A DNA stretch of 37,500 bases. Source: Candidatus Omnitrophota bacterium. GTDB taxonomy: Bacteria > Omnitrophota > Omnitrophia > Omnitrophales > Aquincolibacteriaceae. Every line of letters starts with the position of its first letter. Position 1 is the first letter of the stretch. This document shows, in pieces, positions 1 through 37,500 of this stretch. The notes beneath the pieces were generated by a model. The model saw only the letters and a list, made by a program, of their open reading frames with translations, was not told the DNA's origin and did no database searches. The position numbers and the translations under genes are program-made. The stretch spans positions 1 through 37,500 of the forward strand of contig JACPXL010000029.1 of assembly GCA_016196555.1 (NCBI GenBank), written 5' to 3'.

Positions 1-1
1 G

Positions 2-835
2 GATTTTTTCGGATTTCTCGGCCCGAACGGCGCCGGAAAAACCACGACCATCAGCGCCGTCACGGGACTGGCCAATTATCAGGCCGGCCGCGTGAGTGTG
101 TTCGGCCATGATGTGCGGAGCGAATACCGGAAATCGCGCGCACTGATTGGCTTGGTGCCGCAGGAATTTAATTTTGATCCTTTTTTGTCCGCCGAACAAA
201 TCCTGACTTTTGAAGGCGGCTATTTCGGCATTTCCCGCCGTGATGCCAAGCTGCGCGCTCAGGAACTTCTCGAGTTTTTGGACCTTTGGGAAAAACGGAC
301 CGAAGGCTACAAACGGCTTTCAGGCGGCATGAAGCGAAGGCTTTTGATTGCCCGTGCCCTCATGCATCGCCCAAAAATTTTGATTTTGGATGAGCCCACT
401 GCAGGCGTGGACCTTGAACTGCGCTATCAGCTTTGGGATTTTTTGAGAAAACTCAATGAAGAGGGAACGACTGTGGTTCTCACCACTCATTATATTGAAG
501 AAGCCGAGCGGCTTTGCAAGCATATCGGCGTCATTCATCAGGGAAAAATCGCGGCACTTGATCCCACGGAAACCCTGATTCGTAAAATGAGCGGCGATCA
601 GGTCGAGCTTTATCTTAAAAAACAAATTACGGCGGTACCCGAAGAAATCAAGACCATTGCCATTGTTTTGGAAAATGAAGGCCGCAAGCTTCGTTTTGAA
701 GAAAAGAACAATGCGGTCGCAAAAATTCTTAAAGTGCTGCATCAGCAAGAGATCGAAATCGATAAAATCGATATTCGCCGGCCGACGCTCGAAGACGCTT
801 TTTTAAGACTCATTCGAAAAAAAGGGGAAGATTAA
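2..835 (+). CDS. ABC transporter ATP-binding protein (5' partial)
   Basis: This is the ATPase of a drug/polysaccharide-type ABC-2 exporter (DrrA/NodI/CcmA-like), acting at the cytoplasmic face of the inner membrane. The frame is open from the first bases of the window and contains the Walker A motif GPNGAGKTTT at about nt 26-55. The internal GTG/ATG codons further on are therefore not the start, and the true N-terminus lies before the window. The signature LSGGMKRR, Walker B ILILDEPTAGVD and the switch histidine (LTTHY) are all present. The tail RRPTLEDAF is the usual C-terminal motif of this subfamily. The stop codon abuts the ATG of the permease gene, so the two are cotranscribed. The exported substrate cannot be told from sequence. 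Confidence 0.93.
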   Translation, partial: DFFGFLGPNGAGKTTTISAVTGLANYQAGRVSVFGHDVRSEYRKSRALIGLVPQEFNFDPFLSAEQILTFEGGYFGISRRDAKLRAQELLEFLDLWEKRTEGYKRLSGGMKRRLLIARALMHRPKILILDEPTAGVDLELRYQLWDFLRKLNEEGTTVVLTTHYIEEAERLCKHIGVIHQGKIAALDPTETLIRKMSGDQVELYLKKQITAVPEEIKTIAIVLENEGRKLRFEEKNNAVAKILKVLHQQEIEIDKIDIRRPTLEDAFLRLIRKKGED

Positions 836-1597
836 ATGTTCAGCACAGGTTTTAAAACTCTGGTCACGCGCGAGATCTATCGTTTTCTCTCGGTTTTCAG
901 CCAGACTATTTTTCCGCCGGTGGTTTCGAGTTTTCTTTATATTTTCATTTTTGGATTTTCTTTGGGGCCGCGGCTGCAGAGTATTCACGATATTCCTTAT
1001 CTGACTTTTATGATCCCGGGTATTTTGATGATGTACATTATCGAAGGTTCTTATGCCAATACTTCGAGCTCGCTCTTTATTTCGCGCTGGGCCAATAATA
1101 TCGAAGAACTTCTCGTGACACCGCTTTCTTATTTAGAAATGGTGCTGGCGATTTTGATCGGAGGCCTCGCACGCAGCCTTGTGGCAGCCACCGGGGTTTA
1201 TCTCGTGTCTTTGATTTTTGTGCGTTTTCCCGTGGCCCATCCGGCGGTCGCCATTTATTTTCTGATTTTCGTTTCGCTTTCTTTTTCTTCGCTCGGGATG
1301 ATCATCGCCCTTTTTGCCGAGGAATTCGAACATCTCACCATCATGACCACGTTTGTCATCACCCCGCTTATTTTTTTCGGCGGTGTTTTTCATTCCGTGA
1401 CCATGATGCCTGCCGCGCTCCGGTGGGTCACGCAGTTCAATCCCATGTTTTATATGGTCAACGGCCTGCGCTATGGTATGCTTGGGGTCTCAGACAGTTC
1501 GATTCATTTTAGTATGGCAGTGGTTTTAACAATGTTTGTTTTGCTTTTTTCCTTCACGGTTTTCTTATTCAAGATTGGATTTAAACTCCGCAAATGA
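836..1597 (+). CDS. ABC-2 type transporter permease
   Basis: A 253-residue integral membrane protein with about six hydrophobic segments, the size and layout expected of an ABC-2 permease. It is the membrane partner of the ATPase directly upstream: its ATG follows that gene's stop with no gap. Conserved-looking features include the early segment FLYIFIFGFSLG, a central NNIEELLVTPLS stretch (the coupling helix region in this family) and a late QFNPMFYMVNGLRYG stretch typical of ABC-2 permeases. The end overlaps rlmN by four bases (ATGA), so the three genes form one transcript. The same ATPase-permease arrangement occurs again at 31521-33232. Confidence 0.9.
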   Translation: MFSTGFKTLVTREIYRFLSVFSQTIFPPVVSSFLYIFIFGFSLGPRLQSIHDIPYLTFMIPGILMMYIIEGSYANTSSSLFISRWANNIEELLVTPLSYLEMVLAILIGGLARSLVAATGVYLVSLIFVRFPVAHPAVAIYFLIFVSLSFSSLGMIIALFAEEFEHLTIMTTFVITPLIFFGGVFHSVTMMPAALRWVTQFNPMFYMVNGLRYGMLGVSDSSIHFSMAVVLTMFVLLFSFTVFLFKIGFKLRK

Positions 1598-2640
1598 ATC
1601 TTAAACCTTCTCTCTATGGCTTCGATTTGGAAGAAATCAAACGGCTCACAGTCCGCGAAAACATTCCTGCGTACCGGGGCGATCAAATTCTCGAATGGCT
1701 TTATAAAAAGCACGCCGCTTCTTTCGATGAAGCGAGAAATCTTCCGACCGCTTTGCGCAGCCGGCTCGCCGAAACCTATCTTTTTTCTTCGCTGACTTTG
1801 ACCGAGGCCGTCCCCTCAGCCAATCGCCAGTCCACCAAATTTCTTTTCCGCACCCAAGAAAGCGATATTCTTGAAAGCGTTCTCATTTCTCAGCAAGGGC
1901 GCGAGACCGTCTGTGTTTCCACTCAGCTTGGCTGCAAAATCGGATGCGTTTTTTGCGCTTCCGGAAAAGGAAAATTCGGCCGCAATCTGAGCGCCGGAGA
2001 AATTGTCGAACAGGTGGCCTTGATCGAAAAATCCCTTGGTAAACGCGTGACCAATATTGTTTTTATGGGAATGGGGGAGCCGCTTGATAATTTTGAGGCC
2101 ACGATGAAAGCGTTGAAAATCCTTCAGGAGCCATGGGGATTTGGGATTGGCGCGCGCCGCATTACGGTTTCAACTTCCGGGATTACGCCGAGAATTTTGG
2201 AATTCGTCAAACGAAGCGAAGGGCGCGTGCGCCTTTCAATTTCACTTCATTCAAGCCAGGAAAATAAGCGCACCGAACTTGTTCCGATCAACAAGCGCTA
2301 TTCTCTTCATGAACTCAACGAGGCCTTAAAAAAAATCCATGCGGACCTCAAGCGCGAAATCACTTTTGAGTACACCGTAATTGCCGGCGTGAATGACTCA
2401 AAGCAAGAGGCAGAAGGTGTGGCCAAAATGGCCAAGCCCTTGAACGCCAAGGTCAATTTAATCCCTTATAATCCCATCCGCGAAATGGAATTTAAAACGC
2501 CTTCCGGAGAAGTCGTGGATAAATTCCGCGATATTTTGAAAAGTCACGGAATTCGTGTGACGGTCCGCCAAACCGCAGGCCGTGATATTAATGCGGCATG
2601 CGGTCAGCTTCGCCTCGACCGGCAGGCGGCAGCGCAGTAG
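1594..2640 (+). CDS. rlmN: 23S rRNA/tRNA (adenine-C2) methyltransferase RlmN
   Basis: Radical SAM enzyme that methylates C2 of A2503 in 23S rRNA and A37 of some tRNAs. At 348 residues it is a normal size. The [4Fe-4S]-binding CxxxCxxC motif is C114-C118-C121 (GCKIGCVFC). C107 in ETVCVSTQ and C336 in AACGQL match the two cysteines used for methyl transfer in the family. The SAM-site motif FMGMGEPL follows. The N-terminal helical domain (DQILEWLYKK) is also intact. The start overlaps the permease stop by ATGA, indicating translational coupling. The last 53 bases overlap the convergent - strand gene. Confidence 0.97.
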   Translation: MNLKPSLYGFDLEEIKRLTVRENIPAYRGDQILEWLYKKHAASFDEARNLPTALRSRLAETYLFSSLTLTEAVPSANRQSTKFLFRTQESDILESVLISQQGRETVCVSTQLGCKIGCVFCASGKGKFGRNLSAGEIVEQVALIEKSLGKRVTNIVFMGMGEPLDNFEATMKALKILQEPWGFGIGARRITVSTSGITPRILEFVKRSEGRVRLSISLHSSQENKRTELVPINKRYSLHELNEALKKIHADLKREITFEYTVIAGVNDSKQEAEGVAKMAKPLNAKVNLIPYNPIREMEFKTPSGEVVDKFRDILKSHGIRVTVRQTAGRDINAACGQLRLDRQAAAQ

Positions 2641-4288
2641 GGGCGTATTGCCACAGCTTTTCCAGCTGCGGATTTTCCCCATAGATTTTTTCAAGCGCTC
2701 GAGTCATCCATCCGCCTGTCATCGCGTCTAAAAGCGAAGTCAATTCTTCAAGTCTGAGAATTGCCTCATAATGTTTTTGTTCCCCTTCGGCCGGCGCAAA
2801 AACTATTTCTACCTGAAGCCGGCGTCTTTCATAATAAATCCGCGTGGCTTCGGCAAGAAAATCATTACGCGTTTCCACCATGAGTTTTTCGCGATTATCG
2901 ATGGAGGTTTGATTGGAGCTGTAAATAAAATCTCCCAGGTCCCAGCGCATGTCCATGTCCCAGCCGCGGTCCATATCGCTAGGGCCTGTAATGAATCGGT
3001 CCGCATCATTCGTTCCACCGCGGTCGATATCAATATTATTATTTTGGGAGAAATCGCGGCCGAAGGAAAAACTGGGCAGAAGTGCCGCCATGCGCGATTC
3101 GGATTGCCAGCGTTTGATCTTTCCGTTTTTGAGATTGGCAAAACGCATCACCGCCTTGTGGATTTTCCCGGCTGTAGGTTCCAGATGAGTCAGCTGGGTA
3201 AAAAGCTGAGAGCGTTCCGGGGATGGAATCCATAAAGACGGCGGAGGCTTAATTTCATCCGGCAAAAGGGCATGGCGCATGACACCCTCGGCTGTGATGG
3301 CCGCCAAAACCTCGTTTTTTCCTTCGATTAACACAAGAGATTTTGCTCCCGGCCGCGCCATTCCCTCGAACATTTCTTTCCATCTTTGATTTTCAAAATC
3401 GTAGGAATAAATGCCCCGGCTTGTTCCGGCAAAAAGAGTTTGAGATTTGTTGGACCAGGCAAGCTGACGCATATCGATACTCGAAAGTCCGCTTTGTGAA
3501 AGGGCCCGCCACCTTAATCCTCCGTCCACACTTTGAAAAACACCTTTGCGTGTGGCGAGCCAGAACGAAGGATCGGTTTCGGAAGATCCCGCCAATTCAT
3601 AAAAATCATAGGAAGAAAGATTCTGCGGGATTTCTTCGCCGTTTTCTTCGTCAAAAAGATTTTCTTCGATTTCTAAAAATTCCCGGGCATCGCCGGACAA
3701 AAGAGAAAATACCGGCTGAAAGTCTTCCCCCTCTTTTGAAACATACAGACGATTTTCCGTGGCCGCAAAAATCTGTTCATTAAAAAACCGGACAAGGGGC
3801 ACAGAATGAAAACGCGGGAAGCCTTCCGATCGTTTCCAAGTATTGCCCCCGTTCTCGGATTCGAACAGCCCGTCTTCCGTGCCGAGAAAAAGATGGTCGG
3901 GATCATTTTCATCCACCGCTAAAGACAGAGGCGCATGTTTGTTTTCGTTTTGCGCGCGAAAAATTTCGTGTGCTTCGGCATTTCGAAAATCAAAACGCCA
4001 CACCCGGCTCGTCCCAAGAATAAAAACCGAGTCAGGGATTTCCTTGAAGCCGTAAATCCGCAGTATGTCATCGCGGCTTGCGTGTAAACGCCAAAGGGTT
4101 TTCCAATGGCCGTCCGAAGTTTCTTCGAAAATTTCGTGTGGGGATGCGGCGAGAAGTTTCCCTTGATACAGGGGATGTGGGACAAGAGAAAGTAAATCTC
4201 CCGCCGCAGGTTGAACCGGTTTTTCCCAGCCTTGAAATGCAAAGGCTAGGGAAACAAAACTAAAAAAAAATAAAAATCGTAATTTCAT
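2588..4288 (-). CDS. Secreted BNR/beta-propeller protein of unknown function
   Basis: A 566-residue protein with a clear signal peptide (MKLRFLFFFSFVSLAFA, cleavage after AFA), so it is exported. Residues from about 40 to 370 contain repeated propeller blades with sialidase/BNR-like Asp-box motifs: SENGGNTWKR near residue 148, SVDGGLRWRA near 252 and a weaker YDFENQRWKE near 299. This resembles the Ycf48/photosystem-stability-factor type fold, without implying that role. The C-terminal third is different, with a stretch rich in D, R and N and then a charged helical end (IYYERRRLQVEIVF). A strong ribosome-binding site (AAGGAGA) lies 6-7 bases before the ATG. A - strand promoter is proposed at 4373-4400. 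The 3' end runs 53 bases into rlmN. The exact function is not recognised. Confidence 0.8.
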   Translation of the reverse strand: MKLRFLFFFSFVSLAFAFQGWEKPVQPAAGDLLSLVPHPLYQGKLLAASPHEIFEETSDGHWKTLWRLHASRDDILRIYGFKEIPDSVFILGTSRVWRFDFRNAEAHEIFRAQNENKHAPLSLAVDENDPDHLFLGTEDGLFESENGGNTWKRSEGFPRFHSVPLVRFFNEQIFAATENRLYVSKEGEDFQPVFSLLSGDAREFLEIEENLFDEENGEEIPQNLSSYDFYELAGSSETDPSFWLATRKGVFQSVDGGLRWRALSQSGLSSIDMRQLAWSNKSQTLFAGTSRGIYSYDFENQRWKEMFEGMARPGAKSLVLIEGKNEVLAAITAEGVMRHALLPDEIKPPPSLWIPSPERSQLFTQLTHLEPTAGKIHKAVMRFANLKNGKIKRWQSESRMAALLPSFSFGRDFSQNNNIDIDRGGTNDADRFITGPSDMDRGWDMDMRWDLGDFIYSSNQTSIDNREKLMVETRNDFLAEATRIYYERRRLQVEIVFAPAEGEQKHYEAILRLEELTSLLDAMTGGWMTRALEKIYGENPQLEKLWQYAPTALPPAGRGEADRMPH

Positions 4289-4311
4289 AAAAGTTCTCCT
4301 TTTCGTCCGCT

Positions 4312-4348
4312 GTCACTGCGAGCGAACGAAGTGCCTCCTTGCAATGAC
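4312..4348. repeat. Short palindromic repeat, copy A
   Basis: A 37-bp element starting GTCACTGCGAGCGAACGAAG and ending TTGCAATGAC. Its ends are an imperfect inverted repeat of the same termini (GTCATTGCGA / TCGCAATGAC) seen in the longer copies at 20851-20963 and 24966-25088. The internal GCGAGCGAACGAAGTG also occurs, inverted, at the right end of the 20851 copy. It falls in the predicted 5' untranslated leader of the - strand propeller gene. Confidence 0.7.
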
Positions 4349-4372
4349 GAAGGCGTTTAATTTTAATCATAA

Positions 4373-4400
4373 ATAATATGCAATATATTTAAATAGTCAA
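4373..4400 (-). promoter_or_regulatory. Sigma70-type promoter for the BNR protein gene
   Basis: Read on the - strand: TTGACT (4400-4395), a 16-base spacer, then TATTAT (4378-4373), in a strongly AT-rich stretch. Transcription would start near 4366 and give a leader of about 80 nt that includes repeat copy A. Confidence 0.5.
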
Positions 4401-4407
4401 TAACAAA

Positions 4408-4436
4408 TATGCATTTTTTTAAAATCGTGGTATATT
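4408..4436 (+). promoter_or_regulatory. Candidate promoter for ychF
   Basis: The -10 box TATATT (4431-4436) is preceded by TCGTGG. The same nine bases TCGTGGTAT recur in the promoter of the giant gene at 5648-5676. The -35 region is weak (TATGCA at 4408-4413 with 17 bases of spacing). The predicted start near 4443 leaves a short leader holding the ribosome-binding site. Confidence 0.45.
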
Positions 4437-4462
4437 TCCGACTCGATTTATAAGGAGGAAGC

Positions 4463-5560
4463 GTGGGATTCAAATGCGGGATTGTCGGCCTTCCAAATGT
4501 TGGGAAGTCCACTATTTTCAATGCCTTAGCCAAAGCCCGGGCGGAGGCTTCCAATTATCCTTTTTGCACCATTGACCCCAATAAGGGCATTGTGCCGGTG
4601 CCTGATCCCCGGCTTTGGGCCTTAAGCGATCTTTATCATCCCCAAAAAACCACCCCGACTTCCGTGGAATTTTATGATATTGCTGGTTTGGTCAAAGGCG
4701 CTTCGGAAGGTGAAGGGCTGGGCAATCAATTTCTCGGCCATATCAAAGAAGTCGAAGCCATTCTGCATGTCGTGCGCTGCTTCGACGATCCGAATATTAT
4801 TCATGTTTCCGGCAGCGTGGACCCTCTGCGCGATATTGAAGTGATCGACACCGAGCTTTGCCTCAAAGACATAGAAACCATGTCCGGGCGTTTTGATAAA
4901 ACGGAAAAGCTCGCAAGGTCCGGCGATAAAGAGTCGCGCGAAAAAATGCCGCTTTATGAAAAAATCAAAAAATCATTGGAAGACGGTGTTCCGCTCCGCC
5001 GGATCGGACTGAGTGAAGAAGAAAAAAAAGCGGTGAAGGATTTGGCTTTTCTTACGATCAAACCGGTCCTTTATTGCGCCAATGTGGCGGAATCTGAATT
5101 GGCTACGGGCGGCGGGAAATTCGTAGAGTCCGTGCGGGAGTGGGCGAAAAAAGAAGGCGCCGGTGCGGTGATGATTTCCGGAAAAGTAGAATCCGAGCTT
5201 GTTGATTTATCGGATGAAGAACAAAAAGAATTTTTAAAAGAATTAGGATTGAAAGAGCCGGGCTTGAATGCGCTGATCCGCGCCGGTTATGAATTGCTCG
5301 AACTCATCACTTATTTTACGGCCGGCGAAAAAGAAGTACGGGCTTGGACCATACGGCGCGGCACCAAAGCCCCGCAAGCGGCCGGTGTGATTCATTCGGA
5401 TTTTGAGCGCGGATTTATTCGTGCCGAAGTGATGAGCTATGATGATCTCATCCGGCTGAAATCAGCTGCCGCTGTCAAAGAAGCCGGACTCTTGCGCGTC
5501 GAAGGAAAAGATTATGTGGTTAAAGACGGCGATGTGATGCTTTTCCGCTTCAACGTTTAA
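4463..5560 (+). CDS. ychF: Ribosome-binding ATPase YchF
   Basis: OLA1/YchF-family P-loop nucleotide hydrolase that binds ribosomes, 365 residues as usual. The G1 motif is GLPNVGKS (residues 9-16), switch II is DIAGLVKGASEGEGLG, and the G4 element is the family's atypical ANVAE (within CANVAESEL) instead of NKxD, which shifts specificity toward ATP. The C-terminal TGS domain ends in VVKDGDVMLFRFNV. The start is GTG at 4463, fixed by the ribosome-binding site AAGGAGG seven bases or so upstream and by the conserved N-terminus GFKCGIVG. It appears to be transcribed alone from the upstream AT-rich promoter region. Confidence 0.97.
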   Translation: MGFKCGIVGLPNVGKSTIFNALAKARAEASNYPFCTIDPNKGIVPVPDPRLWALSDLYHPQKTTPTSVEFYDIAGLVKGASEGEGLGNQFLGHIKEVEAILHVVRCFDDPNIIHVSGSVDPLRDIEVIDTELCLKDIETMSGRFDKTEKLARSGDKESREKMPLYEKIKKSLEDGVPLRRIGLSEEEKKAVKDLAFLTIKPVLYCANVAESELATGGGKFVESVREWAKKEGAGAVMISGKVESELVDLSDEEQKEFLKELGLKEPGLNALIRAGYELLELITYFTAGEKEVRAWTIRRGTKAPQAAGVIHSDFERGFIRAEVMSYDDLIRLKSAAAVKEAGLLRVEGKDYVVKDGDVMLFRFNV

Positions 5561-5736
5561 AATCTAAATCCCTCCGGAAACTGCTTTTGCATCAACGCAT
5601 TTAAACCATCAAAATCAATCAAAATATAAAAAACAGGATGAAGTTATTTGAAGCTTTTAAAAAGTCGTGGTATCATTGTAACCTTATTAGTTTCAAGTCT
5701 CTGTGAGAAAATCGTTCATCAAGGGAGAAGCGTTTT
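5561..5736. other. Intergenic region between ychF and the giant gene
   Basis: There is no convincing terminator for ychF. The recognisable content is the promoter at 5648-5676 and a ribosome-binding site AAGGGAGAAG at 5721-5730. A 38-codon GTG frame (5703-5819) runs through the 3' half but lacks a ribosome-binding site and is not called a gene. Confidence 0.6.
5648..5676 (+). promoter_or_regulatory. Sigma70-type promoter for the giant gene
   Basis: TTGAAG (5648-5653), exactly 17 bases, then TATCAT (5671-5676). The bases just before the -10 (TCGTGG) match those in the ychF promoter. The predicted start near 5683 gives a leader of about 54 nt carrying AAGGGAGAAG before the proposed CTG start. 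Confidence 0.6.
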
Positions 5737-8700
5737 CTGCGAAAACTTATTTCGTCAGTTCTCATCTTCTGCTTTACGCTCGTAAGCATTTCCCCCACAA
5801 GTTTTTCTTTTTCGTCTGAGTCCCCTGAATCCGCAAAAAAAACTGAGCAGGAAATTTTATTTCCTCTCGAACTTCCTCAAGAATTAGGCTCGGTCGAAGC
5901 CGTTTATAAAGGAAAAAGCGCCCGCCCGGTCATTCTGCTTCAGAATGCGCATGCTATTCCTGATGCTCAAAAATCGCTGGCCCGACTTGTCGAGTATTTT
6001 TCCGAGCATCATGGTATCCATCAAATAGCCCTGGAAGGCAGCTCCGAAAAACTGGACGCTGCTTTTCTTCGAAGTTTCCCGGAAAAAGAAAAGCTCAGGA
6101 CCGTTTTAGAAACTTATCTTGACCGGGGGGAAATTTCGGGTGCAGCCGCCGCGGCCTTTTTGGCCGAAAAACCGGCCCATTATTTTGGAATCGAATCCCG
6201 GCCGCTTTATGAAAAAGGGATCGACCTTTTTCTAGAATCTCTCGCCAAAGAACCGGAGCTTGTTGAGAAATTAGATTTTCTGCAAAAAGAAATCGACCGC
6301 CAGAAAAAAGAGTTTTATCCGGCCCCCTTGTGGAAATTTGATCGAAAGTGGAAGGCCTTGGAGAAAAACAAAATTGAATTTGCCGAATTTTTGTCTTTTC
6401 TGAAAAGGTTTGGCGGGATCAACCTGGAAAAATGGGAAACCATGCAGCATGATGTGTTGTGGAAAAAAATCACGGCCTATCACGAACAAATCAAAAATCA
6501 TTTTCTCAATACCAAAACACTCAAAGCTCTCGCTAAAAAAGATGAAATACTGAATCTTACCGGGAAATTGATGCGGCTGGAATTAACCCGCGAAGAATGG
6601 GAAAAACTAGAATTGGCCGGCGATAAGCTTCCCTTCGATTCGAATAAACTTAAAACGCAGCAAAATTTTTACCGCAATGCCATGGCCCGCGAAAAAGTCA
6701 TGCTGGAAAATTGGGCCCGCAAAATTCCTGATACTTCTCAAACCTCCATGATTGTTGCCGGGGGATTTCATATGGAAGGCTTTCGCCAGACCTTCGAGAA
6801 GAATAAAACTTCTTATATTTTAATTTCTCCGGCCATTGAAGACCTTCCTCGGGACATACGATACCGGGAGTTTATGCGCGGCGAAGTATCGTGGAAAAAT
6901 TATTTTAAAATTAAAAATGGGCGCGTTGATTTATACGAAGCGTTTACGCGCGCAACACGCGATCGTCTGCTGGCTGAAGGCCGTCAATGGCTGAAGCCTT
7001 GGCGCGACAACATCATCCGAATACTTGCTGCAGAAAAACGCCTTGGTGAGGCCAAACAGTACACGCGACTCATCGATGAAATTCTTGCGCCTCAAATCGA
7101 TTCCACTCAAATCAAAACATTAAAAACTCAATGGCTGAATGAAGTCGACCGGTTTTTTGACGGCCTAAAAAATCTTCAGGACAAAAATCAGCTGAGCACC
7201 CCGAATATCATGCGTCTTGCCCATCAGCCCACGGCCGAATTTCCCTACGCTGTCCCTGCCGGCACCGTTCCCGCCCGGTGGCTTGCCGCAAAAACCATGG
7301 CCGCATCGGAAATGAGAATTGCGGCGGCGCCTGGAGCTGCTTTAAACCCAGCGGTTGCGGTTGAGCTCACGCCGCTTCAACAACTGGCCGCAAGTGCCGG
7401 CGGTGGTTTAAGAATTGGTTTTATTGCTGCCAAGGCGGGAGGTCCGGATGGCGTGAGCCGTGAAATGGAAAATTGGGCCCGCGTGCTTCGACGGGCGGGG
7501 CATTCGATTCATGCGCTTGTGGCTGATGGAGAAATGGTATTAGAGGAAGTTGAAGGTCAGGAACCAGTTATTAGTGGGCAGCTTCCGCCAGTCGCCAGAT
7601 ATGATTCGGAAGACAATCAAAAAGTTCTGGCTGCTTTTCCGAATCTTCCTCCTTCCACCCGCTATTCTCGCATTGAAGAGTTGCGCGCCAGCCAATTGAG
7701 CGATACGGCCTTGGACACATTAATTATGGGCCAAAGTGAAATCATCCGGGATAGTATCAAAAACTGGGTGAGGCTAAATAAAATCGATGTTCTCATCATA
7801 GAAAATCTCAACGTGCTGCCGGAGGCATTTCTCTTAAGCGTCGGAGTCAAACGTGCGATCGGAGATCTCCCAACTCCCGTTATCTTTCATAATTATTATG
7901 ACCCTTCTTATCTCGAAAGTGACGATTTTAAAGATTTCCCTCCGGGCCTTCAGCATCATCTCCGGGACAAATTTCCGCCTCAAAGCACTGATGTTTTTCA
8001 CACGGTATTGAGCGAAAAAGCCCAAGGAGAGTTTAGAGCCGCTTTTCCGGGAATTCCTGCGGAAGAAATTTCAGCAGACGTCATTTACAACGTTCAAGAT
8101 TTCAAAAATCCTCCTCCTCCCGATGATTACACACAAAGCTTTCGTGCCGATTTGGGTTTTGCCGAAGACGATATTATTTTCGCTTTTCCTTCCCGCCTTA
8201 TTTTTCGCAAAGGCCTCGATTTTGCCCTTCAGCTCATTAAAAATATTTCGAATCCCAAAGTTAAATTGCTGCTGATGGAAGAGGAGGGTGATGAAAATTA
8301 CAGGACATCGATTCAAAGATATATTGCGGAATTAGGCCTTGTCGATCGAGTCCGGTTTATGAAAGATCGTTCGGGTGTTAATCGTTTGGGTTTAAAGAGA
8401 TCTCCTCCGGGGGCCCCCGTGAAAATTTATACGGCGGACGATGTTTATCGAGTTGCTTCCGTGGTTTTGTATCCGAGTCAGGAAGAAAATTTTGGGGCGC
8501 CCATTTTGGATGCTATTCGCGCCGGGTTACCGGTCGTGGTTTATAAATATCAGGTTTTCAAAGATGAAATTCGTAAAGAGGGAATGACTTTTTTTTATTT
8601 TCCAACCATTACAAGTAATCCTCCAGAGCCCAAAAGATTAAGGCGTGCGTTAGGAGGAAGTAAAAATCAAGAGCGGTTTAAAACGTTGGCTTCGGAGATT

Positions 8701-11700
8701 ATGCGGCTTTTGGACGATTCAAACCGTAAAAATCAAATTACCGCTAAAAACCGCGAAATCGCCGGCCAGCATTTTTCTTATGAATATCTTGACGAGCGTT
8801 TAGCGGTTGCGATTGACACTGCGATCGCTAAACGCACTCAATCAAGCGATCATCTCATTCAGCAATACGATATACGCAGCGAAGATGCGAATGTCTTGTT
8901 GGAGAACTTGGAAGGTCTGAATAACGAAATAGAAGCTCTAAGCCGGGCTGGGCAGCAACAGCAAGGGGGAGAGCATGTCACGCGCGTTGCTTTAGTGAGG
9001 CTGCGGCGCGAGCGTTATGCGCCGGCAATCCGGAAGGCGCTTCAAAAACTTTCGGACAATCTCAGGCAGGAATTGCCGAGTCAGCGGGCGCTTATGCTGG
9101 CCATTGCAGAACGTTTGGGGGAACGTAAGCGTTTCGAAGAAAATGATTTTTTAATCAAACCTATTTGGAGATATCTCCGGGAGCATGACAGGTGGGATGT
9201 TATCGCCGGTGATAATGAAATTGTAAAATTATTGATTGCCCAGATGAAGAAAGAGGAAGCTTATCGCAATCGGCGCGAAACCTGGGTTTCCAAAAACGCG
9301 CCGGAATTACAGAACAACAACATTGTCTATTTTTCCGCAGAATACGGGCGAAAAAGCCTAAAAATTTACTCCGGCGGATTGGGAGTTCTTTCCGGCGATC
9401 ATTACAGCGGCGCCAGTGATTTCGGCCTAAAGTTTACGGCCATGGGACTGCTCTATAAGAAAGGATATTTTAAACAAAAACTCGGGGTGGACGGCCAGCA
9501 GCTCGTCGATTATGACTATCAAGGCATCAAATATGAAGATTTGCCTTTGCTTGAAGCTGGTGCCAACGGAGAAGAAATTATGATCGATATTCCGATGCCG
9601 GAAGCAGAGACTAATGTAAGGGCCAAGGTTTGGAAAGTGCTTTACGGAGAAACGGTTTTATATCTTTTAGATACTGACATAGATGGCAATAACCCGCATT
9701 GGCGTAAAATCACGGAGCGCCTTTATGAGAATGAGAATGGGAGTCATCAAAGAATGCAGCAATATTTTGCTCTCGGTGTCGGCGGCATGCTGGCACTTAA
9801 AAAACTTGGAATCGCTCAAGATAGTATTCATTTAAATGACGGGCATCCCTTTTTCACCGCCATGCAAGCCATTCGATTTGCGATGGATGAAGTCCCGGCA
9901 GAACACATTTGGGATAATTCAGAAGAAGGACAGATAAGATTCGAAATGGCTTTGGAAAAAGTCATGGCCAAAATCGTTTTTACCACCCATACGCCCATTG
10001 AAGCGGGCAATGAATCAGTGGAAGTGAACATCCTTCGCCCTTTCCTCGAGAAAATTTTTCCAAATAACCCTTATGCCGTCGACCGGTTACTCGCACTCGG
10101 GGATTATCACGGAAAATTTAGTCTGACCGTTTTTTCAATGCGAATCGCCCAGCACCGTAACGCGGTCAGCGAATTGCATGGGCATGTGGCGAGGAGAATG
10201 TGGCAGCATCTTTTCCCCGGGATGAAACTTGAAGAGGTTCCCATTGATCATGTTGTCAATGCTGTTCATCGAGAAAGCTGGCAAGCTCAGGAAATAGAAA
10301 AAGTATCTTCCGCCGTTTGGCAAGATGAGGGACTTGTTCGGAAAATGCAGGCGCCCCCGACAACATGGCAAGAAGATTTGGCCAGCGATGAGTGGGCCGA
10401 TGAAAATATTCCTATTGATTCGGAAGAGCTTTGGCAGGCTCACATCAAAAGAAAAGACGAGCTTATAAAAGAGATCATACGACGCAAAGAAAAAGCAGGC
10501 GTTATTAAAGATGATCTCGATTATTTCAAGGAGTTTAAATCAGAGGTTTTGACGCTAGGGTATGCCCGCCGATTCATTGAATATAAACGCGCCCTTCTCA
10601 TTCTGCGAAATCTCGACCGATTAGAAGCGATTGCCAAAAGGACCGGCAAACCCCTTCAAATTATTTTTGCCGGAAAAGCCCATCGGGCGGATGAAAAAGG
10701 CCAAGCTCTTATTGAAGAGCTTCATAAAAAAGCAAAAGACCTTCGCCAAAGAGGTAATTTCGTAAAAATTGCTTTTATCGAAGAATACAACATTGAACTT
10801 GCCCGTTATCTTGAGTCCGGTGTCGACGTTTGGCTCAATTCTCCCATTCGTCCGCGCGAAGCTTCCGGCACAAGCGGCATGAAAGCGGCCATGAATGGCG
10901 TCCTTAATTTAAGCACGAAGGACGGCTGGGTCACGGAAGGGATTATTCACGGAGTCAACGGCTGGCTTTATGGAGTGGAAGGCGTTGAGCGGAATGATTT
11001 TGCTGATATGGAAGCTTTATACGCACAACTTGATGAAGTGGCAGGCCTTTATTATCAGGATGGCCGGCAGCAATGGAAACGCATGATGAAAAAGGCGATT
11101 GTTTCCAGCGCGTATTATTTCGGCATGGAAAGAATGTTAATCGATTATTCGAAAAAAATGTATCAACCTGCAGCAGCTTCTTCAAAAGCCATGACCTGGC
11201 AAAAGGCAGAGGAAAGGGCAAGATGGAGAATGAACAATAAAAAGAATTTGCGCCGGCTTGCATCAGGAGATGCAAGGCCCGAGATTGAATCCGCCGAAGT
11301 TTCAAAAAATTTAGTTTTAGGCCAGGAGCATGAGATTTCCGTAGAAGTTGATTTTCACAACAGCTCCCCCGACACCCATGCGGCGGATTTATTTTTTGAG
11401 CCGGAACAGGATGCGCATGTGGAGAAAGAAAATCGCCGGATTTCGCAAACCGCGCGTTTAAAGCGAACGATCCCTTTGTCCGGCAGCCGTTACCGTTTTA
11501 TTTTTGCAGTGACACCGGAATTTACCGGCCGTCACTATCTTCATATTCGAGTTGCGCCTAAGGACCAAATTTCTTGGGAAAATTCGGCAGAACTTGCTGA
11601 TGCAACGAAATGGCTTCATCCTAAAGAGCCAGTTTATGTGTGGCAATTGAATATACTGCAATTTCGTGCCAATTATGTTAAGGACCAAAGACCTGTGGAG

Positions 11701-14700
11701 GAAGGATTGCCATTTTGGATACAGCTTCCGCCCGGAGTTCAACCTTCCGAAGTTCTTTGGGCTTCTGCAAGGACAGCAGACGGACAAAACGGATCATGGG
11801 CCAGCCGGGCCATTCCCATGCAGCTCATTCCAGGGGCAGAAAATTTATGGGGAGTGGTTGTTTCTAGAAAAGAATTCTTAGACTATGGGCCTTATGATTT
11901 TAAATTCATTGTGAGATTTGCCGATGGCAGAAAAGAAGAATGGCTGCCCGGTTCTTATCCCATCAATTCCAAAACACATAATGCGCATCTTCATATTCAT
12001 GCAGAAGATCCTTCCATGCATCGATCGAAAGTCATCGCTATTTTAGATGCAATGAGCCGAGACCCTGGGGTTAGAGTGCCGGCTTATGTTGCTTCAGATG
12101 CTGCGGCCCCTTCTGCGGAATCCATGAATCCTATGGAACTTGGCCCGCAGGCCATTCAAGTGCTTTTGAATACGCAAGATGAAGGGCCAGACGAATATAA
12201 TGGTTTTGCTTTTAGCAAAGGAGAGGGAGAGGGAAATTATGCCATTCAAAAAAGTAAATCGGGCTTTTTGGGATTTTTGGAAGGATACCGCCGATTAGCT
12301 GAAAGGCCGGATGAACTTAATACGAGCCTTCTTTATCACGCTAAAAATACGGACGGGGGAAATAGACCTTCAGGCGATATTCCTTATTATTTGCTCAACG
12401 TCATTTTTAAAGACACTTACTTGCCATCGCTTACCGGAGTTATTGCCGAAATTAGGGAAGTTTCTGAAAAAATGGCCCGCCCAGAAACCACAGATGAACA
12501 AAAAATAGCTTACACTAAAGAACTTTTAGATTATCTGGTCGCTTTCGCGCAAGGCCTTGCCTGGCAACTCACCATTGATTACGCAAAAAATGTGGAATAT
12601 GAAGGGGATGGGAAAATAAAAAGGGCCGTGGATGCTTTACAGCATCCCTCTCAAGGTAGGTTTCTACGCTGGCATTTAATTCATTTCTTAGACAATCATC
12701 ATGCGGAAAAATTGCAGACAACAGACGGTGAAGACGTTTATGCCTATGCCATTCCCTATGCTTTATTCGGCATACGTGCGCCGGATGGAGGCAATGCATT
12801 GCTTCTTATTAATATAAGAAAGCAGGTTTCTATTGTTGAGGGTGCCGAGAAGGCCGATTCTAATGTCAGATCCATAGGAATGAAAAAAGTATTAGGAGAG
12901 AGGCTTTGGGCACGAGAAGGAGGTTTTTTGCAAGAACGCAGTATCCCTAAAACAGCCAAAGAAGGAAAAAAAGGAGGAAGAATAGGACAAAAAGAAGTCG
13001 CAGACTTTAAAGGAACAACCCATCGCGTGAATATTCCCGGGAAACTTACCAGCGATGCTCCGGGGCCCATCAATTTAGAAATTTTAGGGTATGATTCCGC
13101 GGAGCCTGATCTCATGGAAGCTTACATTCAAGCGGCGATTAAAGGCCGGGATCATCCTACAGATTGGAGTGCGGCGCCCGAAGAATTGATTACCCGGCAA
13201 ATTACAGCATCGCTTGATAACGGCAAGGTCGCAGAAAGAACCAAAAGACTTTTAGATGAGATTGTAGGATTAGGGGCTTCGGCCGCTCGGGAGCGTTTTG
13301 GGGCAGATAACATTCCGGTGATTATGGCACTTATCGGAGCGATTGCACCCGATCGTTTAAATTCCATGCAAGATTGGCACCGTACTACTTATGACCATTG
13401 GAAGACTTTTTACGCGAGGGGAAATAATCGGGAAATTTTTGAACAGGGAACATTAACCATTATTCCTACAAGAACCACACGGGCTTTTATCATCAAACGA
13501 AGTCTCAATGGCCGTAATCGTTTTATTCTTATTCATCTAGCAAGAATCGAACAATTCGATTCCTCCGATGAAAAAACCAGCATTACGACGACAGAAATTG
13601 GAGCTTTGGATTTGGGTTCAGACCGTAATAAAAAGCATCAAGTTCAGAATGAATTTACCGGGCGTTTATATGCGCATGAGCATACCCATGAATCACTGAC
13701 TAGAACCGTTGATGAAGGCGGCGGCTGGCATTTGCGTGTTGGCAAAGACCGTTATCAGGGACTTAGCTGGGAAGATGCCGAAGTAAAAGCGGAAGGGGCC
13801 AGGCATAAGCTTGGTGATTTAACGGTTGAGGTCAATATAGAAGACCTTGGGACGAAGCAGGTTCAAAGCGAGAGCGAGGACCAGCCCGATACATTCTCAA
13901 GCCACGATAGTTTTGAACATTTTTTAGAAATTCTTCCTGATTTAGCCAATGCCGGAATCGGAAAAATGTATCTCACATGGCTTTATCAAATGAGCGAAAG
14001 CTCAACTAGAATTCATACCGGGAGAGACGGAGACCTCAACTTTATTACTGTCGATCGGAGGCGGGTAACAGTCAAGGGATGGAATTATCCCGGCAAAAGA
14101 TTGGAAACGACTTTACCCAATGGCCGGAGGGCAATTCTTCAGGATGATGCCGGCAATCCTTTTTCTATTATGATTGATCCTGAAACCGGTCTTCCCCGCC
14201 TAAATCCCCATATTTTTAAACCGGGCCAAGAAGGAGTTGATCAGTTAAAAATGCTCATTGAGAGACTTCACGCCATCGGCATCAAAGCTATTTTGGATTT
14301 TATTCCTTGGCTTGCTCCGGATGCAATCAATGAAAAAAATTATAAATGGACTTTATATAAAGAACTCGATGAACCAGCAGATAAAGAAGAGTGGGCTACG
14401 GCAGTCGAAGATAGCACAGAAGATATGTTTATTGTGAATCGATTGGCCAGGAATTCAGGTTATTTTGCTGTTCGTATTACAGAGGAGGGGAAAGAAAGAG
14501 TAATTTTGGTAAAACATTTTCGCGGGGAAAATATCGATCAGGCCATACTCAACCCTTTTCATGAAGAAGTCAGGGATTATTATTTTAAGTATTTAAAATT
14601 TTTGGTGGATTTGGGCGTCGATGAAGTCAGGGTGGATTTGGCCGCAGAACTTCTTAACGCAAAAGTAAGAGGTGCTGTGGAGGATCCTTCTTTGGCGATT

Positions 14701-16629
14701 AACAAAAAGCCGGAACACGAGGCGCATCGTTTTCGGGAAAATGACGAACTTTGGAGTCATTTGATTAAGCGGGTAAAGGATTATGCTGGGGAAAAACAAC
14801 AAGACTTTAAATTTATTATGGAAGCTTATAAAGATGAATACGGCTCGAACTGGCCGCGTGAAAAATTAGAAGAGCTGGGGGCCGACTCGCTTTATTACAA
14901 AGAAGTTTTCGACGAATATTTTAATCTTGAGAGACGATCATCGGGCGCTTCGCCGGCCAAGCTGTCGGATCAATTGAAGTATGCTTTTGATGTCCGGTAT
15001 AGCAAACGATTCATTATTTTTGGGTCTAATTTTGATGAAATGTCCATGGATGACATTGGCGGCGCCAAAGAAGCCATGCTCATGAAATTGTTTTTTTATG
15101 CCAATGCAGGTGTTCCCACCATGATTGCATTGAGAGATTTAATGGATGTGGGTCTTTTTCGAACCCTTCCTGGCGGCGAGATTAATCCATCAACCCATCT
15201 TCCGGATCTTTACAAACCGAGCGCCCATTCCTGGGAGGCTGATCCGGCAAGAATGTGGGACCGCTCAATATGGGAAGAAGATAATGATCCTAATTTTCCG
15301 CGGCGCGGACTCAGAAAAATTATTCGAGAAAGCCGCTGGCTGGCGCTTCTTCATCAATTTACCCATTCTTTAGCTGAAAAAGGGGAAGATTTTATAATTC
15401 ATCAATTGGGCACAAGCGATGGAAATGTGATGAGCGCCATGGCGCAAAGAGAACCGGAACAGCCCAAGCGCTGGAAAATTATAGTCAGCCGTCATAATTT
15501 GAATGATCAGGACACGTTTCCTGTGTCGGTTGATTTGCCGCATGAATTACGGACGGATGATGGAAATCATGTGGAAGCCATTGACGATATGACAGGACAA
15601 AAATTAAAAATTGAACATGGCAAAATTTGGCTGAATCTTGGCCCGGGTCCGCATAAGGCGGGAAGATTTATCAGCATTAGACCGATGACTCTTGCCGGTT
15701 CTGAGATGCGAGTCATTGATCATTCCTCACGTTTGGTGCTGCGGGCGCTTGCGACCAGGAAACTCAGCCGCAGTGAAGCGCGAATGGTAGCGGCATTGGG
15801 TGAACAAAATCGATTAGACGCATTAGAAACCGCGGCGCGAAAAAAAGCGGCTTCACCCCATATTTTCCGGCAATTTTTGCGGCGCCGAAACATTCTCGGA
15901 TTTGATTCCCCCGAAATTCAGCAGGCTTTCGAGGTCGAGGGATTTCTTTCTCGGCCGGATTATGAAGGACAAATGGATCAGGCCATGCAAATGCTTAAAA
16001 ATAAAATGATTCGCCGGGCGATAAAATCTTTAAACAAAAATCCCAAAGGCCGTTTGAATTATGCCGCCGTGTTTTCTCTGCTCGAAGCCGACGGAAAAAC
16101 CCTCGACTGGCTTTGGAATTATGTAGAAATCATTCAAGCCGTTAAAAAAATGGCGAAAAGCAAATTTCCTCACGCTAAGGTGGAAGGCAATATTCAATTT
16201 TTAATGCAATCTTCACAAATGCAAAGCGAGGCATTTAAGCGGTTTGCTTCTCGCGTAGACCGCTCGAATGAAGCGAAGAGAATCAATTTAGATGACGATG
16301 ATGCCATGGCCAGGCTCGAAAAATATTTGCGCGACAATAAAAGCGCTTTGATTTACGGCTTCGACAGACTGGCTGACAAATTAGCTGATTCGAAGTATCG
16401 GATTCGCATTGTTAAATCCCAAATTCCCATGTTTTTGGCGCTCCCGGCGGAAGGACTCATGACAAGCCATTTGGCTGCGGATGAGCAAGGCGTTAACGCT
16501 GAAAGCATTTTCAAAGTCCTCGAAGTCCTCCCCGATATGATGGTTTGGAACCGGAATTTTTTCGAAATCACTACCGAAGCCCTGCAGTTAATCGACCTTA
16601 TTCAGAGAAAAATCTCGACTTACGCGTAA
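5737..16629 (+). CDS. Giant secreted multidomain alpha-glucan enzyme (GT4, phosphorylase, GH13)
   Basis: About 3630 residues in one frame. No ATG, GTG or TTG occurs between the in-frame stop at 5704 and a TTG at 6160, yet this stretch is clearly protein. CTG at 5737 is therefore the likely start: it sits nine bases after GGAG and opens a signal-like peptide (RKLISSVLIFCFTLVSI). Modules in order: residues 60-420, ChaN/TraB-like (QNAHAIPDAQ, IALEG, GGFH345); 524-527, linker SEMR; 555-1035, GT4 glycosyltransferase with E917 and D925; 1190-1820, alpha-glucan phosphorylase with FSAEYG and GTSGMK, where K1716 is the PLP lysine; 1845-2100, beta-sandwiches; 2100-2700, unclear, possibly a decayed amylase (FLDNHH near 2319); 2720-3150, GH13 barrel with R2965/D2967, E3029 and D3100; 3210-3320, beta domain; second SEMR 3322-3325; helical tail. 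The modules imply alpha-glucan breakdown or remodelling at the envelope. Modules are well supported; the overall role is inferred. Confidence 0.88.
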   Translation: MRKLISSVLIFCFTLVSISPTSFSFSSESPESAKKTEQEILFPLELPQELGSVEAVYKGKSARPVILLQNAHAIPDAQKSLARLVEYFSEHHGIHQIALEGSSEKLDAAFLRSFPEKEKLRTVLETYLDRGEISGAAAAAFLAEKPAHYFGIESRPLYEKGIDLFLESLAKEPELVEKLDFLQKEIDRQKKEFYPAPLWKFDRKWKALEKNKIEFAEFLSFLKRFGGINLEKWETMQHDVLWKKITAYHEQIKNHFLNTKTLKALAKKDEILNLTGKLMRLELTREEWEKLELAGDKLPFDSNKLKTQQNFYRNAMAREKVMLENWARKIPDTSQTSMIVAGGFHMEGFRQTFEKNKTSYILISPAIEDLPRDIRYREFMRGEVSWKNYFKIKNGRVDLYEAFTRATRDRLLAEGRQWLKPWRDNIIRILAAEKRLGEAKQYTRLIDEILAPQIDSTQIKTLKTQWLNEVDRFFDGLKNLQDKNQLSTPNIMRLAHQPTAEFPYAVPAGTVPARWLAAKTMAASEMRIAAAPGAALNPAVAVELTPLQQLAASAGGGLRIGFIAAKAGGPDGVSREMENWARVLRRAGHSIHALVADGEMVLEEVEGQEPVISGQLPPVARYDSEDNQKVLAAFPNLPPSTRYSRIEELRASQLSDTALDTLIMGQSEIIRDSIKNWVRLNKIDVLIIENLNVLPEAFLLSVGVKRAIGDLPTPVIFHNYYDPSYLESDDFKDFPPGLQHHLRDKFPPQSTDVFHTVLSEKAQGEFRAAFPGIPAEEISADVIYNVQDFKNPPPPDDYTQSFRADLGFAEDDIIFAFPSRLIFRKGLDFALQLIKNISNPKVKLLLMEEEGDENYRTSIQRYIAELGLVDRVRFMKDRSGVNRLGLKRSPPGAPVKIYTADDVYRVASVVLYPSQEENFGAPILDAIRAGLPVVVYKYQVFKDEIRKEGMTFFYFPTITSNPPEPKRLRRALGGSKNQERFKTLASEIMRLLDDSNRKNQITAKNREIAGQHFSYEYLDERLAVAIDTAIAKRTQSSDHLIQQYDIRSEDANVLLENLEGLNNEIEALSRAGQQQQGGEHVTRVALVRLRRERYAPAIRKALQKLSDNLRQELPSQRALMLAIAERLGERKRFEENDFLIKPIWRYLREHDRWDVIAGDNEIVKLLIAQMKKEEAYRNRRETWVSKNAPELQNNNIVYFSAEYGRKSLKIYSGGLGVLSGDHYSGASDFGLKFTAMGLLYKKGYFKQKLGVDGQQLVDYDYQGIKYEDLPLLEAGANGEEIMIDIPMPEAETNVRAKVWKVLYGETVLYLLDTDIDGNNPHWRKITERLYENENGSHQRMQQYFALGVGGMLALKKLGIAQDSIHLNDGHPFFTAMQAIRFAMDEVPAEHIWDNSEEGQIRFEMALEKVMAKIVFTTHTPIEAGNESVEVNILRPFLEKIFPNNPYAVDRLLALGDYHGKFSLTVFSMRIAQHRNAVSELHGHVARRMWQHLFPGMKLEEVPIDHVVNAVHRESWQAQEIEKVSSAVWQDEGLVRKMQAPPTTWQEDLASDEWADENIPIDSEELWQAHIKRKDELIKEIIRRKEKAGVIKDDLDYFKEFKSEVLTLGYARRFIEYKRALLILRNLDRLEAIAKRTGKPLQIIFAGKAHRADEKGQALIEELHKKAKDLRQRGNFVKIAFIEEYNIELARYLESGVDVWLNSPIRPREASGTSGMKAAMNGVLNLSTKDGWVTEGIIHGVNGWLYGVEGVERNDFADMEALYAQLDEVAGLYYQDGRQQWKRMMKKAIVSSAYYFGMERMLIDYSKKMYQPAAASSKAMTWQKAEERARWRMNNKKNLRRLASGDARPEIESAEVSKNLVLGQEHEISVEVDFHNSSPDTHAADLFFEPEQDAHVEKENRRISQTARLKRTIPLSGSRYRFIFAVTPEFTGRHYLHIRVAPKDQISWENSAELADATKWLHPKEPVYVWQLNILQFRANYVKDQRPVEEGLPFWIQLPPGVQPSEVLWASARTADGQNGSWASRAIPMQLIPGAENLWGVVVSRKEFLDYGPYDFKFIVRFADGRKEEWLPGSYPINSKTHNAHLHIHAEDPSMHRSKVIAILDAMSRDPGVRVPAYVASDAAAPSAESMNPMELGPQAIQVLLNTQDEGPDEYNGFAFSKGEGEGNYAIQKSKSGFLGFLEGYRRLAERPDELNTSLLYHAKNTDGGNRPSGDIPYYLLNVIFKDTYLPSLTGVIAEIREVSEKMARPETTDEQKIAYTKELLDYLVAFAQGLAWQLTIDYAKNVEYEGDGKIKRAVDALQHPSQGRFLRWHLIHFLDNHHAEKLQTTDGEDVYAYAIPYALFGIRAPDGGNALLLINIRKQVSIVEGAEKADSNVRSIGMKKVLGERLWAREGGFLQERSIPKTAKEGKKGGRIGQKEVADFKGTTHRVNIPGKLTSDAPGPINLEILGYDSAEPDLMEAYIQAAIKGRDHPTDWSAAPEELITRQITASLDNGKVAERTKRLLDEIVGLGASAARERFGADNIPVIMALIGAIAPDRLNSMQDWHRTTYDHWKTFYARGNNREIFEQGTLTIIPTRTTRAFIIKRSLNGRNRFILIHLARIEQFDSSDEKTSITTTEIGALDLGSDRNKKHQVQNEFTGRLYAHEHTHESLTRTVDEGGGWHLRVGKDRYQGLSWEDAEVKAEGARHKLGDLTVEVNIEDLGTKQVQSESEDQPDTFSSHDSFEHFLEILPDLANAGIGKMYLTWLYQMSESSTRIHTGRDGDLNFITVDRRRVTVKGWNYPGKRLETTLPNGRRAILQDDAGNPFSIMIDPETGLPRLNPHIFKPGQEGVDQLKMLIERLHAIGIKAILDFIPWLAPDAINEKNYKWTLYKELDEPADKEEWATAVEDSTEDMFIVNRLARNSGYFAVRITEEGKERVILVKHFRGENIDQAILNPFHEEVRDYYFKYLKFLVDLGVDEVRVDLAAELLNAKVRGAVEDPSLAINKKPEHEAHRFRENDELWSHLIKRVKDYAGEKQQDFKFIMEAYKDEYGSNWPREKLEELGADSLYYKEVFDEYFNLERRSSGASPAKLSDQLKYAFDVRYSKRFIIFGSNFDEMSMDDIGGAKEAMLMKLFFYANAGVPTMIALRDLMDVGLFRTLPGGEINPSTHLPDLYKPSAHSWEADPARMWDRSIWEEDNDPNFPRRGLRKIIRESRWLALLHQFTHSLAEKGEDFIIHQLGTSDGNVMSAMAQREPEQPKRWKIIVSRHNLNDQDTFPVSVDLPHELRTDDGNHVEAIDDMTGQKLKIEHGKIWLNLGPGPHKAGRFISIRPMTLAGSEMRVIDHSSRLVLRALATRKLSRSEARMVAALGEQNRLDALETAARKKAASPHIFRQFLRRRNILGFDSPEIQQAFEVEGFLSRPDYEGQMDQAMQMLKNKMIRRAIKSLNKNPKGRLNYAAVFSLLEADGKTLDWLWNYVEIIQAVKKMAKSKFPHAKVEGNIQFLMQSSQMQSEAFKRFASRVDRSNEAKRINLDDDDAMARLEKYLRDNKSALIYGFDRLADKLADSKYRIRIVKSQIPMFLALPAEGLMTSHLAADEQGVNAESIFKVLEVLPDMMVWNRNFFEITTEALQLIDLIQRKISTYA

Positions 16630-16658
16630 TTGACAAAGCTCGATTTTGCGTCAATAAT
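16630..16658 (+). promoter_or_regulatory. Promoter for cysE, leaderless arrangement
   Basis: TTGACA (16630-16635), 17 bases, AATAAT (16653-16658). It begins immediately after the stop of the giant gene. The ATG of cysE is eight bases beyond the -10 box, so the transcript should start at or within two bases of the ATG. There is no ribosome-binding site. Confidence 0.65.
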
Positions 16659-16666
16659 CTTGGCCC

Positions 16667-17350
16667 ATGAACCCCTTTTATTCCATTTACCGCGATTTCA
16701 AAGCCTGCTTTGAACGGGATCCGGCTGCCCGTACCCCGCTTGGATTTTTGGAAGTTATTTTCCTTTATCCGGGATTTCATGCGGCCATCGCTCACCGCAT
16801 CAATCACTTTCTTTATCGATTGAGAATCCCTTTTGTGCCGCGGCTCTTGTCACAGCTTGTGAGATTCTTTACGGGTGTCGAAATTCATCCGGGCGCAACC
16901 ATCGGCCCCGGACTTTTTATTGATCATGGCATGGGCGTTGTGATTGGAGAAACCAGTATTGTCGGAGCCAATGTCACTCTCTATCAAGGGGTTACTTTGG
17001 GAGGGACAGGGACGCAGCGGGGAAAGCGTCATCCTACTCTCGGAGATAATGTGGTGGTGGGCGCCGGAGCCAAAGTTCTTGGAAATATTAGACTTGGAAA
17101 TAATGTCAAAGTAGGCGCCGGTTCGGTGGTGGTACATCCTGTTCCGGATCATTGCACGGTGGTGGGTGTTCCAGCCGAAATTGTACGTAAGGAAGGGCGC
17201 CGCATATCCCCAATTGACCTGGACCATGGGGATTTGCCCGATCCGGTGAAGGCTTTGAAGAACCGTATCCGCTTTTTGCAGAAAGAGATAGAATCCCTCG
17301 AAGACCATATCAAAAACCAGCAAGACCCTAAAAAAAGTACCCCCTCCTAA
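16667..17350 (+). CDS. cysE: Serine O-acetyltransferase
   Basis: Makes O-acetylserine from L-serine and acetyl-CoA, the first step of cysteine synthesis, in the cytoplasm. The 227-residue protein has the short helical N-terminal domain of the CysE short form. It is followed by the left-handed beta-helix of hexapeptide repeats (VEIHPGATIGPGLFIDHGMG, then VIGETSIVGANVTLYQG). The active-site region has DHGMGVVIGE and the loop GGTGTQRGKRHPTLGD. The hydrophobic stretch LGFLEVIFLYPGFHAAIAHR and the C-terminal VVGVPAEIVRK are typical. It has its own promoter and no Shine-Dalgarno sequence, so a leaderless mRNA is likely. A hairpin follows the stop. Confidence 0.96.
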   Translation: MNPFYSIYRDFKACFERDPAARTPLGFLEVIFLYPGFHAAIAHRINHFLYRLRIPFVPRLLSQLVRFFTGVEIHPGATIGPGLFIDHGMGVVIGETSIVGANVTLYQGVTLGGTGTQRGKRHPTLGDNVVVGAGAKVLGNIRLGNNVKVGAGSVVVHPVPDHCTVVGVPAEIVRKEGRRISPIDLDHGDLPDPVKALKNRIRFLQKEIESLEDHIKNQQDPKKSTPS

Positions 17351-17390
17351 CCCCTAATTTAGCAATAACTTACAATATTGTTATTGGGGC
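17351..17390. other. Hairpin after cysE
   Basis: CAATAAC (17363-17369) pairs with GTTATTG (17380-17386) around a 10-base loop, and outer CCCC/GGGG bases can extend it. No T-run follows, so it may be an mRNA-stabilising or weak termination structure and not a clear intrinsic terminator. Confidence 0.45.
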
Positions 17391-17396
17391 CTTCCT

Positions 17397-17425
17397 TTGA
17401 CTCCCACCCTTTATCATGCTAGGCT
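17397..17425 (+). promoter_or_regulatory. Candidate promoter for the small membrane protein pair
   Basis: TTGACT (17397-17402), 17 bases, TAGGCT (17420-17425). The -35 is good, the -10 mediocre. It would produce a leader of roughly 230 nt before the first small gene. Confidence 0.4.
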
Positions 17426-17664
17426 TTTTTTGGGTATAGAATAGGCTATAAGAGTCATACCTAGGACAGTCTGTATATTTGTTTATTGATATAGAGCGCA
17501 AAGCTTGCGGCTTGAAGAGAATAGCCAAAATCAAAGCACCTGTAGTACTTGGGTAACGCCATATTATTCTTTTTTTTGCTTTGGTTTTGAGCGTTCAAAT
17601 TAAGTTCGTGGGCTTTGCGTTTTCTATTTTTAGGGTTTTTAGAGTTAAAAGGGGGGTGGCGAAA
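17426..17664 (+). promoter_or_regulatory. Long structured 5' leader ahead of tandem small genes
   Basis: A gene-free stretch of about 240 bases. Bases 17526-17538 pair with 17577-17589 in a 13-bp stem (one G-U pair), enclosing a 38-base loop with a T8 run. Upstream is a tight hairpin CGCAA-AGC-TTGCG (17497-17509), followed by an alternative GGCT/AGCC stem (17509-17526). The leader ends in AAAAGGGGGG next to the ATG. The density of pairing suggests a regulatory RNA element. CGCAAAGC and GGGTAACG recall the core of c-di-GMP-I (GEMM) riboswitches, but the match is partial and I do not call it one. Confidence 0.4.
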
Positions 17665-17805
17665 ATGAAATTTGATATGCGATTGATTACAGGGATTTTC
17701 ATCGGGATGATACTGGGACTCCATTATGTGGAAACATTTGTCACGTATCTTCCGATTCTGACCGTAGTCACACTTGTGATGATACTGAAGCTCGTTCATC
17801 GTTAA
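17665..17805 (+). CDS. Small membrane protein, tandem paralog 1 (46 aa)
   Basis: A 46-residue hydrophobic protein: MKFDMRLITGIFIGMILGLH, then YVETFVTYLPILTVVTLVMI and a basic end KLVHR. It has two hydrophobic segments separated by LHYVETFVTYLP. The start is decided by the unusually strong ribosome-binding sequence AAAAGGGGGGTGG just upstream; the frame stays open back to 17581 but that part has no conserved features. It is clearly homologous to the next gene (MKFD, GxFIG, GLHY, VTxxPI shared), so the pair is a tandem duplication under selection. I do not recognise the family. The two segments suggest a hairpin in the inner membrane. Confidence 0.75.
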   Translation: MKFDMRLITGIFIGMILGLHYVETFVTYLPILTVVTLVMILKLVHR

Positions 17806-17854
17806 CCATCCGGAAGAATGGTTGGACGGTGAAAGAGAAGGGGGGTGAGCAACC

Positions 17855-17998
17855 ATGAAGTTTGATGATCATTTGCTAGCAGGGTTATTTATAGGGATTA
17901 CAGTAGGACTGCATTACGGGACGAGCCTGGTTACATTCGCGCCGATATTTCTGATACTGGGTGTCCTGTACCTGCTGCGTTACATAACCGGCAAATAA
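17855..17998 (+). CDS. Small membrane protein, tandem paralog 2 (47 aa)
   Basis: A 47-residue protein beginning MKFDDHLLAGLFIGITVGLH, then YGTSLVTFAPIFLILGVLYL and LRYITGK. Aligned without gaps to its neighbour 49 bases upstream, it keeps MKFD, L, G, FIG, GLHY, VT and PI, with conservative changes elsewhere. The ribosome-binding site AAGGGGGGTGA is one mismatch from a full-length match to the 16S tail, nearly the same as for paralog 1. A short hairpin (AACCAT/ATGGTT) spans the end of paralog 1. An intrinsic terminator follows, so the two form a dedicated operon. Function unknown. Confidence 0.75.
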   Translation: MKFDDHLLAGLFIGITVGLHYGTSLVTFAPIFLILGVLYLLRYITGK

Positions 17999-18025
17999 AT
18001 CCGGTTAAGTAATCCCACAGCTTTT

Positions 18026-18065
18026 GGCCGGGGACGCGGAAGCATTCCCGGCCTTTCTATTTTAT
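18026..18065 (+). terminator. Intrinsic terminator of the small-gene operon
   Basis: GGCCGGG (18026-18032) pairs with CCCGGCC (18047-18053) in a GC-only 7-bp stem, followed by TTTCTATTTTATT. It ends where the next promoter begins, so the small-gene operon is insulated from the RNase H gene. Confidence 0.85.
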
Positions 18066-18093
18066 TGACACTCCGCGTGCAGCCTCCTAAACT
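18065..18093 (+). promoter_or_regulatory. Promoter for the RNase HI gene, leaderless arrangement
   Basis: TTGACA (18065-18070), 17 bases, TAAACT (18088-18093). The ATG at 18100 is seven bases beyond the -10 box, at the expected transcription start. No ribosome-binding site is present between them. Confidence 0.65.
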
Positions 18094-18099
18094 TTCCCC

Positions 18100-18519
18100 A
18101 TGCCTCATGACAAATTAAGAATTTATTCCGACGGCGGTGCCCGGGGAAATCCCGGTCCAGCGGCGATCGGCATTTTGATTTGCGATATGAACGGTGAAAC
18201 CATCACGGAACATCAGGAAGTGATCGGAGAAACCACCAATAATGTGGCCGAATATACCGCGGTGATTGTGGGGCTCGAAATGGCGAAGGGCCTCAAGGCA
18301 AAAGAAATCGATTATTTTGTCGACAGCGAACTCGTGGCTCATCAAATTTCCGGAAAGTACCGCGTTAAAACACCGCATCTGGCGGCACTTTTCAAACAGG
18401 TAAAAGACCGGGAAAAATTTTTCAAACGCATTATTTTTACGCCGGTGCCGCGCACGCACGAAAAAATCCGTTATGTGGACAAACTGGTCAATCAGGCCTT
18501 AAACCGCGAAGGCTATTAG
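18100..18519 (+). CDS. rnhA: Ribonuclease HI
   Basis: Cuts the RNA strand of RNA:DNA hybrids. The 139-residue protein carries the full set of metal-binding acidic residues: D11 in YSDGGARGNPGP, E51 in NNVAEYTA, D75 in FVDSELV and D127 in YVDKLVNQAL. It lacks the basic protrusion of E. coli RNase HI; the KYRVKTPHL stretch is as in the shorter bacterial/archaeal type. It is transcribed from a promoter that places the RNA 5' end at the ATG. The TSUP gene follows 13 bases later with its own strong ribosome-binding site, so they are probably cotranscribed. Confidence 0.93.
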   Translation: MPHDKLRIYSDGGARGNPGPAAIGILICDMNGETITEHQEVIGETTNNVAEYTAVIVGLEMAKGLKAKEIDYFVDSELVAHQISGKYRVKTPHLAALFKQVKDREKFFKRIIFTPVPRTHEKIRYVDKLVNQALNREGY

Positions 18520-18532
18520 AGGAGGAGTTATT

Positions 18533-18889
18533 ATGAATTATTTATGGATGGCGATGATTGGATTTTTGGGCGGTATAGCGGGGGGAATTTTTGGGGTAGG
18601 CGGCGGGATTATTTTTGTTCCTTTAATGGTTTTAATTCTGCGTTTTGATCCTCATTTGGCCATCGGGACTTCCCTGGCTGTCATTGTTCCCACCGCGCTT
18701 GCCGCCGCGTTTCGGAATTTCCATGCCGGAATGATTCATTGGCCGACTGTGATTATTCTTACCCTCTTTGCCATTTTGGGCTCGTGGACGGGGGCGGGTC
18801 TTTCCCTTAAGATCGATGCCGCAAACCTGAAACGGTTTTACGCCATCTTTCTCATGCTTTTGTCGCTTAAAATGTTCTTCCAGAAATAA
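18533..18889 (+). CDS. Half-size TSUP (TauE/SafE) family membrane permease
   Basis: A 118-residue membrane protein with about four hydrophobic segments. The opening GFLGGIAGGIFGVGGGIIFVP (around residues 10-30) is the glycine-rich signature of the TSUP family, which moves sulfite, sulfoacetate and other small organic acids. Full-length members have two such repeats and 240-260 residues. This protein contains one repeat only and ends naturally after FYAIFLMLLSLKMFF, so it probably works as a dimer. The start follows GAGGAGG. The substrate is unknown; nearby cysE makes a sulfur role conceivable but unproven. Confidence 0.85.
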   Translation: MNYLWMAMIGFLGGIAGGIFGVGGGIIFVPLMVLILRFDPHLAIGTSLAVIVPTALAAAFRNFHAGMIHWPTVIILTLFAILGSWTGAGLSLKIDAANLKRFYAIFLMLLSLKMFFQK

Positions 18890-18942
18890 ATCCGTATAGC
18901 TATACTACTTCATTCGGCCCCCTCTATTAACCAAATCATGTC

Positions 18943-19042
18943 GTCATCCTGAACCGCCGACCCTCTGCGAGGGCAGTAAAAAGCACGAGGCGGTGAAGGA
19001 TCTCGCGTCCTGAGATTCTTCGGCCTTCGGCCTCAGAATGAC
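18943..19042. repeat. Palindromic repeat, copy B
   Basis: A 100-bp element with inverted ends: GTCATCCTGA on the left and TCAGAATGAC on the right. The middle contains GACCCTCTGCGAGGGCAGTA and AAAAGCACGAGG, which is nearly identical to the middle of copy C, then a GGCCTTCGGCC stem-loop. It fills the gap between the TSUP gene and resB. A perfect 12-bp palindrome GTATAGCTATAC lies just before it (18894-18905). Confidence 0.8.
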
Positions 19043-19063
19043 GTGTAGACAAGGAGTTTTCCT

Positions 19064-20839
19064 TTGAGTTTTACCGCAGTTCAAGACAATAGGACCGCCG
19101 GTTTCGCCCGGGTTTTTTATTCTTTATTTAAAATTTCTGCCTCGCTCAAGCTGGCGCTTGTGATTCTATTCTCCCTCATGGCTTCGCTGGCTGCCGGGAC
19201 TTTTATCGAATCCATGCATGGCACTTCGGCCGCCCGCCTCATGATTTACGATTCTTTTTGGTTTCACAGCCTCCTTTTTCTTCTCGGCGTCAATGTGGCT
19301 GCCGCGGCCCTGGACCGTTTTCCTTGGAAAAAGAAACATGTGGGTTTTGTCATCACGCATCTGGGAATTATTATGATTTTGGCTGGTTCTTTTTTGACCA
19401 AACAGCAAATGGTGGATGGGCAAATGAGTATTACCGAGGGGGATACCGAGAGTTTTATCACTTTGCCCGAGCCTCTGCTTTATATTTTTTCTCAATCCAT
19501 GAAAAAAGATTGGCTCCTTCCGATTCAAGAGAAACCGTTTGCCTGGCAGGGAAAAGAAAATCTCTTGCCTGGAAATTTTTCGGAACTTCCGTTAAAAGTT
19601 TCTATGACGGCGAATTATCCCAAGGCAAGGCTGACCGAGAAATGGGAAGCGGACCCAGCAGCCGGTCCTGCGGCGCTCAAAGTGACGCTTCACAATTCCT
19701 TTATGAATCAGAATTTTTGGCTGGTCGAAAACGATGCCGAATTCGGAACCGTTCCAGCCGGCCCTGCTAAGCTTCGTTTCACGGACCAGCTTTTAAATGA
19801 AAATTTGCCGATGACCAATCAAAGCAGCTATCTGGAATTTCAATTCGAAAAAACCACAGCCCAAATTCCTTTGAAAGAAAATATACGGCTTCCGGCGGTT
19901 TTTCCTTTAAAAAATACGCCTTATCAAGTCACGATCAACCGGCTTTTTAAAAACGCTATGATCAGCGGCCGGAATCTTATCGAAAAAGAAGGCGGTTCCA
20001 ATCCCGCTGCGGAATTAATTTTGGACGGCGGCGGCATTCAGGAAAAACACACCGTTTTTTCCAAATACCCCGATTTCCCCACGCTTCACGGCCTTAAACC
20101 CAGTGCCGCCAGAGTCAAAATTTTTTACCGCTTCCCCGACGGCGGATCAAAGGGCGAAACTCACGAGCTTCGATTTGTTCAAAAAGACGGTGAACTCCTT
20201 TATCAAATTCAAAGCGGTGCCAAAATCAATTCCGGGAAAGTAGTTTTGTTTCAAGAGACGCCCACGGGCTGGATGGATTTAAATTTTCGGGTCGACGAAT
20301 TTTTCCCTCATGCGCAAAGAAACCGGATCTACACGCCCGAAGCCAATACATCCGAAGGCGAGGAAGTTTTCCCGGCCCTTAGGCTTCAGCTGGAAAATGA
20401 ATCGGAAACAAAATCTATTTGGCTTGGCCAGGGTTTGCGCGAAATCGTAGAAATGGGAAATGGCCGCTATATTTTTCTCTACGGTCAACGCAGAATACCT
20501 GCTGGGTTTCGCATTAAATTGCGGGATTTCCGTGTGAAAAATTATCCCGGCACCAATCGCCCGGAAAGTTTCGAAAGTGATGTCACGCTTCTTGACGATA
20601 TGCGCGGCGTAAGCCGTGATGAAACCATTTCCATGAATGAGCCGCTGGTTTATCGCGGTTTTCGAGTTTATCAGTCCGGATATCAGCAAAACCCGGGGGA
20701 GCCGGAAGTTTCAATTTTTTCCGTGGGCCGTGATCCGGGCGTTCCCGTGAAATATGCCGGGACCCTTGTCATGATTACCGGCATTCTCCTCATGTTTTAC
20801 ACGCGTTCATTTTCTTCCAATGCGGGAAAAATCGTATGA
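19064..20839 (+). CDS. resB: Cytochrome c biogenesis protein ResB/Ccs1
   Basis: Half of the system II cytochrome c synthetase (ResB-CcsA), which moves heme across the membrane and attaches it to CxxCH apocytochromes. It has 591 residues. N-terminal membrane segments lie around residues 30-50 (LALVILFSLMASLAAGTFIE), 65-80 and 94-112 (GFVITHLGIIMILAGSFL), followed by a long extracytoplasmic domain and a final segment near 565-582. Family features include the SLKLALVILF start and a late NEPLVYRGFRVYQSGYQ. The start is TTG at 19064, seven bases after AAGGAG. It overlaps ccsA by ATGA. The eight-heme cytochrome downstream is an obvious client. Confidence 0.92.
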   Translation: MSFTAVQDNRTAGFARVFYSLFKISASLKLALVILFSLMASLAAGTFIESMHGTSAARLMIYDSFWFHSLLFLLGVNVAAAALDRFPWKKKHVGFVITHLGIIMILAGSFLTKQQMVDGQMSITEGDTESFITLPEPLLYIFSQSMKKDWLLPIQEKPFAWQGKENLLPGNFSELPLKVSMTANYPKARLTEKWEADPAAGPAALKVTLHNSFMNQNFWLVENDAEFGTVPAGPAKLRFTDQLLNENLPMTNQSSYLEFQFEKTTAQIPLKENIRLPAVFPLKNTPYQVTINRLFKNAMISGRNLIEKEGGSNPAAELILDGGGIQEKHTVFSKYPDFPTLHGLKPSAARVKIFYRFPDGGSKGETHELRFVQKDGELLYQIQSGAKINSGKVVLFQETPTGWMDLNFRVDEFFPHAQRNRIYTPEANTSEGEEVFPALRLQLENESETKSIWLGQGLREIVEMGNGRYIFLYGQRRIPAGFRIKLRDFRVKNYPGTNRPESFESDVTLLDDMRGVSRDETISMNEPLVYRGFRVYQSGYQQNPGEPEVSIFSVGRDPGVPVKYAGTLVMITGILLMFYTRSFSSNAGKIV

Positions 20840-22611
20840 GTTACAATTCAGTCATTGCGAGGAGGCCGACCCTTTACGAGGGCAGTAAAAAGCACGAGGC
20901 CGACGAAGCAATCCCGTGTTTAAAAGCGAGATTGCTTTGCTCACTTCGTTCGCTCGCAATGACAATTTTGGTTTCAGGTTTTTGTCTTCCTTTTGCCCAC
21001 GCTTCTTCCGCCGTGACAATTCTTGAGTCCATTCCGGTGCAATATGCAGGCCGCGTTAAACCCTTTCAGAGTTTTGCAGAAGAAGCAGTTCTTTATGTGA
21101 CCGGTAAGAAAATTTTTAAACGTACCGCCGCGACCAAGCTCGTTTGGCAATGGATGTCAGAACCTGAAAAATGGAATGTGGAACCCATGATTCCGGTTTC
21201 CCATCCCAAAGTTCGTGAAGATTTTGGCCTGATGCTGGTCGGTCATCGCGTTTCTTGCGAAGTGGTATTGGGCCATCATGTTTTTTTAAAAGAAGTAGAG
21301 TCCGCGATGCAGAGACGCCAGAAAAAAGAAAAACTTTCTCTCGAAGACCAAAAACGCGTGGAAATTTATGAACGGGCGATTTTCTTCCGCGAAATCGGAG
21401 AAGGAAAAATTCCCGGCTGGGTCGCGCATCCGGAAAATCTTTCCGCGGGCTGGCTTCCTTTTCAGGGCATAGTCAGTGAGCAGGGCAAACAAACTCTTTC
21501 CGGATTTTTCCCAGAGGATAAAATTTCCAGATTGTCGAATGCCCTTCAGGAAGTTTTAGCCGCTTTCCGGCAAAACCCTGAATCTCCAGAAGCTGCCGTG
21601 TCCGCGGCCGAATTTTCATTGTCGCTCGAAGATCTTTTTGCCAGCCGAGGCATGATGCTTGACCGTAAAATTCTTTCGATGGAAGTGACTTACAATCATC
21701 TTCATCCCTTTCGCTGGGCCTGGATATTTTATTTTACAAGCGTATTATTTTTCTTATTTTTTGCCGGAATTAAAAAAAATCAGCTCGCCTTTGGAACAAG
21801 CTTAGCTGCATTTCTGGCCGGCTTTTTTATGCATTCTTACGGATTTTATTTGCGCTGCCAAATTGCGGGACGTCCTCCCGTGACGAATATGTATGAATCC
21901 ATGATTTGGGTGTCGTGGGCCGTTATCTTATTTTCTCTGATTCTGAGTTTGATTTATCGCGCATCATTTATACGCAATGTGGCCGCTTCACTGGCCGGAT
22001 TTGCACTCGTGCTTGCCGGAGGATTTCCGGTGGCGCTTGACCCGACGATTTCCCCGCTCGTTCCGGTTTTGCGCAGCAATTTGTGGCTGTCGGTTCATGT
22101 GCTGACCATCACGTTAAGCTACGGAGCTTTTTTTCTGGCTTGGGGACTGGGCCATGCCGTGATTGCGGCCTATGCTTTTTCCAAACAAAAGGAAACACCG
22201 ATTAAATTTTCTCAATATTTATACCGCACCCTTCAAATCGGAGTGATTTTGCTGGCGGCCGGGACTGTTTTGGGCGGCGTATGGGCGAGCTATTCCTGGG
22301 GGCGTTTTTGGGGATGGGACCCGAAAGAAACCTGGGCTTTGATCGCGCTTTTGGGATATTTGACCGTGCTTCATGGACGATTTACCGGCTGGTTGGGAGC
22401 TTTTGGTATTGCTATGGGATCGGTGATTGCCTTTTTAGGTGTGCTGATGGCCTGGTACGGCGTCAATTATGTTTTGGCCGCCGGACTTCATAGTTATGGG
22501 TTTGGCGGCGGTGGTCTTCATTATGTCCTTTTGGCCATTTTGATCGACTTATGCACCGTCTCGTTTTTAGCGATAATTTACAAACGCAAATCAAGATTGA
22601 TTGCCTCTTAA
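20836..22611 (+). CDS. ccsA: Cytochrome c biogenesis protein CcsA/ResC
   Basis: The heme-handling partner of ResB. The tryptophan-rich WWD heme-binding motif is intact (GVWASYSWGRFWGWDPKETW, near residues 480-500), followed by HGRFTGWLG and HSYGFGGGG. About eight membrane segments occupy the C-terminal half. The N-terminal half is a periplasmic domain (IPVQYAGRVKPFQSFAEE) found fused to CcsA in several phyla. The ATG at 20836 overlaps the resB stop, but residues 6-42 are encoded by palindromic repeat copy C. An in-frame ATG at 20959, at the very end of the repeat, gives a cleaner signal peptide (MTILVSGFCLPFAHASSA). The start is thus uncertain between 20836 (coupled) and 20959. Confidence 0.9.
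   Translation: MSYNSVIARRPTLYEGSKKHEADEAIPCLKARLLCSLRSLAMTILVSGFCLPFAHASSAVTILESIPVQYAGRVKPFQSFAEEAVLYVTGKKIFKRTAATKLVWQWMSEPEKWNVEPMIPVSHPKVREDFGLMLVGHRVSCEVVLGHHVFLKEVESAMQRRQKKEKLSLEDQKRVEIYERAIFFREIGEGKIPGWVAHPENLSAGWLPFQGIVSEQGKQTLSGFFPEDKISRLSNALQEVLAAFRQNPESPEAAVSAAEFSLSLEDLFASRGMMLDRKILSMEVTYNHLHPFRWAWIFYFTSVLFFLFFAGIKKNQLAFGTSLAAFLAGFFMHSYGFYLRCQIAGRPPVTNMYESMIWVSWAVILFSLILSLIYRASFIRNVAASLAGFALVLAGGFPVALDPTISPLVPVLRSNLWLSVHVLTITLSYGAFFLAWGLGHAVIAAYAFSKQKETPIKFSQYLYRTLQIGVILLAAGTVLGGVWASYSWGRFWGWDPKETWALIALLGYLTVLHGRFTGWLGAFGIAMGSVIAFLGVLMAWYGVNYVLAAGLHSYGFGGGGLHYVLLAILIDLCTVSFLAIIYKRKSRLIAS
20851..20963. repeat. Palindromic repeat, copy C, inside the ccsA reading frame
   Basis: A 113-bp element with perfect 10-bp inverted ends, GTCATTGCGA and TCGCAATGAC. 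It contains the GAGGGCAGTAAAAAGCACGA block shared with copy B. Its left part resembles copy D, and its right end matches copy A. It is open in the ccsA frame and its terminal AATGAC supplies an in-frame ATG. Confidence 0.85.
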
Positions 22612-22615
22612 AAAC

Positions 22616-23479
22616 ATGATAAATTCGCCCATTCAAAAAGATTCCGGAAGAAAACTTTTTTTTGGCCTTTTTATTTTTCCGCTTTTGATCGCGGTCGGGA
22701 TGGCTGTTTTGCTTTGCACAGTCGTGCTTCTGACGCGTGAAACGGAAACGCCGGAATCTTTGATCATGGCCATTAAAACCGGCGCCCCCAGCAAACGCTG
22801 GCAAAAAGCGTTTGAGCTTTCGAATGAACTTAATCAAGGCCGGGGCATGATACGGGCGGAGGGAGTGATGAAAGAAGTCATTCACATTCTCAACGAACGT
22901 GAAGAATACGACAGCCAGACCCGTTCTTATATGGCAATTGCGCTCAGCCGGTTCAAAGAGCCGGAAGTCATTCCAGCGCTTCGGGAAGCTTTGAAGAAGG
23001 AACAGGATCCGGAAGTCGAGCTTCATATTATATGGGCGCTCGGGATTCAAAGCGCCAAAGAAGCTGTAAAAGATATTCATCCTTATCTTGAAAGCGAACG
23101 TGAAGATGTCCGGGCCATGGCGGTTTATGTGCTCGGAGTTTTGCAGGACAAAACCAGTGTTAAGCTGCTGGAGCCTTTGCTGGATGATGAAGCCCGCGAT
23201 GTCCGGTGGAACGCGGCCTTGAGTTTGGCCCGGCTCGGAAGTGATGCCGGATATGCGCATTTGGTCAAAATGCTGGACCGTGAAAGCCTGAAAAATTTCG
23301 AAGGACTGCCGGACGATAAAATTGAACAAATTATGGTCAATGCAGTTAAAGGAATAGGACTGCTTGGTCGTAGCGATTCTTTGAGCCTGCTCAATCAGCT
23401 TGCGAAAAATGATTCGAGTTTAAAAGTTCGCCAGGCCGCAATAGAAGCCGTCCAGTATCAAAATCAGAAAGTTACTTGA
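22616..23479 (+). CDS. Membrane-anchored HEAT-repeat protein
   Basis: A 287-residue protein with a short basic N-terminus, one membrane segment (about residues 15-40, LFFGLFIFPLLIAVGMAVLL) and a long extracytoplasmic part made of HEAT/PBS-lyase-type helical repeats. Repeated units look like EVIPALREALKKEQDPEVEL, VRAMAVYVLGVLQD and VRWNAALSLARLGSD. ATG at 22616 follows the ccsA stop by four bases; an in-frame TTG at 22601 is a less likely start. Its stop overlaps the Rieske gene ATG. HEAT repeats bind proteins, so an assembly or scaffold role for the adjacent cytochrome complex is a reasonable inference. Confidence 0.82.
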   Translation: MINSPIQKDSGRKLFFGLFIFPLLIAVGMAVLLCTVVLLTRETETPESLIMAIKTGAPSKRWQKAFELSNELNQGRGMIRAEGVMKEVIHILNEREEYDSQTRSYMAIALSRFKEPEVIPALREALKKEQDPEVELHIIWALGIQSAKEAVKDIHPYLESEREDVRAMAVYVLGVLQDKTSVKLLEPLLDDEARDVRWNAALSLARLGSDAGYAHLVKMLDRESLKNFEGLPDDKIEQIMVNAVKGIGLLGRSDSLSLLNQLAKNDSSLKVRQAAIEAVQYQNQKVT

Positions 23480-24129
23480 TGAGCGAAGAAACACCTGTAC
23501 CGAATCCCGAAAAACCCAAGGATGAAGTCCCGCCTCCGATTCCGCCAGTTCCACCCAAGCCCGTTACACTGCCTGCAGTTGTGCCTGTAACTCCTGCGGT
23601 TCCGGCTGCGGCAGCTCCTAAACCTGTGGGCGCGCCTGTCTCTCCTGAACGCCGCCAATTTGTTTTTACCTGGTTAAAATTGGCTTGGATCGCTTTTGCC
23701 ATGGCCACAGGAGCGGCCTTGAGCACGGTGCTTCGTTTCATGTTTCCGAATGTTCTTTTTGAACCCAAAACTTCTTTTAGGGCCGGCCGTCCAGAAGATT
23801 ATGAAGTCGGCAAAGTGGACACGCGCTGGATGGATAAATACGGCGTTTGGATTGTCCGTACTGCCGAAGGTCTTTATGTTCTTTCCACCGTTTGCACTCA
23901 TTTGGGATGCCGTCCGAACTGGCTTGAAACCGAACAGAAATTCAAGTGCCCCTGCCACGGCAGCGGATTTTATAAAACCGGAATTAATTTTGAAGGTCCG
24001 GCGCCCCGTCCCTTGGAAAGATTCCGGGTCAGTCTGGCCGATGACGGACAAATTTTTATCGATAAAAGCAAAAAATTTCAGCAGGAAAAAGGGGAATGGA
24101 ATGATAGTGAGAGTTTTCTTACCCTGTAA
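23479..24129 (+). CDS. Rieske [2Fe-2S] subunit of a cytochrome bc/b6f-type complex
   Basis: A 216-residue protein. Cluster ligands C139 and H141 (CTHLGC) and C157 and H160 (CPCHGSGF), plus the disulfide cysteines C144 and C159, are all present. A proline-rich, low-complexity cytoplasmic arm (residues 8-54) precedes a membrane anchor (about 62-88, FVFTWLKLAWIAFAMATGAA). The GPAPRPLERF segment after the cluster is typical of the family. The ATG at 23479 overlaps the upstream HEAT gene's stop (TGATG). It transfers electrons from quinol at the Qo site of the cytochrome b encoded next to it. Confidence 0.95.
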   Translation: MSEETPVPNPEKPKDEVPPPIPPVPPKPVTLPAVVPVTPAVPAAAAPKPVGAPVSPERRQFVFTWLKLAWIAFAMATGAALSTVLRFMFPNVLFEPKTSFRAGRPEDYEVGKVDTRWMDKYGVWIVRTAEGLYVLSTVCTHLGCRPNWLETEQKFKCPCHGSGFYKTGINFEGPAPRPLERFRVSLADDGQIFIDKSKKFQQEKGEWNDSESFLTL

Positions 24130-24154
24130 TCTGGAATGGAAGGAGTAAGTCTTT

Positions 24155-24961
24155 ATGTTTAATTTTAAAAATTTCAAAATGCCGAATTTTAGTTTTAAAG
24201 ATTTCCGCATGAAAACCCAAGTCGGAAAATCGATGTTCCGGCATGGTTATAGCGATGATGAGCGCGACCGCGCACTCACGGTTTTGACCAACGTTTTTTT
24301 TCATCTTCATCCGATTAAAGTGAAAAAATCCGGCGCCCGGTTTGGTTTTACCTGGTGCGCAGGCGGGCTTTCATTTTTCGTTTTTCTCACTCTTGTTGTC
24401 AGCGGAATTCTTCTCATGTTTTATTACCGGCCCACGGTAGAGCATGCCTACAATGATATTGTGGCCATGCGCGAACACGTTCCTTTCGGCATTATGCGCG
24501 AACTTCACCGCTGGGGCGCGCACGCCATGATCATTACAGTTTGGCTTCATATGTTCCGTGTTTTTATGACGGGATCTTACAAGCCGCCCCGTGAATTCAA
24601 TTGGGTGATCGGCGTGATTTTGCTTGTTCTGACTATGCTTCTCAGTTTTACCGGATATCTTCTGCCGTGGGATCAATTGGCGATGTGGGCCATTACGGTA
24701 GGCAGCAATATGGCGCGTGCCACCCCCTTTCTCGGCCATGAGGGGCCGGGCGCGGCTCTCCTCAAATTGGGGGACATTCAATTAATTCATTCGGGAAGTG
24801 ATGTGCGCTTTGCGCTTTTGGGCGGACGTTTTGTCGGCGCCGGGGCACTTTTGAGATTTTATATTTTGCATTGTGTGGCCATTCCGGTGGTGGTGGTCAT
24901 TCTGATGGCGGTTCATTTTTGGCGCATTCGTAAGGACGGGGGCATCAGCGCTCCATTGTAA
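24155..24961 (+). CDS. Cytochrome b N-terminal subunit (b6-type)
   Basis: A 268-residue protein with a charged N-terminal arm and four main membrane helices, binding the two b hemes. The ligand pairs are H118/H132 (14 apart) in [17 protein letters not shown], and H239/H254 (15 apart) in [18 protein letters not shown]. The 15-residue spacing in the second pair is the cytochrome b6 type, not the mitochondrial cytochrome b type. [13 protein letters not shown] is the conserved stretch near the quinol site. A ribosome-binding site (GGAAGGAG) is well placed. The helices that complete the protein are encoded separately at 25158, after a repeat-filled gap of 196 bases. Confidence 0.95.
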
Positions 24962-24965
24962 CATT

Positions 24966-25126
24966 GTCATTGCGAGGAGGCCCGAAGGGCCGACGAAGCA
25001 ATCCCCGACTAAAACACACTGCGCGCTTTTGCGCAAGCACTCTTCGCGCAGAACTTGACGTTCTGTTGCGAAAGTGTTCGGGGATGACAGTATAGTTGTC
25101 ATTCCCGCAATCTTTAGGCGGGAATC
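24966..25126. repeat. Palindromic repeat, copy D, with adjoining hairpin
   Basis: Begins GTCATTGCGAGGAGGCCCGA and runs to GGGATGAC at 25088. A further GTCATT at 25098 opens a hairpin ATTCCCGC/GCGGGAAT (25101-25125). The left end matches copy C (GTCATTGCGAGGAGGCC, then CGACGAAGCAATCCC). The element occupies most of the 196-base gap between the two cytochrome b genes of one operon. Confidence 0.75.
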
Positions 25127-25157
25127 TTCGCAATAACAGCAAAATTGGGTTTTGATC

Positions 25158-26240
25158 ATGATTGAGACATTTAAGGAAGCGGTGAATGCTTTTTCTTCAC
25201 CGGTTACGATTTTCACAAGCGCGATTGTTCTTTTCGCGCTTTTCATGGCATTCCCCAAATTTTTAACTTCCAAACCTGCCGCGATTGCCCTCTTGGTTTT
25301 GGTCCTTGCCTTTTTCGGAATTGGACTGGGCGATAAACATTTTCGTTCCATCGTTACGGCCCCGGACAATGTTCCGATTGTCGCTATGCTTTTTATTTTC
25401 GGCTATTTTACATGGTATGCGCTGAGCAAGGGTGTGGCCAACGATGCGCGCATGAAAGCGGGCAAGCCGACGCTTGAAAAAGAAGAATCCGAACAAAAGG
25501 TCATGGTTTTTCCTTATCTTATTTATATTGAATTTGTCGTCGCGCTTTTTTATTCCATCGGCCTTGTGCTATGGTCCATTTTTCTAAAAGCCCCGCTTGA
25601 AGAGCCGGCCAATCCGGGCGATTCTCCGAACCCTTCCAAAGCCCCCTGGTATTTTCTCGGCCTTCAGGAAATGCTGGTCTATTATGATCCCTGGATTGCC
25701 GGCGTGCTTCTTCCCACTTTGATTATTCTCGGGCTCTGCGCCATTCCTTATATCGATAATGATCCCAAAACCTCAGGCTATTATTCCTTTAAAGAAAGAC
25801 GCTGGGGGATTACGCTTTTTCTTTTTGGATTTTGGATTCTCTGGATCCTTTTAATTATTACCGGCACTTTTCTCCGCGGCCCGAACTGGAATTTCTTCGG
25901 GCCTTTCGAAACCTGGGATGTGCATAAAGTCGTCCCTCTTCTGAACGTGAATTTGTCGGAATTTGTTTTTGTGAAATGGTTCGGAATGGGGCTTCCCAAA
26001 CAATGGTTTATCCGCGAATTCCCCGGCATTGCCTTAGTTGCCGTTTACTTTCTGGTTCCGCCCGCACTTTTGGCCAAGGGTGTGATGAAAAAACTTCATG
26101 AAAAAATCGGTACGGTCCGTTACAGCATTTTGATGATGCTTTTGCTGTTCATGATCGCGCTTCCCATAAAAATGTATCTGCGATGGGCCTTCAATTTGAA
26201 ATATCTCGTGGCCATCCCGGAATTCTTTTTTAACATCTAA
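25158..26240 (+). CDS. Cytochrome b C-terminal subunit (subunit IV-like, extended)
   Basis: A 360-residue membrane protein with about eight hydrophobic segments. The second half holds the Qo-site region: KAPWYFLGLQEMLVYYDPW carries APWY where mitochondrial cytochrome b has PEWY, a variant I know from several non-proteobacterial bc complexes. Three extra membrane segments precede it (about residues 15-95), so it is larger than cyanobacterial subunit IV (about 160 residues). ATG 25158 is chosen; an in-frame TTG lies two codons upstream. The next gene starts five bases after its stop. Confidence 0.88.
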   Translation: MIETFKEAVNAFSSPVTIFTSAIVLFALFMAFPKFLTSKPAAIALLVLVLAFFGIGLGDKHFRSIVTAPDNVPIVAMLFIFGYFTWYALSKGVANDARMKAGKPTLEKEESEQKVMVFPYLIYIEFVVALFYSIGLVLWSIFLKAPLEEPANPGDSPNPSKAPWYFLGLQEMLVYYDPWIAGVLLPTLIILGLCAIPYIDNDPKTSGYYSFKERRWGITLFLFGFWILWILLIITGTFLRGPNWNFFGPFETWDVHKVVPLLNVNLSEFVFVKWFGMGLPKQWFIREFPGIALVAVYFLVPPALLAKGVMKKLHEKIGTVRYSILMMLLLFMIALPIKMYLRWAFNLKYLVAIPEFFFNI

Positions 26241-26245
26241 TTATC

Positions 26246-29065
26246 ATGCCTCCAAAACCGCCGACACTTTACGATTTGAAAAAAACCACATTTTGGTTTG
26301 CCTGGGCTTCCATCATTCTTTTGGTAAGTCTTGTGGCCATGGTGCTTCAGGACAGCACCCGTGAATGGAAGGGCTGGCAGCGGAAATTCATGCAGTATCA
26401 AAAGCAAATGGCCGAAACCGACCTTGCCGCCGTAAAAAAATCAATAGACCAAAAAAAGTTAGATGAACTGAAGGCGGAACTCACTCAGGCCCAGGCGGCG
26501 ATTAAGCAGCATAAAAAAGAAATGCGGGCGATTCAAAAAGATATTTCTAAACTTGAGCTCAAAGCCACCAAAGTACAGATGACTTACCAAGAACTTAAGC
26601 AGCTTCAGGATTCCGACCGCTATTTCTTCGAGGAATACCGCAAAGAAGGGCGCAAAAAAGAAACGTCGGAATATGAACATAAAATCGCGAAAAGAGATCC
26701 GGGCCTGAATGAAGCAAAACTAAAAGTCGAGGAAATTCAGGCGCAGATCGACGAAAAAAACACAGCCCTTAAACAATGGACCGATCAGGCGGATAAAGTC
26801 AGCAAAGACATTAAGCGTCTGGTCCAAGACCAGACCGCGGTTGAGAAAAAGGTCAAAAAATTCAGCTTTCATATTTCTCAGGAAATTTTAAATGCCCCCA
26901 TGCTCGATTTTATTAGCCCGAGTCTGCAGGTTCAGCAAATCGTGGTGGAACATTTGAGTGATGATTATTATTTTACCAAGGTTCAAAAAGTAGACCGCTG
27001 CATTACCTGTCATTTAGGAATTGATCAAAAAGGTTTGGAAAATGCGCCGGCCCCTTTTAAAACCCATCCCCGTCTCGACCTTTTTCTTTCGCCCGATTCA
27101 CCGCATCCCATGGAAACATTCGGCTGCACTGTTTGCCATGGCGGAAGCGGACATTCTTTGAGTTTTACCACCGCGTCGCACACGCCTCAAAATGAAGAAG
27201 AACAAAAGGCGTGGGAGAAAAAGTATCATTGGGAACCCATGCATCATTGGGCCGACAAAATGCTTCCGATGAATCATGTGGAAGCTTCCTGCGCTAAATG
27301 TCATACCGGCGTGATGGAAGTTCCAAGCGCCCCGAAACTTAATGAAGGCCGCAATCTCGCGCGCACTTTCGGCTGTTTTGGCTGTCATGAAGTGAAAGGT
27401 TTTGATCAGCCCTGGAAAGCGGGGCCAAGCCTGCTTCATGTACAAAGCAAATTGGACCAGGACTGGATTGTGCGCTGGCTTCACAATCCTAAAGAATTCC
27501 GCGCTTCGACCCATATGCCGCAGATTTTTCATCTGAGCAATACTTTAGATCCGGAAAGCAAAGCCAAAAGCGATGCTGCCATTGCAGGAATCGCGGCTTA
27601 TTTGATTAAAAACTCAGAAGCTGTTTCTTTGCAAACACCGGCCTCGGAGGGAAATCCGGAAATTGGCGAACGTCTCGTTAAGGAATTAGGATGCCTCGGA
27701 TGCCACAGCGTGGGTGACATGAAGGCCAATAATTTTGGGCCGGAACTTTCCGGACTTGGGAGCAAGGTGAAGGCGGACTGGCTTTTTACCTGGCTGAAAA
27801 ACCCAAAGCATTATTCTCCCGGCACACGCATGCCCGATTTGAGACTGAGCGATGAAGAAGCCTCGAATATTGTGAATTATCTTCTGAAAAATAAGAATGA
27901 AAAATTTGAAAGCATCAGTCTTCCTCATTCTGATCCCGCCGTGGTTGATCAGCTCGCCATGACTTTCATGACGGGTAAGATGCGTTTTCAAGACGCAAAG
28001 ACAGAACTTGAAAAAATGAGTCCCAATGAACGGCTTGAATTTGTCGGCAAGCAGTCCATCGCCCATCAGGGATGCTTTGGCTGCCATGATATTAAAGGAT
28101 TCGAGACCAGCAAACCTATTGGGACGGAGCTGACGGAAGAAGGATCGAAAGGGATCAGCAAGCTGGATTATGGTTTTATTCCGATTGAACATACGCGTGA
28201 GGCATTTTTCTCGCAAAAATTAAAAGAGCCAAGAATTTTTGATGAAGGGAAGGAAAAAATTTATCACGACAAATTACGCATGCCGCAATTTGGTTTTAGC
28301 GATGAGCAAATCGAAGCCCTGACGACTTTTCTTTTGAGCTTGCAGAAAGCGGAAATTCCGCTTGAGATGAGAAGGCGGCTTAATCTGAAAGAAGAGCAAA
28401 TTGAACAAGGCCGCCGAATCGTGGCCGAATTCAACTGCCAGGGTTGTCATACCCTCGATGGCAAAGAGGGAAAATTGAGGTCCTTGCTGCAGGACATGGG
28501 GAATGCCCCGCCTATTCTGGATGGCGAAGGCAAAAAGGTTCAGGAGAAATGGCTTTATCAATTTCTCGATCACCCCACGCCTATCCGGCCATGGCTGACT
28601 TACCGTATGCCGACTTTTGGCTTTGATGACACGAAGATTGCCACTGTGATACAATATTTCCACAATTTGGCGGATGCCCCCACATCCTATAAACCAGAAG
28701 CTATTGAGCCCACGTCTGAAGAAATTGCAACCGGGCGTGAACTCTTCCGGACTTTTCAGTGCATCAAATGCCATCAGGCCAAAGCGGAAGGAGGACTTAC
28801 AGCCTCTTTCCTGGCTCCTGATCTCGTGATCGCTAAAGACAGACTTCGGGCAGGCTGGGTTCTTGATTGGATTAAGGATCCTCAGGCGATTCAAGAAGGA
28901 ACCATGATGCCGGGATTTTTTCCGGATGGGCAGTCGCCGGCACCGAATATTTTGGGCGGCGATGCCGCAAAACAGATTAAAGCCATTCGGGATTATCTTT
29001 GGCATTTTACCCCTGACGAAGCAGCGGCCATGACGCCGGGGAAATCAGCAACCGGGCCTAAATAA
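26246..29065 (+). CDS. Membrane-anchored octaheme c-type cytochrome with coiled coil
   Basis: A 939-residue protein. One N-terminal membrane anchor (about residues 13-35) is followed by a long charged coiled coil (about 45-210). Then come eight CxxCH heme sites whose first cysteines are C252, C294, C349, C377, C483, C610, C731 and C839. The later sites sit in repeated mono-heme cytochrome c modules, each with a distal methionine candidate (RMPDLRLSD, RMPQFGFSD, RMPTFGFDD). It lies between the cytochrome b and cupredoxin genes and probably replaces cytochrome c1/f as electron acceptor from the Rieske protein. Maturation would need ResB/CcsA encoded upstream. The coiled coil is unusual and may mediate oligomerisation or span the periplasm. 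Confidence 0.92.
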   Translation: MPPKPPTLYDLKKTTFWFAWASIILLVSLVAMVLQDSTREWKGWQRKFMQYQKQMAETDLAAVKKSIDQKKLDELKAELTQAQAAIKQHKKEMRAIQKDISKLELKATKVQMTYQELKQLQDSDRYFFEEYRKEGRKKETSEYEHKIAKRDPGLNEAKLKVEEIQAQIDEKNTALKQWTDQADKVSKDIKRLVQDQTAVEKKVKKFSFHISQEILNAPMLDFISPSLQVQQIVVEHLSDDYYFTKVQKVDRCITCHLGIDQKGLENAPAPFKTHPRLDLFLSPDSPHPMETFGCTVCHGGSGHSLSFTTASHTPQNEEEQKAWEKKYHWEPMHHWADKMLPMNHVEASCAKCHTGVMEVPSAPKLNEGRNLARTFGCFGCHEVKGFDQPWKAGPSLLHVQSKLDQDWIVRWLHNPKEFRASTHMPQIFHLSNTLDPESKAKSDAAIAGIAAYLIKNSEAVSLQTPASEGNPEIGERLVKELGCLGCHSVGDMKANNFGPELSGLGSKVKADWLFTWLKNPKHYSPGTRMPDLRLSDEEASNIVNYLLKNKNEKFESISLPHSDPAVVDQLAMTFMTGKMRFQDAKTELEKMSPNERLEFVGKQSIAHQGCFGCHDIKGFETSKPIGTELTEEGSKGISKLDYGFIPIEHTREAFFSQKLKEPRIFDEGKEKIYHDKLRMPQFGFSDEQIEALTTFLLSLQKAEIPLEMRRRLNLKEEQIEQGRRIVAEFNCQGCHTLDGKEGKLRSLLQDMGNAPPILDGEGKKVQEKWLYQFLDHPTPIRPWLTYRMPTFGFDDTKIATVIQYFHNLADAPTSYKPEAIEPTSEEIATGRELFRTFQCIKCHQAKAEGGLTASFLAPDLVIAKDRLRAGWVLDWIKDPQAIQEGTMMPGFFPDGQSPAPNILGGDAAKQIKAIRDYLWHFTPDEAAAMTPGKSATGPK

Positions 29066-29086
29066 ATTTTAAAAAGGAGAATTTCC

Positions 29087-29794
29087 ATGAAAAAAATTGC
29101 AAAACTTGTTTTAATCGTTTCTATCTTTACTTTTCTTGCCGGATCAAATGCTTTTTCCGCAACTGTTTCTGGCAAAGTGAATTTTTCGGGGACCGCACCG
29201 GCTCCTGAGCAAATCAGCATGGACGCGGACCCTACTTGCGCCGGCCTTCATCCTGATCCGGTCTATACCGAGGATGTGGTGGTGAATGCCGATCAAACCC
29301 TTCGCAATGTTTTTGTGTATGTGAAAGAAGGACTTGAAGGAAAAACCTTTCCCACGCCCACTGAGAGTATCGTGATGGATCAAAAAGGATGTCATTACAC
29401 GCCGCATGTCTATGGAATTCAAGTGGGACAGAAGCTTGATATCGTCAATAGCGATTCGACGCTGCACAATGTGCATGGCATGCCGACGCAGTCCAAAGAA
29501 TTTAATATGGGAATGCCGATTCAAGGCATGAAACTCAGCAAAAGTTTTGACAAGCCCGAAGTCATGGTCAAATTCAAATGCGATGTTCATCCTTGGATGA
29601 GAGCTTATGCCGGTGTTTTGACTCATCCTTTTTATAGCGTGACAGGGGAGGCCGGAACTTTCGAAATCAAAAATCTTCCCGCAGGGACTTATACGGTTGA
29701 AGCCTGGCATGAGGTTTACGGCACCCAGACACAAAAAGTGACTGTGGATGAGGCTGGGGCCCAGACGGTCGATTTTTCTTTTACCGGTAAATAA
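29087..29794 (+). CDS. Secreted cupredoxin-like copper protein
   Basis: A 235-residue protein with a signal peptide (MKKIAKLVLIVSIFTFLAGS, cleavage near residue 25). A plastocyanin-like domain has likely copper ligands H127 (STLHNVH) and the cluster C165-H168-M171 (KCDVHPWM). The end (about 187-235, GTFEIKNLPAGTYTVEAWHE) resembles a carboxypeptidase regulatory-like beta-sandwich. The ribosome-binding site AAAAAGGAGA is strong. Its position after the octaheme cytochrome suggests a mobile or docked electron carrier between the bc complex and an oxidase. Copper binding is inferred from residues only. Confidence 0.88.
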   Translation: MKKIAKLVLIVSIFTFLAGSNAFSATVSGKVNFSGTAPAPEQISMDADPTCAGLHPDPVYTEDVVVNADQTLRNVFVYVKEGLEGKTFPTPTESIVMDQKGCHYTPHVYGIQVGQKLDIVNSDSTLHNVHGMPTQSKEFNMGMPIQGMKLSKSFDKPEVMVKFKCDVHPWMRAYAGVLTHPFYSVTGEAGTFEIKNLPAGTYTVEAWHEVYGTQTQKVTVDEAGAQTVDFSFTGK

Positions 29795-30635
29795 AAAAGA
29801 ATTGTATTTATTTTCTTTCGTTGTTTCTTGCTGTACCTTTCTTCTCATTCTTGCAGGCGGGCTTGTGACGAGTCACGAAGCCGGTCTCGCCGTCCCTGAC
29901 TGGCCGACATCCTACGGCCGCTGGTTTCCGCCCATGGTGGGGAATGTGTTTTGGGAACACGGTCATCGCATGATTGCAGGCTCGGTGGGGATTTTGACCT
30001 TGATTCTTGTTTTGCTTATTCAATTTCGTGAATCCCGAAAATGGCTGAAAGTATTAGCGTGGTCCGCGCTTGGAATGGTCATCCTTCAGGCCCTTCTCGG
30101 AGGACTGACGGTATTAAAACTTTTGCCCGCCCCCGTTTCAATGGCCCATGCGATTCTGGCCCAAACTTTTTTCTGCGCCGTGATCGCGGCCACCTATTTT
30201 TTAAGTCCTGAATTTAAAAATCTATCTTCCCAAATCAAAGCAAGTTATGACGGGCGTCTAAAAAGACTTCTTCTCATGACTTTGATTTTTATTTATGTTC
30301 AGCTTTTTCTTGGAGCGACAGTCCGGCATACTGGACATGCGATTGTTTTCCATATTATTTTGGCCTTTTTGATTCTTTTGCATGTTCTGCTCGTCATGCT
30401 GCGCATTTTTCGCTTTTTTCCAGAAAAGTTTCTTACGCGTTTGGGTCTTGGTCTTGGTTTAATGATTTTGATTCAAATTTTTTTAGGAATGGGATCTTTT
30501 ATTTTTACCCGGATGTTGACCTCAACCGGATATGCGCCGTCCATGGGAGAGGTCGTTTTTACCGCCGCGCATCAAACATTAGGAGCGCTTGTGCTTGGCA
30601 CTGCCTTTTTAATGACGATTCGGGTTTGGCGATGA
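29748..30635 (+). CDS. ctaA: Heme A synthase (COX15/CtaA family)
   Basis: Oxidises the C8 methyl group of heme O to give heme A, in the inner membrane. The 295-residue protein has eight membrane segments. Conserved histidines lie in TSHEAGLAVPDWP, in EHGHRMIAG, in RHTGHAIVFHI and in AAHQTLGALVLG. The chosen ATG at 29748 overlaps the cupredoxin gene by 47 bases; an in-frame TTG at 29802 would give a start just before membrane segment 1, and neither has a good ribosome-binding site. It overlaps ctaB by ATGA. Its presence implies that the organism makes an A-type heme-copper oxidase, not encoded in this window. Confidence 0.93.
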   Translation: MRLGPRRSIFLLPVNKKELYLFSFVVSCCTFLLILAGGLVTSHEAGLAVPDWPTSYGRWFPPMVGNVFWEHGHRMIAGSVGILTLILVLLIQFRESRKWLKVLAWSALGMVILQALLGGLTVLKLLPAPVSMAHAILAQTFFCAVIAATYFLSPEFKNLSSQIKASYDGRLKRLLLMTLIFIYVQLFLGATVRHTGHAIVFHIILAFLILLHVLLVMLRIFRFFPEKFLTRLGLGLGLMILIQIFLGMGSFIFTRMLTSTGYAPSMGEVVFTAAHQTLGALVLGTAFLMTIRVWR

Positions 30636-31519
30636 GCGTTTCTTCCACGCCGAGTCTGAGTGTTGCTCGAAACCGGTTTTGGGACTATCTCGAATTGACC
30701 AAGCCCCGGCCGATTTCGCTCGTTCTTTTAAGTGTTCTTGTCGGTTTTTTAATGGGGACCCCAGGCGGTATTAATGGGACTCTTCTTTTCTTCACGCTTT
30801 TGGGGACCGCGATGGTGGCGAGCGGTTCCATGGCCCTCAATCAATGGATGGAAAGGCGCGAGGATGCCCTCATGCTGCGTACGGCCAATCGTCCTCTTCC
30901 TGCCGGACGATTGAATCCGTGGGAAGCTTTTATTTTTGGAAGTCTTTTGGGTGCGGTGGGCGTCGCGCTGCTTGCTGTTACCGTCAATCAGGAAAGCGCT
31001 ATTCTTGCGGCCATGACTTTTGGAATTTATTTGATTCTTTACACTCCGCTTAAAAAAGTAACTTCTCTTTGTACCATCATTGGGGCAGTGCCCGGAGCCC
31101 TTCCTCCTTTGATTGGCTGGTCAGCGGCCTCTGGATCTTCTTCACTCCCCGCATGGATTTTATTTTTGATTATTTTTCTTTGGCAAATGCCTCATTTCAT
31201 GGCCATTGCCTGGCTTTATCGTGAAGATTATGCCCGAGGCGGTTTTGCCATGTTGTCCGTCGAAGATCCTACCGGCATTGAATTGGGAAAACAGGTAATT
31301 TTGTACTCTTTAATTCTTCTTCCGGTCAGTTTACTGCCGACCTTTTTTAGATTGACCGGCTCTCTTTACTTTTTTTCCGCCCTTATTTTAGGGGGTATTT
31401 TTTTGGGGACGGGTATTTACAGTCTCAAGCAAATGGATAAAAAAGCAGGGATTCTTTTTCGAGTGTCGGTTCTTTATTTATTTCTCCTCCTTATTTTTAT
31501 GGTTGCAGACAAGGTTTAG
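30632..31519 (+). CDS. ctaB: Protoheme IX farnesyltransferase (heme O synthase)
   Basis: UbiA-family prenyltransferase that converts heme B to heme O, the substrate of CtaA. It has 295 residues and about eight or nine membrane segments. The Asp-rich motif region reads NQWMERREDALMLRTANRPL, and the second conserved loop is REDYARGGFAMLS. The helix YTPLKKVTSLCTIIGAVPGA is also typical. The start is the ATG overlapping the ctaA stop (ATGA). An in-frame TTG two codons earlier is not needed. The ABC ATPase gene begins one base after its stop codon, so the operon continues. Confidence 0.95.
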   Translation: MSVSSTPSLSVARNRFWDYLELTKPRPISLVLLSVLVGFLMGTPGGINGTLLFFTLLGTAMVASGSMALNQWMERREDALMLRTANRPLPAGRLNPWEAFIFGSLLGAVGVALLAVTVNQESAILAAMTFGIYLILYTPLKKVTSLCTIIGAVPGALPPLIGWSAASGSSSLPAWILFLIIFLWQMPHFMAIAWLYREDYARGGFAMLSVEDPTGIELGKQVILYSLILLPVSLLPTFFRLTGSLYFFSALILGGIFLGTGIYSLKQMDKKAGILFRVSVLYLFLLLIFMVADKV

Positions 31520-31520
31520 C

Positions 31521-32444
31521 ATGGTTGAAATAGAAAATCTGTCTTTTGCCTATAAAACTCGTCAGGCTTTGCGCGGAGTGAGTTTTCAGGTTGGGCGCGG
31601 AGAAATTTTCGGTGTCCTGGGCCCGAATGGTTCGGGCAAAAGCACGCTTTTCAAAATTCTTTCCACCTTGTTTTCTCTTCCTAGACAAAACGGCCGGGTG
31701 CGGATAAATGGCCTTGATCTTCTTCAAAGTGAATCGGAGATACGTAAAAAAATCGGAATTGTTTTTCAATCGCCCAGCCTTGATCCTAAATTGACGGTCC
31801 GCGAAAATCTTGTCCACCAAGGGCATTTGTACGGACTTTCGGGTGCAGGGTTAAATTCAAAAATCAAAGAATTGCTGGTCCGGTTTTCTCTCGAAGATCG
31901 TTCCGGCGAAATAGTCCAAAAACTTTCCGGGGGCCTCAAACGCCGGGTAGAAATTGTCAAAGGGCTGCTTCATCAGCCCGTGCTTTTGATTTTGGATGAG
32001 CCTTCCACCGGGCTTGATCCTGGGACACGGCTTGATTTGTGGAAGCATCTGAATGCTTTGCAGGCCAAAGACGGCGTGACCATTCTTGTCACTACCCATT
32101 TAATGGAAGAGGCGGAGCATTGCCACCGGCTGGTCATTCTAAGCCAAGGCCGGGTTGTTGCGCTTGGTTCTCCGGAATCGTTAAAACAAAAAGTGGGCGG
32201 AGATATTTTGCTCGTTAAAACCCAAGAGGAGGAGGACATTGCCCGTAAGATCGAACAAAAGTTTGGTCTTAACACGGTTCGAATGAATGGCTTGCTTCAA
32301 ATCGAACATAAAAAAGGTCCCGGGCTCATGACTCAATTGATCGAGGCCTTTCCCGGTAAAATTCAGGAAATTACTTTTCGCCGCCCTACTTTGGAGGATG
32401 TTTTTATTCATCACACCGGACATCAATTCTGGAAGGAAAATTGA
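31521..32444 (+). CDS. ABC transporter ATP-binding protein
   Basis: A 307-residue ATPase of an ABC-2 exporter. It has Walker A GPNGSGKST, signature LSGGLKRR, Walker B LLILDEPSTGLDPGT and switch histidine VTTHLMEEAEH. The C-terminal RRPTLEDVFIHHTG is the subfamily tail also seen in the ATPase at the window start, so the two are related. ATG 31521 starts one base after the ctaB stop. Placed inside a heme/oxidase assembly operon between ctaB and the copper chaperone gene, it may export a cofactor or assembly factor, but the substrate is unknown. Confidence 0.92.
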   Translation: MVEIENLSFAYKTRQALRGVSFQVGRGEIFGVLGPNGSGKSTLFKILSTLFSLPRQNGRVRINGLDLLQSESEIRKKIGIVFQSPSLDPKLTVRENLVHQGHLYGLSGAGLNSKIKELLVRFSLEDRSGEIVQKLSGGLKRRVEIVKGLLHQPVLLILDEPSTGLDPGTRLDLWKHLNALQAKDGVTILVTTHLMEEAEHCHRLVILSQGRVVALGSPESLKQKVGGDILLVKTQEEEDIARKIEQKFGLNTVRMNGLLQIEHKKGPGLMTQLIEAFPGKIQEITFRRPTLEDVFIHHTGHQFWKEN

Positions 32445-32446
32445 TC

Positions 32447-33232
32447 GTGGCCCTTGCCGTGTTTACGCTTTGGATTCGGGAAATGGTCCGGTTTTACCGT
32501 CAGCCAAGCCGTGTCGTGGGGGCGCTCGGATCTCCGGTTATTTTCTGGCTTCTGATTGGCTCGGGGGTGGGAAATTCTTTTCGAACCGGTTCCGCTCAGA
32601 ATCCGATGAATTATTTGGAGTATTTTTTCCCGGGGACACTTCTTCTCATTCTCCTTTTCACGGCCATTTTTTCCACTATTTCGCTGATTGAAGACAGAAA
32701 AGAAGGTTTTATGCAGGGAGTTTTGGTGGCGCCCATTTCGCGCATGACGATTGTGCTGGGCAAAATGCTTGGAGGCACGACACTTGCGGCTTCACAAGGT
32801 TTGCTTTTTTGTCTCATCACGCCATGGCTTGGAATGCATTTAGATTTATATTCTTGGGCCGTTCTTCTCATGGTGCTTTTTGTGAACGCTTTCATGATGA
32901 CAGGGTTTGGATTTTTAATCGCGTGGAAATTAGAATCCATTCAGGGATTTCACGCCATTATGAATTTACTTCTCATTCCCATGTGGTTTTTGTCGGGCGC
33001 ACTTTTTTCCGAAACTACCGCTCCCGTTTGGATGGGCATGCTCATGAAACTAAATCCTATGAGGTACGGCCTTATTTGCATCCGATATGCCTTTTACGGG
33101 CGAGAATTCGTAGTGCAGCACCTCGTGGAATTTTCTGTTTCTCTGGTTATGGTTTTTATCTTTTCTGCGATTATTTTTGTCATGGCCGCTTTGGCCGTGA
33201 ACCATAGAAATGCTGAAAGCTTAAACACGTAA
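32447..33232 (+). CDS. ABC-2 type transporter permease
   Basis: A 261-residue membrane partner of the preceding ATPase, with about six hydrophobic segments. Features typical of the family include IEDRKEGFMQGVLVAPISR (coupling region) and LLIPMWFLSGALF followed by KLNPMRYGL. The start is GTG at 32447: GGAAGGA lies nine bases before it, whereas TTG at 32441 would be too close to that site. It starts two bases after the ATPase stop. The Sco1 gene follows after five bases. Confidence 0.9.
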   Translation: MALAVFTLWIREMVRFYRQPSRVVGALGSPVIFWLLIGSGVGNSFRTGSAQNPMNYLEYFFPGTLLLILLFTAIFSTISLIEDRKEGFMQGVLVAPISRMTIVLGKMLGGTTLAASQGLLFCLITPWLGMHLDLYSWAVLLMVLFVNAFMMTGFGFLIAWKLESIQGFHAIMNLLLIPMWFLSGALFSETTAPVWMGMLMKLNPMRYGLICIRYAFYGREFVVQHLVEFSVSLVMVFIFSAIIFVMAALAVNHRNAESLNT

Positions 33233-33237
33233 ATCAG

Positions 33238-33891
33238 ATGGCGATTAAAATAAAAAACAATTTCAACAAGTTATGGTTTTTAATTTTGCTTTTGGCTCTT
33301 TTTGGCATTGCCAATGCCGCCAGCCATTTTTTTATACAAAGTTTTCTTTCTTCCGGCGAGAGCCTTCCTTTTTATGGGCAAGTTCCGCCCTTTAATCTCA
33401 AAGATCAAATGGGCGGGAATTTTGGAAACGCGGATCTTGCCGGCAAGGTGTGGATCGCGGATTTAATTTTTACGCGATGTGCCGGCCCCTGTCCTTTAAT
33501 GTCTTTTCGAATGGCCAAATTGCAAAAATCATTTGCGGAAAATTCTGATATCAAATTTGTTTCCTTTAGCGTCGATCCTGAAAGAGACACTCCCAAAGTG
33601 CTTTTGGAATACGCTGAACGCTTTAATGCCGATAAAAATCAATGGCATTTTCTGACTGGAGACCGCGCCGTGATTCATCAGCTAGCGAGAGGAAGTTTTC
33701 ATATGGGAGTGGCCGCCATTCCGGCCCAGGACAAGGAAGCGGCCCTTTCGCTCAGCCACAGCACTAAATTTGTTTTGGTGGATAGGGCCGGAAGGATACG
33801 GGGTTTTTATGACGGGGAAGGGGAATCACCCCTTGACAATTTAATTAGAGATGCGAAAATTCTAATGAAGATGAAGACGAACCCGAAATAA
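33238..33891 (+). CDS. Sco1/SenC-family copper chaperone
   Basis: Thioredoxin-fold protein that delivers copper to the CuA site of cytochrome c oxidase. It has 217 residues, with one N-terminal membrane anchor (about 12-32) and the rest outside. Copper ligands are C81 and C85 (RCAGPCP) and H174 (SHSTKFVLVD). The FVSFSVDPERDTP stretch is diagnostic. It belongs with ctaA and ctaB upstream and the DUF420 gene downstream as an oxidase maturation kit. Confidence 0.95.
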   Translation: MAIKIKNNFNKLWFLILLLALFGIANAASHFFIQSFLSSGESLPFYGQVPPFNLKDQMGGNFGNADLAGKVWIADLIFTRCAGPCPLMSFRMAKLQKSFAENSDIKFVSFSVDPERDTPKVLLEYAERFNADKNQWHFLTGDRAVIHQLARGSFHMGVAAIPAQDKEAALSLSHSTKFVLVDRAGRIRGFYDGEGESPLDNLIRDAKILMKMKTNPK

Positions 33892-33923
33892 TAACCGCAT
33901 TAAAAACAAGTAAGAGTAGAAAA

Positions 33924-34382
33924 ATGCTTAGTCGTTTTTGCGGAGAAAAAGCAAAGTTATACGCATCTCTCCTTTTGTTCCTTCCATTACTTCTCATATC
34001 TTGTAATCCGGTTGATCCAAAGATGGCAGCAAAATCCGTGGATGCGCTGATCATCGATTTAAAAAACTCTGAAGGATTGGTTAGGGCCAACGCCGCCCTC
34101 GCTCTAGGGGCCAAAAAAGCGGAAGCCAAAAAGGCCGTTCCTTATTTGATCAAAGGATTAGGAGATGCCAAACCTTATGTGAGAAACCGCATGATGGAAG
34201 CACTTGGAGAAATTGGGGAACCCGCTGTCCCAGATTTGATTTTAGTCAACACGACAAGTAAAGATAGAGGCATGCGTTTTTATTCCGGTATGGCGCTGAA
34301 GAAAATCCCTACCGATGCCGCTCAAACGGCTTATAAAGATTATATGGAACGGGAAGGCAAGAAAATACTCAAGAATTTTTGA
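33924..34382 (+). CDS. HEAT-repeat lipoprotein
   Basis: A 152-residue protein with a lipoprotein signal: LLLISC with C27 as the lipidated cysteine. The mature part has two to three HEAT-type helical repeats (VRANAALALGAKKAEAKKAV, VRNRMMEALGEIGEPAV). It ends AYKDYMEREGKKILKNF. It is a diverged tandem paralog of the next gene, sharing the repeat layout, the ALKKI segment and the YKxY ending. It is probably attached to a membrane on the periplasmic side. The exact role is unknown; a scaffold for the adjacent respiratory complex is a guess. Confidence 0.8.
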   Translation: MLSRFCGEKAKLYASLLLFLPLLLISCNPVDPKMAAKSVDALIIDLKNSEGLVRANAALALGAKKAEAKKAVPYLIKGLGDAKPYVRNRMMEALGEIGEPAVPDLILVNTTSKDRGMRFYSGMALKKIPTDAAQTAYKDYMEREGKKILKNF

Positions 34383-34405
34383 TTTTGTTAATCAAAGGAG
34401 AAAAA

Positions 34406-34825
34406 ATGAACTTTCTTAAAACGAGTTTAGGCGTTGTGGTTTTGACTTTTGTCTTTTCTTTTTCCAATGTTCAGGCCAAAGAAGATTATTCGAAGAAAAG
34501 TGTTCAAGAGCTGATCACCGTCCTCAAAAGTGAAGATAGTTTGGCGCGTGCTCAAGCCGCCGGTGCTTTGGGGAAAAAAGGTCCGCAAGCCAAGGACGCG
34601 GTGGATGAATTGATAGGCCTTTTAAAGGATTCCAAGCAGCATGTTCAAGTTGCGGCCATGAATGCGCTGGTTCAAATCGGAAATGCCGCTGTACCCGGAT
34701 TAAGCAAAGCCGTTGACGAAGGCAATAAGGCCACCCAATTTTATGCGGCCAATGCTTTAAAGAAAATCGGAACGCCTAAAGCGATGGAAGTTTATAAGAA
34801 ATATGCCGCCAAGGGCGGCAAGTAA
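34406..34825 (+). CDS. Secreted HEAT-repeat protein
   Basis: A 139-residue protein with a cleavable signal peptide (MNFLKTSLGVVVLTFVFSFS, then NVQA before KEDY) and HEAT repeats (ARAQAAGALGKKGPQAKDAV, VQVAAMNALVQIGNAAVPG). The start is set by AAAGGAG six bases before ATG 34406; an in-frame ATG at 34379 overlapping the previous gene lacks such a site. It resembles its upstream neighbour throughout, including ALKKIGTPKAMEVYKKY, but is soluble and not lipidated. The pair probably arose by duplication. Confidence 0.8.
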   Translation: MNFLKTSLGVVVLTFVFSFSNVQAKEDYSKKSVQELITVLKSEDSLARAQAAGALGKKGPQAKDAVDELIGLLKDSKQHVQVAAMNALVQIGNAAVPGLSKAVDEGNKATQFYAANALKKIGTPKAMEVYKKYAAKGGK

Positions 34826-34887
34826 TACAGGCCCAATTCCTTCAGCAAACGAAATTTCATAAAATTCTGCGCTAAAAGTATCATTGC

Positions 34888-35307
34888 ATGGATATTTCAT
34901 TACTCCCGGGAGTCAACGCTTCTTTAAACGCGGCCAGCGCGGTTTTTCTCGTTCTCGGCTACTTTTTTATACGCCAGCGCGCGATTACTGCCCATACCAT
35001 GTGCATGTTGGCTGCTTGCGGCACCTCCACTCTTTTTCTCGTTTCTTATCTCACCTATCATTATTTTCACGGAAGCACCCGGTTTCTGGGGACGGGATGG
35101 ATACGCCCGGTTTATTTTGCCATTTTGATTTCTCACACAATTCTTGCGGTCGTGATTGTCCCGCTTGCGATCACCACTCTTTATCGCGGCCTGAGAGGCC
35201 GGTTTGACAAGCATGTGCGTATCGCAAAAATTACCCTTCCGCTATGGCTTTATGTTTCGGTGACGGGTGTTGTGATTTATTTCCTGCTTTATCATTTCAA
35301 ACCATGA
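34888..35307 (+). CDS. DUF420/CtaM-like oxidase assembly membrane protein
   Basis: A 139-residue protein with four membrane segments that matches the DUF420 family. Bacillus CtaM (YozB), needed for making active heme A oxidases, belongs to that family. Conserved-looking polar residues in the membrane are H36 (AITAHTMCMLAA), the YHYFHGSTRF loop and H94 (ISHTILAV). ATG at 34888 has no ribosome-binding site, and TATCAT lies four bases before it, so it may have its own promoter. Its stop overlaps the next gene by ATGA. Confidence 0.82.
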   Translation: MDISLLPGVNASLNAASAVFLVLGYFFIRQRAITAHTMCMLAACGTSTLFLVSYLTYHYFHGSTRFLGTGWIRPVYFAILISHTILAVVIVPLAITTLYRGLRGRFDKHVRIAKITLPLWLYVSVTGVVIYFLLYHFKP

Positions 35308-36095
35308 ACGCAAAAAATCCCCGCGATTCTTACGGGTTCCGTTTTTGGCTGGGCTGGATTTTGTGGTTTGCCGGATCCTTAGTGTTGGTTTCAGTGCTTT
35401 GGACTGGAGTCATCAGCGCCCTTTTCGGAAAAATTCAAGGCCCGGAGCTGGTTTTTTTATGGGGGGTCTCGGTTTTTGGCAGTTGGGCTATTTTGCTGAC
35501 GCCTTTTATGCGCAAAAAAGAACAAATTTGGAAGCGCCTCAATTATGACGAAGAACGCTCGGTCGATCTCTGGCTTTTGGGAATGGGAATATTTATCGGC
35601 CTTTTGATCGCAAGCTGTCTGGGCTGGTCTTTATTTTTTAAAGAACGCATTCTGCAAAATCCTCTTAAAGCAAGACTCGACGGGGTTTGGGCCAAAGCGG
35701 TTTTCGGAAGCTGGATTTTTCTTCTTATGCCTTTTCTTGTTTTTATGTACCGTAAAGCCGACCAAATTTTTAAAGAGGCCGTGAGCCGTCAAAGTGCTGC
35801 AGGGCCTAGATTCCGCACTTTATTTCTGGAAAAATCAAAACGGCGTCTTCCGGAAAAATCAGCTGTCAAAATTAAAAATATACCGCCGACATTGCGCGAA
35901 GGCCATCTGGTCAATTTGATTTTAAAAGACGGCCGGAAAATAGCGAATGCGTTTGTCCTTCACGATGAAATTTTGGGCGTTTATGACCGGTTAGAACTTG
36001 GTTTTGATGTGCAGGATATCAGTGACATTGAACCGCTCGAAGAAATCCCTGTTTATGAGGAATCGAAATGGCTGAGACTGGACGCGAGAGTATAG
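35304..36095 (+). CDS. Membrane protein with conserved C-terminal cytosolic domain, unknown
   Basis: A 263-residue protein with four hydrophobic segments (roughly residues 12-38, 44-64, 90-112 and 130-152) and a soluble tail. The tail motif is HLVNLILKDGRKIANAF, then HDEILGVYDRLE. The last segment plus the tail match the frameshifted - strand gene at 37096-37500 almost throughout (AVFGSW/AVFGTW, ILKDGRKI/ILKNGRRI, EILGVYD in both). ATG 35304 overlaps the DUF420 stop (ATGA). The 3' end overlaps the next gene by 28 bases. I do not recognise the family. Confidence 0.78.
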   Translation: MNAKNPRDSYGFRFWLGWILWFAGSLVLVSVLWTGVISALFGKIQGPELVFLWGVSVFGSWAILLTPFMRKKEQIWKRLNYDEERSVDLWLLGMGIFIGLLIASCLGWSLFFKERILQNPLKARLDGVWAKAVFGSWIFLLMPFLVFMYRKADQIFKEAVSRQSAAGPRFRTLFLEKSKRRLPEKSAVKIKNIPPTLREGHLVNLILKDGRKIANAFVLHDEILGVYDRLELGFDVQDISDIEPLEEIPVYEESKWLRLDARV

Positions 36096-36538
36096 ATTCA
36101 ATACAGCCGCTCCTTCTGCAAGTTCACGAAGGAGCTCTTGGAACGGTGGAAGACGGAAAACCGTTTGTTTCCGCAACGGGGTTTCTTTATACGTCAGAAG
36201 GGGTTAGATTCAATTCACCTCCCGGGAGGTCAATTCATCTGCTTCTAAGCGATTTGTCCCGGCACAGCAAAAACCTTGCGAAATGTCCGGAAGCCAGTCT
36301 GCTGGTGGTGGAAAACAGTCCCGGCATTCCGATTCATGAGAAAAAAAGGGTAAGCCTTCAGGGAAAAGTCGAACGTGTCGAAAGCAAAGAAATGAGCGTA
36401 TCCTTGAAAGACCAATACCTTAAAATTTTTCCGCGCTCTGAGATCTTTTTCACACTTCCGGATTTTCGTTTTTATGAACTTAAAATCTCACAGATTCATT
36501 GGATCGGAGGATTTGGAAAGGCGGCCACATGGCCATAA
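36068..36538 (+). CDS. FMN-binding split-barrel protein (HugZ-like)
   Basis: A 156-residue protein of the pyridoxamine-phosphate-oxidase-like fold. The family stretch LLLSDLSRHSKNLAKCPEAS followed by LLVVE, and GGFGKA near the end, match HugZ-type heme-utilisation proteins. Other family members bind FMN or F420. The N-terminus overlaps the preceding membrane protein gene. Given the heme genes around it, a heme- or flavin-related role is plausible but unproven. Confidence 0.8.
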   Translation: MAETGRESIDSIQPLLLQVHEGALGTVEDGKPFVSATGFLYTSEGVRFNSPPGRSIHLLLSDLSRHSKNLAKCPEASLLVVENSPGIPIHEKKRVSLQGKVERVESKEMSVSLKDQYLKIFPRSEIFFTLPDFRFYELKISQIHWIGGFGKAATWP

Positions 36539-36705
36539 TGTATTATGCCGGAAGGATTTTCCAATTGATCGGGCTTATTGCCATGCCTTCCGCCATTTGG
36601 GTCGGTTGGATAGGGCATAATGAGCGGGGATGTATCGCCATTTTTTCGGCGTCAATTTTAGTTTTCTTTGTAGGGTATCTTTTGACCAGTTTAGCGAAAA
36701 AATGA
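36538..36705 (+). CDS. Small two-segment membrane protein (55 aa)
   Basis: Begins MYYAGRIFQLIGLIAMPSAI and continues with a short NERGC loop and a second hydrophobic segment (IAIFSASILVFFVGYLL) ending SLAKK. The ATG overlaps the preceding stop (TAATG), which points to translational coupling; an in-frame ATG three codons earlier is also possible. Family not recognised. The promoter for the ferredoxin gene lies in its last codons. Confidence 0.7.
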   Translation: MYYAGRIFQLIGLIAMPSAIWVGWIGHNERGCIAIFSASILVFFVGYLLTSLAKK

Positions 36706-36711
36706 TATGAT
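36682..36711 (+). promoter_or_regulatory. Promoter for the ferredoxin gene, leaderless arrangement
   Basis: TTGACC (36682-36687), 18 bases, TATGAT (36706-36711). The ATG at 36719 is eight bases beyond the -10 box, so the transcript should start at or next to the initiation codon. This supports 36719 over the in-frame ATG at 36707, which overlaps the -10 box itself. Confidence 0.6.
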
Positions 36712-36718
36712 TTGGACC

Positions 36719-37090
36719 ATGGCAGACAACACAGCACGTAAAGGGCCTCGGACTCCGTTAATTGCCAGCAAACCTGCGCGCAAAAAAGAACCGCGTCTTT
36801 TAGCGGTGATTGATCAGTCCGGTTGTACCGGATGCGAGGCCTGCATTGTTTTTTGTCCCGTGGATTGCATCGAAATTGTGCCGGGTGTGGAGTTCGCACA
36901 ATTCCAGCAAGTGGTGGAAGTCGATATTGAACGCTGCATTGGCTGTGCTCTCTGCGCCAAAAATTGTCCTTGGGATACAATTCCAATGCTTAATTACGCC
37001 GAAGGAATAGAAAAATCTCCCGCCTTAACTCTCAAAAGTGTTTGTAATCAAAAAACCCAGGAAGATGTTCCCGCTTCAGCGCAAGGCTGA
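36719..37090 (+). CDS. 2[4Fe-4S] ferredoxin-type protein
   Basis: A 123-residue soluble protein with two full cluster motifs: C36-C39-C42-C46 (CTGCEACIVFCP) and C73-C76-C79-C83 (CIGCALCAKNCP). An arm rich in basic residues and proline precedes them (residues 6-27), and a 40-residue tail follows. The 20 or so residues between clusters are longer than in clostridial ferredoxins. It may deliver electrons to a membrane complex or to the flavin protein upstream. The ATG is chosen from the promoter position. Confidence 0.9.
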   Translation: MADNTARKGPRTPLIASKPARKKEPRLLAVIDQSGCTGCEACIVFCPVDCIEIVPGVEFAQFQQVVEVDIERCIGCALCAKNCPWDTIPMLNYAEGIEKSPALTLKSVCNQKTQEDVPASAQG

Positions 37091-37095
37091 TTGAA

Positions 37096-37500
37096 TTAAT
37101 CGGGATAAGCGATGCCGTCCAGGCGAAGCCAATTCGCAGCAAAAAACGCAGGCATTTGATCAGCAGGAGTGATTTCGACATCGGAAATTTCTTTTGTTTC
37201 AAAAGGAAATTCCGTGAAATCGTACACACCCAGTATTTCGCGATGGTCTTGAATAAAGACATGAGGAATGCGTCGGCCGTTTTTTAAAATGACGGTGACG
37301 AGTTGGCCACCATCGATGGTGTCAGGAAATTGTTCGAGTTTTTTGATGAGGTCATTTTCGATTAAGCGTTTTGTTTTTTCTACGTAAACCGTAAACTTTG
37401 TCGACTTTCATATACATGACCACAATCAGGGGGACGAGAATGACCATCCACGTTCCGAAAACTGCGGTGACCCATAACACCGCATTCCGATTTTGATGAA
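37096..37500 (-). pseudogene. Paralog of the 35304 membrane protein, split by a frameshift (partial)
   Basis: Reading in from the right edge on the - strand, one frame gives NAVLWVTAVFGTWMVILVPL, then IVVMYMKVDKVYGLRRK, and stops at 37352. From the A6 run (T6 on + at 37374-37379) a second frame continues as KTKRLIENDLIKKLEQFPD, then GGQLVTVILKNGRRIPHVF and EILGVYD to a stop at 37096, with no usable start of its own. Removing one A joins the two into a protein that aligns with the C-terminal half of the 263-residue membrane protein at 35304. It is either a decayed gene, a sequencing or assembly slip, or a slippage site. The 5' end lies outside the window. Confidence 0.72.

Follow-up and report, generated by a model that had tools for sequence, protein, structure and literature searches.

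A giant alpha-glucan multi-enzyme frame of an Omnitrophota bacterium and the pentapeptide tags that punctuate the giants of its clade

Does a single very long reading frame that joins several alpha-glucan enzymes behind a predicted export signal encode one permanent machine, or a chain that is divided after synthesis? The question is raised by a 37,500-nucleotide stretch of DNA (hereafter the window) from an Omnitrophota draft genome (1.69 Mb, 86% complete). An initial annotation had read its positions 5737-16629 as one uninterrupted frame of about 3630 codons encoding a single-chain alpha-glucan machine, and reading of that frame indeed found 3,630 codons over 10,893 nt with zero internal stops (Table 1). 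The frame contains no ATG, GTG or TTG from the upstream stop (TGA 5704) as far as the head motifs; its first conventional start, TTG 6160, is the one that a gene caller would be expected to choose. A start at that position would cut off the signal as well as residues H72 and E100, both invariant in 39 heads. Because no conventional start precedes the signal and TTG 6160 loses these residues, the true start is likely to be CTG 5737, or else the start codon carries an assembly error.

Table 1. Features of the giant ORF and of its surroundings, in window coordinates
Feature	Residues	Position	Strand	Basis or remark
Shine-Dalgarno-like AGGGAG		5722..5727	+	9 nt before CTG 5737; sequence
Giant ORF	3,630 aa	5737..16629	+	414 kDa; probable CTG start
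Hydrophobic N-terminal export signal (predicted)	1-~30	5737..5826	+	hydropathy; similar N-termini on other heads
Head domain	35-495	5839..7221	+	Tiki/ChaN/EreA-like by motif
Disordered linker	499-544	7231..7368	+	pLDDT<50; contains tag ASEMR
SEMR of ASEMR, head/cargo junction	524-527	7306-7317	+	sequence
GT4 glycosyltransferase	559-1021	7411..8799	+	Pfam PF00534, NF041101
Alpha-glucan phosphorylase, DUF3417 + TIGR02094 core	1150-1811	9184..11169	+	profile matches
PLP lysine of phosphorylase	K1716	10882-10884	+	alignment
Conserved region, possibly beta-sandwich	1840-2230	11254..12426	+	kept in G005, G007, G010, G033
Conserved middle region	2231-2660	12427..13716	+	kept in G005, G004, G019, G003, G014
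GH13 barrel + C-terminal beta domain	2692-3316	13810..15684	+	AlphaFold2/Foldseek; D2967, E3029, D3100
Low-confidence linker	3318-3412	15688..15972	+	AlphaFold2; contains GSEMR, RSEAR
SEMR of GSEMR, cargo/tail junction	3322-3325	15700-15711	+	sequence
RSEAR	3345-3349	15769-15783	+	sequence
Conserved C-terminal tail	3325-3630	15709..16626	+	homology; folded part about 3413-3619

By hydropathy, the N-terminal segment is the sole strongly hydrophobic stretch of the giant ORF, and a comparable positive-hydrophobic segment opens nearly all of the heads whose N-terminus is complete. The only cysteine among the 3,630 residues (C12) lies within this segment, as against 0.93% cysteine in the neighbouring genes; over 28 giants the cysteine content is 0.09% versus 0.98% in 261 other ORFs, an approximately ten-fold depletion. 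The near-absence of cysteine and the signal-like N-termini of other heads strengthen the export reading already proposed in the initial annotation, and we strongly infer that the product is exported. On the opposite strand, the ORF at window 2588-4288 (566 aa) also has a signal-like N-terminus and no cysteine and fits the cysteine-free exported proteins of this genome. Downstream of the giant ORF, a 36-nt direct repeat (94% identical, window 18956-18991 and 20865-20900) has its second copy in the opening part of the ORF at 20836-22611, and a putative respiratory cluster was recognized by eye at window 19064-33891, with ResB/CcsA-like, Rieske, cytochrome b, multihaem cytochrome c, CtaA/CtaB-like and SCO-like genes.

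The enzyme modules named in the initial annotation were confirmed. The GT4 module matched PF00534 (Glycos_transf_1, E-value 1e-18, 67.9 bits against a cutoff of 26.4) and, over its entire mapped length, NF041101 (99.5 bits), while TIGR02094 aligned full-length over residues 1196-1811 with 558.6 bits (cutoff 191.7). Within the latter, K1716, to which the initial annotation had pointed within GTSGMK, aligns with the PLP lysine of stand-alone enzymes, and this motif and RRFxxYKR keep the phosphate-site residues; the active-site motifs are retained in an alignment of five giants and stand-alone relatives. For the GH13 barrel the Pfam match (PF00128) remained just sub-threshold, at 20.7 bits for a gathering score of 22. 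Foldseek comparison of its AlphaFold2 model with GH13 structures (neopullulanase, GlgE) nonetheless returned a (beta/alpha)8 barrel with an E-value of 3e-16 and a probability of 1.00, and the catalytic-type residues previously pointed out are conserved, D2967 and E3029 in 6/6 aligned giants and D3100 in the 5/5 that align there. A viral origin was rejected, the GH13 part having no viral relative. As a rule, alpha-glucan phosphorylase stands alone in the cytosol as an enzyme of about 700-850 aa. The embedded module resembles the GT35/TIGR02094 enzymes in being full-length and in its PLP lysine and active-site motifs, but differs from them in being fused, cysteine-free and predicted to be exported; phosphorylases embedded in giants contain 0-3 cysteines each, compared to 2-8 when stand-alone.

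The same module order was found in a second Omnitrophota genome (G005), whose frame displays GT4, phosphorylase, two conserved regions, GH13 and tail at 36-38% identity and leaves its contig before reaching a head. Together with the many head paralogues described below, this syntenic relative bears out the kinship with Omnitrophota giants that had been suggested for the ORF. The tail was found in 12 genomes, every one of them from the family of the window ORF. Among other giants, one (L035, G010:C7) combines sigma-70 region 4, GH77, glycogen debranching enzyme, phosphorylase and starch synthase modules, and a repetitive cysteine-poor giant of 4,460 aa (L114, G000:C13) has no tags.

The initial annotation had called the N-terminal head domain ChaN/TraB-like. 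Residues H72, E100, R318, GG342-343 and H345 are invariant across 39 aligned heads, in a pattern that reads Q-D-A-H72, E100-G, R318 and GGFH345, and paired histidine motifs with an acidic residue are what we take to be the pattern of the Tiki/ChaN/EreA superfamily. Individual heads match Pfam models of this type at just E 0.004-0.007; no significant match of the head to the superfamily was obtained with curated profiles, and the head profile A4 retrieved zero members of it from the PDB. A 560-residue AlphaFold2 model (mean pLDDT 84.6) contains one confidently modelled domain, residues 35-495, whose best PDB fold match is the erythromycin esterase EreC (E 0.16, prob 0.33, TM 0.17). The head thus shares with the Tiki/TraB/ChaN/EreA superfamily its invariant H, E and GGxH motifs and weak profile matches, but has a long helical insertion and no significant profile or fold match. 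Membership of the superfamily is plausible and we treat it as a lead.

The head is widespread: it was detected in 73/97 Omnitrophota genomes, often in multiple copies, in frames of up to ~12,000 codons (ORFs reaching 36 kb). A stand-alone secreted head protein, mostly of 700-760 aa, occurs as one locus each in 22/27 genomes of the family (including L101, G000:C85), and its gene is divergent to an adjoining giant in G016, G019, G021, G022, G006, G018 and G025. Outside the family, tagged lineages included, no single-copy stand-alone head was found at the threshold used. Both this head-bearing family and a pentapeptide at module borders had been missed by the earlier interpretation.

The pentapeptide was found by inspecting module borders, where SE[LMV]R recurred after the head and before the tail. 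In the giants of one Omnitrophota subgroup it takes the consensus [RK][SA]E[LVMATI]R and sits in the stretches between folded modules. A set of 28 giants, 161,094 aa in all, holds 136 copies of the strict form [RK]SE[LMV]R; other ORFs hold two in 93,585 aa, one in a head-bearing ORF and one in a frame adjoining a giant. In an unbiased 5-mer scan, RSELR, RSEVR, RSEMR and RSEAR ranked as the top four of all 5-mers. A second batch of giants, retrieved once the tag had been defined, yielded 224 copies of its loose form over about 101,000 aa, against 13 in the 93,585 aa of other ORFs. Sequence constraint around the tags is almost wholly confined to the five positions. A composition effect was rejected, since residue usage is similar across dialects and the expected count far lower, as was a DNA repeat: codons vary (118 distinct 15-mers among 126 tag sites), which indicates a protein-level signal. 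Among the papers searched, none reported such a tag and none linked Omnitrophota to polyproteins.

The placement of the tags follows module boundaries. Out of 149 tags in ten giants, one fell inside a domain mapped by Pfam (a partial mapping) or as head, where 16.9+-3.8 were expected, and 0/20,000 random placements gave so low a count; this lone tag sits right where a head match ends. A G016 giant has tags on either side of glutamate dehydrogenase, malic enzyme, IMPase, methyltransferase, ACP and MraZ, and in G010 they frame NDK, 32 aa before and 7 aa after it; REC is also among the tag-framed modules. In the window ORF, both junction tags lie in linkers of low AlphaFold2 confidence and align with R/K/Q-SE-R sites of relatives, but they are weaker forms with A or G at position -1 instead of R or K, so that processing is less certain for this particular protein than for its relatives.

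Tag variants also differ from genome to genome. The tag-variant similarity of giants was 0.81 within genomes versus 0.64 between genomes (24 within-genome pairs; p=0.0002, at the floor set by 5,000 permutations, with genomes treated as unrelated), and in G014 RSELR occupies 36/36 sites in four giants with unrelated flanks. The simplest reading of these dialects would be one recogniser per genome. Tags are present in families f1, f3, f6 and f8; the tagged subgroup takes in the family of the window ORF and at least three others of its order. They are absent from giants in G070, G057, G063, G074, G085, G048, G027, G038 and G039, of which the last three belong to the same order as the tagged families and the others to more distant families. 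These tagless giants, with or without heads, reject the idea that the tag is general to all Omnitrophota giants. Heads occur without tags in G070, G057, G063, G027, G038 and G039, so the presence of a head is not enough to account for the tag.

How, then, should the single frame be understood? The frame itself is open throughout, as the initial annotation stated, but because the giants of the clade are punctuated at module borders by the pentapeptide, a processed or docked multi-enzyme precursor appears more likely than the permanently single-chain machine it had envisaged. On balance we lean towards export followed by sequence-specific cleavage at the tags. The N-terminal signal of the head would send the whole chain through Sec, and a trans-acting sequence-specific recogniser, with a single specificity in each genome and most probably a protease outside the cytoplasm, would act at the tags, releasing head, cargo modules and tail. 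Processing of the window ORF would yield a cargo of ~2,800 residues (GT4, phosphorylase, two conserved regions, GH13), which may remodel alpha-glucan or phosphorolyse it, either outside the cytoplasm or inside a partner cell; the initial annotation had suggested host or storage glucan at the cell surface as a possible substrate. Against this scheme, enzymes that depend on NAD, PLP or phosphate would have difficulty working outside a cytoplasm, neither junction tag of the window ORF has R/K at -1, and no protease emerged from the three Arg/caspase-type families searched. Clostripain, gingipain and caspase families are unlikely as the tag processor, being absent or rare among 97 genomes (C11 absent, C14 in 3/97, C25 in 4/97), and the stand-alone head was rejected as a universal processor given its confinement to 22/27 own-family genomes at the threshold used. 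More tentatively, the clade may possess an exported bacterial polyprotein system. Each genome would string many whole enzymes and regulators of cytosolic type behind a shared secreted head, and after cutting at the pentapeptide peculiar to that genome these would be delivered outside the cell or into the cytoplasm of a partner; the window ORF would supply the alpha-glucan module.

Linker position, enrichment and genome dialect would suit any co-evolving recogniser, including a surface or envelope protein to which an intact giant docks or is anchored through its pentapeptides as a cellulosome-like string of enzymes, for which the conserved tail of the 12 own-family genomes could serve as an anchor. 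We regard this arrangement, the main alternative, as rather unlikely, in that entire single enzymes (NDK, ACP, MraZ) frequently stand between tags, as release predicts, and no tag-binding partner was found. That the modules are largely decayed housekeeping copies, kept for bulk as coat or storage and not for catalysis, is improbable. Sigma-70 region 4, MraZ and ACP are indeed odd cargo for an exported protein, and in a G005 giant (L033, G005:C168, residues ~30-40) the UDP-glucose/GDP-mannose dehydrogenase module has GYGGDQLP at the expected catalytic-cysteine motif, perhaps a casualty of cysteine exclusion; however, the phosphorylase and GH13 active-site residues are conserved between genomes, and the G016 GDH, epimerase and IMPase retain their signature motifs by eye. 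We give least weight to the possibility, which seems very improbable, that the N-terminal segment serves as a membrane anchor and that the protein remains in, or comes back to, the cytoplasm, where its enzymes would act on intracellular glycogen. PLP and phosphate are cytoplasmic, and the window ORF holds the sole DUF3417-type phosphorylase match of its genome, at the completeness given above, but the cysteine depletion of the giants and the signal-like N-termini across heads argue against it.

Giant ORFs have been described in Omnitrophota, up to 39,678 aa in Velamenicoccus archaeovorus, and proposed to be extracellular and polysaccharide-active; they were called poorly conserved, with few annotated domains and multiple transmembrane helices (Seymour et al. 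2023, PMC10066038). The window ORF shares with them the phylum and the huge single frame, but at 10.9 kb it is below the 20 kb class, it has annotated modules, a shared head and punctuation tags, and hydropathy reveals no transmembrane helix beyond the signal. Exported glycogen enzymes have a precedent in the PVC group, since chlamydial GlgA, GlgB, GlgX, GlgP and MalQ have signals for type III secretion (PMC4829429). Both cases concern PVC bacteria with glycogen enzymes outside their own cell (here predicted), but the chlamydial enzymes are separate proteins, each with such a signal, whereas the window ORF would form one Sec-type chain. Complete units, a short recurrent site and one frame are features that the Omnitrophota relatives share with viral and eukaryotic polyproteins and prohormones, from which they differ in being bacterial and exported, with an enzyme cargo and with a protease and cleavage that are here putative.

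We conclude that the window protein is a variant of the Omnitrophota giant kind and that the punctuated architecture of its clade is the surprising part. A shared head and a border-marking tag would allow giants to be parsed into units and their products to be predicted. If the tags are cut, they would reveal a bacterial export route for strings of housekeeping enzymes, which would bear on the carbon supply of these host-associated cells, extracellular alpha-glucan included.
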